In this document: in pieces, positions 1-64,000 of the stretch
How the letters are laid out: the number at the start of each line of letters is the position of its first letter
Numbering within the stretch: position 1 is the stretch's first letter
The notes under the pieces: model-generated
What the model was told of the DNA's origin: nothing
What the model saw: only the letters and a program-made list of their open reading frames with translations
Database searches by the model: none
DNA from: Actinobaculum massiliense
Lineage (GTDB): Bacteria; Actinomycetota; Actinomycetes; Actinomycetales; Actinomycetaceae
DNA: 64,000 nucleotides
Direction: 5' to 3'
Assembly (NCBI RefSeq): GCF_001457435.1
Contig: NZ_LN881717.1
Span: 1,063,339-1,127,338 of the forward strand
Translations under genes and position numbers: made by a program

Positions 1-250
1 AGGACAGGGAGGAGCACGGGACGTCGTGAAAGATAGAAGCGAAGGGGTGAGAGGAGATAGGCGCCGGGAACAGGCGGGACATCGCGGAGGCCGGGAGCGA
101 GAAGACCGGCAAGAGCGTGGAGGGGATGTTGGGGGGCGCCTCGGACGAGGATAAGGACACGCGCACGGGCAAGGTGACAAGTTCGAACGGGTGGGCGAAA
201 GGACTTGCGCCGCCAGCGAGCGCGGGGCGGGACTAGCGCAGGGTGTGTTC
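1..250. other. Unplaced purine-rich block left of an adapter junction
   Basis: This stretch ends exactly where a Tn5 mosaic end begins (251). It is strongly G/A-rich on the plus strand, unlike the rest of the window, and holds no convincing gene. One plus-strand frame is open from about 88 to a TAG near 233 but resembles no family I know and has no start signal. It may be a low-quality read end or a fragment from elsewhere in the genome or another DNA. It should not be taken as the true chromosomal neighbour of the next gene. Confidence 0.55.
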
Positions 251-288
251 CTGTCGCTTATACACATCTAGATGTGTATAAGAGACAG
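251..288. other. Nextera/Tn5 mosaic-end adapter pair (library artefact)
   Basis: Two 19-bp mosaic ends lie head to head: 251-269 (one mismatch to CTGTCTCTTATACACATCT) and 270-288 (exact AGATGTGTATAAGAGACAG). This is the sequence of the hyperactive Tn5 adapter used in Nextera libraries. No IS50 or transposase gene accompanies it. It is therefore an adapter left in a chimeric join, and the bases on its two sides need not be adjacent in the genome. Confidence 0.95.
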
Positions 289-444
289 CGTTGCGGCCGC
301 CTGGCGCGAGTTAGCAGACCAGCCCCAGCGGCTGATTTCCACCGGCTGGCCATCGGCTTGCGCCAGCTGGCCGTCAATTTGCACCGGCCGCTCTTCGAGT
401 TCCACCGACTGCGAGGCGATGGCCCAGTATCGATTGAGTTTCAT
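289..444 (-). CDS. N-terminal fragment of a small hypothetical protein, cut by the adapter
   Basis: A minus-strand frame opens with ATG at 444 and stays open to the adapter edge at 289, giving about 52 genuine residues beginning MKLNRYWAIASQ and ending SRQAAAT; beyond that it would read adapter (LSLIHI, stop). It carries the stretch RWGWSANS, which I vaguely associate with small uncharacterised proteins, but I cannot name a family. It starts about 38 bp downstream of the penicillin-binding protein stop codon on the same strand, so it could be the next gene in that transcript. The real 3' end is missing. Confidence 0.4.
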
Positions 445-482
445 ACATGCAAGCCTATCTGGCCACGAGCTGTCGACCGCCG

Positions 483-2828
483 CTACCCCCGCTCGGCCGC
501 CGAATTGCGAGAGGGTTGCGCGGGCTGGGCAGGCTGCTGAGCGCCGCCACCGCCTCTGCCGCTACTGCCGCTACTGCCGCCGTTGCCGCTACTGCCGCCG
601 TTGCCGCCGTCGTCGTTACCGCCGTTACTGCCACCAGCGCCGCCGGCGCCGCCATTGCTGTTGCCGGGGGCCTCCGGCTCCTCCGTGGGAGCTTCGGCGG
701 GAGGCTCGGGCTCGGCGGCGGTGGGCTCGGGCTCGGCGGCGGTGGGTTCAGGCTCGGTGACTTTCGGCTCGGAGGTGGCCTGCGGCTCGTAGGTGGGCAC
801 GCCCTTCATCTTCTCGGGCACGGTGAAGTCCATAACCGACATGCCCTTGGTGGCCACCTTCATGTAGTCCATCCAAATGTCCACCGGGTAGTTGTTGCCG
901 CCAATGCCCCACGGGTAGCGGCCGAAGGGGGTGAGCACCTCTTCTTCGCCGTTGGGGCCCACCTGGAACATATTGATGGCCGTGATCATCTGCGGCGTGT
1001 AACCCACGTACCATGCGGACCACGGGCCAGAGGAAGTGCCCGTCTTACCGGCCACCGGCCGGCCCAGGCCACGCACCTTTTCGGCGGTGCCGCCGGGGCG
1101 GGAGGTGGCCTGCAGGACCCAGTTCATCGTGTCCGCCACGTCTTCGTCGATCTTTCGCTCCCCGGTGGTGGGCGCCTCGTAAACCACCTCGCCGTCGGGA
1201 GATTTCACCTCGCGCACCAGGTGAATCGGCACCGAGACGCCGCGGTTCGCCCAGGTGGCGTAGGCCTGCGTCATATCGATGGAGCGCGGGGAGGCGGAGC
1301 CGAGCACGTTGGTCAGCGAATCATCAAGGCCGGGGGTGTCCTCCGGAAGGCCGGCCTGCACCGCCGCGCGGATTGTGTTCTCCGGCCGCACGTCCTGATT
1401 GAGTTGCACGAAATAGGTGTTGATCGAATGCTGGGTGGCGGTGAGCATATTAACCCGGCCGCGCGAGACGCCGTCGTAATTCTTCACCTCAAGGTTGCCA
1501 ATTTTCAGCGGTGTGCGCGAATCGTAAATCGTGCTCTGCGGGAGTTTGCCCTGCTCAAGGGCGGCAAGCAAAGTGAACGGCTTGAAGGTGGAACCAGCCT
1601 GCGCGCGATCCTGGGTGACGGCGTTGCGCTGGCGGGCATGGTAATCCGCGCCGCCGTACATGGCGTAAATCTCGCCGTTACGCGGATCAGCGGAAAGGAT
1701 GCCCACGTAATTGTTCTCCGGGCGATCCTTCGGGAGATTTTCGACGGCGTCTACCGCTGCCTGCTGTTTCTCGGGGTCGATGGTGGTGACGATCCGATAA
1801 CCGCCCTGGCGCAGATCCTCTTCCGTGAACTTCCCGGTGGCCACCAGCTCCTTTTGCGCGTAATCGAGTAAATAACCGGTGGTGCCAGAGAAGTCATTGT
1901 TCTTGGTGGGAGCAATCGTCTCCGGCATGGTGGCGGCGGAGGCCTGCTCCTCGGTGATGTAGCCGTCCTCGACCATGCGGCGCAACACGCGATCAAAACG
2001 CGCTTGCGCCTGCTGCGGATTGACGGCCGGATCCCAGGCGGACGGCGCAGGAATGACGGCGGTCAGCAAAGCGGCCTGCTCAAGGGTCAGATCTGCGGCG
2101 CTGGTGCCGAAGTACTTTTCGGCCGCCGCCTGAATGCCATAAGCGCCGCGCCCAAAGTAAATCGTGTTGAGGTAGCTCTCGAGGATCTCGTCCTTGCTGA
2201 GGTGGTTATCCACCTTCACCGCCAGCACCGCCTCGCGGATTTTGCCCAGGTAATCGGTGGTCTGCCCCAGGTAATAATTCTCCACGTACTGCTGGGTGAG
2301 AGTGGAGCCGCCCTGGCGCTTGCCGCCGGTGAGGTTATTGAGCGCCGCGCGCGCGATGCCGCCCAGGTCAATTCCGTTGTTGGTGTAGAAGTTTTGATCT
2401 TCAGAGGCGACGACGGCGTTGCCCACGTAGTCCGGCAAGCTCTCCAAGGGAACCGAGGTCCGATCGAAATCGAAGATGGACCCCATCTCGGTTGTGCCGT
2501 CTTCGTAGTAAACGCGCGTGCGCTGAGCGGCGGCGACGTCGTCAGGCTCGGGAATCTCCAAGGCGAAGTAAAGCGTAATGACGCTGACGATAGCGGCAAT
2601 GATTGCGGTGAAGCCGGCGCCTAGCAGGAAGCGCCACGAGGGTAGCCAGCGATGAATGGGGCCGAGCCCCTCACGCGGGTAGTTCCAGCGAAAACGCTTC
2701 CGCTGGCTGCCGCGCTGGTTGCCACGGGCGGAGCCGCGCTGGGACCGCTTCCGCTGGCTACCGCGGGCGGAGCCACGCTGGCCGCCGCTCGCTGAACCGC
2801 GCTGAGAAGGTTTCTTCGTTGCCGCCAT
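483..2828 (-). CDS. Class A (bifunctional) penicillin-binding protein
   Basis: The enzyme polymerises lipid II glycan strands and cross-links peptides outside the membrane. The 781-residue protein has a basic, repetitive cytoplasmic tail (1-60, units such as SQRGSARG), one membrane anchor (about 66-90), a GT51 transglycosylase domain with EDQNF (143-147) and QGGSTLTQQ (172-180), then a transpeptidase domain with the three expected motifs: STFK with the acylated Ser413, SIN at 468-470 and KTGT at 595-598. In the first GT51 motif the usual His is Asn (YTNNG). The last 100 residues are disordered, with TAAEPEP repeats followed by Gly/Ser-rich repeats, a common wall-spanning or regulatory tail in actinobacterial PBPs. 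It lies 7 bp downstream of the AI-2E-type gene. Confidence 0.93.
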   Translation of the reverse strand: MAATKKPSQRGSASGGQRGSARGSQRKRSQRGSARGNQRGSQRKRFRWNYPREGLGPIHRWLPSWRFLLGAGFTAIIAAIVSVITLYFALEIPEPDDVAAAQRTRVYYEDGTTEMGSIFDFDRTSVPLESLPDYVGNAVVASEDQNFYTNNGIDLGGIARAALNNLTGGKRQGGSTLTQQYVENYYLGQTTDYLGKIREAVLAVKVDNHLSKDEILESYLNTIYFGRGAYGIQAAAEKYFGTSAADLTLEQAALLTAVIPAPSAWDPAVNPQQAQARFDRVLRRMVEDGYITEEQASAATMPETIAPTKNNDFSGTTGYLLDYAQKELVATGKFTEEDLRQGGYRIVTTIDPEKQQAAVDAVENLPKDRPENNYVGILSADPRNGEIYAMYGGADYHARQRNAVTQDRAQAGSTFKPFTLLAALEQGKLPQSTIYDSRTPLKIGNLEVKNYDGVSRGRVNMLTATQHSINTYFVQLNQDVRPENTIRAAVQAGLPEDTPGLDDSLTNVLGSASPRSIDMTQAYATWANRGVSVPIHLVREVKSPDGEVVYEAPTTGERKIDEDVADTMNWVLQATSRPGGTAEKVRGLGRPVAGKTGTSSGPWSAWYVGYTPQMITAINMFQVGPNGEEEVLTPFGRYPWGIGGNNYPVDIWMDYMKVATKGMSVMDFTVPEKMKGVPTYEPQATSEPKVTEPEPTAAEPEPTAAEPEPPAEAPTEEPEAPGNSNGGAGGAGGSNGGNDDGGNGGSSGNGGSSGSSGRGGGGAQQPAQPAQPSRNSAAERG

Positions 2829-2835
2829 TGCGTCC

Positions 2836-4236
2836 TTACTTCCTACTCGACCGTCGTTTCGCTCGGGATAACCGGCTCACGGACCGCTGCGAACGGGTCC
2901 CAAGCGTTTCCGAAAGTCTAGACCGTGACTCTCCAAAGGCGTGAAAGACCTCCAGGTCAGTCCCTGGATTGTAGAGGCCTTTTTCCCGCTTGCGCCGCGC
3001 GTCCGATTCGGGGATGAGGAACGCCTCGATCCAGCGCGTGCTCGGCGAGGAATCCACCAGTAATGCCTTGAAGAACAGGGTCAGCGGCACCGCCAGGATC
3101 GAGCCGAGCGGACCGATCACGGCCGTCCAGAAGAGGAGGGATACGAAGGTGATGGTGGTGGAAAGCCCGACGGCGTCGCCGGTGAACTTCGGCTGAATCA
3201 TGCCCTGGATCGTCACATTGATCACCGTGAAGATCACGATCACCCACAGCGCGGTGCTCCACCCCGAGTCCACCAGGCCCATAATCGCCGGCGGAATTAC
3301 GCCAAGGATAAAGCCAACGTTGGGGATGTAGTTGGTGATGAACGTCCACAGCGCCCAGGTCAGCGGCATTGGCACGTGCAGGAACACCAGCACGAAGTAG
3401 TTGATCACCGAGACCACCAGGCCGAAGATTGAGGCCACCAGCCAGTACTGGCGCACCCGGCCCTCGAACGAGCAGATCGCGCGGTAGAAATCAGAATCAC
3501 GGTGCTGCACCACGTCCGCGCGGTTATTCACGCGGATCGTATCGACCGTCAGGAAGAGGACGCACAGCGCCAAAATGCCAATGATGGTTCCGGCGGACAT
3601 AAGCGAGCCGGCCGCGCTACGGATCCAGGCGATAATGGTCGCGGCGTCGAACTGGGCAGACAGCTGATTGGTGATCTCCTCGGTGGAGAATCCCCACTGC
3701 TGAGCAAAGTCGGTGACTTCGTCGACGATATCGCTGAACTTCTCTTGGTAGCGCATCAGCGTTTCCGGTAGCCCGGCCAGCGACCAGGCCATGAGGCCGG
3801 CGATGGCGCCGAGCACAATCACCAGCACCAGAATCGTGATGGTGCCCGAGATAAATCCGGGCACATGGTATTTCACGAGCCTGCGGTGAATCGGACGGAC
3901 CGTCAGCACCAGCGTCAGCGCCAAGAAGAGCGGGCCAAAGAAATCCGCGATGGTGTAAAGCCCCGCGCAAGCGATAGTGACGAGGGCGAGAACACGCAGC
4001 ACTTGGAAGCCGACCGGCGGGATTGCGCTGGTCGGGCCAGCGGCGGCATCGTCGAGAGGAATGCCTTGATCGCCGTCCTCCACGCTGGCCTTATGCGCGG
4101 TCACGGGAGCTTTCGCTGAGCCGGTAGCCGCGCCGGTAGCGGCGCCGTCAGCCGCGCTCGGGCCCGCGTCGCGCACGGCGGCGTCGATCTGCGCCCGCTT
4201 ATCCATGGGGAGATTCCCGGGATTTCTTAGAGTCAT
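2836..4236 (-). CDS. AI-2E transporter (PerM/TqsA) family membrane protein
   Basis: The 466-residue protein has about eight hydrophobic segments starting near residue 75, and the order and loops of the AI-2E/PerM family: paired early helices, a long extracytoplasmic section (about 150-215), and a conserved helix pair containing NYIPNVGFILGVIPPAI. Members export small molecules or exchange ions, and the substrate here is unknown. The N-terminal 70 residues are Ala-rich and hydrophilic, the C-terminus is Arg/Ser-rich. The ATG at 4236 is preferred because GGAGAGAAG lies just before it. It is upstream of the PBP gene with a 7-bp gap, so the two are probably co-transcribed. Confidence 0.85.
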   Translation of the reverse strand: MTLRNPGNLPMDKRAQIDAAVRDAGPSAADGAATGAATGSAKAPVTAHKASVEDGDQGIPLDDAAAGPTSAIPPVGFQVLRVLALVTIACAGLYTIADFFGPLFLALTLVLTVRPIHRRLVKYHVPGFISGTITILVLVIVLGAIAGLMAWSLAGLPETLMRYQEKFSDIVDEVTDFAQQWGFSTEEITNQLSAQFDAATIIAWIRSAAGSLMSAGTIIGILALCVLFLTVDTIRVNNRADVVQHRDSDFYRAICSFEGRVRQYWLVASIFGLVVSVINYFVLVFLHVPMPLTWALWTFITNYIPNVGFILGVIPPAIMGLVDSGWSTALWVIVIFTVINVTIQGMIQPKFTGDAVGLSTTITFVSLLFWTAVIGPLGSILAVPLTLFFKALLVDSSPSTRWIEAFLIPESDARRKREKGLYNPGTDLEVFHAFGESRSRLSETLGTRSQRSVSRLSRAKRRSSRK

Positions 4237-4279
4237 CTTCTCTCCGATCTCAGTGCCGGCCTTGGCGTTCGGCTCTAGC

Positions 4280-4307
4280 GTAAGTCTGCCAGCTCATGCT
4301 GACTTAC
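4280..4307. promoter_or_regulatory. Inverted repeat upstream of the AI-2E-type gene
   Basis: GTAAGTC (4280-4286) and GACTTAC (4301-4307) form an interrupted palindrome, with further GC/GC pairing inside, about 45 bp upstream of the minus-strand start at 4236. It is placed where an operator or promoter would be. No regulator is known to match it. Confidence 0.3.
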
Positions 4308-4383
4308 AAAGTTAATGACGCGAAAATGTTCGCTCATTCACCGGCCAGCGCGGCTACGGCTTGCGGCCGGCGCGGCTGCGGAC

Positions 4384-4445
4384 CTGTCTCTTCTACCCAT
4401 CTTTGACCTGTCTCTTATACACAGCTAGATGTGTATAAGAGACAG
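4384..4445. other. Three Tn5 mosaic ends in a row (second adapter junction)
   Basis: A degraded copy of the 19-bp mosaic end lies at 4384-4402 (CTGTCTCTTCTACCCATCT), then a head-to-head pair at 4408-4426 and 4427-4445. The last is an exact AGATGTGTATAAGAGACAG, the preceding one has one mismatch. As at 251-288 this is Nextera adapter, not a mobile element. It truncates the MFS gene that follows, so the link between 4383 and 4446 is unproven. Confidence 0.95.
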
Positions 4446-5747
4446 GGCCAGGACCGGGCGCGGGGAATCGCGTAGTCGCTTGACTTCCCAGCGATACAGA
4501 AATGCCACGGCCCAAACCATCACAATGAGCGCGATTTGCACGCCGCGCGACCAGCCGATATCCGGCAACACCAGCACGCAGACGCCGGCCGCCACGCATT
4601 CGGCCACGTTAAAGAGCACGTCGTAAATCGAGAAAGCGCGGCCGCGGTAGCGATCGTGGGTGTCGGTTTGAACGATGGTGTCGACAGCGATCTTTGCTCC
4701 CTGCACGCCAATGCCGAAAATAAAAATCCCGGCTGTCACCGCACCGAAAGACGGCGTCGTCGCCACAATAAATTGCCCCACAGTTCCGCCCAGCAGGCAA
4801 CAAACCACCCATGTGGAAGGCGTCATGCGCTCGTGGGCCAGAGGGGTGAGGACAATCGAGACGCCATGGCCGGCGATCATAGCGCCCATAAGCGCGCCAA
4901 ATGCGGCGATGCCGGAGGTGGAGTCCGCCTGATCGGCGTAGAGGTTGCGGCCCGCCAGGATGATCGTCAGGAGTTGGACGCCGTAGACGAACCTGTGGAG
5001 GGACATGGTGGTGAGGGCGGCGGCGGGGGTGCCGCGGCGAACGAGGTAGCGCACGCCGTCGGCCAGCTCGCGAGCGGCGGAGGCGAGAGAACGCCAGAAC
5101 GGCTCGCGCACGGGATTATCCGGGCCGAGTTCGGAGCGGCCGAGGGAGGTGACCACCCAGGCGCCGGCGCAGTAGAGGGCCACCGCCACCACCAGTGCGC
5201 CCACCTGCTGGCCCAGCTCAGTGGGTAGGAAAATGCGGATGAACAGGCCTAACAGTGCGCCAATGGCGGTGGAGGCGCCGCCGAGGGTGGGCACCAGCGA
5301 GTTGGCCACCAGGAGGCGTTCTTTGGACTCGACCACTTTCGGCAAGCCGGCCGAAAGGGTGGCCAACAAGATTCGGTTGATGCCCAGCGTCACCAGCGCC
5401 AACACGTAAACCAGCCAGGAAAAATCAGTGAAGAGCACCGCGAGGATCGCGGCGGTGAGGGCCGCGCGCAGCAGGTTGCCGCCGAGCAGAATTTGCCGGC
5501 GCGGCCAGCGATCAATGAACGGGCCGGTGAATGGCCCCACGATCGAGAACGGCAGGAGCATCACCACCAGCGAGAGGGCGACGGTATACACATCCGAGGC
5601 GCGGGCCGGGTTGAAGAAGAACAGCGAGGCGAGGCCCACCTGGAACATTCCGTCTCCGCATTGGGTCACCAGCCGCACCGCCAAGAGCTTCAGGAAGCCC
5701 GGCGAGGTGGCCAGCGATTTCAGGTCCGCAACCAGCTTGAGCTTCAC
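4425..5747 (-). CDS. MFS transporter, 3' end replaced by adapter sequence
   Basis: A 12-helix-type major facilitator protein (substrate unknown) with the early motif GPFTGPFIDRWPRRQ at about residue 65 and repeated hydrophobic segments. The family context suggests a drug or metabolite exporter but nothing fixes the cargo. The true coding sequence ends at 4446; the last residues (LSLIHI, stop at 4425) are translated adapter, so the native C-terminus is lost. An ATG exists at 5765, but GTG at 5747 is better: GGGAGG stands 8 bases upstream and its GTGA overlaps the pcnA stop codon by four bases, indicating translational coupling with pcnA. Confidence 0.85.
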   Translation of the reverse strand: MKLKLVADLKSLATSPGFLKLLAVRLVTQCGDGMFQVGLASLFFFNPARASDVYTVALSLVVMLLPFSIVGPFTGPFIDRWPRRQILLGGNLLRAALTAAILAVLFTDFSWLVYVLALVTLGINRILLATLSAGLPKVVESKERLLVANSLVPTLGGASTAIGALLGLFIRIFLPTELGQQVGALVVAVALYCAGAWVVTSLGRSELGPDNPVREPFWRSLASAARELADGVRYLVRRGTPAAALTTMSLHRFVYGVQLLTIILAGRNLYADQADSTSGIAAFGALMGAMIAGHGVSIVLTPLAHERMTPSTWVVCCLLGGTVGQFIVATTPSFGAVTAGIFIFGIGVQGAKIAVDTIVQTDTHDRYRGRAFSIYDVLFNVAECVAAGVCVLVLPDIGWSRGVQIALIVMVWAVAFLYRWEVKRLRDSPRPVLALSLIHI

Positions 5748-7312
5748 GCCCGCGCCTCCCACCATTGCTTGAGTCGGGAAATCGCTTCTTCACGGCCCAG
5801 CGGGCCTTCGTCGAGGCGCAGTCCCAGCAGATACTTGTAGGCCTGGCCGACCTGCGGGCCGGGGGCGAGGCCGAGGATCTCCATAATGTCGTTGCCGTCC
5901 AGATCGGGGCGCACGGCCTCCAGCTCCTCGCGCTGATGAAGTTCAACGATGCGCCGCTCTAGCTCGTCGTTCGCCGCCTGGAGCACGCGCACCTTGCGCC
6001 GGTTTTGCGAAGTAATGTCCGCGCGAATGAGGCGCACTAGACGGGGAAGAAGCGGGCCGGCGTCGCGCACGAAGCGGCGCACGGCGCTATCCGTCCAGCC
6101 CGATTCCGCAAATCCATACGCGCGCAGGTGTAGCTCCACCAGGCGGGCCACGGCCTTGGTGGTCTGCTTGTCGAAGCGGAGCGTTTTCATGCGCTTGGCC
6201 GTCATTCGCGCGCCGACGGCGTCGTGGAAGCGGAAGGTGACTGAGCCGTCAGGTTCAAAGCTGCGGGTGGCCGGTTTGCCGACGTCGTGCATCAACGCGG
6301 CGAAGCGGAGCACGAAATCCGGGCGGGCGACCGGGCTGATGCCTTCGTCAGTGACGGGCGGCTCTGGCTCTGGCGCAGGCTCGCTGGCCGCTACCCGTTC
6401 GCCGCCGGCCGACGGCGTCGACTCGAGGACGCTTTCCAGCGCGATGGCGTTATCGAGCACCTGCAGGGTGTGCTCGTAGACGTCCTTGTGGCGGCCCTGC
6501 TCATCTTTGGCGCCGCGCAGGCCGGAGACTTCGGGGAGCACCACATCCGCCACGCCCGTGTAAACCAGTAGCTCGATACCGCGGCGCGGGGCGGGGGAGA
6601 TGATGAGCCTCTCCAGCTCGGCGCGAATGCGCTCTTGAGAAACGATTTCTAAGCGCGGGGCAAAGTCCGTCATGGCAGCCATAACATCCTCGGCCACGTC
6701 GAAGGAGAGCTGGGCGCAGAATCTGGCCGCACGCATAATGCGCAGAGGATCGTCGTCGAACGACTGCGCCGCGGTAACGGGTGTTTCCAACACGCCGTCC
6801 ACCAAGGCGTCCAAGCCGCCGCAGGGATCGACTAGCTCCAGTTGCGGCAGGCGCACGGCCATCGCGTTGACGGTGAAATCCCGGCGGGTGAGATCGCCCT
6901 CGAGCGTGTCGCCGAATTGGACCTCGGGTTTGCGCGAGCCGATTTCGTAGCTGTCGCTGCGATAGGTGGTAACCTCCACGGTTAGGCCCGCGCGCTGGGC
7001 GCCAATGGTGCCGAAGTCGCGGCCAATATCCCAGGTGTTACCCCAGGTATCGAGGAGTTTTTCGGTTTCCTCGGGGCGGGCGGACGTGGTGAGGTCAAAG
7101 TCGTGAATGGGTAGGCCAAGGAATGCATCGCGCACCGGCCCGCCGACGAGCGCCAGCTCGTGACCCGCCCGCTGGAAAATTTCACCCAGCTGGGTGATTT
7201 CCTTCGGCAACGCCGTCAACCTCCGCTGCCCGTTGAGCAGGTACTTCGCGCGCAAGTTCGCCGCGCCCGCGCCCGCGGCCGCCGCCGCTTCACTATTCCT
7301 TGAAATTGCCAC
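5744..7312 (-). CDS. pcnA: CCA tRNA nucleotidyltransferase
   Basis: This enzyme adds or repairs the 3' CCA end of tRNAs. The 522-residue protein has the class II nucleotidyltransferase signature GGPVRD (57-62) and the metal-binding DFDLTT (71-76), the RRDFTVNAM motif (about 143-151), an RNA-binding helical domain, and a C-terminal HD phosphohydrolase domain (ALMHDVGKPATR at about 342-353). A low-complexity insert with EPAPEPEP lies before the HD domain. The gene sits at the same place near the origin in mycobacteria and corynebacteria, divergent from a NUDIX gene as here. The Ala-rich N-terminal 20 residues may be partly untranslated. Confidence 0.95.
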   Translation of the reverse strand: MAISRNSEAAAAAGAGAANLRAKYLLNGQRRLTALPKEITQLGEIFQRAGHELALVGGPVRDAFLGLPIHDFDLTTSARPEETEKLLDTWGNTWDIGRDFGTIGAQRAGLTVEVTTYRSDSYEIGSRKPEVQFGDTLEGDLTRRDFTVNAMAVRLPQLELVDPCGGLDALVDGVLETPVTAAQSFDDDPLRIMRAARFCAQLSFDVAEDVMAAMTDFAPRLEIVSQERIRAELERLIISPAPRRGIELLVYTGVADVVLPEVSGLRGAKDEQGRHKDVYEHTLQVLDNAIALESVLESTPSAGGERVAASEPAPEPEPPVTDEGISPVARPDFVLRFAALMHDVGKPATRSFEPDGSVTFRFHDAVGARMTAKRMKTLRFDKQTTKAVARLVELHLRAYGFAESGWTDSAVRRFVRDAGPLLPRLVRLIRADITSQNRRKVRVLQAANDELERRIVELHQREELEAVRPDLDGNDIMEILGLAPGPQVGQAYKYLLGLRLDEGPLGREEAISRLKQWWEARA

Positions 7313-7595
7313 CGATTAAGCTTGCCACATTCACCCCGGCCGGCGGCGAGGAAGTGGCCCAAAGGGTGACGAATTAGCCGCAGGCCCCCCGCCCCGGCCC
7401 AGGCCACCGCCGTCGGGCACCAGCCACCCATTTCCTTCCGCCGTCAGAGAGCCTCTGCCATTCCCTGGGGAAATTTGGGAGAATGGCCCCAGTTAAGTGG
7501 CACCTTGCGGGAGGCGGCGTTGCTTGCCCGTCCGGGAGAACCGGCGGCGGCGCACACTCTGCCGGGCGCCAGAGCCTGTAAGCACATTGGAAATT
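7313..7595. promoter_or_regulatory. Divergent promoter region pcnA / NUDIX gene
   Basis: About 280 bp separate the divergent starts and must hold promoters for both transcripts. It is GC-rich with no clear sigma70 boxes that I can defend. An imperfect hairpin (GCCATTCCC at 7457-7465 pairing with the segment ending 7487) is the only structure seen. Confidence 0.35.
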
Positions 7596-8135
7596 ATGTC
7601 GAAATCTGCTCCGCTCCCGTCTCACTTCGGGGGCCGTCGTTCCTGGAGGCGCGCCGCGGCCGCGCATCAGGCCGGCGTGCGCCGCCATTCGCAGCCGGTG
7701 GTCAATGAGACCTCCGCCGGCGGGATCGTGATTGCGGTTCATGACGGTCACGCCTATACCGCCGTTATTGCTCGCCGAAATCGCGGCGGGCGCCTGGAGT
7801 GGTGCCTACCCAAAGGCCATCTCGAAGGCACCGAAACCGCCGAAGAGGCGGCCGTGCGCGAGGTGGCGGAAGAAACCGGAATTACCGGCCGCGTCCTGCT
7901 TCATCTGGCGACCATTGACTATTGGTTCTCCGGCACCAATCACCGCGTGCACAAAGTGGTACATCATTTCTTGCTGGAAGCGCTTTCCGGCTATCTGACG
8001 GTGGAAAACGATCCCGATCACGAGGCTGAAAAAGTCGAGTGGGTGCGGCTCGACCGCGTCTCATCCCGCCTGGCCTACCCGAACGAGCGGCGGATCGTTT
8101 CCTCCGCCCGGGCGATTCTGGCAGGTGACGCCTAA
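7596..8135 (+). CDS. NUDIX hydrolase
   Basis: The protein (179 residues from the ATG at 7596) holds a complete Nudix box, GHLEGTETAEEAAVREVAEE, followed by TGI, with the REVAEE glutamates that bind magnesium. Nudix enzymes cleave nucleoside diphosphates linked to another group; the exact substrate is not predictable. The first 40 residues are basic and Ala/Arg-rich. An upstream ATG at 7497 is possible but its region has no family similarity. The gene is the usual first member of the block NUDIX - DUF6049 - MurJ - pseudokinase, and its end overlaps the next gene. Confidence 0.9.
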   Translation: MSKSAPLPSHFGGRRSWRRAAAAHQAGVRRHSQPVVNETSAGGIVIAVHDGHAYTAVIARRNRGGRLEWCLPKGHLEGTETAEEAAVREVAEETGITGRVLLHLATIDYWFSGTNHRVHKVVHHFLLEALSGYLTVENDPDHEAEKVEWVRLDRVSSRLAYPNERRIVSSARAILAGDA

Positions 8136-10599
8136 GGTGCGCGGATCCAAACTAGGCCGCGCCGCGCAGGCGGTTTTTGCCTCCCTCGCCTGCCTGGCGG
8201 GGATCGCGCTTCCTGTGGCGGGGCCGGCTCCCCTCGCGAGCGCCACGCCGACGCCAGGCCCGACGCCGTCGGCCACCACCACCAGCGAGACAGCCACCAG
8301 CGAGCCGGCGAGCCAGCCATCCTCCACCGCGGACCCCGACCAGCCGCTCCTGGTACGCATTACCTCGGTGGGCGAGCCGGTCCTTGGCCGCAAATCCGAT
8401 ATTCGCGTCAGTGCGCAGGTGCAAAACAACACCCACGGTAGCCTCCACCTGGCGCAAGCGGCGCTCTATTCGGAGCGCACAACCTCCAGCAATGCCGAAG
8501 CGATCACCGGATTTATGAGCGGAGATGTCACCTCCATGGGTCTCCTTGCCACCGAAGAGCCCGACCTCACGCTCGAGCCGGGCCAAACCACCAACGTCAA
8601 TTTTGTGGTGAGCCGCAATCTGGTTCACTGGGGATCGAACGGCGTCTGGGGCCCACGCGGGATCCAGGTTTCGGCGGTGGCCGGCGACGCACAGGGCTGG
8701 GATCGCTCCATGCTGGTGGTCGATGCCGATCACGATCTGGAGCGGGCGAAGGCGAACGTGGTCGTCCCCCTCACCGCGCAGGGCCATCAGGCCACCGAGT
8801 TGCCGACTCTCAAGGACACGATTCGCGCCGCGGTCGCCGCGCGTGGACAGGACAAGCCGACCGAAGTGCCGCCTGCCGCTTCCGCGCAGGCAGAAGGTTC
8901 GACGACGACGCCGTCCGCCGGGCAAGATTCGGCCGCCGCCGGGCCGAACGGGCAGGCCGCCGCTGGGCAAAACGGGCAAGACTCCGCCACGCAAAACGGG
9001 CAGGCCCCCACACTTTTTGAGCTCTCTGGCCCCTCGGATCCGGTGGCCGAGGCGCTCACCGCTCCGGCGCAAATTGAAGCCTTGCAGAAGCTTGGGCGCC
9101 CCGGAGTGACGGCCGCGGTGGACCCGGCGTTGCGCGAGTCGGCGCAGTTTTCTGAGGCGCTAGCCGGATTCACGCAAAATAGCGGCGCCTCGGTTGCCTA
9201 TCTGCCCGGAGGCGACGTGGATATTGCGTCCATTGCACATTCAACGGCCGGGTACCAGATTTTGGAGCAGGGCATTGCCTACGCCCAGGCCGCGGCGGAG
9301 TCCGATATAGCGGGCACGGCGGATATCGCTTTCCTCGCCCGCGGCGCGGACCAGTCTTCTTTGCGCGCAGCCCGTACCGCGGGGTATTCCACCGCGGTGA
9401 TTAGCTCGGCAGATGCCTCCTCGGCCGGCTGGGTGACGCCCGGCGCGGCGGTGCGCATTCCGCTGGAGAACACGGCCACGTCCGGATCTGGTGGCGCGCC
9501 CGGAGCCGGCTCCGCGGCCACTAGCCCAACAACGCCGGATGAAGCCAGCGCGCTTATCGCAGACGATGCACTTTCGTCCGCCGTCGTCGGGAAACTACCC
9601 GCGCTCCGCGCCACGGAAGATGATGAGGCGGAGGCGGCGCTGGACGCTTTGGATTCGCGGCAGGTCACGCTGGCATTTTCGGCGTTGCGCTACCGCGAGC
9701 GCCCGGCGGCGGACCGCTCGCAGTTGCTCATGTTCGACCGCGACTGGACCGAGCAGGCCCAGCTTTCCGCCGATGAGGTCGGCGCGAATATTGATGCGCT
9801 GATGGCCGCGCCGTGGATTTCGGCGTCGTCGTTGGATGGGCTTCGCGCCACGCAAACCGACTACACAGCGCAACTGCGCGAAAATAACCCGCTGCCCGGG
9901 GAGGCGATCCGCCAGCAACTCACCGGCGCGGAGACCTCGCTGACGAAGATTTCCTCCATCGCGCGCATTACTTCCGCCCCCAGCCTGCTGATTAATCCGG
10001 CCACCCAGCGCGCGCTTTTGGCCAGCTCAGTGGGCCTGCGCGAGCACCCCGAACTGCGCGAATCGCTGCTGGCGGACCTTTCGCAGACGGCCAGCTCCTT
10101 CGAGGGGGCGGTCTCCATCCAGCCATCCTCGCCAATCAACGTGATTTCCGAAAACACCGAGCTCCCGGTGCACGTGCGCAACGACTTGCCCATGCCGATT
10201 GGCGTGGTGATCCGCGTTTCGGCGCCCGATTACCGCATCCGCCCCGAGCCGGAAGTGGCGGCGACGATCCCCGCCTCCACTACCAGCACGGTTTCGGTGC
10301 CGATCCGCGCCTCCGGTTCGGGGAATATCGAGATCCTCGCCCGCGTCACCGACCCGCCCGGAAGCCTGGTTTCCCGCCCGCAATCCATTCACGTGCGCGT
10401 GCGCGCGGGGTGGGAGACGACGGCGACGACGGCGGCAGCAATTGTTTTTGGCCTGATCCTGGTGCTCGGCCTGGTGCGTTCGGTGCGCCGCGGCCGGCGT
10501 TCAAAGACTGTTGGACCGCGCGAACATATGACTAATATTCAGGCGGACCGGCAACGGCGGCGCCTGCGGCGCGACCGCGGCCCGGCACCGCGGCATTGA
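8125..10599 (+). CDS. DUF6049 family secreted/membrane-anchored protein
   Basis: An 824-residue protein with an N-terminal signal segment (about 15-40, AQAVFASLACLAGIALPVAG then APLASA), a very long extracytoplasmic part, and one C-terminal membrane helix (about 768-790, AIVFGLILVLGLVRSV) followed by a basic cytoplasmic tail. This matches the family represented by mycobacterial Rv3909, of unknown function and always close to murJ. Residues 240-300 form a low-complexity insert of Gly/Gln/Asn repeats (NGQAAAGQNGQ). The GTG at 8125 overlaps the NUDIX stop by 11 bases; GTG at 8137 is an alternative. The gene that should follow, murJ, is absent. Confidence 0.85.
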   Translation: MTPKVRGSKLGRAAQAVFASLACLAGIALPVAGPAPLASATPTPGPTPSATTTSETATSEPASQPSSTADPDQPLLVRITSVGEPVLGRKSDIRVSAQVQNNTHGSLHLAQAALYSERTTSSNAEAITGFMSGDVTSMGLLATEEPDLTLEPGQTTNVNFVVSRNLVHWGSNGVWGPRGIQVSAVAGDAQGWDRSMLVVDADHDLERAKANVVVPLTAQGHQATELPTLKDTIRAAVAARGQDKPTEVPPAASAQAEGSTTTPSAGQDSAAAGPNGQAAAGQNGQDSATQNGQAPTLFELSGPSDPVAEALTAPAQIEALQKLGRPGVTAAVDPALRESAQFSEALAGFTQNSGASVAYLPGGDVDIASIAHSTAGYQILEQGIAYAQAAAESDIAGTADIAFLARGADQSSLRAARTAGYSTAVISSADASSAGWVTPGAAVRIPLENTATSGSGGAPGAGSAATSPTTPDEASALIADDALSSAVVGKLPALRATEDDEAEAALDALDSRQVTLAFSALRYRERPAADRSQLLMFDRDWTEQAQLSADEVGANIDALMAAPWISASSLDGLRATQTDYTAQLRENNPLPGEAIRQQLTGAETSLTKISSIARITSAPSLLINPATQRALLASSVGLREHPELRESLLADLSQTASSFEGAVSIQPSSPINVISENTELPVHVRNDLPMPIGVVIRVSAPDYRIRPEPEVAATIPASTTSTVSVPIRASGSGNIEILARVTDPPGSLVSRPQSIHVRVRAGWETTATTAAAIVFGLILVLGLVRSVRRGRRSKTVGPREHMTNIQADRQRRRLRRDRGPAPRH

Positions 10600-10698
10600 T
10601 TTCGGACGCAAGCTTGAATTTCGTATAAAGGCGCGATTCGGCCTGCGGTGCCGTTAGAATTAACCGCAGGCAACAGGGGAAATAACCGAGGAGAAATC

Positions 10699-12789
10699 GT
10701 GGAAAAGCACGGCGCGCAAGGCACCGTTCTCGCGGGGCGCTACCGCCTCACCGAACCATATCCGGATCAGCTTGATATTCCCGGGACGCAGCAGTGGTTC
10801 GGCGTCGACCAAGTTTTGAGCACCGCGGTTCGCATCCTCCTGCTGGACCCCGCACTGCCCACCCTTCCCGCGGCTCTCGACGCCGCCCGCCGCTCAGCGC
10901 TCATTGAGGACGCGCACGTGATTCGCACGCTCTCGGTGGGCGAGAATTTCGTGGTCTCGGAAGTCCCGCTGGGTGTTTCCCTGGCGCACTTTTCCGCCGA
11001 TGAGGGCCTCGACCCGGCCCTGGCGAAATCCGTGGTGGGCGAACTAGCGGCGATTCTTTCGCAGACCTCCACCAAGGGCATGCGCCACCTGCGCCTTCGT
11101 CCCTCGCGCGTGCGCGTGGGCGATTCCGGTGAGGTTTATATTGACGGACTCGGGGTCGATGCCGAATTAGCGGGCCTGGGCACCGATTCGCTGTCCCTTG
11201 CCGACGCCGATAACGCCGAAGCCTACGGGCTGGCGCGGTTCCTCGCGGCTCTGATTGAGGGCGAAGAAGTGGACCAGCACGGCATCGACGCCCTAGCCGA
11301 AGACGAATCTTTGCCCGCTGACGTGCGTGAAGTCCTGCGCCGCGCGGGTTCCCCGGTAGGCATTCTTTCCCCCGGCGAGGTTTTGCGACTCCTCGCGCCC
11401 TGGGATGAAATCGATCCGGAATCACTGCCGGATCGCACCTCCGGCCCCGCGCCTTTCCCCGCTGACTACGAGCCGGGCGGCGCAGTGGCCGGTGGGGCAG
11501 TTGCCGGTGGCCCTTCCGCCAGCGCGAGCGGTGGCAAGTTAGCCAGCGGCTTAGCCGACAGCGCGGCCGGACAAGCTGGAGTCACCGAAGGTGAAGCAGG
11601 CCAAGCCGAAGCAAGCGATGCTGATGCTGAAGCCAGTGGCCCGGGTAGCGCCGCCGAGGCCCATGACCCGACCGGTGAAGCCGGGGCTAGCGCCGCTGAA
11701 GCCTCCACCGCCGTCGGGACCACCGACGCGGCCATCGACGCGGAGCTTCGCATCACCGAACCCGCCGCCGTGAACTTGCGCCCGCAGTGGGGCGCGCCCG
11801 CCGAACTCAGCGAGGTCGCCGCCGCGGAGGCCGCCGAAGAGGCGGCAGCGGCCGGCCTATCTTCCTCCGCCGGCGCCGGCGGAGGCACTGGCGGCACCAC
11901 CACCGGCAAGGCCAGTGGAAAAGCCGATCGCAAAGCGAATAGCGCGGCCAGTGACAAGGCCGGCAGAAATACCAGCAGCAAAAAGGGCCACGCCCCGGCG
12001 GGTAGCTCCGCGGCGAGTGCTGCGGCAGCAACCAAGTCAGGCACTAAGGCCGCCACCGACCCGGCCACGAGTCCCGAAAGGCGGGAGCGCCCCCGCGTCA
12101 TCGACCGCGACGGCGCTGGCAAAACCACCTGGGCGGCGCAGATTTTCAACACCTCCAAGCTGGTCGTAGGCGGCGCCGTCGTCCTCGTGGTCTTGGCCCT
12201 TTGGTTCGCAATCCACCAGCTCACCAGTCCCACCACCCCGGTCAAGACGGTCGCCCCGACCATTAGCGCCGCGCCGGCGGAGCCGAGCCGGGCTGCCCGG
12301 CCGGGAGGTGAGGCAACGCAGGAGCCGAGCGCGCAGGCAACGCCCACCGCCGCGCCGACGATCGCCTCCTACACGCTCGTCAATCCGGATCCGAGCAACC
12401 GGCCTGGCCAGGACTCGCCGGAAGCGCTCCCCAATGCCTTTGACGGCAATCCCGAGACGGTGTGGAGCACCTACGAATATTTGCGTAATCCGAACTTCGG
12501 CCTGCTCAAGGATGGAATGGGCATCGAGATCAAGCTTGAATCCGAAGCTGTGGTACACAATGTTCACCTCAATGTTCACGGGCAAGGTGGCAACGTCCAG
12601 TGGCGCACGACAACCGCGGCCGACCCCGCTGGTGGAACCCTGGTGGCAGAAGGGCCGATGAGTCCGCAAACAGTGTTGACTTCAGCCGACGGCGTCAAAA
12701 CGGACACCATCATGCTGTGGTTCACCCAGCTCCCCACCAATGACGCCGGCAAATTCAAGATCGATCTGGCCGAAGTCACGATCGACTAG
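10699..12789 (+). CDS. MviN-type pseudokinase with transmembrane helix and discoidin-like ectodomain
   Basis: The 696-residue protein begins with a degraded kinase fold (about 1-235): GTVLAGRYRLTEP resembles the kinase N-lobe, and LRLRPSRVRVGDSGEVYIDG stands where the catalytic and metal motifs belong but without the HRD or DFG residues. A 230-residue Ala/Ser/Glu/Gly-rich linker follows, then one membrane helix (about 489-510, VVGGAVVLVVLALWFAIHQL) and a C-terminal ectodomain with NAFDGNPETVWST, typical of discoidin/F5-F8-like folds. Together these match the C-terminal half of mycobacterial MviN (Rv3910), in which MurJ is fused to a pseudokinase and ectodomain. The GTG at 10699 is chosen because GAGGAG precedes it by 5 bases. 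Confidence 0.75.
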   Translation: MEKHGAQGTVLAGRYRLTEPYPDQLDIPGTQQWFGVDQVLSTAVRILLLDPALPTLPAALDAARRSALIEDAHVIRTLSVGENFVVSEVPLGVSLAHFSADEGLDPALAKSVVGELAAILSQTSTKGMRHLRLRPSRVRVGDSGEVYIDGLGVDAELAGLGTDSLSLADADNAEAYGLARFLAALIEGEEVDQHGIDALAEDESLPADVREVLRRAGSPVGILSPGEVLRLLAPWDEIDPESLPDRTSGPAPFPADYEPGGAVAGGAVAGGPSASASGGKLASGLADSAAGQAGVTEGEAGQAEASDADAEASGPGSAAEAHDPTGEAGASAAEASTAVGTTDAAIDAELRITEPAAVNLRPQWGAPAELSEVAAAEAAEEAAAAGLSSSAGAGGGTGGTTTGKASGKADRKANSAASDKAGRNTSSKKGHAPAGSSAASAAAATKSGTKAATDPATSPERRERPRVIDRDGAGKTTWAAQIFNTSKLVVGGAVVLVVLALWFAIHQLTSPTTPVKTVAPTISAAPAEPSRAARPGGEATQEPSAQATPTAAPTIASYTLVNPDPSNRPGQDSPEALPNAFDGNPETVWSTYEYLRNPNFGLLKDGMGIEIKLESEAVVHNVHLNVHGQGGNVQWRTTTAADPAGGTLVAEGPMSPQTVLTSADGVKTDTIMLWFTQLPTNDAGKFKIDLAEVTID

Positions 12790-12894
12790 CGCCGGCCTAG
12801 CGCAGCCCACTAGCCGATAGCCACCCGCCGCCGGAATAATTCCCCACCGGGCACCGTTTCCGGAATGGATCTACACAAGGAAGGTTTCAATTTC

Positions 12895-13950
12895 ATGGCT
12901 GAAACAGACGTTCGTGATGTCATCATCGTCGGCTCCGGTCCCGCAGGCTGGACCGCCGCCCTCTACGCCGCCCGCGCCGGCCTCAAACCGCTGGTTATTG
13001 CGGGTGCAATTGATGCCGGTGGCGCGCTTATGACCACTACCGAAGTCGAGAATTTCCCCGGCTTCCCCGATGGGATTCTCGGCCCGGACCTCATGGCCCG
13101 CATGCAGGAGCAGGCCGAAAAGTTCGGAGCGGAGGTAGAGTACGACGACGCACTGGAGATCGAGCTCGAGGGTGATATCAAGACCATCCGCACCGACGAC
13201 GGCGAATTCCACGCCCGCACGGTCATTTTGGCGCTCGGTTCGGCCTACAAGAAGCTTGGCCTTGACGGCGAGACGCAGTTCTCTGCCCGCGGCGTTTCCT
13301 ACTGCGCCACCTGCGACGGCTTCTTCTTCAAAGACAAAGAAATCGCCGTGGTGGGCGGCGGGGACTCGGCCGTCACCGACGCGCTTTTCCTCACCCGTTT
13401 CGCCACGAAGGTGCACGTGATCCACCGACGCGACGAACTACGCGCCTCGAAGATCATGGCCGATCGCCTCCTCGCCGACCCCAAGATCGAAATGCACTGG
13501 AACAGCCAGGTCGTCGACATCCAGGGCGAAGAAGGTGGCTCCATGAACAACCTCGTCCTCCGCGATACGCAGAGCGGCGAGCAGACCGATCTGCCGGTCG
13601 ACGGACTTTTCGTGGCCATCGGTCACGAGCCGCGCACCGCGATACTCAACGGCGTGAAGCTCGACGACGACGGCTACATCCTCGTGAACCACCCGCACAC
13701 AGCTACCTCAATCGAGGGAGTTTTCGCGTGCGGCGACGTCGTCGATCGCCACTACCGCCAGGTAATTTCGGCCGCCGGAACAGGTTGCCGTGCCGCCCTC
13801 GACGCCGAGCGTTACCTCGAGGCCCTCGAAACCGCCAAGCACGCGGCTGGCCGCGTCGGCGACGACAAGGCGGACGGCACAGCAAATAATGCGGCTAGCT
13901 CCGCCGGCGACGCATCGCATGAGGCGTCGGGTAATTCGGACGTAGCCTAG
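12895..13950 (+). CDS. trxB: Thioredoxin reductase
   Basis: An NADPH-dependent FAD enzyme that reduces thioredoxin. It has the FAD-binding GSGPAGWTAALYAARAG near the N-terminus, the redox-active CATC (YCATCDGFF, about 136-144), the NADPH-binding VVGGGDSAVTDALFLT and the C-terminal ACGDVVD motif. The start at 12895 follows AAGGAAGG; an in-frame ATG at 12865 is less likely. The last 40 residues (from about 312) are a hydrophilic Ala/Asp/Ser tail not found in most homologues. The next gene encodes a thioredoxin-fold protein 6 bp downstream. Confidence 0.95.
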   Translation: MAETDVRDVIIVGSGPAGWTAALYAARAGLKPLVIAGAIDAGGALMTTTEVENFPGFPDGILGPDLMARMQEQAEKFGAEVEYDDALEIELEGDIKTIRTDDGEFHARTVILALGSAYKKLGLDGETQFSARGVSYCATCDGFFFKDKEIAVVGGGDSAVTDALFLTRFATKVHVIHRRDELRASKIMADRLLADPKIEMHWNSQVVDIQGEEGGSMNNLVLRDTQSGEQTDLPVDGLFVAIGHEPRTAILNGVKLDDDGYILVNHPHTATSIEGVFACGDVVDRHYRQVISAAGTGCRAALDAERYLEALETAKHAAGRVGDDKADGTANNAASSAGDASHEASGNSDVA

Positions 13951-13956
13951 GCGCCG

Positions 13957-14409
13957 ATGGCAAAGCCGCCTAGCCCGGCTCTGATTTATGTGACCGCGGA
14001 GTGGGCGCCCGCATCAGATTCAATGCTTCAAATCTTCGAGGAAACATTGATCGATATGCGGCGCCTGCTCCCGGCCGTAGATTTCCGCGGCGAAGTTGTG
14101 GACCTTTCCGCACAAACGCGCCCGCACACCTTTTCGCTTTCCGGCGGCGCTTCCGAACTGGATCAGCCCGTCTTGTCCGGTGATGCACCAACGTCCGCGA
14201 GTGGATCTTTGCCCGCCGATGCATCTGCGCACCTCGCCAGCGGCGCCACCGTCATGGTTCGCGACCCCGGCGATTTTCACCCTCCCATTGAATATCTGCC
14301 CACGCTGATTCTTGAAGACTCGAACGGCGCCGAAATTCAGCGCTTCGTGGGGCAGGTACCCAAGCTCGACATCCGCTCCGCACTCATCGCAGCCTTCGCT
14401 GCCGCCTAG
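13957..14409 (+). CDS. Thioredoxin-fold protein without the CxxC motif
   Basis: The 150-residue protein starts with a strand followed by TAEWAPASDSM, which aligns with the thioredoxin active-site segment WCGPC but has no cysteine, and ends with YLPTLILEDSNGAEIQRFVGQVP, which matches the cis-proline and final strands of thioredoxins. A 50-residue Ser/Ala/Asp-rich insert lies between. No cysteine is present in the whole protein, so it cannot act as a disulfide reductant. Its place directly after trxB is where trxA/trxC sits in other Actinobacteria, so it is probably a diverged copy of that gene. Confidence 0.65.
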   Translation: MAKPPSPALIYVTAEWAPASDSMLQIFEETLIDMRRLLPAVDFRGEVVDLSAQTRPHTFSLSGGASELDQPVLSGDAPTSASGSLPADASAHLASGATVMVRDPGDFHPPIEYLPTLILEDSNGAEIQRFVGQVPKLDIRSALIAAFAAA

Positions 14410-14724
14410 CCCGCCTCCGTGCATTTCTCATCCTTCACTGCGGTCTAACAGAGCTTTAATCGATCTCGGCTTTCACTGCAGCTTAGCCTGCCTCCACCTT
14501 TTTCACCCACGCCGGCGCCTAGCCAGATTTTCATTCGCGGGATTCTCCTCGCCGGCGCCCAAAAGGTATTATTGTCGCCTCAAACTAGCGATAAGTTTTA
14601 CCCGTCTACCCAGTGGCCAGTTCAGGTTCGAAAAAGTTCCCACCGCTGTGAACACTCGTTCCCAGATCGAACTAAAATCCTTCCCTGAATGGCAAACTGT
14701 CGGTAACACCGTCGGAAGGAAAAT
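14410..14724. promoter_or_regulatory. Intergenic region upstream of the aminotransferase gene
   Basis: About 315 bp without a gene. The 3' part is AT-richer than its surroundings and presumably holds the promoter; GGAAGGAAAAT directly before the ATG at 14725 is a strong ribosome binding site. No repeat or hairpin terminator of note was seen. Confidence 0.4.
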
Positions 14725-15993
14725 ATGAGCGAGGAAAAAAAGCGCGTAGCGAGCGGTACACGTCTAGACCCGTGGTACAACGTTTACGCCGACCGCGCGC
14801 TAGGTATGCGTCAATCTGAAGTTCGGCAACTCTTCGCGGTCGCAAATCGCCCCGAAGTTGTTTCCCTTGCCGGCGGCATGCCAAATATCAGCGGCCTGCC
14901 ACTCGATTTTCTCTCCGAGATGATGGCACGTTTGGTGCGCGAACGCGGCACCAAGATCCTTCAGTATGGCGGCGGCCAGGGTGAAGAGGAACTGCGCGAG
15001 ATGATCGTCGAGGTTATGCGTCCCGACGGCGTGCGCGGGCATCCGGACGATATCACCGTCACCACCGGTAGCCAGCAGGCTCTGGATCTCATCTCGGAAA
15101 TCTTCCTCAATCCCGGCGACGTCGTCTTGGCTGAGGCGCCGTCGTACGTGGGTGCACTCGGCACCTTCCGCGCCTACCAAGCAAACGTTGTTCACGTGCA
15201 GATGGATGCGCACGGAATTATCCCCGAGAAGCTGGAAGAGACGATCGAAGAACTCGAGCGGACCGGCAAGCCGATAAAGTTCCTTTACACGATACCGAAT
15301 TTCCATAACCCGGCTGGCGTTGTACTCAGCGCGGACCGTCGCCCGCAAATCGCCGGGATTTGCGAACGCCACCATGTCCTGATCGTCGAAGACAACCCCT
15401 ACGGCCTGCTCGGCTTTAACGGAGATCCTTTGCCTTCGCTCCAGACGTTCAATCCCGACGGCGTTGTTTATCTCGGGTCTTTCTCGAAGACCTTCGCTCC
15501 CGGATTTCGCATTGGGTGGGCCTTCGCCCCGCCCGCGGTTTCCTCCCGCATCACCCTTGCGAACGAGAACGCCATTCTCTGCCCCACCACCTTCGGGCAA
15601 CTGGCAATCGCGGAGTATCTGCGCACCTACGACTGGTACGCGCAGATCGAGAAGTACCGTGCCCAGTATCGGGAGCGCGGCGAAGCGATGCAAAAGGCCC
15701 TCGAAAAGTACATGCCCATGTGCACGTGGAACCGCCCGAGCGGCGGCTTCTACACCTGGGTGAAATTGCCGGAAGGCCTAAATGCACATGAAATGTTGCC
15801 TCGCGCGGTAACAAACCTGGTTGCTTACGTATCCGGAACCGCTTTCTACGCGGACGGGCAGGGCACCGATCACATGCGTCTTTCCTTCTGCTACCCCACA
15901 CCCGAACGGATTACAGAGGGTGTTCGGAGGCTCGGCGAAGTCATTACAAGTGAAGCCGAACTCGTCAATATGTTTGGCATCGGTAAGAAATAA
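14725..15993 (+). CDS. PLP-dependent aminotransferase, class I/II (2-aminoadipate type)
   Basis: A fold-type I aminotransferase of 422 residues. Landmarks are NRPEVVSLAGGMPN near residue 46, the cofactor-contacting TTGSQQALDL, the YTIPNFHNPAG segment, the Asp of VEDNPYG and the Schiff-base lysine in LGSFSKTFAPGFRIG. These match the group of 2-aminoadipate/valine-pyruvate-type enzymes (LysN, MocR catalytic domain), but there is no GntR DNA-binding domain. Which amino acid it transaminates cannot be read from sequence. It is 44 bp upstream of the D-Ala-D-Ala ligase-like gene and likely shares its transcript. Confidence 0.88.
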   Translation: MSEEKKRVASGTRLDPWYNVYADRALGMRQSEVRQLFAVANRPEVVSLAGGMPNISGLPLDFLSEMMARLVRERGTKILQYGGGQGEEELREMIVEVMRPDGVRGHPDDITVTTGSQQALDLISEIFLNPGDVVLAEAPSYVGALGTFRAYQANVVHVQMDAHGIIPEKLEETIEELERTGKPIKFLYTIPNFHNPAGVVLSADRRPQIAGICERHHVLIVEDNPYGLLGFNGDPLPSLQTFNPDGVVYLGSFSKTFAPGFRIGWAFAPPAVSSRITLANENAILCPTTFGQLAIAEYLRTYDWYAQIEKYRAQYRERGEAMQKALEKYMPMCTWNRPSGGFYTWVKLPEGLNAHEMLPRAVTNLVAYVSGTAFYADGQGTDHMRLSFCYPTPERITEGVRRLGEVITSEAELVNMFGIGKK

Positions 15994-16037
15994 GTCTGCG
16001 TTGAATGAATCCGCCGAAAAGCGGAGATGGAGGAACA

Positions 16038-16991
16038 ATGTCCGAGATTCTAACCGTCGCGGTTCTGGCCGGAGGACTCACGCACGAGCGGGATGTCTCC
16101 CTAAGCTCTGGCCGCCGAGTCGCCTCGCTTCTGCGTGAAGCGGGCATGAATGAAAAGGTTCTCGACGTCGACGCAACGCTTCTTCAGCGACTCGATGCGA
16201 TGAACCCAGATGTGATTTGGCCGCTAGTTCACGGCACCACCGGTGAAGATGGCGCAATTCAGGATTTGCTGTCTCTGGCGGGCTACAAGTTCATCGGCTC
16301 AACCGCTAATTCCGCGCGCATCGCCTCCTCGAAGGCGCTCGCGCAGTCAGCTTTGCGCCACGCTGGTCTCAAAACTCCTTGGTCCGTAACTTTCCCTGAG
16401 AAGTTGTTCCGGGAGATCGGAGTGGGCCCGATCCTGGATGTCATTTCGCGCAAGCCGGGATTCCCCCTGGTGGTAAAGCCGAATGTGGGTGGCTCTGCTC
16501 TTGGTGTGTCGATTGTGCGCGCTGCGAGCGATTTGCCGCGCGCCATGGTCGACTGCTTCGCGTACGGCGAGGCTGCGCATGTGGAGGAGTACATCGACGG
16601 TACCGAAATCGCTGTTTCCATTATCGAGATCGACGGAGAGCCAATCGTCCTTCCCCCGGTAGAGATTCAGACCGATGGTCCCTACGATTACGATGCCCGA
16701 TATAACGCAGGCCGTGCTCAATACTTCGTTCCCGCGCGGCTTTCCGAGGCCACGATGGACGCGGTGAAGGATTGCGCCCTGACCGCACATAAGACTCTTC
16801 GTCTCCGTGATCTCTCGCGAATCGACATGATTCTGCGCGATGACGAGCCGATTATTATTGACGCCAATGTCGCCCCTGGCATGACGGAAACTTCGCTTTT
16901 GCCGCAGGCCGCCCAGGCGTATGCCGACGGAACCGGAACCACTATCCAGGATCTTTACCTACGAATTCTGACTTCCGCCGCGGCTCGCTAA
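16038..16991 (+). CDS. D-alanine--D-alanine ligase family ATP-grasp protein
   Basis: A 317-residue ATP-grasp enzyme. It has the N-terminal AVLAGGLTHERDVSLSSG typical of Ddl, PLVHGTTGEDGAIQ in place of the usual LHGxxGEDGxIQ, the ATP-binding KPNVGGSALGV, the EEYIDGTEIAVSI strand and the metal/product site IIDANVAPGMTETSLLPQAA. Peptidoglycan precursor synthesis (D-Ala-D-Ala) is the expected role. The TPGMT-type motif carries Ala for Ser/Thr (VAPGMT), so a related dipeptide ligase is possible. ATG 16038 is favoured over 16005 by GGAGGAAC immediately upstream. Confidence 0.8.
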   Translation: MSEILTVAVLAGGLTHERDVSLSSGRRVASLLREAGMNEKVLDVDATLLQRLDAMNPDVIWPLVHGTTGEDGAIQDLLSLAGYKFIGSTANSARIASSKALAQSALRHAGLKTPWSVTFPEKLFREIGVGPILDVISRKPGFPLVVKPNVGGSALGVSIVRAASDLPRAMVDCFAYGEAAHVEEYIDGTEIAVSIIEIDGEPIVLPPVEIQTDGPYDYDARYNAGRAQYFVPARLSEATMDAVKDCALTAHKTLRLRDLSRIDMILRDDEPIIIDANVAPGMTETSLLPQAAQAYADGTGTTIQDLYLRILTSAAAR

Positions 16992-17365
16992 AAACAGGCA
17001 ACGATCAACAAGACCCCTGATCTAAAGACGCTTTAGTCAAAAGCGGCCCTCATCAAAAGCGGCCCTAATCAAGAGAGATCCAGATCTGAAGATTTCGGGT
17101 CTAACTAGTGCAGAGAGGGTGGGAATGTTTCACGTGAAACATTCCCACCCTCTCTGCATAACTATTACGGACTACTTTTATGCTTCCAGACCTTGAGCAA
17201 TCGAGATGCTCGGTTATCATTTCAAATCATTCAAGGATCGGTTTTCGATTACTGGATTTCCGATTCCCACCCCTGAGAGCGTGGATTTTAGAGAGATAGC
17301 GTTAGAGTTCCGAATTTGTGGTTCCGATTCTCCGTCTCGAAACCCGTTTACGTTTCAGACTCCGC
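16992..17365. other. Convergent intergenic region with tandem repeat and parS palindrome
   Basis: The 374-bp gap between the ligase and parB contains a small hairpin (CTAAAG 17022-17027 with CTTTAG 17031-17036), a 16-bp direct repeat at 17039-17054 and 17055-17070 (AAAAGCGGCCCTMATC) and the 50-bp palindrome with parS. The remainder is AT-rich and shows no gene. Confidence 0.6.
17109..17158. promoter_or_regulatory. parS: parS site inside a perfect 50-bp palindrome
   Basis: The exact parS sequence TGTTTCACGTGAAACA occupies 17126-17141. The flanks extend the symmetry without a mismatch for 17 more bases on each side (17109-17158, arms ending in TGCAGAGAGGGTGGGAA and its complement). ParB binds parS and spreads from it. 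Lying between convergent genes, the long hairpin could also end transcription of both. Confidence 0.92.
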
Positions 17366-18691
17366 TTACTCCCCGCCGTCCTCAACCTGGACCGCTCCTT
17401 CTCCAGGAGCGAGTACATCGAGAATGCGATTGAGATCCTCGATATTTGCAAAATTGATCTTCACCGACCCCTTGCTTCGGCCTAGATCAACCTTCACCGT
17501 GGTCTCGAAGCGATCACTGAGCTTCGACGCTAAGGCATTCAGCTCCGCCACATAGAATCGGGCGCGTGCGTTCCTGACTTTCGGAGCTGGACGTGAGCCA
17601 TCCATAGCCACAATCTCTTCTACCTGACGGACCGAAAGGTTCTCCGCAACGATTCGCTGTGCCAAATGCTCCATGTCAGCTGGATCAGAGAGCCCAAGTA
17701 GGGCACGGGCGTGGCCGGCAGATATAACACCTGCTGCAACACGTCGTTGGACAAGAGATGGTAGCTTCATGAGCCGCAAAGTGTTGGAAATCTGCGGGCG
17801 CGACTTCGACACCTTCTTGGAAAGCTGCTCCTGGGTCCACCCGAAATCATCAATTAGCTGCTGATATGCCGCAGCTTCTTCAAGTGGGTTGAGTTGTACG
17901 CGATGGAGGTTTTCCAGTAGCGCATCCCTCAGTAGATCATCATCTGCAGTACGCCGAACAATTGCCGGAATGGCATCCAATCCAGCCCGTTTCGAAGCGC
18001 GCAAACGGCGCTCGCCCATAATCAGTTCGTACCGAACCTCGGGATGATCCTCGAGGGGCGCATCTAAGGGACGAACAACGATCGGTTGCAAAACGCCCAC
18101 TTGTGAGATCGAATCAGATAGCTCATTCAACTCGTCTTCGTCGAAGATCTCACGCGGCTGAGCTCGATTGGGGATGATCTGAACGAGCGGAATCTCCGCG
18201 AAGCTTGCGCCGGGAACCGCTACGAGAGCTTTATCGCCTCGCTCCTCACTTCCTAGCTTCTCGTCCCGTTGCTCTGCGCCCCTGTGGGTGGATTCGGAGC
18301 CTGGAACGCCACTCTCTGCCGCCTTACTCGTGTCGTCATTATTTCGATCACCGAACGACGTTTCACGTGAAACATTCGCGGACAGCTTCTGGCTATTTCC
18401 GGTGTTCTTCGACTGTGTTTTCCGTGCACTGCCGCCGCCTGCTGACTCTGTTTTCGCCGCAGGAGCCCCGTTGTAACCAAGGTCGGTAATATCCGTTTCA
18501 CGTGAAACGTTTTGTTTAGTCTCGCCAGAGGCCTCGGGGGACGTTTCACGTGAAACATCTTTGCTAGCTGATTCGCTTGACGAGGCTTTACCGAAGAAGA
18601 TGTCAATTGGACTATTCGTCTCTTCCTTTTGCGATTCCGGAATCAAGGCACCAAGACCTGAGCCAAGACCACGTCGTTGCTTCTTAGCCAT
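17366..18691 (-). CDS. parB: Chromosome partition protein ParB
   Basis: A CTP-dependent clamp that binds parS and spreads along origin DNA. The 441-residue protein begins with MAKKQRRGLGSGLGALIP, the conserved segment touching ParA, then has an unusually long hydrophilic linker (about 15-165), the ParB/Srx domain with VQIIPNRAQPREIFDEDELN and IMGERRLRASKRAG, the helix-turn-helix (WTQEQLSKKVSKSRPQISNT) and a C-terminal dimerisation domain. The linker contains VSRET three times, because three parS sites are embedded in the coding sequence. Translation starts 2 bp after the parA stop. Confidence 0.96.
   Translation of the reverse strand: MAKKQRRGLGSGLGALIPESQKEETNSPIDIFFGKASSSESASKDVSRETSPEASGETKQNVSRETDITDLGYNGAPAAKTESAGGGSARKTQSKNTGNSQKLSANVSRETSFGDRNNDDTSKAAESGVPGSESTHRGAEQRDEKLGSEERGDKALVAVPGASFAEIPLVQIIPNRAQPREIFDEDELNELSDSISQVGVLQPIVVRPLDAPLEDHPEVRYELIMGERRLRASKRAGLDAIPAIVRRTADDDLLRDALLENLHRVQLNPLEEAAAYQQLIDDFGWTQEQLSKKVSKSRPQISNTLRLMKLPSLVQRRVAAGVISAGHARALLGLSDPADMEHLAQRIVAENLSVRQVEEIVAMDGSRPAPKVRNARARFYVAELNALASKLSDRFETTVKVDLGRSKGSVKINFANIEDLNRILDVLAPGEGAVQVEDGGE
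18359..18374. promoter_or_regulatory. parS: parS site within parB
   Basis: CGTTTCACGTGAAACA, one base from the consensus TGTTTCACGTGAAACA. It lies in the coding sequence of the ParB linker and specifies part of the peptide NVSRET. Confidence 0.88.
18494..18509. promoter_or_regulatory. parS: parS site within parB
   Basis: CGTTTCACGTGAAACG: a symmetric variant with both outer bases changed. It is the second of three copies in the ParB linker. Confidence 0.8.
18542..18557. promoter_or_regulatory. parS: parS site within parB
   Basis: CGTTTCACGTGAAACA, the third copy within the parB coding region, 48 bp from the second one. Confidence 0.88.
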
Positions 18692-18693
18692 CG

Positions 18694-19644
18694 CTATTCT
18701 GCCCTTTCCGTAATTTCCTGTGCAGCTGAAAGATATGCAATTGCCGCCGAAGAACGCGGCGCGTACGTAATAACGGTTTCACCATAGGAAGGCGCTTCGG
18801 CCACTCGGATAGAGCGGGGAATCTCTGTATCAAGCACCTGACCCGCGAAATACTCCCGAACTTCGTGTGCAACATCTGCGCTCAGGTTCGTTCGTTGGCT
18901 CACCATCGTGATGAGAATAGTGGTTATCGAAAGATCCGGATTTGCTGAGCTCCGCGCAGTTTCTATGGTTCGATTGAGCTGACTCAAACCTTCCAGCGCG
19001 TAATACTCCGCCTGAACAGGAATCATCACTTCGTCGGCTGCGACAAGCGCGTTAATCGGAAGGAGAGACATCGATGGGGGACAATCGATAAAAACGTAAT
19101 CGAAGCGTTCACCTTCATTCACTTCACGTTCGAGGTATTCATCGAGGATCCGACTCAAGCGTGTAAGTCTATCTGGATCATTATTCAGCTCAAGGTCCAC
19201 CGCCGCTAAATCAATCGTGGAGGGAACTACAAAGAGCGATGGCAAGGATTGGTTTTGATAGACCACTTCAGAGAAAGGCAGGTCTCCCCGCATTGCCTCA
19301 TACAAGCTACGCCCATTGAGGGAGTAACCGAAACCAAGCGCAGTGGAGGCGTTGCCCTGCGGATCAGCATCTACTACAAGCACCTTCAGGCCATTGCTGG
19401 CCATCGCCGCCGCGATATTGACAACGGAAGTAGTTTTTCCAACTCCGCCTTTTTGGTTGGCGACAGCAAAAATCCTCGTCTGCCGTGGTTTCTTCCAAGA
19501 ATTCGTCTCGACCTTCTTCAGCCTCGACATATCCCGGGCAAGGCTCGCCGCCACTGGAGCGTCAGGGCCCGACCAGCGGTCCCAGCTGGCTGGCTCATTA
19601 TTCTCATACGAATGCGCTCCAACCCTCTTTCTAGGATCGCTCAT
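18694..19644 (-). CDS. parA: Chromosome partition ATPase ParA (Soj)
   Basis: A deviant Walker A ATPase that binds DNA non-specifically and moves ParB-parS complexes. The P-loop reads KGGVGKTTS with both signature lysines, followed by VVDADPQGNAS and the Walker B FIDCPPSMSLL. The 316 residues include about 55 extra at the N-terminus (to IFAVANQ), as in other actinobacterial ParA proteins. It is first in the parA-parB pair. Confidence 0.96.
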   Translation of the reverse strand: MSDPRKRVGAHSYENNEPASWDRWSGPDAPVAASLARDMSRLKKVETNSWKKPRQTRIFAVANQKGGVGKTTSVVNIAAAMASNGLKVLVVDADPQGNASTALGFGYSLNGRSLYEAMRGDLPFSEVVYQNQSLPSLFVVPSTIDLAAVDLELNNDPDRLTRLSRILDEYLEREVNEGERFDYVFIDCPPSMSLLPINALVAADEVMIPVQAEYYALEGLSQLNRTIETARSSANPDLSITTILITMVSQRTNLSADVAHEVREYFAGQVLDTEIPRSIRVAEAPSYGETVITYAPRSSAAIAYLSAAQEITERAE

Positions 19645-20101
19645 GTCTACCTCCTTGAGTGCAGAGTCCAGTCTAACTAGTCCAAGTTGCTTCTGTCTGA
19701 ATCAATCAATGCGTCATACCTTTGTCTGCACCGACAAAACCACCATATCCATCAAGCCCTAGCCTCTCAGAGGCTATACACAGGCAGTTTGTTGTGAACA
19801 ATATGACGCTTGGTCAATTGGCTACCAACTGGTTTCCTGCTCTGCCTAAAGGCACGTCTTATTCGATATGTATTGACTAAGTGTGTCAGGCCTCAGGCCG
19901 CGGACATCTGCTGATCCGAACCGTGCACCGGCAAATGTTTCACGTGAAACATCAACTCCTACGACTAAGGCATCCACGCCCAGGCCCTGGCTAGCAGAGA
20001 TGGAGGCCATCTATCGAAGTATTAACATTTACTCAATCTAAGGCCTATTAGAACCAAAATCGGGTCTTTTATTTCCTTTTAAAGCCTTTTCGATTGCTTA
20101 G
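19645..20101. other. Intergenic region between parA and rsmG
   Basis: A 457-bp AT-rich gap holding the parA promoter region and one parS site (19936-19951). No open frame resembles a gene. Confidence 0.5.
19936..19951. promoter_or_regulatory. parS: parS site, intergenic
   Basis: An exact TGTTTCACGTGAAACA between parA and rsmG, about 290 bp upstream of the parA start. Confidence 0.95.
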
Positions 20102-20761
20102 CTACTTACGTTTCCGAACTTCGACGATACGAGTTGACTCAGCTGAGGCATACGGCGTTCGTACGTAGATATCTGCCCACTCGGCCCCACGTTTTTTCAA
20201 TTGTCCGGCAGCCTCATCGATTTCAATCTCGGCTCGCGCTCCCTTTAGAGCCAGTAACGAGCCACCAGGCTTCACGAGAGGGAGCGTCCACCCGACGAGT
20301 TTCTTTAGTGCCGCAACCGCCCGCGCGGTGACAATATCAAAGGAGACTTCACCAATAAGATCCTCTGCTCGCGCGTGCCGAACCGTGACATTATCTAGAT
20401 CCAATTCATCTTTCACATCAGTGAGCCAGTCCGTGCGGCGCTGCATGGAATCGATAAGTGTCACTTTAGAATCAGGCCGCAAAATTGCGAGCACGGTCCC
20501 TGGGAAGCCCGCACCAGAGCCAACGTCAGCAATGCTCGCGCGTTCGGGGATGAACTCTTCCAAGACGGTGGAATTCAGCAGATGCCGATCCCATAGGCGC
20601 TCCAATTCACGCGGCCCAATCAACCCGCGTGTCTCTCCCTGCTCGGTGAGCATAGCCGAAAAGGCTAGAAGCTTTAGCCAGGCCTCCTCGCCAAAATGCT
20701 CCATTCCTCCTGCTGGTGGTTGCTCAACCAAATCCTGCTCTTCAGCCACTTTCTTCTCCAA
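20102..20761 (-). CDS. rsmG: 16S rRNA (guanine527-N7)-methyltransferase RsmG (GidB)
   Basis: This SAM-dependent enzyme methylates G527 of 16S rRNA. In 219 residues it shows LIGPRELERLWDRHLLNS, the SAM-binding VGSGAGFPG, VTLIDSMQRR and the ARAVAALKKLVGW segment, all typical of GidB. Loss of this gene causes low-level streptomycin resistance in other bacteria. It stands in the standard place between jag and parA. Confidence 0.95.
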   Translation of the reverse strand: MEKKVAEEQDLVEQPPAGGMEHFGEEAWLKLLAFSAMLTEQGETRGLIGPRELERLWDRHLLNSTVLEEFIPERASIADVGSGAGFPGTVLAILRPDSKVTLIDSMQRRTDWLTDVKDELDLDNVTVRHARAEDLIGEVSFDIVTARAVAALKKLVGWTLPLVKPGGSLLALKGARAEIEIDEAAGQLKKRGAEWADIYVRTPYASAESTRIVEVRKRK

Positions 20762-20885
20762 ATGTCCGTGCTTTCATCTTCATCCGTCAGCTTTTGCCAA
20801 TCCGCAGCTGTGAAACGCCAAACCCCACTTGCCCAAGATAGCCTGTTCCGAAGCAAGCGACTCGCCAAACCCGGGACAAAGGAAG

Positions 20886-20917
20886 CGCCCGCCTTCGCAT
20901 TCTACGAAAGGCGGGCG
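20886..20917. terminator. Hairpin between jag and rsmG
   Basis: CGCCCGCCTT (20886-20895) and AAGGCGGGCG (20908-20917) make a 10-bp GC-rich stem with a 12-base loop, about 80 bp downstream of the jag stop. The U-tract on the minus strand is poor, so it may only partly stop transcription. Confidence 0.6.
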
Positions 20918-20995
20918 TCCTTATGTGGTTTGGTTGCAATGCACCCAGCGCGAGTCACTACTATGCGGGTCACCCCGCACGGGCAACCCCGCTAC

Positions 20996-21550
20996 CTACT
21001 CGGCGCTATCTGCCGATTCGGGCCGCTCGTCAGCTTGTTCTGCCTCGGTGGCATCCTCGTCGACGGGCTTGATAACGACGTGGCGCTTGGGGCCAAACCC
21101 TTCGGAATCCGAAATAAGGCCAGCGGCCGCAACGGCGTCGTGCACCACCTTGCGCTCGAAGGGATTCATCGGATCGAGCTCGATCTCGTCGCCGGTCTCC
21201 AGAACCTCATCGATGGCCTGCTGAGCCAGCTCGGTGATCTTTTCGCGCCGCTCCTCGCGGTAACCCGCGATGTCGACCATGAGGCGCGAGCGCTCACCGG
21301 TCTGCTGCTGAACCGCAAGCCGCGTCAGGCTCTGCAAAGCGTTGAGCGTTTCGCCGTGACGGCCCACGAGGCGCTCGAGCCGGCTGTCCGAATCGCCCTC
21401 CGTCACAATCGCCACGGTAGCCCGATCGCGATCAACCGAGATCTCAATATCGCCGTCAATATCTGCGATATCCAGAAGCTCTTCCAAATAGTCAGCTGCG
21501 AGATCGCCCTCGCGGTCGAGGTCAGTCAGCGCCTCATTCGATTCACTCAT
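20996..21550 (-). CDS. jag: RNA-binding protein Jag/KhpB (KH and R3H domains)
   Basis: A small RNA-binding protein usually linked to cell division and cell-wall control. From the ATG at 21550 it has 184 residues: an N-terminal acidic part, a KH domain containing VGRHGETLNALQSLTR, and an R3H domain (RSRLMVDIAGYREERREKI, then NPFERKVVHDAV), ending in an acidic tail. AAGGAAAC precedes the chosen start; the longer frame from 21601 lacks one. It follows yidC on the same strand. Confidence 0.92.
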   Translation of the reverse strand: MSESNEALTDLDREGDLAADYLEELLDIADIDGDIEISVDRDRATVAIVTEGDSDSRLERLVGRHGETLNALQSLTRLAVQQQTGERSRLMVDIAGYREERREKITELAQQAIDEVLETGDEIELDPMNPFERKVVHDAVAAAGLISDSEGFGPKRHVVIKPVDEDATEAEQADERPESADSAE

Positions 21551-21688
21551 GATGTTTCCTTTCGGTGTGGTAGCCGCGCCCTTGCCTCGCGTCACTTCCA
21601 AAGTCGTTTTGTCTGCTAGGCAGTTTCTACCAATAAGTACCGGATATCCACAAAGATAACTGCCTAAAGATTATCCTCAACTAGCTAC

Positions 21689-22888
21689 TTAGCGCTGGCC
21701 ATTGCCCTTCTTCTTGCGCTTCGCCTTGGAGCGGGCACGCTGGGCTTGCCGGCGCTCGTAGCGCCTGCGCGCACGCTCCGCATCCGTCAGTCCATCCTTG
21801 CCGCGAACTTCGGCGTCGTCCTCATACGACTCTGCGTCATCGCCTTCGTGAGCGGACTCCTCGGCGCCATCCGTCGCTCCGTCAGCAGTGGCCGTGAAAC
21901 GATTCGTCACGCCCGCCTTCTTAGCGCGCTCCTTGCTCATCGGCTGGTAGCGCTGACCACCCTGGCTTTCCTTCTCTTCGATCTGCTCGATCTCTTCTTC
22001 GGAAAGACCCTGCTCTTCCAAGCCCTTGCGCTTCATCTTGCGCCGAATACGCTCTTCGCGCTCACGGTAGGCCTTCGAGCCGGGCGTGGGGTTATTGCGA
22101 ATGAACCAGGTCTGCTGGCCAAGGTTCCAAATATTGCCCGCGCACCAGTAGATAAGTACGCCAATGGGGAAGGTGATGCCGGAGAAAACATAAATGAGCG
22201 GCATGCCGTACATCATGTACTTCTGCATGCGCAGGGCCGGATTATCGCCGTCGCCCTTGTGCTCGGGCATGTTCTTCGTCAGCAACCACCGCTGGGTGAA
22301 GAACATCGTCAGGCACATAATGACCACGAGGATCCCGGCCACAATCCGGATACTCATCGCGGAGTAATCCGCTGCCTGGTTCGCCGTCGCGAAGGAGGCG
22401 GACATCGGTGCGCCAAAGAGAGTCGAATTGAGGAAGGCATCAGCTTCCTCCACTCCTAGCGGACCAATTGCGGCGCGCTGGCCGGAGGCGATCTGCGGGA
22501 AGTTGTAGAGCACCCGGAACAGCGAGAACAGAATCGGCATCTGTACCAGCATCGGCCAGCAAGAGGCCATGGGGGAGGCACCGTGCTTCTTGTATAGGGC
22601 CTGGATTTCCTCGGCTTGGCGCTGCTTGGAAATCGTGTCCTTCTTGTTCTTGTACTTGGCCTGGATCTTCATCATCTCCGGCTGCAGTACCTGCATCGAG
22701 CGGCTGGCCTGAATTTGGCGGTTGTACAGCGGCAAAATCACCAGACGCACCACAATCGTTAGGCCCACGATGGACAACACCCAGGCCGGGCCCGAGCCGT
22801 TATCCATTCCAAGTGCCACAAGGCCTTCGTGGATGCCATACATCACCCACGAAACAACCCACATAAAGGGAGCAAGGATTGTATCCAC
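21689..22888 (-). CDS. yidC: Membrane protein insertase YidC
   Basis: Inserts and folds membrane proteins together with or apart from Sec. The 399-residue protein has the Gram-positive layout: an N-terminal helix, a cytoplasmic hairpin (QIQASRSMQVLQPEMMKIQ then KYKNKKD), further helices with CWPMLVQMPILFSLFRVLYN and GMPLIYVFSGITFPIGVLIYW, and a basic, Arg/Lys-rich C-terminal tail able to touch the ribosome. The transmembrane arginine needed for function lies in the first helix group (VRLVILPLYN). It belongs to the rpmH-rnpA-yidD-yidC-jag-rsmG series. Confidence 0.95.
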   Translation of the reverse strand: MDTILAPFMWVVSWVMYGIHEGLVALGMDNGSGPAWVLSIVGLTIVVRLVILPLYNRQIQASRSMQVLQPEMMKIQAKYKNKKDTISKQRQAEEIQALYKKHGASPMASCWPMLVQMPILFSLFRVLYNFPQIASGQRAAIGPLGVEEADAFLNSTLFGAPMSASFATANQAADYSAMSIRIVAGILVVIMCLTMFFTQRWLLTKNMPEHKGDGDNPALRMQKYMMYGMPLIYVFSGITFPIGVLIYWCAGNIWNLGQQTWFIRNNPTPGSKAYREREERIRRKMKRKGLEEQGLSEEEIEQIEEKESQGGQRYQPMSKERAKKAGVTNRFTATADGATDGAEESAHEGDDAESYEDDAEVRGKDGLTDAERARRRYERRQAQRARSKAKRKKKGNGQR

Positions 22889-22898
22889 GCGTATTCTC

Positions 22899-23225
22899 CT
22901 AGCGCTCTAGCCGCTTCGCCTGCGCGTCGCGTACCTCGGCGTCTTCCTTCTCGTAAAGCTCAAGTAATTCGTCATGACCTAGCGGTTTGCGCGGCCACTC
23001 ACCCGGTGCAGGAACCCTGTCTACGCCGCCCTTGGTAAAAGGGTTGCACCGTAACAGGCGCCAGATGCTTAAGATTGTACCTTTTAAAACCCCGTGAACT
23101 TTGAGAGATTCAACCGCATAGGCGCTACAGGTCGGGGCGTAACGGCACCGCGGCGGGCGACCGGCGGAGATGTTTCGCTGATACCAGCGAATAGCCGCGA
23201 TGAGTGGCCGAGAAGCCCAGCTCAT
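22899..23225 (-). CDS. yidD: Membrane protein insertion efficiency factor YidD
   Basis: A 108-residue member of the YidD family, believed to assist YidC-dependent insertion. It has the conserved IRWYQRNISAGRPPRCRYAPTC core with its cysteines, and SAYAVESLKVHGVLKG and RLLRCNPFTKGGVDRVP. The ATG overlaps the rnpA stop by four bases. Confidence 0.95.
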   Translation of the reverse strand: MSWASRPLIAAIRWYQRNISAGRPPRCRYAPTCSAYAVESLKVHGVLKGTILSIWRLLRCNPFTKGGVDRVPAPGEWPRKPLGHDELLELYEKEDAEVRDAQAKRLER

Positions 23226-23650
23226 GAGCTAATTTCCTCTCCGGTCCGCACTTCCGTTTCGGTGCGGGTTCCTGTTTCGCGTCCGGGTAACGTTTCCCGC
23301 CGAGCCTCCTTTTCACGCACCTTGTCGAGAGCGAAATCGAAATCTCTCTCCAAATCTGCTGAGGAGCTACCTTTCGCGGCGGGGAATGCGCGTACGACGA
23401 CGACGTCGCCCGGCCCAAACTGATCCAGCTTGGATCTCAAAATATGCCGGAGTTGCCGATAAATTCGATGCCTCACCACCGAATTTCCGACCTTTTTAGA
23501 TACGGCAAAACCGACCCGCACAGGGTGAGGGTCGGTCGTTGAATATGCCCTGCCTACCGCAACTTGCAATCGGCGGGAATTGCCGCGCACGCCACTAAAC
23601 GCGCGGGCGAAATCCTCCGATCGCCGTATGCGGTGATCGGAGCTCAACAT
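23222..23650 (-). CDS. rnpA: Ribonuclease P protein component
   Basis: Binds the RNase P RNA and aids 5' maturation of tRNAs. The 142-residue protein shows the expected RIRRSEDFARAFSG start, RVGFAVSKKVGNSVVRHRIYRQLRH (the RNA-binding motif) and DVVVVRAFPAA. The C-terminal 30 residues are Glu/Arg/Thr-rich and extra. Its ATG follows the rpmH stop without a spacer. Confidence 0.95.
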   Translation of the reverse strand: MLSSDHRIRRSEDFARAFSGVRGNSRRLQVAVGRAYSTTDPHPVRVGFAVSKKVGNSVVRHRIYRQLRHILRSKLDQFGPGDVVVVRAFPAAKGSSSADLERDFDFALDKVREKEARRETLPGRETGTRTETEVRTGEEISS

Positions 23651-23788
23651 TTAAGCCGAGATCTTCGCGCGGCCCTTGCGGCGACGCGCGGCAAGAACGG
23701 CGCGACCAGCGCGCGTCTGCATACGCTTGCGGAAACCGTGGACCTTGGAACGACGACGGTTGTTCGGCTGGAAAGTCCGCTTCGACAC
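23651..23788 (-). CDS. rpmH: 50S ribosomal protein L34
   Basis: A 45-residue basic protein read from GTG at 23788 to TAA at 23651-23653: it begins [20 protein letters not shown], continues with [20 protein letters not shown] and ends AKISA, an unambiguous L34. GGGAGG lies 6 bases before the GTG. It is the first gene of the minus-strand block that leads away from dnaA. Confidence 0.97.
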
Positions 23789-24304
23789 GGTGTTCCTCCC
23801 AAAATAAAGACTTATGGTTCAGCTCAGCAAAAGCTTCACCCTTACTTGCAATGTATGGGCGGAGCCCAGACATTTGACTTCAAAACTTTAGTGGTCGAAA
23901 CGCCCAGAGGTCAATAGATTAGCGGTTTCGGTGACGGCTATCTCAAGAAACTAAATCTCCTTTAAACTCACTTTTTTTGATTTACACAGATGTGGATGAC
24001 CTGGGCACACCCATTTTTTGGCTCAACTTCATGAAATCACCTGTGAACAACATCGATGTAATTTCCACAGTTGTGGACATGCCTGTGGATAAACCACTCG
24101 CACGATTTGGGGAGATGCCCTAACATAGCTCCACAGAACTAGCGCAATCGTTCTTCTCGAAGGTCGCAAAGTGGCGAATTAGTGCCTTTTGCTTCGTATT
24201 AAAAGACGAGGAATTCTATCCACAGATGGGGACTAAGTCCCCTCGACAAAGGCTTCCTCGCTTACGAGAACTACGAAACGCGGACCGTAACGATAGGAAA
24301 GTTG
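23789..24304. promoter_or_regulatory. rpmH-dnaA intergenic region with DnaA-box-like sites
   Basis: A 516-bp AT-rich region between the divergent rpmH and dnaA. It holds a perfect reverse DnaA box TGTGGATAA (24084-24092) and near matches TGTGGATGA (23991), TGTGAACAA (24042), ATTTCCACA (24061), TGTGGACAT (24072) and CTATCCACA (24216-24224). These could autoregulate dnaA and form part of the origin. The divergent promoters must also lie here. Confidence 0.75.
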
Positions 24305-26077
24305 ATGTCAGATTCGAATCCGGCGCAAGATGCGTGGCTCGCCGCCATGGAATTGTTGCGCGCTGAGGATACACTTTCGGATTCACAAGCCGCGTTTGTG
24401 CGAATGGCCCATCCTCTCGCTACGGCCGACGATATTTTTATGGTGACCGTCGGTTCGGATTTTGTGAAGAATTGGATCGAAGAACACGTCTCGGCGCAGA
24501 TGGCTGAGAAACTCTCCGCCATTCTCGCCCGTTCTATCCGCATCGTCATTTCTGTTGATCCCTCGATCAACGAAACAAACCTTTCGTCGTCTCCTAGCGA
24601 ACCCGCTCCGGCGCGTCAAAACGCGACGCCGGTGGATCAGGCCGCGGAGGTGCCCGGCCATCAGACTCCGGAAACGCCCCATGCGGTGCCGACTGCACCG
24701 GCGCAAGGTGAAAATCCTGGATCGGCCAGCGGCGAACCCGCTCGTCACGGCGGGCGTGAGGGAGAGGAATCCACATCCTGGGACGGGTCATCCCAGTGGT
24801 CGAGCGGCAGCGAGGCGACGTCGTACGTGGACCTTATCGCCGCGCGCGGGCATCTGGATCGTGGATACCAGCAGCAGGCCGCTCCCGCGCAATCTTCCCA
24901 GCGTTTCCGCTATGGCAATTCTTCGACCGGTAACGCCACCGTCGAGGCTGCTCGCGATGCCAGCGCGGCGGCGTCGTACACCCGAACCACTCCGGAAGAG
25001 GCGGACGACCCGACTTTCGCGGCACGCTCCCACAAGGCGGGTCTGAACCCGAAGTACACCTTCGACAATTTCGTGATTGGCGATTCAAATCGCTTCCCGA
25101 CGGCGACTTCACTGGCCGTGGCGGAATCGCCGGGAACGAGTTACAACCCGCTGTTCCTTTATTCGGATTCAGGGATGGGGAAAACCCACCTCATGCACGC
25201 AATTGGTAACTATGCGCTGGCGCTTTATCCAGAAATTAACGTGCGGTACGTGTCTGCCGAAGAGTTCACGAACGCTTTTATTAACGCGGTGCGCGATGCG
25301 CGGCAGAGCGAATTCAAGGATTTCTTCCGCAACGTCGACATCCTGCTCATTGACGACATTCAGTTTATTGGCGGGCGCGAATCGACCGTCGAGGAGTTTT
25401 TCCATACTTTTAACGCCCTGACGAACCAGAATAAGCAAATCGTAATCACCAGCGACGTGGCGCCCAATCTTCTCAACGGTTTTGGCGAGCGCATGCTTTC
25501 GCGTTTTAATTCCGGCGTGGTGGCCTCCATTGACCGGCCAAACCTGGAAACTCGCGTGGCAATTCTGGAAAAGAAGTCGCACGCGGACGGAATCAATGTT
25601 CCGCGCGATGTGCAGGAATACATCGCCACGAATATGACCACGAACGTGCGCGAAATGGAAGGGGCACTACGCCGAGTGACCGCTTATGCGGACCTTTCGA
25701 AGCAACCCGTTTCCCTCAGCCTGGCCGAAATGGTGCTCAAGGATCTCATTTCCGATCCCGAATCGGTGGAGATCCAACCCTCGGTGATTATGGCTCATAC
25801 GGCAAATTACTTCCGGGTGACGATCGAGGATCTGACAAGCTCAGACCGCTCTCGGCTCCCCACCACCGCGCGGCAAATCGCCATGTATCTATGCCGGGAA
25901 ATGACGGATCTTTCGCTACCGAAAATTGGAGCCATTTTTGGCGGGCGCGATCACACCACCGTGATGCACGCCTACCGCAAAATCGACAAGCAAATGGCGG
26001 AGCGGCAAACTACCTATAACCAGGTCTCCGAGCTGTCCGTGCGCATCAAACAGGACGCCACCGGCAACGGTTCATAA
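24305..26077 (+). CDS. dnaA: Chromosomal replication initiator DnaA
   Basis: Binds DnaA boxes and opens the origin. The 590-residue protein has domain I (1-85), a long variable domain II (about 90-245), the AAA+ domain III starting at NPKYTFDNFVIGDSNRF with Walker A SGMGKTHLMHAIGN and Walker B ILLIDDIQFIGGRE, and the DNA-binding domain IV with GGRDHTTVMHAYRKI. AGGAAAG lies a few bases upstream; a TTG at 24302 just before the ATG is a second possibility. Confidence 0.97.
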   Translation: MSDSNPAQDAWLAAMELLRAEDTLSDSQAAFVRMAHPLATADDIFMVTVGSDFVKNWIEEHVSAQMAEKLSAILARSIRIVISVDPSINETNLSSSPSEPAPARQNATPVDQAAEVPGHQTPETPHAVPTAPAQGENPGSASGEPARHGGREGEESTSWDGSSQWSSGSEATSYVDLIAARGHLDRGYQQQAAPAQSSQRFRYGNSSTGNATVEAARDASAAASYTRTTPEEADDPTFAARSHKAGLNPKYTFDNFVIGDSNRFPTATSLAVAESPGTSYNPLFLYSDSGMGKTHLMHAIGNYALALYPEINVRYVSAEEFTNAFINAVRDARQSEFKDFFRNVDILLIDDIQFIGGRESTVEEFFHTFNALTNQNKQIVITSDVAPNLLNGFGERMLSRFNSGVVASIDRPNLETRVAILEKKSHADGINVPRDVQEYIATNMTTNVREMEGALRRVTAYADLSKQPVSLSLAEMVLKDLISDPESVEIQPSVIMAHTANYFRVTIEDLTSSDRSRLPTTARQIAMYLCREMTDLSLPKIGAIFGGRDHTTVMHAYRKIDKQMAERQTTYNQVSELSVRIKQDATGNGS

Positions 26078-26908
26078 AGCAGTTTCCTTTGATCATTCCC
26101 TTTGAGAGTTTGAGGGTGTCCCCGCATCTCTAGTCTCTTACGAAAAGCCTTTCTTTTGGGGAAGCCTCGAGGAAAGCCTTGAGGGAAAATCTCGTAGAAA
26201 AGCCCGCGGTTTCTTCGGATTCCGCTGGCTTTTTGCCGTGGTCCTTATTCTCAAGTATCTCCGAACTTCTTACGCTCGAGGCTCACTCTTCTCACGAAAC
26301 GCTCGAGGCCTGCCGCGGAGGGCCTGCTTGAATCCGTTTGCGATAGAACACTTTGCGTGATCAGAGAGGGTACGCGCTCCGCCGTCGGGAAATAAAACTT
26401 TCCCCAGGCGCTGTGGAAAAGCTGTGCGAGTGTTAAATTTTAAGCTGACAACCCCCATTCAAACTGTGCATAATTTTTCGTCGCTCTTAGCCAGTTCACA
26501 TTCGCGCCATTTTGTCCCCAGACGCATCCACACGTCCGTGCACCATAGCTTTCGGCGGTACCTCAACGATTCGAACACATTTCCACAGGTTCCACAACGC
26601 CTACTACTGCTACTAACTATTAAAACCCGAATGACAAAACCGGCTCGCCGAGGGCAAGCCTCATCTGAGCAAACGGGTCACCCAAACCAAAACTATGCGT
26701 ACCCTGCGGGCGGAAGGCGGCCGCGTCTCTCGCGCCGAAGCTAAACGTGCCGTTCTGAACAGAGCGAACGCACCTGACGAAAGAAATCTGACGCGATTGT
26801 GGTCTTCTGCTGGTGAATAACAAGAGACCCAGAAGACCTAGGTCGCGTAAAGTAGCTACAGATTGGTTTTTTACCGCGTGGCACCTGCGTGTCAGAAAGG
26901 GAATCGCC
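26078..26908. other. oriC: Probable replication origin (dnaA-dnaN intergenic region)
   Basis: An 831-bp gap without a gene, in the place of oriC in most Actinobacteria. I see DnaA-box-like words TGTGGAAAA (26412), TGTGCATAA (26465), GCATCCACA (26524), ATTTCCACA (26579) and GGTTCCACA (26588), with AT-rich tracts around 26390-26480 and 26600-26640. None is a perfect TTATCCACA. The first half has AAGCCT/CTCGAGG repeats (around 26155-26180 and 26272-26312). The dnaN promoter is expected near its end. Confidence 0.65.
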
Positions 26909-28042
26909 GTGAAGCTAAGGATCGAGCATGACGTGTTCGTCGACGCAGTCTCATGGACGGCTCGCACTATTCCAGCGCGTCCGTCGCTGCCGATTCTTTC
27001 AGGAATCAAAATCGAAGCTAATGCGGACGGCTCCATTGAACTTTCTGCCTATGATCCGGACGTTTCGTCCTATGCAGTGATTGAGGGCTCGGTCGATGAA
27101 CCGGGCACCATCCTGGTTTCGGGCAAACTCTTGGCGGATTACGCCCGCGCCCTTCCCAATAAGCCCGTTGATCTCGAGGTCGAAGGCGCCAAACTCGATC
27201 TTGTGTGCGGCTCGTCGCGCATGGCGATGGCTTCGATGCCGCTGGAAGATTACCCGGATCAGCCAGAACTCAAGGGAACGTCCGGAATTATCAATGGCGC
27301 CGATTGGCAAAACGCGGTGATGCAGGCGGCAACCGCGGCGTCGAACGACGACACGTTGCCGCTGCTGGTTTCGATTTGTATTGAGATTCATGGCTCTGAA
27401 ATTTCTCTGATGGCAACCGACCGTTACCGGTTGGCGGTGTCGAAGGTGAGCTGGGAGCCGGAGGATAAAGATTTCGAGGCGCGCATCCTCGTGCGCTCGG
27501 CCCGGCTTTCGGATATTGCTCGCGCTCTCGGCTCTGCGGGCAACGTAAAAATGACGATTGATAACTCGGGTCGGGCGGGAATGATTGGCTTCGAAGCAGC
27601 GGGACGGCGCAATATTGCTCGCCTCATCGACGGCGACTATCCGCAAGTTCTCTCGCTTTTCCCGGAATCGGTGAATGGCTACGCGGTGATGAACCGGGTC
27701 GAAATGATCGATGCTCTCAAGCGTGCGCGCCTGGTGGTAGAAAAGAATTCCGCCGTTCGCCTCGCCTTCTCCGAAGGTGAAGTGGTGATCGACGCCGGGC
27801 AAAATGACAATGCGCAAACGTCAGAAGCCGTGCAGGTGGGCCTGAGCGGAGATGACATCACAATGGCATTCAATCCGGCTTTCCTGCACGAGGGTCTGAG
27901 TGCGCTACACACCGAATTTGTGCGGCTGTCCTACACGCATCCGACCAAGCCGGCCGTTATTACCGGTCAGCCCGAGGCTGAGGGAGAAGATTCAGAGGAC
28001 TTCCGCCTGCTCTTGATGCCGATTAGGACGTTCTCAAACTAA
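26909..28042 (+). CDS. dnaN: DNA polymerase III beta subunit (sliding clamp)
   Basis: The ring-shaped processivity clamp of the replicase. From GTG at 26909 it has 377 residues, the normal size, beginning MKLRIEHDVFVDAVSWTART, with three clamp domains and a C-terminal MPIRTF. AGAAAGGGAA stands just upstream. The frame is open 96 bases further back but that part is not family-like. recF follows after 2 bp. Confidence 0.96.
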   Translation: MKLRIEHDVFVDAVSWTARTIPARPSLPILSGIKIEANADGSIELSAYDPDVSSYAVIEGSVDEPGTILVSGKLLADYARALPNKPVDLEVEGAKLDLVCGSSRMAMASMPLEDYPDQPELKGTSGIINGADWQNAVMQAATAASNDDTLPLLVSICIEIHGSEISLMATDRYRLAVSKVSWEPEDKDFEARILVRSARLSDIARALGSAGNVKMTIDNSGRAGMIGFEAAGRRNIARLIDGDYPQVLSLFPESVNGYAVMNRVEMIDALKRARLVVEKNSAVRLAFSEGEVVIDAGQNDNAQTSEAVQVGLSGDDITMAFNPAFLHEGLSALHTEFVRLSYTHPTKPAVITGQPEAEGEDSEDFRLLLMPIRTFSN

Positions 28043-28044
28043 AA

Positions 28045-29442
28045 ATGTATGTATCCGATCTCGCTCTCGCGGATTTTCGTAATTACAAACGCGAGGTCGT
28101 GAGCCTACAGCCCGGGATTACAACCCTGACGGGAGAAAACGGCCAGGGTAAAACCAACTTTGTGGAGGCGATTAGCTACCTCGCTACCCTCGCCAGCCAT
28201 CGAGTGAGCACAGACAATGCGCTCATTCGTCAGGGCGCTACGGCAGGTGTGATTCAAGCGAAGGTTTTTCACGGTGATTCACCCACCACGGTTGAAGTCG
28301 AAATCTACGGCGGCCGCGCTAACCGCGCTCGCATTAATCGCGGCGCGGCAAAACCGGCTGACTTAGTCGGAATTATCCGCGTTGTTCTCTTCGCTCCCGA
28401 GGATTTGGAACTCGTTCAGGGCGATCCAGCCACGCGCCGCCATTTCCTCGACGACCTTATGGTGCAGTTGCGCCCGCGGTTAGCGGGAATCAAAGCCGAG
28501 TACAACAAGGTTTTACAGCAACGCGCCGCGGTTTTGCGTCACGCCTCCGGGCAATTTAAACGCGCGGCGGCGGTTGATCACGCCATGATCGACGTCTTTG
28601 ATGATCAGCTGATTCGCCTCGGCGCGCAAATCGTGGCCGCTCGCGCGGAGATTGTCTCTCGCCTGCGCCCATTTGTTGAGGATTTCTATCGTCAAGTTTC
28701 TGGTTCACCCTCACTGGCGCGCATTGACTATAAAGCTAACCTCAACCGCAGCTTCTTTTCATTGCCCGGCCCGGAGCGCATTAGTGAAAATCCGCAGCTC
28801 CAGGCGGAAATCGAAGTGAACGACAACGCTTTGCAGGACGTTGCGGGAGCGGCGGAGCGAATGCGCGCGCTTTTGGCCGCGCGGCGTGAGCAAGAAATTG
28901 AGCGCGGAATTAACCTCGTTGGCCCCCAGCGCGATGACCTGCAACTTTCCCTCGGAACATTGCCCGCGAAGGGCTACGCGAGTCATGGCGAATCGTGGAG
29001 TTTTGCCCTGGCGCTGCGCCTCGCTGAGTGGCAGGTCTTGCGGGCAGATGAATCCGGTGAATGGGCCGACGACGGCGAACCGCTTCTTATTTTGGACGAC
29101 GTTTTTGCCGAATTGGACAGTCGCCGGCGCGAACGACTGGCAAAAATCGTCAGTCAAGCCGGCCAGGTTCTAGTGACCGCGGCCGTGGGAGATGATCTGC
29201 CCGAGTCGCTGACCGGTCAGAGGCTCGGGGTTCAGGCGGGAGTGATCGTAAAGCCGCCGAGTTCTTTCGATTCACCTCATGGGCCCGATTTTCTAGCGCC
29301 CCAAGCGCCGATTTCAGATAATTCCGTTGCGGTACCCGGCCAAGCGGCGGAAGTTCCCGCGGCTGACGGAGTGGAAGAATCTGCTGACGGAGCGGCAGAG
29401 CCCGCGGCGCAGAAGGTATGGAGAGCGGACGATGCCGAGTAA
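28045..29442 (+). CDS. recF: DNA replication and repair protein RecF
   Basis: An SMC-like ATPase that helps load RecA at gaps. It starts MYVSDLALADFRNYKREVV, with Walker A GENGQGKTNFVEAI, and has the later signature and Walker B (LILDDVFAELDSRRRERL). At 465 residues it exceeds the family by about 60; the extra is a Pro/Ala/Glu-rich C-terminal tail after about residue 400. Its end overlaps the next gene by 11 bases. Confidence 0.95.
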   Translation: MYVSDLALADFRNYKREVVSLQPGITTLTGENGQGKTNFVEAISYLATLASHRVSTDNALIRQGATAGVIQAKVFHGDSPTTVEVEIYGGRANRARINRGAAKPADLVGIIRVVLFAPEDLELVQGDPATRRHFLDDLMVQLRPRLAGIKAEYNKVLQQRAAVLRHASGQFKRAAAVDHAMIDVFDDQLIRLGAQIVAARAEIVSRLRPFVEDFYRQVSGSPSLARIDYKANLNRSFFSLPGPERISENPQLQAEIEVNDNALQDVAGAAERMRALLAARREQEIERGINLVGPQRDDLQLSLGTLPAKGYASHGESWSFALALRLAEWQVLRADESGEWADDGEPLLILDDVFAELDSRRRERLAKIVSQAGQVLVTAAVGDDLPESLTGQRLGVQAGVIVKPPSSFDSPHGPDFLAPQAPISDNSVAVPGQAAEVPAADGVEESADGAAEPAAQKVWRADDAE

Positions 29443-30040
29443 AGCTGAGCTCGCCCGGATTCGCGCGGCAGAGAAAAACGGGGATATTTTGGCACTGCGC
29501 GCTTTGGATCGAATGCGCGAAGTTGCTTTTCGCAGAGGCGATCTGCCGGTGCGCCGCCCGAGCGCCGGCCTGGCCGCGCAGCGGCTAGCGGACGAAATCA
29601 ACGATGCCAAGCCGCTGGGTGATGAGGTCTATGTTCCGACTCCCGGAGTCAATGTGGGATCGGGCGCGCGCCCCTCGTGGAGAGATCCGAAACCGCTGGG
29701 AACGATTTTGCAAAGAACCGTTCGCGATCGCGGCTGGACCACGCGCCTGGAAGTAGCCGCTGTGCAAGCAAGATGGCCACAGATTGTGGGTGCGAATGTG
29801 GCAAAAAATTGCTGGGTTGAGCGTTTTGATCAAGACTCGGGAACCTTGTTTTTGCGCACATCGTCGACGTCGTGGGAAACCCAGATAAAAGCCCTGCTCG
29901 CAACACTTATGCAAAGGCTAGAAAAGGAGCTGGGAGACGGCGTCGTCAAAGAAATTGAAGTGAAAGGCCCCAATCGGCCAAGCTGGAAGCACGGCAGATA
30001 TTCCGTTCCCGGAAGGGGGCCGCGTGATACCTACGGATAG
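29432..30040 (+). CDS. DUF721 (DciA-like) protein
   Basis: A 202-residue protein with the DUF721 core in its second half: WTTRLEVAAVQARWPQIVGA, then GTLFLRTSSTSWETQIKALL. This family includes DciA, the replicative helicase loader/operator of bacteria without DnaC or DnaI, and the gene is next to recF in most Actinobacteria. ATG 29432 lies inside the recF end and is coupled to it. The Ala/Arg-rich first 60 residues are less conserved. Confidence 0.85.
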   Translation: MPSKAELARIRAAEKNGDILALRALDRMREVAFRRGDLPVRRPSAGLAAQRLADEINDAKPLGDEVYVPTPGVNVGSGARPSWRDPKPLGTILQRTVRDRGWTTRLEVAAVQARWPQIVGANVAKNCWVERFDQDSGTLFLRTSSTSWETQIKALLATLMQRLEKELGDGVVKEIEVKGPNRPSWKHGRYSVPGRGPRDTYG

Positions 30041-30241
30041 GCGAGTTAGGCCTGAGGGTGGGCGCACGAAGCCTACGAGTAGTCGGATCATGCTTGCGCA
30101 TAGTCGCATTATGCCCGCAGATAGGTCAGTCACGCTCCCGGTTCCTCTCACACTATTTGCCGTCAACCGGGGAGTTTTTGCCAATAACGCCGCGGTACCA
30201 ACCTTTAGCACGATTTGCGATGCAGGCAGGGAGGATGAGCT

Positions 30242-30622
30242 ATGGAAATGAGCGAAGCGGAATTTGAAGAAGCGGTTGCCGATGCCATTGACCTGCTTCC
30301 CGAAGAGTTTCTGGCCGGGCTCCCCAACGTCGTCTTCCTCGTCGAGGACGAACCCGATGAAGATATGCTCGGCGAGGATGGTTACGACGAAAACGGCGAG
30401 CCAGCGCTGCTAGGCCTGTATGACGGCGTAGCTCTTACCGATAGATACGGTGATTCCTCGGGTTTATTGCCAGATCGCATATTTATTTTCCGCGGCCCCC
30501 TCCTGCGCTGGTGTGAAACTCGCGAAGAACTCGTGGACGAAATTGGCATCACCATCATTCACGAAGTAGGGCGTTTTTACGGAATCGACGACGAACAATT
30601 GCATGAGATGGGTTGGGCCTAG
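30242..30622 (+). CDS. Zincin-like metallopeptidase family protein with altered HExxH
   Basis: The 126-residue acidic protein matches the small actinobacterial metallopeptidase family (DUF1025/zincin-like): FEEAVADAIDLLPEEFLAGL, LLGLYDGVAL, PDRIFIFRGPLLRWCET and the C-terminal IIHEVGRFYGIDDEQLHEMGWA. Relatives read HEIAHHFGIDDE; here the second zinc-binding His is Arg (HEVGR). Zinc binding and catalysis are therefore doubtful. It stands alone between DUF721 and gyrB with a degenerate parS just downstream. Confidence 0.8.
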   Translation: MEMSEAEFEEAVADAIDLLPEEFLAGLPNVVFLVEDEPDEDMLGEDGYDENGEPALLGLYDGVALTDRYGDSSGLLPDRIFIFRGPLLRWCETREELVDEIGITIIHEVGRFYGIDDEQLHEMGWA

Positions 30623-30624
30623 CG

Positions 30625-30640
30625 CGTTTCACATGAAACA
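30625..30640. promoter_or_regulatory. Degenerate parS site
   Basis: CGTTTCACATGAAACA differs from parS in the outer base and at the centre (CACATG for CACGTG). It lies just after the metallopeptidase gene, on the other side of dnaA from the main parS group. ParB may bind it weakly. Confidence 0.5.
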
Positions 30641-30835
30641 CAAAAAGTGAAATGACCCATACCTGAGACCCTTCATACAGGCTTCCACCCCGAAAAATGG
30701 GCCCAAAATCCGCTAGAATGGGTTCTGGTCCCATTTAGGTAGGGTCACCCCGTTTTAAGTGAGAGCCCGTCAGAGGCGCTTATACGAAATTTGTTTCGGG
30801 TGACTTCGCCGCGAGTTTCAAGGAGCTTTCCGCGA

Positions 30836-32911
30836 GTGTCGGAGACGAATATTAACGTGCCGCAGGAAAATAACTTACCTGAAGAAGTTGAGCATCATAT
30901 TGGACAGGTGGATAAAAACCAGTCCTACGATGCCTCGAATATTACGGTACTTGAAGGTTTGGAAGCGGTGCGCAAGCGCCCGGGCATGTATATCGGGTCA
31001 ACCGGCGAACGCGGATTACATCATCTCGTTTACGAGGTGGTTGATAACTCGGTGGACGAGGCGCTAGCAGGCTACTGCGACCATATTGAAGTCACCCTGC
31101 GCAAAGATGGTGGCGTCCAGGTGCAAGATAACGGGCGCGGAATTCCGGTAGATATTCACCCGACTGAGGGGAAGCCCGCGGTTGAAGTTGTGATGACGGT
31201 TCTGCACGCGGGTGGAAAATTCGGGCAGGGCGGATACGCGGTTTCCGGCGGTTTGCACGGCGTCGGCGTCTCCGTCGTCAACGCTCTTTCCACCCGTATG
31301 GAAACCGTGGTGAAACGTGACGGTTACGTGTGGCGCATTAACTACGAAAACGGGCGGCCGGTCGCGCCGCTTGAACGCGGCGAAGAAACCACCGAGACCG
31401 GAACCACGCAAACATTCTGGGCTAACCCGGAAATTTTCGAAACTACTGATTTCGATTTTGAAACTCTGCGCAAGCGCTTCCATCAGATGGCCTTCCTCAA
31501 CAAAGACCTGCGCATCACGCTGACCGATGAGCGCGAAGGTATTTCGGTGGAGGGTGACGAGGTCACCGGAGACGCCGACGCGGCGGAAACCGTCCCGGAA
31601 AAGCGACAGGTTTCCTACTGCTACTCGGGCGGTTTGCATGATTACGTTAAGTTCCTCAACACCACCAAGAAGGTGGATATAGTCAACGAAGAAGTGGTGT
31701 ATTTCGAAGGTGAAGATGCCGAAAAGCAGATTGAGCTTGAGGTAGCTATGCAGTGGACCTCGGCATATACCGAGTCCGTGCATACTTTCGCCAATACGAT
31801 CAACACCACCGAGGGTGGAACGCATGAAGAAGGTTTCCGCTCCGCACTCACCTCGGTTATCAATAAATACGCGCGGGAAAAGAATCTTCTCAAGGATAAG
31901 GACCCGAACCTTTCCGGTGAAGATGTGCGCGAAGGGCTGACCGCGGTTATTTCGGTGAAAATTGCTGACCCGCAGTTCGAAGGTCAGACGAAAACCAAGC
32001 TCGGAAATACCGAAGCGCGCACTTTTGTGCAGCAACAGGTTTACAAGAACCTGACGGACTGGCTCGATTCGCATCCGTCTGAGGGCAAGGAAATTATCCG
32101 CAAGGCCAGCCAGGCCTATGCGGCGCGCGCGGCCGCGCGGAAGGCGCGCGAAGCAACGCGGCGCAAGTCCGTGCTTGAATCAGCGTCAATGCCCGGAAAG
32201 CTCAAGGATTGCACCTCGAATAAACCCGAGGAATGCGAAATCTTCATTGTGGAGGGCGATTCCGCCGGCGGTTCAGCGGTTAATGGCCGCGATCCAGAAC
32301 ACCAGGCGATTATGCCAATCCGCGGAAAGATCCTCAATGTGGAAAAGGCGCGGCTGGATCGCGCGCTTTCCTCCGATACCATCCAGGGCTTGATTACCGC
32401 TTTCGGCACCGGAATCGGCGACGAATTCGATATCAATAAACTGCGGTATCACAAGATTGTGTTTATGGCCGACGCGGATGTGGACGGTTCGCATATCGCC
32501 ACGCTTTTGCTGACGCTCGTCTATCGCTATATGCGTCCGCTCATTGAGGCCGGTCACGTTTATTTGGCGATGCCTCCGCTTTATCGAATCAAGTGGACCA
32601 ACCACCCGCACTCTTACGTTTTCACCGACCGGGAGCGAGATGTTGAGCTCGCCAAGGGCAAGGAAAACGGCTGGCGCTTGCCGAAGGAAGAGTCGCAGCG
32701 AATCCAGCGCTATAAGGGTCTGGGCGAAATGAACGCCGAAGAATTGTGGGACACCACGATGAATCCCGAAAACCGCACCCTCAAGCAGGTAGAGATTGGC
32801 GAAGCTGCCGCCACAGATGAAACATTCTCCGTGCTCATGGGTGAGGATGTGGAATCGCGGCGCGGTTTCATTCAGCGCAATGCTCACGACGTGCGGTTCC
32901 TCGATATCTAA
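30836..32911 (+). CDS. gyrB: DNA gyrase subunit B
   Basis: The ATPase subunit of gyrase. The 691-residue protein has the GHKL site ([55 protein letters not shown]) and the TOPRIM motifs EGDSAGGSA and [15 protein letters not shown] and [12 protein letters not shown] 30836 is chosen because AAGGAG lies 10 bases upstream; GTG codons further back have none. gyrA follows after 47 bp. Confidence 0.97.
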
Positions 32912-32958
32912 ACCCGCACAAAGTCCCAGCTAGATCAAAGGCAAGAAGGTAAAAAGCA

Positions 32959-35541
32959 GTGACGGAAATGACGCCGGGCGATCAGTCCGAGGTTTATAAC
33001 CACGGAGACATCCTCAATGTAGACCTCCAGCGCGAAATGGAGACCTCCTACCTCGATTACGCAATGTCCGTAATCGTGGGTCGCGCTCTGCCGGATGTGC
33101 GCGACGGCCTCAAGCCCGTGCATCGCCGGGTTATCTACGCCATGTACGACGGCGGCTACCTCCCGGATTCAAGTTTCTCGAAGTCCGCGAAGATCGTGGG
33201 CGATGTGATGGGCCACTACCATCCCCACGGTGACGCGGCGATTTATGACACCATGGTTCGCCTCGCTCAGCCGTGGTCGATGCGCTACCCGCTGGTTGCC
33301 GGCCAAGGAAACTTCGGAACTCCGGGTGACCTCGGCGCCGCCGCACCGCGTTACACCGAGGCCCGCATGGCACCGCTGGCCCTGGAAATGGTGCGCGATA
33401 TTAAAGAAGACACTGTCGATTTTATGGAGAACTACGACGGTTCTATTATGGAGCCGGTGGTTTTGCCCGCGCGCTTCCCGAATCTTCTGGTCAACGGTTC
33501 CGAGGGTATTGCGGTGGGTATGGCAACCCGCATTCCGCCGCACAACCTGCGCGAAATTAACGACGGCGTGCAGTGGTACCTGCAGCATCCGGACGCCACC
33601 CGTGAAGAGCTTCTGGGCGAGCTTATGCTCCGCATTAAGGGCCCGGATTTCCCCACCGGTGCGCAAATCCTCGGCACGCGTGGAATTGAAGAGGCCTACC
33701 GCACCGGGCGCGGATCGATCACCATGCGCGCGGTGGTGGAGGTCGAAGAAATTCATGGCCGCACCTGCCTGGTCATTAGCGATCTGCCCTACCAGGTGAA
33801 TCCCGATCGTCTGCTCGACCGCATGGTGGAAGCAATTAAGGACGGCCGCATCAGCGGCGTCGCCGATATTCGCGACGAGACTTCCGGACGCGCCGGACAG
33901 CGCATCGTCGTCGTCTTGAAACGCGACGCGGTGGCGAAGGTTGTGCTCAATAATCTCTACAAGCACACGCAGCTACAGACGAACTTCCCCGCGAATATGC
34001 TCGCCCTGGTGGACGGGGTTCCACGCACGCTTTCGCTGGACGGCTTTGTGCGCCACTGGGTCACGCATCAGGTTGAGGTTATTAAGCGGCGCACGCAGTA
34101 CCGCCTCAACGAAGCGCTCAAGCGCATGCATATTTTGGAGGGCTACCTCAAGGCACTCGACGCGTTGGACGAGGTCATTCAGCTCATCCGATCTTCGGCG
34201 ACGGTCGATATTGCGCGCACGGCGTTGATGGACTTCCTAGATATCGACGAGGCGCAGGCCAACGCGATTCTGGAGATGCAGTTGCGCCGCCTGGCCGCTC
34301 TGGAACGGCAAAAGATTACCGACGAATACAACGAAAAGAAGCGTCTGGTGGCTGATTACCGCGACATCCTCGGTAGCGATGCGCGCCAGCGCACGATCAT
34401 TAGCGAAGAGCTGCAGACCATCGTCGATAAGTACGGCGATGATCGGCGCACGCAAATTCTCCCCTACGACGGTGACGTTTCCGTCGAAGATCTCATTCCG
34501 GAAGAAGACGTGGTGGTGACGATTACTCGTTCGGGCTACGCCAAGCGCACCAAGGTTTCCGAATATCGCTCCCAGCATCGGGGCGGAAAGGGAATCAAAG
34601 GCGCCTCGCTACGCGAAGACGATATCGTGGAGCATTTCGGCGTGGGGTCGACCCACGATTGGCATTTGTTCTTCACGAACTTTGGCCGTGTTTACCGCGT
34701 GAAGGGATACGAAATTCCCGAGGGCGGGCGCGACGCGAAGGGCCAGCATGTGGCGAATTTGCTTGCATTCGAGCCAGGTGAAGAAATTGCCGCGGTGCGT
34801 TCAATTCCGAACTACGACATCACGGATTACATCGTGATCGCCACCAAGAGCGGCCTGGTGAAGAAGACGCGCCTGGCGGATTACGATTCGCCGCGTTCTT
34901 CGGGGCTGATCGCGATCAAGTTGCGCGAAATCGCCGAGGGCGAGCCGGATGAAGTGGTGGCCGTATCCTTCGTGAACGACGGCGACGATCTGTTCCTGGT
35001 GTCCAAGAAGGGCATGAGTCTTCGGTTCACGGTAACGCCGGAGAGCTTGCGCCCAATGGGGCGGGCGACGAGCGGCGTCATGGGAATGCGTTTCCGCGAG
35101 GGTGACTATCTGCTGGCCATGGATTCGGTGCGGCCGGATTCGGACGTGTTCACCGTGACTTCGGGTGGTTTTGCCAAGCGCACGCCTGTCGAGGAGTATC
35201 GCGTTCAGGGCCGCGGCGGTTTGGGAATCAAGATCGCAAATCTGCCCGAAGGCCGCGGAGACCTGGTCGATGCGCTGGTGACGCAGGGCAGCGAAGAAGT
35301 GCTGGTGATTATGGAATCCGGCAAGGTGATGCGCACTAACGTCACCGAGGTTTCCACTACCGGGCGCAATACCCAGGGCGTGACGTTTGTGCGGCCCGAG
35401 GCCGGAGATTCGATTATCGCTTTGGCGCGTAACGTTGAGGCGGAGATCGACGACGAGGTGGAAGTCGACGACGAGGTGGAAGAGTCCGGAGCGGAGACCG
35501 GTACGGGGTCGGAAGCTGACGACTCTACGACTCAGGAATAA
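32959..35541 (+). CDS. gyrA: DNA gyrase subunit A
   Basis: The DNA-cleaving subunit. The catalytic Tyr lies in APRYTEARM (about 130-138) and the C-terminal domain carries the gyrase-specific GQ-box-like QGRGGLGIK. In the quinolone-contact region the sequence is [17 protein letters not shown], so the position of E. coli Ser83 is Ala, as in mycobacteria. The last 35 residues are acidic and include a duplicated DDEVE unit. Start GTG 32959 follows AAGAAGG. Confidence 0.97.
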
Positions 35542-35631
35542 GACAGCGATTGCTAGCGCGCGGTACGCTCTAGTATCGAGAAAGAAATTTTGGGAAAGGC
35601 CGATCCTTGTTCGGCGGTATAAACGGGGAGA

Positions 35632-36225
35632 ATGATGAGCGAAAAATCCCAGGCGGACGGTAAGACGCCGCCGACGGTCCCTCCTGCGGCACGGCAGGAA
35701 CAAGGAACGCGCTCCGAAACACGTAGCGCGGTGCGGCTGACGGGCACCGGCCCCAACGGTGGGTCCTACCGGACGGTTTCCGGGGGAACCAAGGCGAGGA
35801 GCAGCCACCACGAGAGTGGTGAACATAGTTCACGGCGAAGTGCAGAGGCGCCGTCGCAGACGGTTGGAATCCGCAGGATTCGCATGACGATCTCTAAGAT
35901 CGATCCGCTCTCCTCGATGAAGTTGGGATTCCTGCTTTCCTTCGCCTTCGGCCTTATCCTGGTGATCGCCATGGCGTTGATCTGGTTCGTTCTGGATGGA
36001 ATGTACGTGTGGTCCTCGCTCAACGATTTCCTTCTCACCCTGAACTCGAAGGATCTCTTGGAGCTAGCGCAATACCTGCAGTTTGGGCGCTGGATGAGCT
36101 TTGCCGTAATTGTGGCGATCATTGACATCGCCTTGCTAACGGCGCTTTCCGCCATTGGCGCCGTTATCTATAACGTCTGCGCATCGCTCGTCGGCGGGGT
36201 TCGCCTCACCGTTACCGATGAGTAG
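35632..36225 (+). CDS. DUF3566 membrane protein
   Basis: The 197-residue protein has a 75-residue disordered N-terminus, then the DUF3566 domain: RRIRMTISKIDPLSSMKLGF followed by two membrane helices (about 104-128 and 155-180). The family is placed after gyrA and before tRNA-Ile in nearly all Actinobacteria (mycobacterial Rv0007/CwsA neighbourhood) and its function is not settled; a link to polar growth is suggested. ATG 35632 or 35635, after GGGAG. Confidence 0.85.
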   Translation: MMSEKSQADGKTPPTVPPAARQEQGTRSETRSAVRLTGTGPNGGSYRTVSGGTKARSSHHESGEHSSRRSAEAPSQTVGIRRIRMTISKIDPLSSMKLGFLLSFAFGLILVIAMALIWFVLDGMYVWSSLNDFLLTLNSKDLLELAQYLQFGRWMSFAVIVAIIDIALLTALSAIGAVIYNVCASLVGGVRLTVTDE

Positions 36226-36397
36226 ACTCTTCCGTCGGTGGCGAGGCGCCGGAATCAGTAGCTAGGCGCTACAGCCGGCGCCGCAGCCGGGGAGGAAATC
36301 GAATAAACAAAAATAGCGCGGATCGAAGATGTTAGCGAGCGCACGTTCTCAGATGTTGGGGAAAGCTCGTTCTTGATATAAACTGATTCGGTCCACA

Positions 36398-36472
<75 letters not shown>

Positions 36473-36479
36473 CGAAAGT

Positions 36480-36518
36480 GAGGAGGGGAAATGAAAAGGT
36501 TTCTCCTCTTTTCTTTTG
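36480..36518 (+). terminator. Probable terminator after tRNA-Ile
   Basis: GAGGAG near 36480 pairs with CTCCTC near 36504, with GAAA/TTTC extending the stem past a small bulge, followed by TTTTCTTTT. Confidence 0.6.
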
Positions 36519-36646
36519 CTCTCGTTGGTGGATACTGCGTTTTCCTGGAATTTCAGAAGCGAACGCAACATCTGGCCCACTGGCACGAAGTTCGGGATCC
36601 GAGTTAAGGCGAAACGGCTCTTCGGCTAGTATTGAGAGAAATAAAA

Positions 36647-36719
36647 GGGGCTATAGCGCAGTTGGTAGCGCACCTGCTTTGCAAGCAGGGGGTCGCGGGT
36701 TCGAATCCCGCTAGCTCCA
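36647..36719 (+). tRNA. tRNA-Ala (TGC)
   Basis: A 73-base cloverleaf from GGGGCTA to TAGCTCC plus A. The anticodon loop is TTTGCAA (TGC), the T-arm GCGGGTTCGAATCCCGC. The next three bases are CCA (36720-36722), so the tail is encoded or present by chance. Confidence 0.97.
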
Positions 36720-36725
36720 CCACTT

Positions 36726-36759
36726 AGACGCTCATTTGACACAAAATGGGCGTCTTTTT
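36726..36759 (+). terminator. Terminator after tRNA-Ala
   Basis: AGACGC (36726-36731) pairs with GCGTCT (36750-36755) and CATTT with AAATG inside it, followed directly by TTTT. It separates the tRNA from the convergent MFS gene. Confidence 0.85.
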
Positions 36760-36762
36760 GCG

Positions 36763-38079
36763 TTAGTGAGCCTCAGTGTCGCGAATCGGTAAATCTCCCT
36801 TCTTTTCCTCTTTGTGCAACGAGGACGTTTCATTTTCGAATTGCCACTGATCTGGGCGGGGAATACGGCGAAACTCACCAGTAAAAGCCAAGGCTAGGGC
36901 GCCAATAAACATGAGCACGATGAATGAAGAGACTGTTGGAAAATAGTCTGCAGCGTCCAGTCCGAATCCTGCTATAAAAGGCGCAAACGGGGTGAGTATG
37001 GCGTTGAGTAAGCCGCTGGTCGCGCTAATCATGCCTATCTTCGCATCGGGTATTTGAGAAATCGCCCATCCGGATGCGGCTGAGTTAAAGATAGGCAAAG
37101 CTATTGCCGAAACGGCCAGGATGGTAAAAATAGCGATAAAATCGTCCGCCACCGCAAGGAGCGCAAGGACAGCGCACATCACTCCGGTAGAAATAATGGC
37201 GACGGCGCCGGTGGGAAACCTTTTGGCGATTGGCGCGGCAACGATGGATCCGGCAATCATGCCAGAGGCGAGAGCGGTGGGAAGCAGGCCAATTCTGGCA
37301 GAGTTTTCTCCAACGGCGGCAAAATGGAGGACAATAGTTTGTACGGCGCCGCTCATGGCAAAGGACATGACCGCGGCAATGATAAGGACGGTCGTGATTG
37401 TTCGCCGTCGTGCCAGCCAGGAAAAACCGGCCCTAACCTGCGTGAGGGGTGACGGGAGTGTTTCGTCCTCGCCCCGAGGGCGGAGATTAGCTCTTAGGGT
37501 ACGCATCGCGAAAAGGGCGAGGAAATGCCCAACCGCACGAGCGGCAAAAGGTGCCCAGAGGCTGAGTGCCACAAGGAACCCTCCCGTCGGACCGGAGACG
37601 AGCTGAATTGTGCCGTCGCGTGCTTGATTGGCGGCTAGTGCCTGAGGAAGCTGTGCCGCGGGAACAAGCTGCCGGAGCGCCGGGGTGGAAACCGCCCCAA
37701 AGAGTCCGTCCCGTATTCCCGCCAGTACGCCGAGGCCGGTCAGGGTTAAAGCGTTAAGAAAATCCACGAAAAAGAGCACAATACCTACACACCAGATAAG
37801 CACTCCGCATCCGTGGCCAATTATGAGTAGTTTTCTCCGATCGTATCGGTCTGCTATCACTCCACCCGGGATCATGCTGAGAACGCGAGCCAGTGCGGTA
37901 GTACCCGCAATTGCACCAGAGAGGGTGAGAGATCCAGTAACGGATAGGGCGATCAGGGGCATAGCGAAGCTAAGTACCGCGGCTCCACCATCTGCGACGA
38001 CGTCGGAAATAAACCATCTGACGTAATCGCTATTAGCACGCAAGGGGACCAGGGCTTTGTCCGAGCTACTTGTATCCAT
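36763..38079 (-). CDS. MFS transporter, MFS_3/enterobactin-exporter-like
   Basis: A 438-residue protein with 12 predicted helices and the motif GGVIADRYDRRKLLI between helices 2 and 3, as in the EntS/MFS_3 group of drug and siderophore exporters. The cargo is unknown. ATG 38079 is preferred (AAGG and GGAG in front); the frame is open to 38115. It is divergent from an ArsR-like regulator with a palindromic operator between them, so expression probably responds to the regulator's ligand. Confidence 0.85.
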   Translation of the reverse strand: MDTSSSDKALVPLRANSDYVRWFISDVVADGGAAVLSFAMPLIALSVTGSLTLSGAIAGTTALARVLSMIPGGVIADRYDRRKLLIIGHGCGVLIWCVGIVLFFVDFLNALTLTGLGVLAGIRDGLFGAVSTPALRQLVPAAQLPQALAANQARDGTIQLVSGPTGGFLVALSLWAPFAARAVGHFLALFAMRTLRANLRPRGEDETLPSPLTQVRAGFSWLARRRTITTVLIIAAVMSFAMSGAVQTIVLHFAAVGENSARIGLLPTALASGMIAGSIVAAPIAKRFPTGAVAIISTGVMCAVLALLAVADDFIAIFTILAVSAIALPIFNSAASGWAISQIPDAKIGMISATSGLLNAILTPFAPFIAGFGLDAADYFPTVSSFIVLMFIGALALAFTGEFRRIPRPDQWQFENETSSLHKEEKKGDLPIRDTEAH

Positions 38080-38104
38080 GCTCCGTACCTTACGCGCGCA
38101 ATTT

Positions 38105-38132
38105 CTATTGCGCAAATAAAATTGCGCAATAG
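38105..38132. promoter_or_regulatory. Palindromic operator between MFS and ArsR-like genes
   Basis: CTATTGCGCAA (38105-38115) and TTGCGCAATAG (38122-38132) are exact inverse copies separated by ATAAAA. The core TTGCGCAA is itself a palindrome, so each arm is a potential site. It covers the region where both divergent promoters must lie, 18 bp before the regulator start and 26 bp before the MFS start, as expected for an autoregulated repressor. Confidence 0.85.
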
Positions 38133-38150
38133 GTTTGCTAATATTTCACC

Positions 38151-38738
38151 ATGGCCAAAGATCCTTCCCTCACTCTCAAAGCCATTGCAAATCCCGTGCG
38201 GATGCAGATTTTGCATGAGCTTGGTTTTCGAGACGGGCGGGCGCGGGTGACCGATATTGCGGATGCGCTCGGACTCGCGCCGAACTCGGTTTCCTATCAT
38301 CTGCGTGAACTTGCTAAAGCGAATGTTGTGGAGAAGGTAGATACCCCGGAAGGGCGCGACGCGAGAGAAACTTGGTATGCGATTCCAGAAAAGGGAATTG
38401 CGCTCGATTTCGATAACAACGAAACAAGCTCTCCGCTACCCCCGCTGGTCGATTCGCTCTACGATGCGATGGCAAATTCCGCGGTCGTTGCTCGATACCG
38501 GCGCGCCGCCATTGAGGCTGAGGACGTTTCTAACGAACGTCTTATTGGCAGTACGCAGGTCCTGCGCTTGACGTCTGAGCAGCAGGAGACTTTTTATTCT
38601 TCGATCCGTGCACTCATTGACCAAGTACGACGCGATACGGAAAAAAACCAAGACGACCTTCGTACGGGAAAAGTTCCTGTAGATGAAACAGAACAGGTGT
38701 ACTTCAATCTTGATGTTTTCCCAGTGATATCCCGCTAG
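38151..38738 (+). CDS. ArsR-like helix-turn-helix transcriptional regulator
   Basis: The 195-residue protein begins with a winged helix of the ArsR type: LTLKAIANPVRMQILHELGF, VTDIADALGLAPNSVSYHLR, and a wing with VEKVDTPEGRDARETWYAI. The C-terminal half (about 90-195) is helical and probably binds a ligand or makes the dimer; no metal-binding cysteine pair is visible. It likely represses the divergent MFS gene and itself through the 38105-38132 palindrome. Confidence 0.85.
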   Translation: MAKDPSLTLKAIANPVRMQILHELGFRDGRARVTDIADALGLAPNSVSYHLRELAKANVVEKVDTPEGRDARETWYAIPEKGIALDFDNNETSSPLPPLVDSLYDAMANSAVVARYRRAAIEAEDVSNERLIGSTQVLRLTSEQQETFYSSIRALIDQVRRDTEKNQDDLRTGKVPVDETEQVYFNLDVFPVISR

Positions 38739-38813
38739 TTTTGTTAACTTCGACCTGGGTGGCGGTACTCGTTCCGCAAAGGAGCGACAAAAGAACGGGA
38801 TGGCTGAAGGAAC

Positions 38814-39560
38814 GTGGCTGAATGCCATAATGTTCATATGATTCAGCAGAAACTCGTGCATCCGGATGGAACCCCGCCGCGGGTCGTCGTCGTCGACGAT
38901 GAAGTATCGCTTGCAGATCTGCTTTCCTCGGCGCTCCGTTACGAGGGATGGGAGGTATCGACGGCGCACGATGGCTTTTCTGCCGTTCAGCTAATTCGGC
39001 GCGTTAAGCCCGATGTGATCGTGCTTGACGTTATGCTCCCGGATCTCGATGGATATGAGGTACTCAAAAGAGCGCGCCAGACTCTGCCAGATGTGCCGGT
39101 TTTGTTTCTTACCGCCAAGGATACGGTGGAAGATCGGGTGAAGGGTTTCAATGCAGGAGGGGACGACTACGTTGTCAAACCGTTCTCGCTCGAGGAAGTC
39201 GTTGTTCGGTTGCGGGCTCTTATGCGTCGATCCGGTTTGGCCGAACCTGAGTCGGACCACATTCTGCATGTAGGGGACTTGGTCCTTGATCGTGATACTC
39301 ACGAAGTCACGCGCGCAGGAAAGCGAATTGATCTCACCTCAACCGAATTCAAACTCTTGGCGTATCTGATGGAAAACGAACGCAAAGTCCTAGCTAAAAC
39401 GCAAATTCTTGATCGCGTGTGGGGTTATGACTTCGGCGGGAAAGTGAACATTGTTGAGCTTTATATTTCGTATTTGCGCCGAAAAATAGACTCTGGACGG
39501 GAACCCATGATCCACACCGTTCGTGGTGCTGGCTACATGCTCAGCCCCGGGAAGAAATAA
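38814..39560 (+). CDS. Two-component response regulator, OmpR/PhoB family
   Basis: REC domain with the acidic pair VVVDDE, phosphoacceptor Asp in DVIVLDVMLPDLDGYEVL, switch Thr/Ser FLTAKD and Lys in VVKPFSLEE; then the winged-helix output domain (TSTEFKLLAYLMENERKVLA, DYGG-like YDFGGKVNIVELYISYLRRK). It resembles MprA/TcrA regulators. GTG 38814 has AAGGAAC before it; ATG 38838 is the alternative. The sensor kinase follows after 7 bp. Confidence 0.93.
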   Translation: MAECHNVHMIQQKLVHPDGTPPRVVVVDDEVSLADLLSSALRYEGWEVSTAHDGFSAVQLIRRVKPDVIVLDVMLPDLDGYEVLKRARQTLPDVPVLFLTAKDTVEDRVKGFNAGGDDYVVKPFSLEEVVVRLRALMRRSGLAEPESDHILHVGDLVLDRDTHEVTRAGKRIDLTSTEFKLLAYLMENERKVLAKTQILDRVWGYDFGGKVNIVELYISYLRRKIDSGREPMIHTVRGAGYMLSPGKK

Positions 39561-39567
39561 GGATGTC

Positions 39568-41298
39568 ATGAGACGACACCGGCCCTTATTGCTACGGCAA
39601 AAGATAATTCTTTTGACCGTATTGCTGTCTGCCATTGCTATTTTTGTAAACACTGTTATTTCTATTGGTGCGATCAAAGCGTCGCTTTACAGGCAGGTCG
39701 ACGGGGAGTTGCGGACGGTGTCAGAGCGAATGCTCCTGCCCGGGCCACCGAGTGTAGAATCCGGAGTTTTTCCTGGCGATAAAGCCGAACCCCGAGATCA
39801 AGTAACGGGCGACGGAGGAACCCAAAATGGGTCGGGTGGAAATTCCGGAGCGCCAAGTGAACGAGATCAGGGAAACGAAGCTGTGCCGAGTGACCAGACC
39901 GAACTCGGTATTGAACGACCTGGACAGAGGATTGGGACACTCGAATATCATCGCGTTAACGACGAAGTGAACGCCGCTTACATTAGTGCGGATTTCGAGG
40001 TTGTCCCCCTCACCGTCGAGCAGGCCGAAGTGCTTCGACATGCTGAGGGCAACGGGGCTCCACAAAACGTTGACATTCCCGGTCTAGGCTCATACCGAGT
40101 TTTAGTGAGTGAAGATAGTCCCGGCGATCATCCGGGAGCAAACCCGGCCTCCAAGGACTCCAGCTTGGGGAACCGAGCATCGCGGAACGTGGCAATGGTT
40201 GGCCTTCCACTTTCTTCGCTTGTTGCTACGCAGCGGCTCTTTATGGCGGTGCATCTTCTCACCGGCGGAATCGCACTTCTTGTGGTGGGAGCCTTGGGTG
40301 CCTGGCTCGTTCGCCGCGCTCTTCGGCCTCTGAGAGATGTGGCCCAAACCGCGAAGGCGGTATCGGAAATTCCGCTTGATTCGGGCGACGTCGTTCTTCA
40401 TGAAAGGGTCGCCTACGATGACCCTCGGACAGAAGTTGGGGCGGTTGGGGCGGCAATTAACGCGATGCTCGGCCATGTTGAGAATTCGCTTTCCGCTCGA
40501 AATGAGTCTGAGAAGCTAACCCGCCAATTCGTTGCGGACGCGTCGCACGAATTACGAAATCCGCTCGCGGCTATCTCGGGTTACACGGAACTTATTCGCT
40601 CACACCACGATTTTAAAGATCCGGAGATTTCACATGCGTTAGAAAGGATTTCCGACGAATCCGAGCGCATGAAGGATTTGGTTGAAGACCTGCTTCTGTT
40701 GGCCCGCCTCGATGCGGGAAGGGAAATAGAAAAGATTCCGGTAGATGTGGTGCTTCTGGCCGTCGAGGCTATCCAGGATGCTCACGTTGCCGGTCCGGAT
40801 CATGAATGGGAGTTCGAGGTCGCACCTCCGCAAAAGGAAGTTTCCGGGGAGGATGAACTCCGTGAAGATTCAGCCGGAGAAGATGTGATTAGGGAGGATG
40901 AGTTCCAGTCGATCATCGTGCATGCGGATAAGGACCGGCTTTACCAGGCACTACTGAATCTTCTTACCAATGCCCGAGTACACACCCCCAGCGGAACACG
41001 AGTGAAGCTCACCGTCGCATCTGACGATCATTCCGCGTTTTTATCGGTCGCCGACGACGGTCCGGGAATCGATCCAAAAATAGCAGCCTCTGTTTTCAGT
41101 CGATTTTCAAGGGGGGACCAATCGCGTAGCCGCACGTCCGGATCGACAGGTCTTGGTCTCTCTATTGCAAAATCGGTGGTTGAGGCTCACGGAGGAACGT
41201 TAACGTTCCAGTCACCCACTAATAGAGAGCACGGAACAGTGTTCACGATCCGACTACCCTTGGCGGAAGCGGGAAATTCTTCCCTGGCCAAAAAGTAG
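39568..41298 (+). CDS. Two-component sensor histidine kinase
   Basis: A 576-residue membrane kinase: helix 1 (about 12-35), an extracytoplasmic loop of roughly 190 residues with a Gly/Asn/Glu-rich low-complexity stretch, helix 2 (about 225-248), HAMP, the H-box FVADASHELRNPLAAISGYTE with the phosphorylated His, then N, G1 (DDGPGIDP) and G2 (GSTGLGLSIAKS) boxes. The G/N-box region has an acidic insert (SGEDELREDSAGEDVIRED). It pairs with the regulator upstream. It faces the VTC/DUF4956 gene set, a possible target. Confidence 0.93.
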   Translation: MRRHRPLLLRQKIILLTVLLSAIAIFVNTVISIGAIKASLYRQVDGELRTVSERMLLPGPPSVESGVFPGDKAEPRDQVTGDGGTQNGSGGNSGAPSERDQGNEAVPSDQTELGIERPGQRIGTLEYHRVNDEVNAAYISADFEVVPLTVEQAEVLRHAEGNGAPQNVDIPGLGSYRVLVSEDSPGDHPGANPASKDSSLGNRASRNVAMVGLPLSSLVATQRLFMAVHLLTGGIALLVVGALGAWLVRRALRPLRDVAQTAKAVSEIPLDSGDVVLHERVAYDDPRTEVGAVGAAINAMLGHVENSLSARNESEKLTRQFVADASHELRNPLAAISGYTELIRSHHDFKDPEISHALERISDESERMKDLVEDLLLLARLDAGREIEKIPVDVVLLAVEAIQDAHVAGPDHEWEFEVAPPQKEVSGEDELREDSAGEDVIREDEFQSIIVHADKDRLYQALLNLLTNARVHTPSGTRVKLTVASDDHSAFLSVADDGPGIDPKIAASVFSRFSRGDQSRSRTSGSTGLGLSIAKSVVEAHGGTLTFQSPTNREHGTVFTIRLPLAEAGNSSLAKK

Positions 41299-41370
41299 CC
41301 GGATCGTGCGAATAGACGGATCGTGCGAATCAAACCTGTAGTGTGTTTTCAGATGTCGATTCCGGATTTC

Positions 41371-43074
41371 CTAGACGTTCGAACTTATTGCGTCACTACT
41401 CGTAGCGCCGCCTCCTGAAGACTGGCCGCCTCCCGAAGTCTGGCCGCCTCCGAAAGCGGGGCGAGTCTCGTCCTCGTTGGCCCCGCCGGGTCGGGTATTT
41501 CCTCCCATTTCGGGACGTCCTCCCATTCCCGGGTTTCCCATTCCGTTCGATTCATTCGCGACGACGTCGCCACTTTCTGAACCGTTGACCAAGACCGAAT
41601 ACGTTTGCCCGCTTTCGACGTTCGACGTCGAGAAAACAACACTTTGGACTGCTTTTTCGGGAACGTAGGTGGCGAGGATATTTCCGCTTGCGTCGGTTAA
41701 TTCGACCTTGTCACCGGCCGAAGCATTCACGAATGCTGCGACCCATCCCTGTGCGGACGAAGAATCTGGCGTTTCCGCCATTCCCGCCGACCCGCCAGCG
41801 AGGAGTGTTCCACCCGTAATATCAAAGCTCCCATTGATGTCTAACGCGCCGTTTCCTCCGTTCGTCGGGCCGTGAACCGTCACGCTGCCACCTGTCAACG
41901 TGACGTCACCGTTTGAATCGAGTCCGTCACCTTCGGCATTAATCAGGATCTCCCCGTCCATGATGGTGAGTTCGGCTCCTTCTGTCACTGCGAACATGTC
42001 CCCACCACCGGGGCCGCCGGCTTGGGAGCCGTCGCCGCCGGCAATATTGATACCGTCGTCGGTGGATACGATCGAGTAACTACCGCCGTCAATTGTCATG
42101 TTCAGGGCTTCAAGCCCCTCGTATGATTCGGTAATTGTCACGCTGGAAGATAGAACCATATTCGCATCTGCGTGCATGGCGTCGTCAGCGCTGGAAATTG
42201 TGGTATCTGCACCGCTAGCAATGATGAACTGTGCGTTGATTCCGTCTTCTCCACTCGACGAAAGATTTTGAGTGCCGCCCATAAGGGCAACATAGCCAAC
42301 CGTTTCGTTATCAGAATTGTCAGATTTGAGCGCGTGACCAGCGGCATCGACGCTAATGTCTGCCCCGCTCACCCACAGATAATCCTTTCCCCGAATACCA
42401 TCATCCACCGCGGTAACGGTGATGGTGCCGGAATCGATGACGAGCCCGTCCTTGGAGACAATTCCGTCGTTATTATTTCCGGTGACTTCCAGAGCTCCGT
42501 TCCCGGTGATGGACAGATCGGATGAGGACCAGAGGGTCGAATTCGCTTCGTCTTCACCCCCTCCGTACGAAGATCCGTCACTGAGTGTATTGGACGTCCC
42601 ATCAGCCAGACGAATTGTTACCTCATCGGCGCTCTGGACGGCGAGTGCAGCGCCATTTTCTGAATTGATATGTGCATCGCTCAGGATAATTGCGACTTTT
42701 TCTTCATCGGGCGCCGCGATCACGACCTCGCCCTCGATAGTTCCGCTTAATCTGTACGTCCCGCCGGCAGTGATAGTGACGACGCCGTCGTTCGTAGAAA
42801 CCGCTGAACTATCGGAGGAAGCCGTCGTGCCGTCGAGAATAACGTCAACGGCGGAGGCTTGATCTACCTCATCTACGGAGTGCGCTTCCTTTTTCGAGGC
42901 CAGCTCTTCTGCTACGGCCCCCGCCGTCGACGATTCCGCCGTTTTTTCTTCCGCTGAATCTGTGGCTATTCCAGTATTTTGCAAGTTTTCAGAGTCGGCA
43001 GCGTTCCCTGATGCGCATGACGAGAACGCAAAAGTCATGGCCACGGCTACGAGGGATATGAATATTTTTTTCAT
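41371..43074 (-). CDS. Carbohydrate-binding domain (Cthe_2159-type) lipoprotein
   Basis: The 567-residue protein has a lipoprotein signal (MKKIFISLVAVAMTFAFSSC, lipobox FSSC with Cys at 20), an acidic linker, a long repetitive beta-rich part (about 75-480) with many short G-D-x-hydrophobic turns, as in the beta-helix Cthe_2159/DUF4353 family that binds acidic polysaccharides and calcium, and a Gly/Met/Pro-rich C-terminus (GMGNPGMGGRPEMGG). Anchoring to the outer face of the membrane is expected. It is the last gene of the DUF4956-VTC-Cthe_2159 set. Confidence 0.85.
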   Translation of the reverse strand: MKKIFISLVAVAMTFAFSSCASGNAADSENLQNTGIATDSAEEKTAESSTAGAVAEELASKKEAHSVDEVDQASAVDVILDGTTASSDSSAVSTNDGVVTITAGGTYRLSGTIEGEVVIAAPDEEKVAIILSDAHINSENGAALAVQSADEVTIRLADGTSNTLSDGSSYGGGEDEANSTLWSSSDLSITGNGALEVTGNNNDGIVSKDGLVIDSGTITVTAVDDGIRGKDYLWVSGADISVDAAGHALKSDNSDNETVGYVALMGGTQNLSSSGEDGINAQFIIASGADTTISSADDAMHADANMVLSSSVTITESYEGLEALNMTIDGGSYSIVSTDDGINIAGGDGSQAGGPGGGDMFAVTEGAELTIMDGEILINAEGDGLDSNGDVTLTGGSVTVHGPTNGGNGALDINGSFDITGGTLLAGGSAGMAETPDSSSAQGWVAAFVNASAGDKVELTDASGNILATYVPEKAVQSVVFSTSNVESGQTYSVLVNGSESGDVVANESNGMGNPGMGGRPEMGGNTRPGGANEDETRPAFGGGQTSGGGQSSGGGATSSDAISSNV

Positions 43075-43121
43075 CGAAGTCTCCTTACGATTTTCGACAT
43101 AACAAAGATGATTAGCGCCGT

Positions 43122-44141
43122 TTAGTTTCTGCAGCGGGGGAGGGCCAATACGGCTGCACTATTGATGAGTTGGACCGGGTAGATCAGGTCAGTTTTCGAC
43201 CTTTTGCAAAATGGGCGGATTTTTCGCATGGTGCGCCGCCACTTTCCGGGATCGAGAAAGGGATGAGTTTCCGCAAGCCCAATGCCATATTTGGAAAATT
43301 TGGCGGATCGATATCCACTGGCCCAGAGAACTCGATCAAGGGTTGTGGGATGGGGACCCGATTTCGTCTCAATGATTGCCAGCGACGGAAAAGAAACACG
43401 CCCGAACCGTGACGTGCAGACGAGATCCACATCAATTGTCACTCTCGATCCTTCCGTGAATTTTTCAGTGCGAGATTGAAGGGCAGTAGAACCGAAAGCG
43501 TTCACAGCACACAATGATTCAGGCGACGGCGAGCACGGCCCCCCAGAAGGACGGGACGGAAAATAGAGAGTGCTTCGCCGATACCGGGTTTCGAGAGTTG
43601 GGTGGAGCTGCCCGACAAAGCTTGGAACAATCGAAGAATCCGCCAAAGTTTTTTCTACGAATATGCGGTGGGTCGGGTCGAAGAGATCGAATCCTGCGTC
43701 CCTCCTTTTTCCATAAACTGCGGATAAGACATCGGCTTCTGACCGCGCCCAGGCGGTGTTCAGGGCGAGTCGGTTCTTCACGTTTGTCCCGCGCGAACCG
43801 CGCGTCTTGACTTCCAGAAACCTCTGGTTTGAATCTGCGTAGGTGCGGGTACGTACTTTAAATCTGCGTCGCCGCTTTTGGCTACTGAGGAAGTAGGCGT
43901 CGAAAGCTGGCGTGTCAAAGTAGATAGAACTGTAGGAAAACTCGCGTTCACCATCGATCTCTAAGCACGAAACTCGCGGCGAAAAATTCGCGGATTCATC
44001 GATATGGGGAAGCTTGAGAGCGGAGAGAATACTGTCCAGATCCTCGCGCGCCACGAGATATTTGCGATCAACGCGCTGGAGGCGAGAGGCTTTCCGTTGC
44101 AATTCGTCGAGGCAGATAGGTGGTAGCGAATCGAGCGACAT
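43122..44141 (-). CDS. VTC-domain (polyphosphate polymerase-like) protein
   Basis: The 339-residue protein matches the tunnel-shaped VTC catalytic domain: RVDRKYLV (about 24-31), EFSYSSIYFDTPAFDAYF, KRRRRFKVRTRTY, FLEVKTRGSRGTNVKNRL, and the acidic strand IIETKSG. In yeast VTC4 the tunnel's basic residues and metal-binding glutamates make polyphosphate from ATP. Bacterial members of this set have not, as far as I know, been shown to do the same. No membrane helix is present. The ATG overlaps the DUF4956 stop by one base (TGATG), a tight coupling. Confidence 0.85.
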   Translation of the reverse strand: MSLDSLPPICLDELQRKASRLQRVDRKYLVAREDLDSILSALKLPHIDESANFSPRVSCLEIDGEREFSYSSIYFDTPAFDAYFLSSQKRRRRFKVRTRTYADSNQRFLEVKTRGSRGTNVKNRLALNTAWARSEADVLSAVYGKRRDAGFDLFDPTHRIFVEKTLADSSIVPSFVGQLHPTLETRYRRSTLYFPSRPSGGPCSPSPESLCAVNAFGSTALQSRTEKFTEGSRVTIDVDLVCTSRFGRVSFPSLAIIETKSGPHPTTLDRVLWASGYRSAKFSKYGIGLAETHPFLDPGKWRRTMRKIRPFCKRSKTDLIYPVQLINSAAVLALPRCRN

Positions 44142-44740
44142 CAGGACGCTCCTCCCATTGCCGGTACCTGCGTTCTCTGCCGCAGCGATAGATCCGTCTT
44201 TTTTCTCTGTACCGAACGCACATCAATCAAGGTCGAGTCATTGATGAAATCCAAACGCCTGACCTTCACGTCAAGAATTTCCTCACCGAGAATCTCCTCG
44301 ATTTGTTCACGTAGCACCAGCGGATTGCTGACTGCGTGATCGAGCACGAGGGTGCGTTGTACGACGTCGCGTAAACGTGAAAGGTAATCGACACACGCGA
44401 CGACGAGTACGATTACCGCCATCATCGGGATAGCCATAGCGGGTGTGGTGCTCAATCCGCCCAGCAAGCCCAATGTCAGAGACGTGAAGTAATACGCGAT
44501 TTCCCGGTGACTCATCTCTTCTGAACGCAACCGGATGATCGACAAAACTCCGAAAAGCCCCAGACCAACTCCAGCTCCTATCGATGCGGAATTTGCCAGC
44601 ACGGCAGATACAGCGAAGACTCCCAAGTTCACGGCAACGAAGGCCATCGCCATGTCCGTGCGTCGATGGAGCGGAAGATACGCTCCGCATAGAAGCAGAA
44701 CCATCGCGATGATATCCGCGCCGGCGAGTACAAGTAGCAT
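44141..44740 (-). CDS. DUF4956 membrane protein
   Basis: A 199-residue protein with three to four N-terminal membrane helices (within about 1-115) and a cytoplasmic C-terminal domain with DVKVRRLDFINDSTLIDVR. The core GVGLGLFGVLSIIRLRSEEM is diagnostic of DUF4956, which is regularly encoded beside VTC-domain proteins. It may give the VTC protein its membrane partner and export path. The ATG at 44740 follows AAGGAGG by 6 bases, better than the GTG at 44806. Confidence 0.87.
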   Translation of the reverse strand: MLLVLAGADIIAMVLLLCGAYLPLHRRTDMAMAFVAVNLGVFAVSAVLANSASIGAGVGLGLFGVLSIIRLRSEEMSHREIAYYFTSLTLGLLGGLSTTPAMAIPMMAVIVLVVACVDYLSRLRDVVQRTLVLDHAVSNPLVLREQIEEILGEEILDVKVRRLDFINDSTLIDVRSVQRKKTDLSLRQRTQVPAMGGAS

Positions 44741-45067
44741 GAGTGCCTCCTTGGGTAGCATCGCGAAAATTTCTCGGAATCTTCGCGATATGTGTTTCGT
44801 TGACACTCTCTATTTGACTCATGGCCGCTATGCGACCCCTGTGTAGGAAGCTATGAGTTTGCTATGAATTGCTCCGCCGCGATAATTCCGCGCTTTTGCC
44901 CGCGTGAAGATTCCGCGGTTTCTTCTCGCTCTTCGGCGCGGGCTACCGCCGTCTGGGAGCGGTAAATTTGAGCCTGAAGAAATGAGCGGGCGAAAATTCC
45001 AACGGATTTATCGCCCGAGTTTGATTTCAAGCTGCGCGGTCGCATAACCGCTTCGAAGGAGTTACCC
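44741..45067. promoter_or_regulatory. Divergent intergenic region with two dispersed-repeat copies
   Basis: A 327-bp gap between DUF4956 and the cupin. It must hold the promoter of the DUF4956-VTC set and of the cupin. It contains the first two copies of the dispersed repeat described below (44880-44892, exact; 44906-44918, variant). AAGGAG precedes the cupin start. Confidence 0.6.
44880..44918. repeat. Dispersed repeat CGCGGAAYYATCG, pair of copies
   Basis: CGATAATTCCGCG (44880-44892) is an exact inverse of the consensus and is followed by CTTTTGC; TGAAGATTCCGCG-type copy at 44906-44918 is a variant (ATC to TTC on the other strand). The first has the longer similarity CGATRATTCCGCGYTTTTGC with the copy at 58745. 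Confidence 0.75.
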
Positions 45068-45418
45068 ATGCCAGCTACAACGGCGTCGTCCACCTCACTC
45101 GTGGTCACCGATGTTTTCAAGGAATTACCAATTGCAAAAGAAGCGACGACTTCACGGGTTTTGGTGAACAACGACGTTCTCCGGCACGTCACGTTTTCCA
45201 TGGATGCGGGGCAGGTTCTCACCGAGCACGCCTCCGCCCGCGCGGTTATCGTCAATATTTTGCGTGGAAAGATGCGTTTCGTTGTGGCTGGGCAAACCTA
45301 CGAGGTGTCCGACGGCGACGTTATTTACCTCGCGCCCGGTGAGCGGCACGCGGTCGAGGCGATTGAGCCGACGTACATGTCCCTAACCCTGGTCGTCGTC
45401 GGCCAAAACGGGAACTAG
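45068..45418 (+). CDS. Cupin domain protein
   Basis: A 116-residue single-domain cupin. The conserved strands run from about 40 to 105: LTEHASARAVIVNILRGKMR and VVAGQTYEVSDGDVIYLAPG followed by ERHAVEAIEPTYMSLTLV. His in TEHAS and in GERHAV are possible metal ligands, but the full GxHxH pair is not complete. Function unknown; similar proteins include sugar or small-molecule binding regulators. ATG 45068 after AAGGAG. Confidence 0.82.
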   Translation: MPATTASSTSLVVTDVFKELPIAKEATTSRVLVNNDVLRHVTFSMDAGQVLTEHASARAVIVNILRGKMRFVVAGQTYEVSDGDVIYLAPGERHAVEAIEPTYMSLTLVVVGQNGN

Positions 45419-45449
45419 CGAAATCGGCAAAAAACAGGGGTTTTTAAAC

Positions 45450-46280
45450 ATGGCGGAGCGGAGTGACGGCGAGGCGCAGGCACGCGGAATGCGGCAGGGG
45501 CCCGAGGAAAATCGGCTACAGGGGCACTGGCTGCTGGCGAAAATGGGCAAACGAGTTTTGCGACCCGGCGGTTTGGAGATGACTCAAACCTTGCTCGACC
45601 GGGCCGCGCTGGCGCCTGGCGAGATGGTGGTGGAGTTCGGCCCCGGCGTCGGGAAAACCGCCAGCCTCTTGCTGGTGAAGAATCCGCGACTTTATATCGG
45701 CGTGGACCCCAACCCCGAAGGCGCACCGGCTCTGACCGAGGTTCTCGGTCAGTTCCCCCAGGTCAGCACGCAAATGGTCCGAGCGGTAGCGAAGGAAACC
45801 GGATTGGAATCCGAAAGCGTCGATATGGTCATGGGCGAAGCGATGCTCACCATGATGAATCCGTCCGATAAATCCGCCACCGTGCGCGAAGCGGCGCGCA
45901 TCCTCAAGCCCGGTGGGCGCTACGTCATCCACGAGATGGGACTGGTTCCCGACGACGTCGACCCGAAAATTGCGAGCGAAATTTTGAAGGAAATATCGCG
46001 CACCATCAAGGTGGGAGCGCGCCCGCTTACGCTTCCGGAATGGACGCAGGTGCTCGTCGATGCCGGCTTGGAAATCGAATACACGCATCGAAACCGCATG
46101 ATGCTCCTCGAACCCAAACGCATTTTGGCCGATGAAGGCGTGCGCGGAGTGCTATGGATCCTCAAGAATATGGTTACAAATGCCGCTGGGCGTAAGCGCA
46201 TGCTGGCGATGCGGGCGATGTTCCGCAAGCACGCGGACCATCTGTGCGGGATCGGAATTATCGCGCGCAAACCCAGATAA
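45450..46280 (+). CDS. Class I SAM-dependent methyltransferase
   Basis: A 276-residue methyltransferase with the SAM motif MVVEFGPGVGKTASLLL (about 51-67), the acidic VGVDPNPE-like strand end LYIGVDPNPEG and motif IV VDMVMGEAMLTMM, followed by AARILKPGGRYVIHEMGLVP. The lid segment is consistent with a small-molecule acceptor, not further predictable. It follows the cupin after 31 bp. Its last codons include a near match to the dispersed repeat (46251-46263). Confidence 0.85.
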   Translation: MAERSDGEAQARGMRQGPEENRLQGHWLLAKMGKRVLRPGGLEMTQTLLDRAALAPGEMVVEFGPGVGKTASLLLVKNPRLYIGVDPNPEGAPALTEVLGQFPQVSTQMVRAVAKETGLESESVDMVMGEAMLTMMNPSDKSATVREAARILKPGGRYVIHEMGLVPDDVDPKIASEILKEISRTIKVGARPLTLPEWTQVLVDAGLEIEYTHRNRMMLLEPKRILADEGVRGVLWILKNMVTNAAGRKRMLAMRAMFRKHADHLCGIGIIARKPR

Positions 46281-46282
46281 AA

Positions 46283-46349
46283 CTTCGGCGAGGAGAACGA
46301 GAGAGCTGGCTTGGTTTTTGCCGGCCTGCGTCGATTCTCCTCGCCGAAG
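46283..46349. terminator. Long inverted repeat between convergent methyltransferase and purL
   Basis: CTTCGGCGAGGAGAA (46283-46297) and its exact complement (46335-46349) form a 15-bp stem with a 37-base loop. There is TTTTT in the loop but none after the stem, so it may act as a factor-independent block only weakly. Confidence 0.5.
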
Positions 46350-46417
46350 CGTTGGTTGCGGGTTTAGGTTTTCGCCGAAGCGCTAGTTCCGCGGCTCAGC
46401 CCTCGCCGAAGCGCTAG
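46341..46417. repeat. 31-bp tandem repeat running into the purL stop codon
   Basis: TCGCCGAAGCG starts at 46341, 46372 and 46403, an exact 31-bp step. The second and third share the 15-mer TCGCCGAAGCGCTAG, and the last one includes the purL stop codon (TAG, 46414-46416). The first overlaps the terminator-like stem. Confidence 0.75.
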
Positions 46418-49400
46418 CCCCGAAAATACGTCACGGCGGAACCGAAAATCTGCATATCGTAATCACCCGGCACGTTCTGGTAGGTGCCGGCAGAGAATCG
46501 CTCCGCGTGGCCCATCTTCCCGAAAACCCGTCCGCAGTCGGAGACCATTCCCTCGATGGCATGCAGGGAATTGTTCGGGTTGAATTCGATGTCCGCCGTC
46601 GGCCTCCCCTCAAAATCAACGTACTGGGTGGCGACGTTCTTCGCAGCCACCCGCCCCACAACGCGACCCTCACCGTGCGAAATCGGCACCTGGTAAATCC
46701 CGCCTAGCTGGGCTTTCTGCAACCAGGGACTACTGGTGTTGCAGACGCGCACGTTCACGATTCCGGATTGATGGCGCTGAATCTGGTTATGGGTGAGCGT
46801 GGGCATATCCGCGCGGGGCTCCATGATTTTTCCGTACGGCAGCAAACCGAGTTTGATCAGGGCCTGGAAACCGTTGCAGATTCCGCCGATAAGGCCTTGG
46901 CGCACCTCGAGGAGCTGGGTTATCTCGCTTGCGATCTGCTGGTTACGGAGGAAGGAGGTGATAAATTTCGCGGAACCATCGGGTTCATCGCCGCCCGAAA
47001 AACCGCCCGGAAGGAAGAGAATTTCGGAGGAAGCGAGACGGGTCGCAAAGCCGCGGATGCTCTCCTCAATATCCTCAACGGTGAGGTTCTTGACCACGAA
47101 TACATCGGCCGTAGCGCCGGCAGCTTCCCACGCCCGAGCGGTATCGAATTCGCAGTTCGTGCCCGGGAAAACGGGGATGAGCACGCGCGGGCGCGAAACG
47201 GCGGGGCCGGTATAAAGTTGCGCCACCTGCCGGTTGCGATACGCGGTGTAGGTAGCGCGCGCCTCGCCAGAACGGCCCTCTTCCTTGGCGTGCACGGGGT
47301 AGACGGGTTCGAGCTTCGCCTCGTAGCTTTGCTGGAGCGTTGCGATATCCACGCTCTGATTTCCCGCCCGCAGTGCGTGTTCTGCGACGACGACGCCGAT
47401 CTCCCGCCCGGAAAGCAAATCGCTAGAAATGATCTCACACTCCGGGAAATCTTTGGGAACGGCGATCAAGAAACCACCGCAGATACGGTCGAAACCAGAG
47501 GCCGGATCAAAACTATCTGCGAACTGCACGCCCAGGCGATTGCCGAGCGACATCTTGAAAGCCGCTTCCATCACGCAAGACCCGGTAAGGGAATACGACG
47601 CGCTGACCTTGCCGGCGGCGATGAGTGCGGCGAGCTTGGCAAAGTAGCCCTTTGAGATTCCCTCGTGCTCGGGCGGGGCGATAAGAAAAATCCGCTCGTT
47701 TTTCTGCTTGAACTCCTGGGAGACGACGTTCCCCAGATTGGCGAGCGAAACGGCGAAGGAGACGAGCGTAGGGATAACCTCGATCTGTTCAAAAGTGCCG
47801 CTCATGGAGTCTTTTCCTCCAATCGCAGCCATTTCAAGATCCAGTTGCGCCTGGAACGCCCCCATAAGCGAGGCGAAGGGCAGACCCCATTTTTCTGGGT
47901 CGTCGCGCAAAGAGGGGAAATATTCCTGGAAGCTCAGATGCACCTGGTCGGGGGAGCCCCCGGTCCCTACCACTTTCGCTACGGAATCAATAACGGCTTC
48001 GTAGGCGCCGCGATAGGGATCAATGCGGCTCACAGCCGGGTTGAAGCCGTATGCCATCACCGAGCAGGTGCTTGTTTCCAAGCCGGGGACGGGAAGCTTA
48101 TGGACCATTGCCTGAGTTGGCGTTTTCTGGAATTTCCCGCCCAGCGGCATAAGCACCGTACCCGACCCGATAGTGGAGTCAAACCGCTGAATGAGCCCCT
48201 CTTTCGAGCAGTGATTAAGGTCTTGAACAAGCTCTGAAAGCCGCGTGCGCCAGTTGGAGACCCCCACATTCGCGGAATTATCGAAAGCGGCGGAATTATC
48301 GTTCACGCGAACCTTCGCCCGCTTGGGCGCCCCGTTCGTGTCGAGGAAGGTGCGGTCAATGCGCACCGCCTCCTGGCCCAGGTAAGTCATTTTCAGTACG
48401 GGCTCTTGCGTTACCTTGGCGACGACGGCGTAGCGCAGGTTTTCCTCCCGGCAGTACCGGGCGAGATCCGCCAAATCATCCGGGGCAATGACCAGTGCCA
48501 TGCGCTCTTGAGATTCACTCACCGCCACTTCGGTGGCGTTCAAACCCGCGTACTTCTTGTAGACGGCGTCGAGGTTAATATCTAGGCCGGGCGCCAACTC
48601 TCCCACGGCAACGCAGACCCCACCGGCTCCAAAATCATTACATTTCTTGACCAGTCGCGTGACTTCGGGGCGGCGGAAAAGCCGCTGAAGTTTGCGCTCT
48701 TCCGGTGCGTTTCCTTTTTGCACCTGAGCGCCACACTCATCGACGGATTCGAGCTTATGGGCTTGGGAAGATCCGGTTGCGCCGCCAATGCCGTCGCGCC
48801 CGGTGGCGCCACCAATCAATACCACCAGATCTCCGGGAGCCGGTTGCTCGCGCTTGATATCCGCGTGCCTTACCGCGCCGAGGACGGCTCCGATTTCCAG
48901 CCTTTTTGCTACGTAAGAAGGATCGTAGACCTCGTCAATAAACGATGTAGCCAGGCCGATTTGGTTGCCGTAGGAAGAATATCCTTGGGCAGCGGTGGTG
49001 ACGATCTTACGCTGCGGAAGCTTGCCGGGAAGCGTGGCGGTGAGCGGAGTGAGGGGGTTGCCGGCGCCGGTGACGCGCATGGCCGCGTAGACGTAGGAGC
49101 GGCCGGAAAGCGGATCGCGAATCGCGCCGCCAATGCAGGTAGCGGCACCGCCAAAAGGCTCGATCTCGGTGGGGTGGTTATGGGTTTCGTTCTTGAAAAG
49201 CAAAAGCCACTCTTCATCGCGGCCCGCCACGTCTACCGTCACCTTAATAGTGCAGGCGTTAATTTCGTCGGATTCATCGAGTTGCTGAAGTTTGCCGTCC
49301 TGGCGGAGTTTCTTCATGGCCAAGGTCGCCATACTCATCAGTGTGACCGGGCGCTCCGGGTGGATTTCGTTCTTAATCCGCAGATAGGTGGAGTAGGTGT

Positions 49401-50130
49401 CCTGCACGCGCGGATCGGAAATCTCCACGTCTTCCAGAGAGGTGTTAAAAGTCGTGTGCCGGCAGTGGTCGGACCAGTAGGTGTCAATAACCTTTAGTTC
49501 GGTTTCCGTAGGTTGGCGCTCCTGGCTCTGGAAATAGGCCTGCACGAGCTGCAGGTCTTCCAGATCCATGGCGCAGGAATTATCGTCCAAATACTTTTGC
49601 AGGCGGGCAACGTCAAAGGAATTGAATCCTTCGACGCTTGCCACGGGTTCGGGGGAGGCGAAGTTCCGCTGCAGGCTTGCTGGGATCTGCAAGCTCACCT
49701 CTTGGGAATCCACCGGGTTGAGCAGGTACTTCTTAATCTGCGCAACTTCTTCGATGCTGAGGTCTCCGATCAGAACATAGACGCAGGCGTAGTTGACCAG
49801 CGGCTTGTCTACTTGCGAAAGCATCTGGATACAAACCGCGGCCGAATCGGCGCGTTGATCGTACTGGCCGGGAAGGTAGCTAATAGCAAATGCGGTAGAT
49901 CCGGCGGGCACCTCAAGTTCGGTGAAGAAATCGTCGAGTGGCGGCTGCGCGAATATATTGGTGACGGCGGAGTCAAAAACTTCCTTGCTCACCCCCTCGA
50001 CGTCGTAACGGTTGATAATGCGCAGATCACGCAAGCCGGGAACACCGAGCGCATCCCTCAGCTCTTGCGCCAACGAAGCCGCGCAAGGATTGGTTGCGGG
50101 TTTTGCCTCTACAAAGATGCGGTGGATCAT
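46414..50130 (-). CDS. purL: Phosphoribosylformylglycinamidine synthase, single-chain
   Basis: Converts FGAR to FGAM with ATP and glutamine (step 4). The 1238-residue protein includes the PurS-like N-terminus, two AIR-synthase-type ATP domains (DTYWSDHCRHTTFNT at about 227-241; FKNETHNHPTEIEPFGGAAT) and a C-terminal glutaminase with the nucleophile in GGICNGFQALIKLG. This is the clostridial-size form, shorter than the 1300-residue E. coli enzyme. A small insert NDNSAAFDNSANVG (about 610-623) is encoded by two copies of the dispersed repeat. Start overlaps purD stop by four bases. Confidence 0.95.
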   Translation of the reverse strand: MIHRIFVEAKPATNPCAASLAQELRDALGVPGLRDLRIINRYDVEGVSKEVFDSAVTNIFAQPPLDDFFTELEVPAGSTAFAISYLPGQYDQRADSAAVCIQMLSQVDKPLVNYACVYVLIGDLSIEEVAQIKKYLLNPVDSQEVSLQIPASLQRNFASPEPVASVEGFNSFDVARLQKYLDDNSCAMDLEDLQLVQAYFQSQERQPTETELKVIDTYWSDHCRHTTFNTSLEDVEISDPRVQDTYSTYLRIKNEIHPERPVTLMSMATLAMKKLRQDGKLQQLDESDEINACTIKVTVDVAGRDEEWLLLFKNETHNHPTEIEPFGGAATCIGGAIRDPLSGRSYVYAAMRVTGAGNPLTPLTATLPGKLPQRKIVTTAAQGYSSYGNQIGLATSFIDEVYDPSYVAKRLEIGAVLGAVRHADIKREQPAPGDLVVLIGGATGRDGIGGATGSSQAHKLESVDECGAQVQKGNAPEERKLQRLFRRPEVTRLVKKCNDFGAGGVCVAVGELAPGLDINLDAVYKKYAGLNATEVAVSESQERMALVIAPDDLADLARYCREENLRYAVVAKVTQEPVLKMTYLGQEAVRIDRTFLDTNGAPKRAKVRVNDNSAAFDNSANVGVSNWRTRLSELVQDLNHCSKEGLIQRFDSTIGSGTVLMPLGGKFQKTPTQAMVHKLPVPGLETSTCSVMAYGFNPAVSRIDPYRGAYEAVIDSVAKVVGTGGSPDQVHLSFQEYFPSLRDDPEKWGLPFASLMGAFQAQLDLEMAAIGGKDSMSGTFEQIEVIPTLVSFAVSLANLGNVVSQEFKQKNERIFLIAPPEHEGISKGYFAKLAALIAAGKVSASYSLTGSCVMEAAFKMSLGNRLGVQFADSFDPASGFDRICGGFLIAVPKDFPECEIISSDLLSGREIGVVVAEHALRAGNQSVDIATLQQSYEAKLEPVYPVHAKEEGRSGEARATYTAYRNRQVAQLYTGPAVSRPRVLIPVFPGTNCEFDTARAWEAAGATADVFVVKNLTVEDIEESIRGFATRLASSEILFLPGGFSGGDEPDGSAKFITSFLRNQQIASEITQLLEVRQGLIGGICNGFQALIKLGLLPYGKIMEPRADMPTLTHNQIQRHQSGIVNVRVCNTSSPWLQKAQLGGIYQVPISHGEGRVVGRVAAKNVATQYVDFEGRPTADIEFNPNNSLHAIEGMVSDCGRVFGKMGHAERFSAGTYQNVPGDYDMQIFGSAVTYFRG
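48271..48301. repeat. Two dispersed-repeat copies inside purL
   Basis: CGCGGAATTATCG (48271-48283) and GGCGGAATTATCG (48289-48301), 18 bp apart and in frame. On the coding strand they specify DNSA twice, in a loop with no counterpart known to me. Confidence 0.8.
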
Positions 50131-51404
50131 TTTCCTGCCTTAATCTCGAGTGCCTGGGCACCAATATCTGTACGGAAGTGTCTGTGAGGGAAGTGGATTT
50201 CTTTCACGTTCTCGTAAGCGGCGGCAACCGCTTCTTCGAGGGTCTGGCCGAAGCCGAGCACATTGAGCACCCGTCCGCCCGCGCTGATGAGCTCGCCCGC
50301 TGCAGTGCGTGCCACCCCAGCGAAAACCAGGTATGGAGCCACTCTCGCGGAGTAGGTAATCTTGGCGCCTTTGCGGGGGTGCTCCGGGTATCCAGCGGCG
50401 GCCATCACCACGCAGGCGGCAGCGCGATCCTCAAACTCAACGGGTACCGTCTCGAGTTCTCCGGCCGCCACCGCCTGAAAAATCTCCAGCAGATTCCCCC
50501 GCAGAAGCGGTAGCACCACCTGCGTTTCGGGATCGCCGAATCGGGCATTGTATTCAATAACCTTCAACCCCGATGGCGTATTCATCAGGCCGAAATAAAG
50601 GCATCCGCGAAAATCAATGCCGTCCGAGCGCAAGCCGGCGAGAGTTGGTTCCATGATTTTTTCCCGGAACTCCCGTTCCACCTCGTCGCTAAAGACGGGA
50701 TTCGGGGCGATCACACCCATCCCGCCCGTATTCGGACCGGCGCCGCCATCGAAAACACGCTTATGATCCATCGACGAAAGCAAGGGCTTGATTGTGTTGC
50801 CATCGCAGAAGCTCAGTACCGAAATTTCTGGCCCGGAGAGGAATTCTTCTAAAACCACTCGTGCCGAAGCATTTCCAAATTTGTGATCGAGCATGAAATT
50901 GCGAAGTGTTCGCTCGGCTTCGGCGGCGTCAGAAACGATCGAGACGCCCTTTCCGAGCGCCACCCCGTCCGCCTTAATAACGAGCGGATAGGCCGCCTGG
51001 CGCGCGTAGGCGAGCGCGGCATCGAAATCTTCGAAGCACTCGTAGGCGGCGGTGGGAATGCCGTGGCGAAGCATAAATTCTTTCGCGAAACTCTTCGAGC
51101 CTTCCAGCATCGCGCCGGCCTTCCGCGGCCCGAAGCAGGTGATTCCAGCATCTTCCAGGGCGTCCACCATCCCCAGAACTAGGGGATCGTCGGGGGTGAC
51201 GACGCAAAAATCGATGTGCTCTGCCCGGCAGAAATTGAGCACCGCCGGGATATCCGTCGCGCTGATTTCCGGATGTATTTGCGCAAAATCGCTCATTGCC
51301 GCGTTACCGGGAAGAACGTGGAGTTCTAGCTTCGGATTAGCTTCCAGGAGCTTCGTGGCAATGGCGTATTCGCGCCCGCCGCTGCCGATAATGCCCAGTT
51401 TCAT
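50127..51404 (-). CDS. purD: Phosphoribosylamine--glycine ligase
   Basis: Makes GAR from phosphoribosylamine, glycine and ATP (step 2). An ATP-grasp enzyme of 425 residues with MKLGIIGSGGREYAIATKL, ATP-binding KADGVALGKGVSIVSD, the GPNTGGMGV substrate loop and YNARFGDPETQVVLPLL. Length and motifs are normal. Confidence 0.96.
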   Translation of the reverse strand: MKLGIIGSGGREYAIATKLLEANPKLELHVLPGNAAMSDFAQIHPEISATDIPAVLNFCRAEHIDFCVVTPDDPLVLGMVDALEDAGITCFGPRKAGAMLEGSKSFAKEFMLRHGIPTAAYECFEDFDAALAYARQAAYPLVIKADGVALGKGVSIVSDAAEAERTLRNFMLDHKFGNASARVVLEEFLSGPEISVLSFCDGNTIKPLLSSMDHKRVFDGGAGPNTGGMGVIAPNPVFSDEVEREFREKIMEPTLAGLRSDGIDFRGCLYFGLMNTPSGLKVIEYNARFGDPETQVVLPLLRGNLLEIFQAVAAGELETVPVEFEDRAAACVVMAAAGYPEHPRKGAKITYSARVAPYLVFAGVARTAAGELISAGGRVLNVLGFGQTLEEAVAAAYENVKEIHFPHRHFRTDIGAQALEIKAGK

Positions 51405-51475
51405 GCCAGCTTCTTTTCTCTCGATGGATGCGGTTTTTTGGAACGTGACGTGGGGTCGAGACCCGGTGAAGAGGC

Positions 51476-52660
51476 TCAGTGGTGGAAGAGGCGCAAACCG
51501 TTGCAGGCCATGACGATTCCGCGCGCATTACATTCGGCGATCACTCCGGCGTCGCGAATTGAACCCCCGGGTTGGGCTACGTAGGAAACGCCGCTGCGGG
51601 CGGCCCGCTGGATATTGTCCGCGAAGGGGAAGAACGCATCTGAGGTGAGGCTTACTCCCGAAATTTCCGCCAGATAGTTGGCCTTGTCCTGCGCCGTGAG
51701 CGGTGCGGGTTGGGCGGTGAAGTACTTTTCCCATACGCCCGGAGCGCACACATCCTCTTCGTTCTGATTGATGTAGCCGTCGATCACGTTATCGCGGTCG
51801 GCGCGGTGCAACTCTTCCTTGAAAGGAAGTGCGAGGACCTGCGGATGCTGGCGCAAGAACCAGGTATCGGCTTTACTGCCCGCCAGCCGGGTGCAGTGGA
51901 TTCGCGACTGCTGGCCGGCCCCGACGCCGATGGCCTGCCCGTCGTAGGAGAAGCACACCGAGTTGGATTGCGTGTATTTCAAGGTGATCAAACCGAGCAC
52001 CAGATCCAGTTGCGCCGATTCGGGAAGCTCCTTCTTTTCCGTGACTATGTTTTCCAGCAGGGAGGCGTCGATTTTGGCGTCGTTGCGTCCCTGATGGAAG
52101 CTAATGCCGAAAACGGTTTTTACTTCTTGTTCGGCGGGTCGATAATTTCGATCAATAGTGAGCACGGTGTACTTCCCGCCACGCTTAGTTTTCAGAATTT
52201 CGAGCGCTTCCGCATCGTATCCGGGGGCGATGATTCCGTCCGAAACTTCCCGTCGAATGAGCTTCGCCGTCGTCACATCACAAACATCGGAAAGCGCGAT
52301 GAAATCACCAAAGGAGCAGAGGCGATCGGTGCCGCGAGCTCGAGCGTAGGCGCAGGCGAGCGGGGAACTATCCAGCTCCGGAATGTCGTCAACAAAAACG
52401 GCCTTTTTCAGCGCGGCCGGAAGCGGCTTACCGACCGCGGCGGACGTGGGCGAGACGTGCTTGAACGAGGCTGCGCAGGGCAGACCCGTGGCCTCCCGCA
52501 GTTCACTGACGAGCTGCCAAGAGTTCAAGGCGTCCAGCAAATTGATGTATCCCGGGCGGCCGTTTTCTACCGTCAGTGGCAGCTCGCTGCCATCAGCCAT
52601 GTCGATGCTGGCGGGTTTCTGGTGCGGGTTATTGCCGTATTTCAGCTCGAGGGATTTCAT
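51476..52660 (-). CDS. purH: AICAR formyltransferase, stand-alone
   Basis: Transfers formyl to AICAR (step 9). Only the transformylase domain is present, 394 residues from ATG 52660 (AGGAGCG in front): KYGNNPHQKPA, FKHVSPTSAAV, SFGDFIALSDVCD and the C-terminal GVSYVAQPGGSIRDAGVIAEC. The N-terminal IMP cyclohydrolase (MGS-like) domain of ordinary PurH is missing, so ring closure must come from elsewhere, namely the PurO domain in the next gene upstream. An open frame runs back to 52942 but has no family similarity there. Confidence 0.9.
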   Translation of the reverse strand: MKSLELKYGNNPHQKPASIDMADGSELPLTVENGRPGYINLLDALNSWQLVSELREATGLPCAASFKHVSPTSAAVGKPLPAALKKAVFVDDIPELDSSPLACAYARARGTDRLCSFGDFIALSDVCDVTTAKLIRREVSDGIIAPGYDAEALEILKTKRGGKYTVLTIDRNYRPAEQEVKTVFGISFHQGRNDAKIDASLLENIVTEKKELPESAQLDLVLGLITLKYTQSNSVCFSYDGQAIGVGAGQQSRIHCTRLAGSKADTWFLRQHPQVLALPFKEELHRADRDNVIDGYINQNEEDVCAPGVWEKYFTAQPAPLTAQDKANYLAEISGVSLTSDAFFPFADNIQRAARSGVSYVAQPGGSIRDAGVIAECNARGIVMACNGLRLFHH

Positions 52661-52754
52661 TGCGACGCTCCTGGGTTCCTCTGTTCTTGTGGGTTTGGGT
52701 TTTGCTGGGTTCGGGATTTGCGAGGTTTCCGATTTTGCTACCTCTTGTTTCCGA

Positions 52755-54167
52755 CTAGTCGCCGGTGTGCTTATTGAAAATCCGCACGGAACGCATCTTG
52801 AAAGTTTCCAAGTCCAAGACGCATTCGAGCAAAGAAATCTTGAATTCCGGATTGATCGCCTTCCAAATTTTCTCGCCCATGTTTTCCGTATACGCGAAAG
52901 CCACGGGTTCGCCGCTGAAACTCGGGAGCGGATCGCCATCATCGATATACGTGTGGATGCAGTGCCCGACGCCGGGAAGATAGGGGAACGTGTAGTCGAA
53001 ATGCACGGAGGCCGTGCCGGCGGGTGAAGCGGCTTTAATGATGTTCAACTCGTATCCATCCGGCCCCGCCAGCAGAGAAATGCGCGGCGTAAAGTTCGGT
53101 GCGTCCGGCTCGCAGTCGCGGCTCAGTAGCGCGGCGCTCGCGGTAATGCCCGCCTCGAGTCCGGCGCAAATCGTGCTGGTCTGGTCCCCGTTCGTGAGTA
53201 CGTGGGTGTCTTTATGCCGCCCGTACACCGGATAGATAATGAGGCTCGGATCCACGACCTTCTGCGCGTCGAACGCCTCGGTGCGGATAACCTCTCCGTC
53301 TTTTACAAAAACGCGATTTTGGCTGTTCGGGGAACGTCCCATAATGAAGTAAACAAGGGAAGCCGTCTGCCCGCGCTCGTCGACCGCCAGGGCCAAGGTA
53401 CGGCCGGGGTAGGTTTTTCCGCCAAGATACTCGGTGATCGAAGATGGGGTCATTTCCGTGTTCTTTTCTCTCGTTTTCTGTTCGGGGTTGGGGTCGGTTT
53501 TATGTTCGACTTGGGGGCCTGCCGCGGCAGTTTTCGTAGCGGGAAAAAGTTGTTCGCCCGACGCCGTTATATCCGCGCAAAGTTCCTCAATTACGCGCGG
53601 GAAAATGACATGCTCGACTTCGTTGAGAACGCGCGCTTGCAGGGTCTCGGGAGTGTCATCCGGATATACCCGCACTGTTTCCTGGGCGAGGATTTCACCG
53701 CCGTCGCAAACATCGTTTACTAGATGCACTGTTGCTCCGGAAACCTTCACTCCCGCTTTCAGTGCCGCGCGATGGACTCGCAGGCCATAGTAGCCAGGCC
53801 CGGAAAAAGCTGGAATCAGCGCGGGATGAATATTGACCAGCGGGCAGGGGCAGTTCGAGATGAATTCCGCGCTGAGAATCTTCAAGAAGCCCGCCAAAAC
53901 GACGAGCTGAATCCGCTGCTCTCGTAACAGACGGAGCAGGGCATCTTCGAAATTCGACCCGGAGGCGTATTCCGGGCCAGCGAGCACAGCCGTGGGTACC
54001 CCCGCAGTCCGCGCCCGGGTAATGCCGTAGGCTTGCGCCTTATTGCTTACGACCAGAACGGGATTGACGTGCGCAAGCGTTCCCGCAGCGACGCCGTCGA
54101 GAATCGCCTGAAGGTTGGTACCGCCCCCAGAAACCAGCACCGCAACTCGCGCCTTCGCTGTTGTCAT
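52755..54167 (-). CDS. GAR formyltransferase (PurN) fused to IMP cyclohydrolase (PurO)
   Basis: Two enzymes in one 470-residue frame. Residues 1-200 are PurN (step 3): VLVSGGGTNLQAI, catalytic VNIHPALIPAFSG and GATVHLVNDVCDGGEI. After a linker of about 35 residues (ATKTAAAG then EHKTDPNPEQK), residues 239-470 are a PurO-type IMP cyclohydrolase (step 10): EYLGGKTYPGRTLALAVDE, VYFIMGRSPNSQNRVF, YPVYGRHKDTHVLTNGDQT and GHCIHTYIDDGDPLPSF. An internal ATG at 53453 could also start PurO alone, but its binding site is weak. Confidence 0.88.
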   Translation of the reverse strand: MTTAKARVAVLVSGGGTNLQAILDGVAAGTLAHVNPVLVVSNKAQAYGITRARTAGVPTAVLAGPEYASGSNFEDALLRLLREQRIQLVVLAGFLKILSAEFISNCPCPLVNIHPALIPAFSGPGYYGLRVHRAALKAGVKVSGATVHLVNDVCDGGEILAQETVRVYPDDTPETLQARVLNEVEHVIFPRVIEELCADITASGEQLFPATKTAAAGPQVEHKTDPNPEQKTREKNTEMTPSSITEYLGGKTYPGRTLALAVDERGQTASLVYFIMGRSPNSQNRVFVKDGEVIRTEAFDAQKVVDPSLIIYPVYGRHKDTHVLTNGDQTSTICAGLEAGITASAALLSRDCEPDAPNFTPRISLLAGPDGYELNIIKAASPAGTASVHFDYTFPYLPGVGHCIHTYIDDGDPLPSFSGEPVAFAYTENMGEKIWKAINPEFKISLLECVLDLETFKMRSVRIFNKHTGD

Positions 54168-54237
54168 GACCGGGATTTCCTCTCCGCTACCACGCCGGCG
54201 CCTTCCGCCGTTCTTGCCGCATTCACCAGTTCCATTT

Positions 54238-54250
54238 CGATAATTCCGCG
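54238..54250. repeat. Dispersed repeat copy between purM and purN/purO
   Basis: CGATAATTCCGCG, exact inverse of the consensus, 5 bp beyond the end of purM in the 87-bp intercistronic gap. Confidence 0.75.
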
Positions 54251-54254
54251 AAAA

Positions 54255-55298
54255 TTACTCGAACTCCACAAGAGTTTCGGACTCCGCGACGCGCCCGAGC
54301 TTGTAGGCCGTTTCCCCGCTTTCCGAAAGGCTGGCGAGGACGGCGGGCACGTTTTCAGGCGCCACGATCGCCGTCATACCCACCCCCATATTGAAGGTGT
54401 TGAACATATCGTGCGTGGAGATGTTTCCGACCTTTTGGATGAGCGAAAAAATTGGGAGCACGCGCAGGGCGGCGCGATTAACGACGACGCCGTGGCCAGC
54501 GGGGAGCGAGCGGGGGATATTTTCGTAGAAACCACCGCCGGTAATATGCGCCAGGGACTTCACTAGTTTGCGCTCCAGTAGCTTGCCTACCGAGCGGACA
54601 TAGATTTTTGTGGGAGTGAGTAGCGTTTCCCCGAGAGTCTGACCGCCGAGTTCGGCATAGCTTTGCCTGAGGACCGAAAGGTCGGAGATTTGGAAGATCT
54701 TGCGGACCAGGGAAAAGCCGTTGGAATGTACGCCGGAGCTGCCGATGGCAATAACGGCGTCGCCCGCGTTAACGGTGTTCTTGTCGAGCACATTGGGGCG
54801 ATCGACTAGACCATTGCAAAAACCCGCTAGGTCGTATTCGTCTTCCGGATAGAAACCGGGCATTTCGGCGGTTTCTCCGCCTACTAGCGGAATTGCGGCC
54901 TGCTGGCAGCCGGCAGTGATGCCCTTGACGATTTCTTCGATGCGCGCCGGGTAGTTTTTTCCGCAGGCGATATAGTCGAGGAAATTTATGGGCATTGCTC
55001 CCACGCAAAGCACGTCATTGACGCACATTGCCACGCAGTCGATGCCGACCGTGTCGTGCTTATCCAGCAAGAAAGCAATTTTGAGTTTTGTGCCGACGCC
55101 GTCGGTAGAAGAAATAATGCAAGGCTGGCTCATGGCGCGCACGTCGAGGGGGAGCATTCCCCCAAAACCGGCACTATCAAAAGCCATGTTCTGTGGCATC
55201 GTGGCCTGGATGTGCTTTTGGATGCGTGCAACTGCCTCGTAGCCCGCCTCGATATCTACGCCCGCCTCTTTATATGTACGGGACTGAGAATCACGCAT
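54255..55298 (-). CDS. purM: Phosphoribosylformylglycinamidine cyclo-ligase (AIR synthetase)
   Basis: Closes the imidazole ring (FGAM to AIR, step 5). The 347-residue protein begins MRDSQSRTYKEAGVDIEAGY and has SSTDGVGTKLKIA, DCVAMCVNDVLCVGAMPINF, GGETAEMPGFY, and HITGGGFYENIPRSLPAG. ATG 55298 overlaps the purF end by 8 bases with GGAAAG in front; the open frame to 55457 is purF antisense to nothing and not family-like. Confidence 0.95.
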   Translation of the reverse strand: MRDSQSRTYKEAGVDIEAGYEAVARIQKHIQATMPQNMAFDSAGFGGMLPLDVRAMSQPCIISSTDGVGTKLKIAFLLDKHDTVGIDCVAMCVNDVLCVGAMPINFLDYIACGKNYPARIEEIVKGITAGCQQAAIPLVGGETAEMPGFYPEDEYDLAGFCNGLVDRPNVLDKNTVNAGDAVIAIGSSGVHSNGFSLVRKIFQISDLSVLRQSYAELGGQTLGETLLTPTKIYVRSVGKLLERKLVKSLAHITGGGFYENIPRSLPAGHGVVVNRAALRVLPIFSLIQKVGNISTHDMFNTFNMGVGMTAIVAPENVPAVLASLSESGETAYKLGRVAESETLVEFE

Positions 55299-57057
55299 TC
55301 TGCTTTCCAATCTTTGTAGTTGTGGCCCGCGCGGCTTCGGCGCGCAGTTCGGTTTCGCTACGTAGTGCTGTTTCGCCGCGCGATGTGGTTTCGCTGCGTG
55401 GAGCTGTTTCTCCGCGATGTGCGGGACTCGGGATGAGCAAGGTGGTGCCGCGCGCACGGGCTCTGGCGCGCGCAGCGCTCTTCATGCGCGAATCGTCGCT
55501 AGTGCGCGATGTGTTGCTAGTGCGCGATGCAGATTCGGCACTTTTGGCGGCGTCGGAACCTTCTATATATTCTGCTCCCGCCGCGGCTTCCTGGCGCGCG
55601 GCCTTCCGGGCGCGCAATGCGCGGCCGAAAGCGGCCTTATCGCCAGTCCAGCAGTAGGTGCAAAGCTTCTTTCTATCGATACCAATTGCCTTGACGATTC
55701 CGTCGAGAGATTGAAACTCCAGCGAAGTGAAACCGAATCTTTCAGCGAGGCTGTGGCGAAGATTCTTGCCCCGCTCCGTATCCTTGTCCGCGTATTCGTC
55801 GATGTGCTTGAACCCGGGCTCGCCCTCAAATTCCATAATGATTCGGCGAGTAATCAGTTCTAGCTCGGAATTCGAAGCGGAGAAATTGAGGAATGGGCAC
55901 GAGTACATCATGGGCGGGCAGGCTGACCGCATGTGTACTTCCTTAGCACCATTGGCTTTGAGGAACTCTACGGTTTGGCGTAGCTGCGTGCCGCGTACGA
56001 TCGAATCGTCGACAAAAAGAATATTTTTGCCGTCGATGAGTTCTTTGACCGGTACCTGTTTCATCCGCGCGATCCGATTGCGGGAGCCCTGAAGATGAGG
56101 CATAAACGAGCGGGACCAGGTGGGGGTGTACTTGATGTAACAACGGGCGAACTTCACGCCACTTTGAAATGCGTATCCCATGGCGTGTGGTACCCCGGAA
56201 TCCGGCATGCCGCTGATGTAATCGAGCTTCGAGAACAGCTCGGGATCATTTTCTTCTTCCGCCATAATCTCGCCGTTGCGATTACGCATAATCTCGACGT
56301 TCACGCCTTCGTAAGTCGAGGTGGGATAGCCGTAGTAGTTCCACATGAACGAGCAGATTTGCATTTCTGTGCTCGGGGCGGCTAATTGCTCCATGCCCTC
56401 AGGGGTGATCTCGGAGATTTCATTGGGACCTAGCTCGCAAACATACTCGTAGCCGAGTTTTTCGAAAGCGAAAGATTCTAAGGCGAGCGCGTAACCGTCT
56501 TCATCCTGACCAATGATGATGGGAAGTCGCCCGAGTCTGTCACGGCCGGCGATGAGGCGACCGTCGTCGAGCATGAGGACGAGGCTACAGCTCCCTTCCA
56601 CGCGCTCTTGGGCGTAGCGAATGCCGGCGGTGAATGTGTCTTGCGTGTTAATTAATGCCGAAACTAATTCGGTGGGATTAATTCGGCTGGCGCTCTGGGT
56701 GTTGAAATGAATGCCGTGAGTTTCGAGAAGTTCGTCGCGGAGTTCGGAAAGGTTATTTATAACGCCGACGAAGGATATGGCGTATGTGCCCAAATGTGAG
56801 GAGATGATGAGCGGCGAGGGGGCGTCGTCGGCGATGCAGCCGATGCCGGAGGTGCCGTGAAACTCGGTGAGAAAATCGGAAAAGCGAGAGCGGAAAGAGT
56901 TTTTTTGAATGCTGTGGATTTCGCGGTTGTATCCCAGTTTTTTATCCCAAAGAGCCAGGCCGGCGCGGTAGTTTCCTAGATGGCTGTGGTAATCGGTACC
57001 GAAGAATACGTCTTCTTCGATCTGTCGGCGAGACGTGATTGCGAAAAAACCGCCCAA
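55291..57057 (-). CDS. purF: Amidophosphoribosyltransferase-like protein without N-terminal cysteine
   Basis: Expected to form phosphoribosylamine from PRPP (step 1). Start is TTG 57057, with GGAAGGG 6 bases upstream, giving MGGFFAITS, as in clostridial members; a GTG frame from 57096 adds 13 unmatched residues. The true PurF has Cys at position 1 after processing (CGVFG); here Gly/Phe stand in its place. The PRTase part is complete, with PRPP loop LFVDDSIVRGTQL and YIKYTPTWSRSF. The last 85 residues are low-complexity hexapeptide repeats (see findings). Confidence 0.82.
   Translation of the reverse strand: MGGFFAITSRRQIEEDVFFGTDYHSHLGNYRAGLALWDKKLGYNREIHSIQKNSFRSRFSDFLTEFHGTSGIGCIADDAPSPLIISSHLGTYAISFVGVINNLSELRDELLETHGIHFNTQSASRINPTELVSALINTQDTFTAGIRYAQERVEGSCSLVLMLDDGRLIAGRDRLGRLPIIIGQDEDGYALALESFAFEKLGYEYVCELGPNEISEITPEGMEQLAAPSTEMQICSFMWNYYGYPTSTYEGVNVEIMRNRNGEIMAEEENDPELFSKLDYISGMPDSGVPHAMGYAFQSGVKFARCYIKYTPTWSRSFMPHLQGSRNRIARMKQVPVKELIDGKNILFVDDSIVRGTQLRQTVEFLKANGAKEVHMRSACPPMMYSCPFLNFSASNSELELITRRIIMEFEGEPGFKHIDEYADKDTERGKNLRHSLAERFGFTSLEFQSLDGIVKAIGIDRKKLCTYCWTGDKAAFGRALRARKAARQEAAAGAEYIEGSDAAKSAESASRTSNTSRTSDDSRMKSAARARARARGTTLLIPSPAHRGETAPRSETTSRGETALRSETELRAEAARATTTKIGKQNA
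55352..55423. repeat. 18-bp tandem repeats in the purF 3' end
   Basis: Four 18-bp units start at 55352, 55370, 55388 and 55406 (GTTTCGCTRCGTAGTGCT-like). On the coding strand they give six-residue units RGETAP, RSETTS, RGETAL, RSETEL. A second set, TGCGCGATG..GCTAG, recurs at the same 18-bp step near 55498-55529. Confidence 0.8.
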
Positions 57058-57081
57058 TGCTAACCCTTCCGGTTTCGAAGT

Positions 57082-57134
57082 TCTCGGCAGGCCCACGCGG
57101 GCTCTCTGCGCACGCCCGGGTGAGCCTGCCGAGA
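57082..57134 (-). promoter_or_regulatory. Intercistronic hairpin between purC and purF
   Basis: TCTCGGCAGGC (57082-57092) and its exact complement GCCTGCCGAGA (57124-57134) lie between the purC stop and the purF TTG. No U-tract follows, so it is more likely an mRNA processing or stability element, or attenuation, than a full terminator. Confidence 0.55.
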
Positions 57135-57149
57135 GTTTCTTAGCTACGA

Positions 57150-57833
57150 CTAGAAGAAGAGCTTGTTCAGCTCGAGGGGCTCGACGTACTTGCCGTCGCG
57201 GTAGACGCGCATATTTCCGGCGGAAATTTCGTCGATAAGGATCACTTCGCCGTCGGCGTCGTAACCGAACTCGAACTTGATGTCGTACAGATCGAGGTCA
57301 CGCTTACGCATTTCTTCCGCGACGACGGCGGTGATTTCTTGCGTCGCCACCTTGGTCGCCTCGTACTGTTCGGGGCTCATAACGCCCAAATCAACGAGGG
57401 CATCCTTGGTCACGAGCGGATCGCCCTTTTCGTCGTTCTTGAAGGTCATCTCCACGTAGGCGGGAAGATCCTGGCCGAGCTCACAGTATTCGCTGTAGCG
57501 ACGGTAGAACGAGCCGACGGCCTTGTAACGGCAGATAACCTCGAGGCCCTTGCCGAACACGGTGCAGGGAAGAACTTCCATCGTGTTGTTCTCAGGATCG
57601 GAAGAAACCCAGTGGGTCTTGATGCCCTTTTCCTTGAGAATTTCGAAGAAATAGGTGGTCATCTTGAGGTTGATCGCGCCGATTCCATTGATAGAAAGGC
57701 CAACCTGGTTCTCGCCCGGATCGAACTTTCCGTCCTTGCCGGTGACGTCATCCTTGAACTTGAGGGCGTAGTTGCCGTTCTCCAGCGCGAAAACGTCCTT
57801 GGTCTTTCCTTTGTAAACGAGCTTGTTTTCCAT
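57150..57833 (-). CDS. purC: Phosphoribosylaminoimidazole-succinocarboxamide synthase
   Basis: Joins aspartate to CAIR (step 7). The 227-residue protein has [42 protein letters not shown] and [12 protein letters not shown]. Size and motifs are those of the short bacterial SAICAR synthase. Confidence 0.95.
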
Positions 57834-57890
57834 CTTTAATCCTTCGTGGTTGTGCTACTTGTTTGCTGTTTGCGAGGGCGGTTCTCTGGG

Positions 57891-58391
57891 CTATTTTTCG
57901 GAGGAATACTGCGCGGAGATTTGGGCGTTCTTTGCCAGAATTGCCTGAGTACTCTCCTCGCGCTGCGCCGCTAATTTTTGGGCGAGTTCGTCATCCGAGA
58001 CTGCGAGGATCTCGCAAGCGAGAATGGCGGCGTTCTTAGCGCCGTCGATCCCAACGGTGGCAACGGGAATTCCCGGAGGCATCATTACGGTGGCGAGCAG
58101 GGCATCCATTCCGTCGAGAGCCTTTGATTTGCAAGGGATGCCGATGACGGGAAGCGTGGTATTAGCGGCGAGCACACCGGCCAGGTGAGCGGCCATGCCA
58201 GCCGCCCCGATAATTACGCCATATCCGTCGTTTTTCGCGTTACGTGCGAAAGCGATAGCCGCATCGGGAGTGCGGTGCGCGGAGTACACGTTGACCGTGA
58301 AGTCAGCACCTATTTCCCGAAGATAATTGATTGCTTTTTCTAGAGTGGGCAGATCTGAATCCGACCCCATTACGATGCCGATTTTTTTCAC
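57891..58391 (-). CDS. purE: N5-CAIR mutase / AIR carboxylase PurE
   Basis: Makes CAIR (step 6). The 166-residue protein has the catalytic [15 protein letters not shown] and [12 protein letters not shown] motifs. The later segment [22 protein letters not shown], then DGAKNAA, differs from the usual LSIVQMPxGVPVAT of class I. purK is not adjacent, so it may use CO2 or bicarbonate directly. First gene of the operon. Confidence 0.92.
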
Positions 58392-58904
58392 GGATCCTCA
58401 GCTTTTCCAAATAGAGAGGGCGGGTGGCGTCACTGCGATGGCACCCGGACGAATACTCGATTGCTACTTTGGTTTTTTGCTGCCAGTTCGGTTTAAACCC
58501 CCAGTCGCCAGAGTTTGATTTACGGGCTTAATCTAGCAACGGGGTTTCCTGCTGTCCACGCAAAACGGCCCAAGGTCCATATAGCGATACAAAAATTCGC
58601 TGAAAAGTCCATTATGTGGAAAAACGGGATAAAGGCGGGAATTTAGAAAGGTGATATTTTTAGGGTTTTACCAAGGGTTTTAGTGATTCTTGAAACCGTT
58701 TTGATTGTTAGCACACAGTTGTCTCTCTCCCGCCTTCCCCGCGGCGATGATTCCGCGTTTTTGCACTGGCTTCCCGTGTGTCCGCCTCGTCGGCCGCACG
58801 CTAAGTGCCCGCTTGCCCGCCTTCTCCGAGGCGACAATTCCGTGCTTTGTGAAAGCTCGTCCCTGAAAGTGGTGGAAGGTTATTTTGGCCGGATAGTCTG
58901 AGGT
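58392..58904. promoter_or_regulatory. Leader/promoter region of the purine operon
   Basis: A 513-bp gap between the divergent purE and GNAT genes. A likely minus-strand promoter is TGGACA - 17 bp - TAGATT (complement of 58530-58558). Downstream in the leader is GTTCGGTTTA (58486-58495), the complement of TAAACCGAAC, which fits the core of the Bacillus PurR box (WWWCCGAAC). Two diverged dispersed-repeat units occupy 58745-58757 and 58832-58844. No riboswitch fold was recognised. Confidence 0.5.
58745..58844. repeat. Two longer dispersed-repeat copies upstream of the GNAT gene
   Basis: CGATGATTCCGCG (58745-58757) and CGACAATTCCGTG (58832-58844). Both are preceded by GCCTTCYCCGMGG and followed by a T-rich tract with GC, so the repeat unit here is about 30 bp. 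Confidence 0.7.
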
Positions 58905-59570
58905 GTGGTGAAATCAAGGCAACAACCAATTGAACCCCGGCACGTAGTTGTTCGGCGGGTTCGGCATAGCGACATTCCTGTGTGGCAAGAGTTGTCCATC
59001 GCAACCTTCAGCGAAACCTTCGGACATTTGTACGCAGAATCTGATCTCGAAAACTTCTTGCGCGAGACGTATTCCCGTGAGGCCTTGGAAGCAATCATCA
59101 ACGACGATTCCTGCGCGGTGTGGTTAGCTTTTTCGCCCCGGGCAGACGCTGCGGCGGCGACGGCATCGGTGGCAAAAAACGCGGAACCATCGCCAGGGGT
59201 TACCTATACCGGTGGCGAGGTTAAAAGCGCGGAACCATCGCGCGGCGGGGAAGGTGAGGCGATCGCCTATGTGGTGGCAGCGCCCTGCGCTTTACCGCAT
59301 CCGGAAGCGAGCGCCGACGACGGCGAGGTGCGGCGTCTTTATGTGCGGCAGGGATATCAGGATTGGGGTCTGGGCTCGCGCTTGATAACGCTGGCCCTAG
59401 AGTGGCTTTTGGCGAAGAATCCGCGGCAGTTGTGGCTCGGTGTGTGGTCAGAAAATTACGGGGCACAGAGATTTTACGAGCGATTCGGCTTCTCCTATGC
59501 GGGCGAATATGGCTTTAAGGTGGGCGAGCATCGTGACCGTGAGTTTATGTATCGGCGCAAAATTAGGTGA
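58905..59570 (+). CDS. GNAT family N-acetyltransferase
   Basis: A 221-residue acyl-CoA-dependent acetyltransferase. N-terminal VVVRRVRHSDIPVWQELSIA and SEDLENFLRETYS, the core VRRLYVRQGYQDWGLGSRLI, whose RLYVxxxYQxxGxGxxL acyl-CoA loop is typical, and GVWSENYGAQRFYERFGF. A hydrophilic insert (about 70-125) is encoded by two dispersed-repeat copies 48 bp apart (59180 and 59228), reading NAEPSPG and SAEPSRG. Substrate unknown. Start GTG 58905. Confidence 0.87.
   Translation: MVKSRQQPIEPRHVVVRRVRHSDIPVWQELSIATFSETFGHLYAESDLENFLRETYSREALEAIINDDSCAVWLAFSPRADAAAATASVAKNAEPSPGVTYTGGEVKSAEPSRGGEGEAIAYVVAAPCALPHPEASADDGEVRRLYVRQGYQDWGLGSRLITLALEWLLAKNPRQLWLGVWSENYGAQRFYERFGFSYAGEYGFKVGEHRDREFMYRRKIR
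59180..59240. repeat. Two dispersed-repeat copies inside the GNAT gene
   Basis: CGCGGAACCATCG twice, at 59180-59192 and 59228-59240, exactly 48 bp (2 x 24) apart, in frame, encoding AEPS. Confidence 0.85.
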
Positions 59571-59603
59571 GATTACTCCGGTAAAATCCGCGCGCGCAAA
59601 TAT

Positions 59604-59616
59604 CGCGGAATCTTCT
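59604..59616. repeat. Variant repeat copy in the convergent gap
   Basis: CGCGGAATCTTCT lies between the convergent GNAT and oxidoreductase genes and has the same ATC to TTC change as the copy at 44906. Confidence 0.5.
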
Positions 59617-59635
59617 CTCGGGAATCGTGGTGAAG

Positions 59636-60286
59636 CTACTTAGTGAGCTTTTTCCAATCGGCTAGTTCAAGGCGCGCGCCAAAGGCGGGCCCGTTTGGCT
59701 CGATTATTTGCGCCCGAGCGCTGGGTAGCAGATACGGGTCGAAGCCTATCGAGTCGATGAATTCGCCAACGATTTTTTGCGCAGCGGGATCATCGCTCAC
59801 AACTCCGAGGGCGCGGCGCCCGGGCTCTCCTGCTTGCCGCGCCTCTGCCGTGAGTTCCGTATAAGCCGCGTGGTTGAGGGTTTTCACAACGCGCAGGTTT
59901 GGGTACGTAGTCGCAATTGGCGAGAAACCCTGCGGGTTCGCCTTGCTTTCCATTGGTTCCGAAGAATCCGCGGAATTATCGAGGGCGGGGGAGGTATAGG
60001 TCGTTTCCCATGCGTTCGTCGCATCGACGATGATTCCGCGAGTTTTATCGAGGTCTAAATCTGCAAGGGCCGACTGTGGAACGGCGAGAATGATGATGTC
60101 CGCGATCTGTTTCATTTCCTCAAGCGGCAACGTGCTTGAGTCCGGAAGCATGACGGAAATGGTGAGTTCACGAATTGAATCCTCGGGTCGGGAGAGCAAG
60201 AAAAGTTCGTGGCCCGCGTTCGCCACTAATCGCCCGATTGCGGTGCCAAGTTTCCCCACTCCGATGATTCCGACTTTTTTAGTCAC
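59636..60286 (-). CDS. NADPH-dependent F420 reductase-like oxidoreductase
   Basis: The 216-residue protein has the Rossmann start VGIIGVGKLGTAIGRLVANA, ADIIILAVPQSAL and, after an insert, VVKTLNHAAY, as in NADP-binding F420 oxidoreductases and related proteins. Actual F420 use is unproven. The insert SPALDNSADSSEPMES (about 103-118) contains a repeat copy encoding DNSA (59969-59981) and a second copy lies at 60028-60040. It is divergent from the flavin-dependent gene. Confidence 0.8.
   Translation of the reverse strand: MTKKVGIIGVGKLGTAIGRLVANAGHELFLLSRPEDSIRELTISVMLPDSSTLPLEEMKQIADIIILAVPQSALADLDLDKTRGIIVDATNAWETTYTSPALDNSADSSEPMESKANPQGFSPIATTYPNLRVVKTLNHAAYTELTAEARQAGEPGRRALGVVSDDPAAQKIVGEFIDSIGFDPYLLPSARAQIIEPNGPAFGARLELADWKKLTK
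59969..60040. repeat. Two dispersed-repeat copies inside the oxidoreductase gene
   Basis: CGCGGAATTATCG (59969-59981) and CGATGATTCCGCG (60028-60040), facing in opposite directions. Confidence 0.75.
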
Positions 60287-60413
60287 GGCTAGACGCTAAC
60301 ACCTCTAGATTAGTAGTACAATATTCAACTAAAATTAGGTAGGGTTTTGGCGATACGAGCTTCGGCGTCGTTACAAAAAGACGGAAACTTTGAAAAGTGC
60401 TGGGATGCGGAAA

Positions 60414-60426
60414 CGCGGAACTATCG
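60414..60426. repeat. Dispersed repeat copy upstream of the LLM gene
   Basis: CGCGGAACTATCG, 36 bp before the start of the flavin-dependent oxidoreductase gene, where it lies inside its 5' untranslated region. Confidence 0.7.
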
Positions 60427-60461
60427 GGTCTGTCGGAGATCCGGCACGGAGGGAAAACGAT

Positions 60462-61505
60462 ATGGAAAAGTACCACTTCGGAATTGATACTTTCGGCGAC
60501 GTTACCGCCGACTCAAATGGCGCACCCCTCCATCAGGCCCAAGTTATTCGCAATGTTGTGGAAGAAGCGGTGCTCGCCGATTCTCTCGGCATTGATAGTT
60601 GGAACTTGGGCGAGCACCATCGCGATGATTACGCGATTTCTGCGCCGGATGTTGTGCTGGCTGCGATCTCTCAACGCACGGAAAACATCAAGCTTTCAAC
60701 GGCGGTGACAGTTTTGAGTTCCGATGACCCGGTGCGTGTAGCCGAACGGTTCGCTACTCTCGACGCGCTTTCCCGCGGCCGAGCCGAAATCATCGTTGGG
60801 CGCGGGTCGTTTACTGAATCCTTCCCACTTTATGGCTATGACCTCGCCGATTATGAGGCGCTTTTCAATGAAAAGCTCGCCATGCTCGTGGAAATTCTGC
60901 GATCGAATGGTGAAGCGGTGAGTTGGAAGGGTGGGCAACACACTCAGTCCCTGAATAAGACGTCGATCTATCCGCCCTTCGAAGGTGACGTGATGAAGAT
61001 GTGGGTGGCGGTGGGCGGCAGCCCTGAATCGGTGGTGCGCGCCGCGCATTATCGGCTCCCGCTGATGCTTGCGATTATCGGTGGCCCGACCAAGAGATTC
61101 GCGCCATTTGCCGAGCTTTATCGCAAGGCGTGGCGCCAGTTCGAAAACGCGGAAACACCGGAAATCGGGTATCACTCCTACGGGTACGTCGCGGAAAGCG
61201 ATGAGCAGGCCATCGACGAGTTCAAGGGCTATTACATTGAGGTGAATTCGCGACTTGGCCGCGAGCGGGGCTGGCGACCCCCGTCTGATGAGGCCTTCGC
61301 TTACGAGGTAAAACACGGGGCGATGGCTGTTGGCTCTCCGGAAACGGTTGCGCGGAAAATTGCGCAGGGCATTCGTGATCTTGGCGCGAACCGATATGAC
61401 TTGAAGATCTCGTATGGTCGGCAAGCCCACGAACTCAACCTCAAGTCGATTCGGCTGTACGGCGAAAAAGTGATTCCGCTCGTGCGGGAAATGTTGGCGG
61501 AGTAA
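60462..61505 (+). CDS. LLM class flavin-dependent oxidoreductase
   Basis: A luciferase-like monooxygenase of 347 residues from ATG 60462 (GGAGGG upstream). It has the (beta/alpha)8 start KYHFGIDTFGDVTADSNG, LGIDSWNLGEHHRDDYA, IKLSTAVTVLSSDDPVRVAE and GRAEIIVGRGSFTESFPLYG. Such enzymes use FMN or F420; the substrate is not predictable. The divergent oxidoreductase may supply reduced cofactor. Confidence 0.88.
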   Translation: MEKYHFGIDTFGDVTADSNGAPLHQAQVIRNVVEEAVLADSLGIDSWNLGEHHRDDYAISAPDVVLAAISQRTENIKLSTAVTVLSSDDPVRVAERFATLDALSRGRAEIIVGRGSFTESFPLYGYDLADYEALFNEKLAMLVEILRSNGEAVSWKGGQHTQSLNKTSIYPPFEGDVMKMWVAVGGSPESVVRAAHYRLPLMLAIIGGPTKRFAPFAELYRKAWRQFENAETPEIGYHSYGYVAESDEQAIDEFKGYYIEVNSRLGRERGWRPPSDEAFAYEVKHGAMAVGSPETVARKIAQGIRDLGANRYDLKISYGRQAHELNLKSIRLYGEKVIPLVREMLAE

Positions 61506-61636
61506 TCGCCAGCAACGAGGGAGACGTCGTTGGAGCCGATATTTTGGGCTGGGTTGGCGACGCACATCGGTAATGAATAAGGGCGACCTTTTGGCTTCCT
61601 GACGCTAGTTAGTGGAGCCTTGCCTGCCTGGAGATC

Positions 61637-62362
61637 TTGCCCGAGGCCGTGCAGAGTTGGGGTATGGGGACAGGTGTCGATAACCAACTGCGTTGTGCAG
61701 GGTGCGGAATCCTTGGGTACCTTCAAAGGTCGACGACGGCGCACGTGCGCGCCCACGTGCACACACGCGGGCATCTCCTTCGCGATAATTCCGCGAGAGT
61801 TGCAGGCGATAATTCCGCGAAAACTGAGGCGTTAGACCACGAGGGAGTAAATCGCCTGCGGGCCGGTGTGCTTGGCGCAAATGACGGAATTGTTTCGACC
61901 GCTGCCGTTGTCCTGGGAGTGGCTGGAGCATCTTCATCCTCTGGAGCTATTGCCATTGCTGGATTTGCCGCATTGATTGGCGGCGCGATTTCGATGGCTC
62001 TTGGCGAGTATGTCTCCGTTGCAAGTCAGCGAGATTCAGAGCGTGCAGCGCTCAGGCGTGAGGGAAAAACTGTCCAAAATAGGGAGCTTGTTTCACCGCT
62101 GGGAGCTGCCTTGGCGTCGTTCTTTTCGTTCATTGTTGGCGCTCTCGTTCCTCTTTTGGCGGTCATAGTTCCTCCAGTTGAATTGCGTATTCCCATCGCC
62201 TTTGCCGCCACTCTGATCGCGCTCGCGACCACTGGATATGTTTCCGCGCGTATTGGAGGTTCGCGTCCTTTTCGACCAACTTTCCGGGTAACTCTCGGAG
62301 GATTCCTGGGTCTGGGCGCGACTTTTCTTATCGGATATCTCTTTGGTGTGATCGTTGCTTAG
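61637..62362 (+). CDS. VIT1/CCC1 family transporter
   Basis: Likely an iron or manganese transporter. The core starts at about residue 70: GVNRLRAGVLGANDGIVSTA, SSSSGAIAIAGFAALIGGAI, SMALGEYVSVASQRDSERA, then three C-terminal helices (within about 148-241). The N-terminal 65 residues are unusual, with DNSARVAGDNSAK from two repeat copies at 61783 and 61807, 24 bp apart, and no clear start signal; translation may begin later, close to 61840. Confidence 0.82.
   Translation: MPEAVQSWGMGTGVDNQLRCAGCGILGYLQRSTTAHVRAHVHTRGHLLRDNSARVAGDNSAKTEALDHEGVNRLRAGVLGANDGIVSTAAVVLGVAGASSSSGAIAIAGFAALIGGAISMALGEYVSVASQRDSERAALRREGKTVQNRELVSPLGAALASFFSFIVGALVPLLAVIVPPVELRIPIAFAATLIALATTGYVSARIGGSRPFRPTFRVTLGGFLGLGATFLIGYLFGVIVA
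61783..61819. repeat. Two dispersed-repeat copies at the VIT gene start
   Basis: CGATAATTCCGCG at 61783-61795 and 61807-61819, exactly 24 bp apart. Confidence 0.85.
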
Positions 62363-62373
62363 CAGTTGGGCTG

Positions 62374-62514
62374 GACGAAATTATCGGGACTTGAGCTAAA
62401 GCGCGGAACTATCGCGCGCAAAATGCGCGGAATCATCGTTCGCACAAATCTCGGAATGATCGAACACGTAGAAAGCGCGGAATTATCGCATGAGTAGAAA
62501 GCTCGGAATTATCG
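62374..62514. repeat. Five-unit array of the dispersed repeat
   Basis: Units start at 62402 (CGCGGAACTATCG), 62426 (CGCGGAATCATCG), 62450 (CTCGGAATGATCG), 62476 (CGCGGAATTATCG) and 62502 (CTCGGAATTATCG), at steps of 24, 24, 26 and 26 bp. A partial sixth, GAAATTATCG, precedes them. Between units lie variable 11- to 13-base segments with AAA before each core. It fills the gap between the convergent VIT and membrane-protein genes. It has too short a unit for CRISPR. Confidence 0.85.
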
Positions 62515-62527
62515 TGTGGGGGTAAAA

Positions 62528-62561
62528 AGCGGGTGGGAGCGCTTTTGCGCTCCCACCCGCT
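62528..62561. terminator. Strong bidirectional terminator
   Basis: AGCGGGTGGGAGCGC, loop TTTT, GCGCTCCCACCCGCT: a perfect 15-bp stem. On the minus strand it is followed by CTTTTTA, a good U-tract, so it mainly ends the membrane-protein gene transcript. Confidence 0.9.
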
Positions 62562-62614
62562 GGTGGTATTTAGTTCGTTACCGAGGATATGAGCCGGCGA
62601 TGCCGTGCTCGGCG

Positions 62615-63577
62615 TTAGTTGTTCTCGGTGGCGTCCTCGACCACGTCCTTGGCTTTATCGGCCAGTTCCTGAGCCTTGTCAGCACCATCCTCGGCCGCAT
62701 GCTGAGCAGTGGATGCTGCCCGCTTTCCAGACTCCTTCGCCGAATCGGCGAGGTCTTCGGCCTTATCCTTGGCTGAATCAGCCAGGTCCTCAGCCTTTTC
62801 CTTCGCCTGCTCAGCTACGTCGCCAGCCTTCTCAGCCGCATCTTCAGCGCCATCGGCAACCTTGGCAACGGCGTCGTCGTCGGCAGACTCCTCGGAAGGA
62901 TTATCGACATCCGCCCAGTAGGACTCGGCCCAAGGATCTTCGGTGGGCTGGCTGCGCTTCCACAGGAAGTAGACCGCAACGCCGAGCCCGCCTACCAGAG
63001 CGAGAGTGCCGAAGACCTTGCCGCCGCGAGAACGCTTCTTCTGCGGCTCCGGCGTCTGCAACTCACGCGATGCGCTGCGGCCAACCTTCTTAGCCGTCTC
63101 AGCAACATTGCCGTCGTAGTCGCGCGCGGCATCGGCCGCGGCCTGCCAAGCGCGATGGGCGCGGGGCAGGTAATCGTTCTTCACCTTCTCCGCCAAGCCA
63201 GATCCGGCATCCTTTGCGTCGTCGATATAAGGCTGAGCCTTGCTCTTCGCATCCTCGATGTACGGCCGGGCCTTGTCGGCCGCTTCCTCCAGATACGGAC
63301 GCGCCTTATCCGCGATTTCCTGGGCGCGCGGGGCCGCCCAGTCATAACCCTGCTTGGCGTAATCCTGCAACTTCTCGTTGGCGGCCTTCGCGTACTCCTG
63401 CACATCAGAAGCAGCGTGCTTGGCCTGGCGCTCGAAGCGCTTCGAATAGAACTTGCCCTTCAGCTTCGCCTTCTTCGCGCGCTTGTCAGCCTCTGAACGC
63501 AGAGAATCGATTTGATCGAGAATGCGATCGACCTCTTCCTGCGCCTTCTTTTCGGCGTGCGTCTTACCAAAACTCAT
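62615..63577 (-). CDS. Hypothetical membrane protein with helical (LEA/apolipoprotein-like) repeats
   Basis: A 320-residue protein of unknown function. Residues 1-180 are amphipathic helix with repeats such as ADKARPYLEEA, ADKARPYIEDA, KSKAQPYIDDA; one membrane helix follows (about 192-215, VFGTLALVGGLGVAVYFLW), and an acidic helix-repeat tail (AEDLADSAKDK units, 11 residues). Ala/Lys/Glu-rich repeats like these occur in YtxH and late-embryogenesis-type stress proteins. Terminated by the hairpin at 62528-62561. Confidence 0.7.
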   Translation of the reverse strand: MSFGKTHAEKKAQEEVDRILDQIDSLRSEADKRAKKAKLKGKFYSKRFERQAKHAASDVQEYAKAANEKLQDYAKQGYDWAAPRAQEIADKARPYLEEAADKARPYIEDAKSKAQPYIDDAKDAGSGLAEKVKNDYLPRAHRAWQAAADAARDYDGNVAETAKKVGRSASRELQTPEPQKKRSRGGKVFGTLALVGGLGVAVYFLWKRSQPTEDPWAESYWADVDNPSEESADDDAVAKVADGAEDAAEKAGDVAEQAKEKAEDLADSAKDKAEDLADSAKESGKRAASTAQHAAEDGADKAQELADKAKDVVEDATENN

Positions 63578-63754
63578 GGAACGACCTCCTATTGTTTACG
63601 CGGAGGTTCTCCCCGCGGAATTTTCACTTGCCTATTCTTCCACCATTTGGCGGCTGAATGTCACTCAAGTCACGCTACCCGAGGATCTTTCACAAATGGC
63701 CGATTTCAGGAGGTTGTTCGGCGTTCCGCGCAACTCTGTGCGAGGATATAGCCC
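63578..63754. promoter_or_regulatory. Divergent promoter region
   Basis: 177 bp separate the membrane-protein gene and the cyclophilin gene, which are transcribed apart. AGGAGGTCG-like Shine-Dalgarno sequence precedes the minus-strand ATG (complement of 63585-63592). No further motif recognised. Confidence 0.4.
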
Positions 63755-64000
63755 ATGAACGCTATTTTTCATACGAGTGAAGGTGACATCGCGGTAGAGC
63801 TCTACCCCGAGCAAGCCCCCGAAACCGTCGCCAACTTTACGGAGCTGGCAACCGGAAAGCGCGAGTGGACCGATCCCGCAACGGGTAAGAAGAATTCGGA
63901 GCCGCTGTACGACGGCACCATTTTCCACCGCGTCATCTCCGGTTTCATGATTCAAGGTGGCGATCCGCTGGGCAACGGTACCGGTGGACCGGGATACACG
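63755..64000 (+). CDS. Peptidyl-prolyl cis-trans isomerase (cyclophilin type), 5' part
   Basis: The first 82 residues of a cyclophilin; the window ends within the gene. It starts [20 protein letters not shown], with [14 protein letters not shown] and the catalytic segment [20 protein letters not shown], in which Arg, Phe and Gln contact the proline substrate. Cytoplasmic, without a signal. This gene is also a usual neighbour of the actinobacterial origin (Mtb ppiA Rv0009). Confidence 0.95.

Follow-up and report, generated by a model that had tools for sequence, protein, structure and literature searches.

A possible chromosome-organising domain of about 242 sites of 22 bp in 181 kb beside the replication origin of Actinobaculum massiliense

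Introduction

Between two convergent genes of Actinobaculum massiliense, five repeat units succeed one another at steps of 24, 24, 26 and 26 bp, raising the question of whether they form a self-contained array or belong to something larger. The initial annotation of the window, that is, the whole stretch of 64,000 nucleotides analysed here (C4:1063339-1127338 on contig C4), had offered two ideas for these units, iteron-like protein binding and growth by unit duplication. Here we follow the repeat from the array to the whole genome and its relatives, and weigh the explanations for its distribution.

Results

The array and its surroundings

A search of the window with the core CGCGGAAYYATCG, allowing up to two mismatches, gave 49 matches against 12.07 expected, a number reached in none of 100 shuffles, and 43 of the 49 are situated after 41 kb. 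The five units were recovered with the spacing given above, as were the two nearby pairs that had been reported, 24 and 48 bp apart. The features concerned are:

62374..62386, + strand: weak look-alike (a sixth) ahead of the array, GACGAAATTATCG; 3 core mismatches, not a weight-matrix match
62402..62414, + strand: array unit 1, core CGCGGAACTATCG; exact core, weight-matrix score 18.2
62426..62438, + strand: array unit 2, core CGCGGAATCATCG; exact core, score 29.1
62450..62462, + strand: array unit 3, core CTCGGAATGATCG; 2 mismatches, score 23.4
62476..62488, + strand: array unit 4, core CGCGGAATTATCG; exact core, score 31.2
62502..62514, + strand: array unit 5, core CTCGGAATTATCG; 1 mismatch, score 27.9
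61783..61819, - strand: site pair 24 bp apart inside the VIT-family gene; exact cores at 61783 and 61807
59180..59240, + strand: site pair 48 bp apart inside a GNAT-family gene (Acetyltransf_1); exact cores at 59180 and 59228
61637-62362, + strand: VIT-family gene, left of the array
62615-63577, - strand: YtxH-like gene, right of the array; best Pfam matches below curated cut-offs
62528..62561, no strand assigned: 15-bp perfect inverted repeat between the array and the convergent gene; terminator-like on the + strand in a scan, poor T run

The convergent setting of the array was borne out, as was the adjoining perfect stem. The interval holding the array is 252 bp long in this genome, against 401 bp in G001, a genome of the same genus. 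The last two units, which share GTAGAAAG, are the only part of the array that resembles a duplication, possibly one of 26 bp. An Rfam search of the window at gathering score returned two tRNAs only, with no described RNA element at the array. Elsewhere in the window, a protein that is PurF-like by eye (55291-57096) carries a long, partly repeated C-terminal tail rich in Ser, Arg and Glu.

The array is a dense local patch of a chromosomal domain of about 242 sites. An iteron array consists of direct repeats beside a Rep gene and is confined to an origin; here the sites spread over 181 kb in both orientations, also inside genes, and the neighbours of the array are VIT-family, YtxH-like and luciferase-like genes, so that neither a plasmid-type iteron array nor the term iteron-like could be retained.

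A 22-bp site with partial dyad symmetry

The 2.07-Mb genome holds 90 exact copies of the core, 45 on each strand, against none of the reversed pattern used as a control, and 86 of the 90 fall within 177 kb (C4:1108218-1285450). An iterative weight matrix extended the core to a 22-bp site, CGnA(A/G)A(A/T)(A/T)nCGCGGAATYATCG, with about 24 bits over 30 columns and the perfect form CGATAATTCCGCGGAATTATCG. This matrix matched 258 times in C4:1104363-1285438 and once in 81 kb of flanks; dinucleotide shuffling of the domain, repeated ten times, left 0-3 matches. Both strands score at 16 of the sites, so the 258 matches correspond to 242 distinct sites. As threshold we took the sixth-best score from 11 control stretches (219 kb), and about 5 chance matches are therefore expected in the domain. 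Since the threshold was taken from them, these stretches, which include the left flank with its match, are not independent, and the independent controls are the shuffles and the exact-core search.

Within the core, one letter predominates at positions 2-5 and 10-12 (frequency 0.93-0.99) and at positions 0, 1 and 6 (0.75-0.88), while positions 7 and 8 alternate between T and C and position 9 between A and T. The left half correlates with the mirrored right half at 0.37 (226 sites, those scoring on both strands excluded; p = 0.0017 when bases and 0.07 when columns are permuted), a partial dyad symmetry broken at positions -7, -6, -3, -2 and -1. Beyond the 22 bp, no flanking position of 83 intergenic matches reaches 0.2 bits except -40 (0.21) and +18 (0.32). 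The sites are clustered, with 110 pairs within 80 bp (126 match pairs less 16 double readings of single sites) against 38.7 expected. The 22-bp site, its partial dyad symmetry and its variation at set positions make protein binding the better of the two original ideas.

Position on the chromosome

Three landmarks locate the domain within the window:

25043..25525 (C4:1088381), + strand: dnaA (Bac_DnaA match)
41025..64000, no strand: window part of the motif domain (C4:1104363-1285438); its left edge is the match at 41025
17126, 18359, 18494, 18542, 19936 and 30625 (span 17126..30640), no strand: conventional parS-like sites with 0-2 mismatches, outside the motif domain

The left edge is sharp, as evidenced by the lack of any weight-matrix match in C4:1050379-1104363 and 14 in the 5-kb bin from 1103339. 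GC skew is -0.03 in the bin from C4:1083339 and +0.07 in the one from 1093339; from the position of dnaA together with this change of sign, oriC was taken to be nearby. The skew is negative in six control stretches at 250-1020 kb and in the left flank, and beyond 1400 kb it is positive in two of three control stretches, the third giving -0.011. The domain thus begins about 15 kb from dnaA and extends to about 197 kb on one replichore, the right arm, with single exact cores only on the opposite side of the origin (C4:1034405 and 821497), a one-sidedness that depends on the assembly of contig C4 (1,619,143 bases), cross-checked by skew alone. Our first reading, a terminus domain, was dropped as dnaA and the skew change put the domain beside the origin. 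Rearrangement was set aside as the cause of the one-sidedness, despite the different order of blocks in G001: the gene order here (gyrA, tRNAs, a gene that is PPIase-like by eye and a PASTA kinase gene) fits the usual actinobacterial order.

Past the right edge, no exact core occurs in C4:1285450-1409530. A prophage with capsid, tape-measure and tail genes lies about 4 kb beyond that edge (C4:1288864 onward; 1526-20000 of its piece), with two large serine recombinases and apparently inserted in an hsdM-like gene; given the long core-free stretch, the prophage alone is unlikely to be the cause of the edge. Site density inside the domain is uneven, with gaps of up to 10 kb over conserved genes. 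The idea that motif-poor stretches are recent imports was dropped, C4:1204-1258 kb being largely colinear with G001.

Sites relative to genes

Noncoding DNA is the denser, with 88 matches in 28.5 kb (about 3 per kb, including copies in the GNAT and VIT genes, both missed by the gene finder) against 169 in 147.4 kb of coding DNA (1.15 per kb); with these two genes excluded, 83 of the 258 matches are intergenic. Codirectional, divergent and convergent gaps carry 3.4, 2.6 and 2.8 matches per kb, neither promoters nor gene ends are favoured, and orientation is near even (30 versus 22), with no strong preference. Among 102 copies inside genes with at most one mismatch, 50 fall in the Asp/Asn-Ser-Ala frame, 27 in the Ala-Glu-Ser/Leu-Ser frame and 17 in the Arg-Gly-Ile frame, as would be expected for a DNA motif tolerated where the protein permits. 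TTA codons, considered as a sign of selection, are weak in this respect, with only 5 inside motif copies.

The spacing of the array recurs elsewhere in the domain, where 79 same-strand pairs within 80 bp include 10 with a step of 24 bp, one of 25 bp and five of 26 bp. Noncoding same-strand pairs favour 24-26 bp (12/42), and in coding same-strand pairs the spacing is a multiple of three in 32 of 35.

How the copies arose

The orthologous genes of G001 allow the history of part of the copies to be judged. Among 62 coding matches in genes with an ortholog in 200 kb of that genome, 41 align without indels and 21 lie in gapped parts; in a separate count covering 37 core matches, 28 were aligned and 9 fell in gaps. 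At the 41 indel-free copies, G001 differs from the core by 6.0 letters on average, against 1.17 here, a value that is low by selection of the matches and that comes from a mismatch count allowing A or T at position 9. At least 2 of 5 residues are shared at 25 of these copies and at most 1 of 5 at the other 16, so that the alignment is weak there; in three fully conserved peptides the differences are purely synonymous, 0 here against 2, 3 and 3 in G001. In 26 of 27 syntenic gaps the difference in intergenic length does not follow copy number (Spearman -0.004, a test of low power). One gap, omitted for its size, exceeds its counterpart in G001 by 2,101 bp and contains 6 copies.

These observations bear on a first alternative, that a short repeat was spread locally by copying, through a mobile element, template switching or unit duplication, and has no binder. 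Tandem clusters are indeed present and a few have identical or similar spacers, and the 21 matches in gapped alignment and the six copies in the omitted gap fit such spreading. The idea that the array grew by unit duplication accordingly holds for a few clusters. One of these, C4:1263767-1263851, has three in-gene copies (1263767, 1263803 and 1263839) 36 bp apart with an identical spacer, a clear unit duplication of the motif. For most it fails: spacer similarity in 60 tandem neighbour pairs barely exceeds that between random copies (0.29 versus 0.27 upstream, 0.36 versus 0.30 downstream), the 26 counted gaps are not lengthened by copies, the flanks beyond 22 bp are near-uninformative and variation falls at set positions. 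REP/MITE-type mobile repeats were rejected for the 41 of 62 coding matches and the 26 of 27 gaps taken together. Indel-free alignment and the absence of gap lengthening indicate substitution rather than insertion as the source of most copies open to judgement, suggesting that, for the alignable part, the copies arose largely in place; insertion is possible for the 21 coding matches in gapped parts. We consider local copying without a binder unlikely.

Another alternative is a Chi-like or uptake-sequence-like motif, serving recombination, repair or DNA uptake, that accumulated through biased exchange of this segment, for instance because it is transferred more often than the rest. Like uptake sequences, the sites number about 1.3-1.4 per kb, have an A-tract next to a core, are enriched in noncoding DNA and fall in codon frames that tolerate them, and the prophage near the right edge could be counted on the same side. 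Chi-like and uptake-sequence motifs are genome-wide, however, whereas just 4 of the 90 exact copies lie outside the domain and its edges are sharp rather than graded. We judge such an exchange motif distinctly improbable, and a DNA uptake sequence as such was rejected on the confinement of 86 of 90 exact copies to 177 kb.

Relatives and the native character of the domain

Across 213 genomes of the family, 90 contain at least one exact core and none has more than five except the genome of the window itself, which is also the only one of 394 genomes of the class with a close-pair pattern within 180 bp. The pair pattern was found in 33 stretches among named bacterial and archaeal genomes, a set that may omit near relatives, and in 4 stretches of viral contigs; six of the 33, examined by letter, resemble local tandem arrays. 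DNA identity to G001 is 65-78% in three matching pieces. Orthologs of much of C4:1126-1183 kb are present in that genome, and those of C4:1189-1278 kb lie colinear on its contig C28. No exact core occurs in the 200 kb of G001 compared first and one in its whole genome. The domain DNA is native, with colinear orthologs in G001 that lack the motif.

Import of the segment by homologous exchange, from a donor carrying the motif genome-wide, would account for the sharp edges, and a tetranucleotide classifier separates the domain from the rest (0.83 leave-one-out against a base rate of 0.63). The separating words are partly motif-like, however, and the composition distance between domain and controls (0.177) is near that within controls (0.164), against 0.232 between controls and G001. 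No donor appeared in the 213 family genomes nor, for close pairs, in the 394 class genomes, and apart from the colinear orthologs, the one domain protein tested was closest to G001 (83%) among the 213 family genomes, 135 of them matching. We therefore regard import as a poor prospect.

A similar motif was sought in the G001 region, where only a CRISPR-like array, parS, the word CGGCGTCG, DnaA-box-like words and a 7-copy word stood out. The CRISPR-like array (contig C25, about 3684-8900 of its piece) has about 85 repeats of GGAAATACCTCCGCGCGTGCGGAGAAGAG. Over-representation of the word CGGCGTCG, with CGACGACG, extends to both genomes of the genus and to DNA within and beyond the domain, so that it is possibly a second, genus-wide motif.

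Discussion

Least probable of all, and very unlikely in our view, is that the sites serve as operators for a common transcription factor, its regulon being situated here by coincidence, since, although a partial palindrome could serve as an operator, 169 matches lie in coding DNA with no orientation or promoter preference, and about 242 sites fall in one stretch against 4 of 90 exact cores elsewhere.

The distribution invites comparison with proteins that organise chromosomes. RacA has a MerR-like head with a coiled coil and acts in polar anchoring through DivIVA, and its ram motif has a different sequence from the motif here and fewer sites. The genome has three MerR_1 matches, from which homology to RacA is not established. 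In Bacillus subtilis, RacA is described as sporulation-specific, with many binding sites that are concentrated in a 250-kb region to one side of oriC (PMC4949633); the sites here are likewise many, dispersed, origin-proximal and one-sided. The 13-bp matS of Escherichia coli is described as having 23 copies in Ter (PMC3116907). MatP/matS is the nearest analogue in motif-defined confinement, a short motif being confined to, and defining, one domain, but matS is the palindrome GTGACRNYGTCAC in the terminus, whereas here another sequence lies near dnaA on one replichore, with about 242 sites in 181 kb.

The centre of the motif, TAATTCCGCGGAATTA, resembles the Noc site. A Noc paralogue was dropped as a candidate binder, as the genome gave one HTH_ParB match only (C4:1080944-1081234), its single ParB, and a second ParB-family protein was not found in it; the motif also differs from parS, TGTTTCACGTGAAACA, and the parS-like sites lie separately at C4:1080464-1093963. 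The sites of Noc (NBS) and SlmA (SBS) are reported as palindromic and dispersed, about 70 and 24-52 in number, unevenly spread and under-represented only in Ter (PMC4726725), which makes both less close analogues, and RefZ sites are given as five (PMC6657595). We do not claim membership in the RacA/ram, MatP/matS, Noc, SlmA or RefZ systems.

Tandem units with nearly the same core were found in Oceanobacillus massiliensis (GCGCGGAATTATCGCGAGAA, period 20, 32 exact 12-letter cores per genome) and Ornithinibacillus caprae (AGCGGAACCATCGGACACAGG, period 21, 9 exact 12-letter cores per genome), arrays that were selected by a search pattern for this very core; in contrast to the present genome, they are few and local and form no single domain. 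The Oceanobacillus massiliensis arrays (3871-4463 and 4252-5092 of two pieces), from another phylum, have a 20-bp period unsuited to coding.

The reading that we favour, with the chances for and against it evenly balanced, is that the array is a cluster of putative protein-binding sites, and that the about 242 sites mark an origin-proximal stretch of 181 kb on the right replichore. From the distribution in this one genome, a sequence-specific DNA-binding protein, probably a dimer, would read the 22-bp site; the many sites per domain and the clusters at 24-26 bp may favour cooperative binding; and the bound domain might, by analogy with RacA/ram and MatP/matS, behave as a single origin-flanking unit that is folded, anchored or marked. 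Counted against this reading were that no binder was found, that the dyad symmetry is incomplete and that confinement to a single replichore is unusual. The fuller proposal, which we advance tentatively as falling a little short of an even chance, is an undescribed chromosome-organising system, in which about 242 22-bp sites with sharp edges arose in 181 kb largely by base substitutions, even in conserved genes, apparently after the split from the closest relative compared. A search of published literature for the core or for such a domain gave no paper on such a motif, judged by title or abstract opening.

If this proposal is true, the domain would distinguish the right arm from the left and, to our knowledge, no sequence-defined chromosomal domain would be denser. 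A DNA motif is known to define only a few of the domains of bacterial chromosomes, and this one would have ten times the sites of matS, adjacent to the origin and on one arm. As a genome of the same genus has the genes but not the motif, the domain is apparently young, and its birth, together with its cost to the proteins that it crosses, could be followed base by base.
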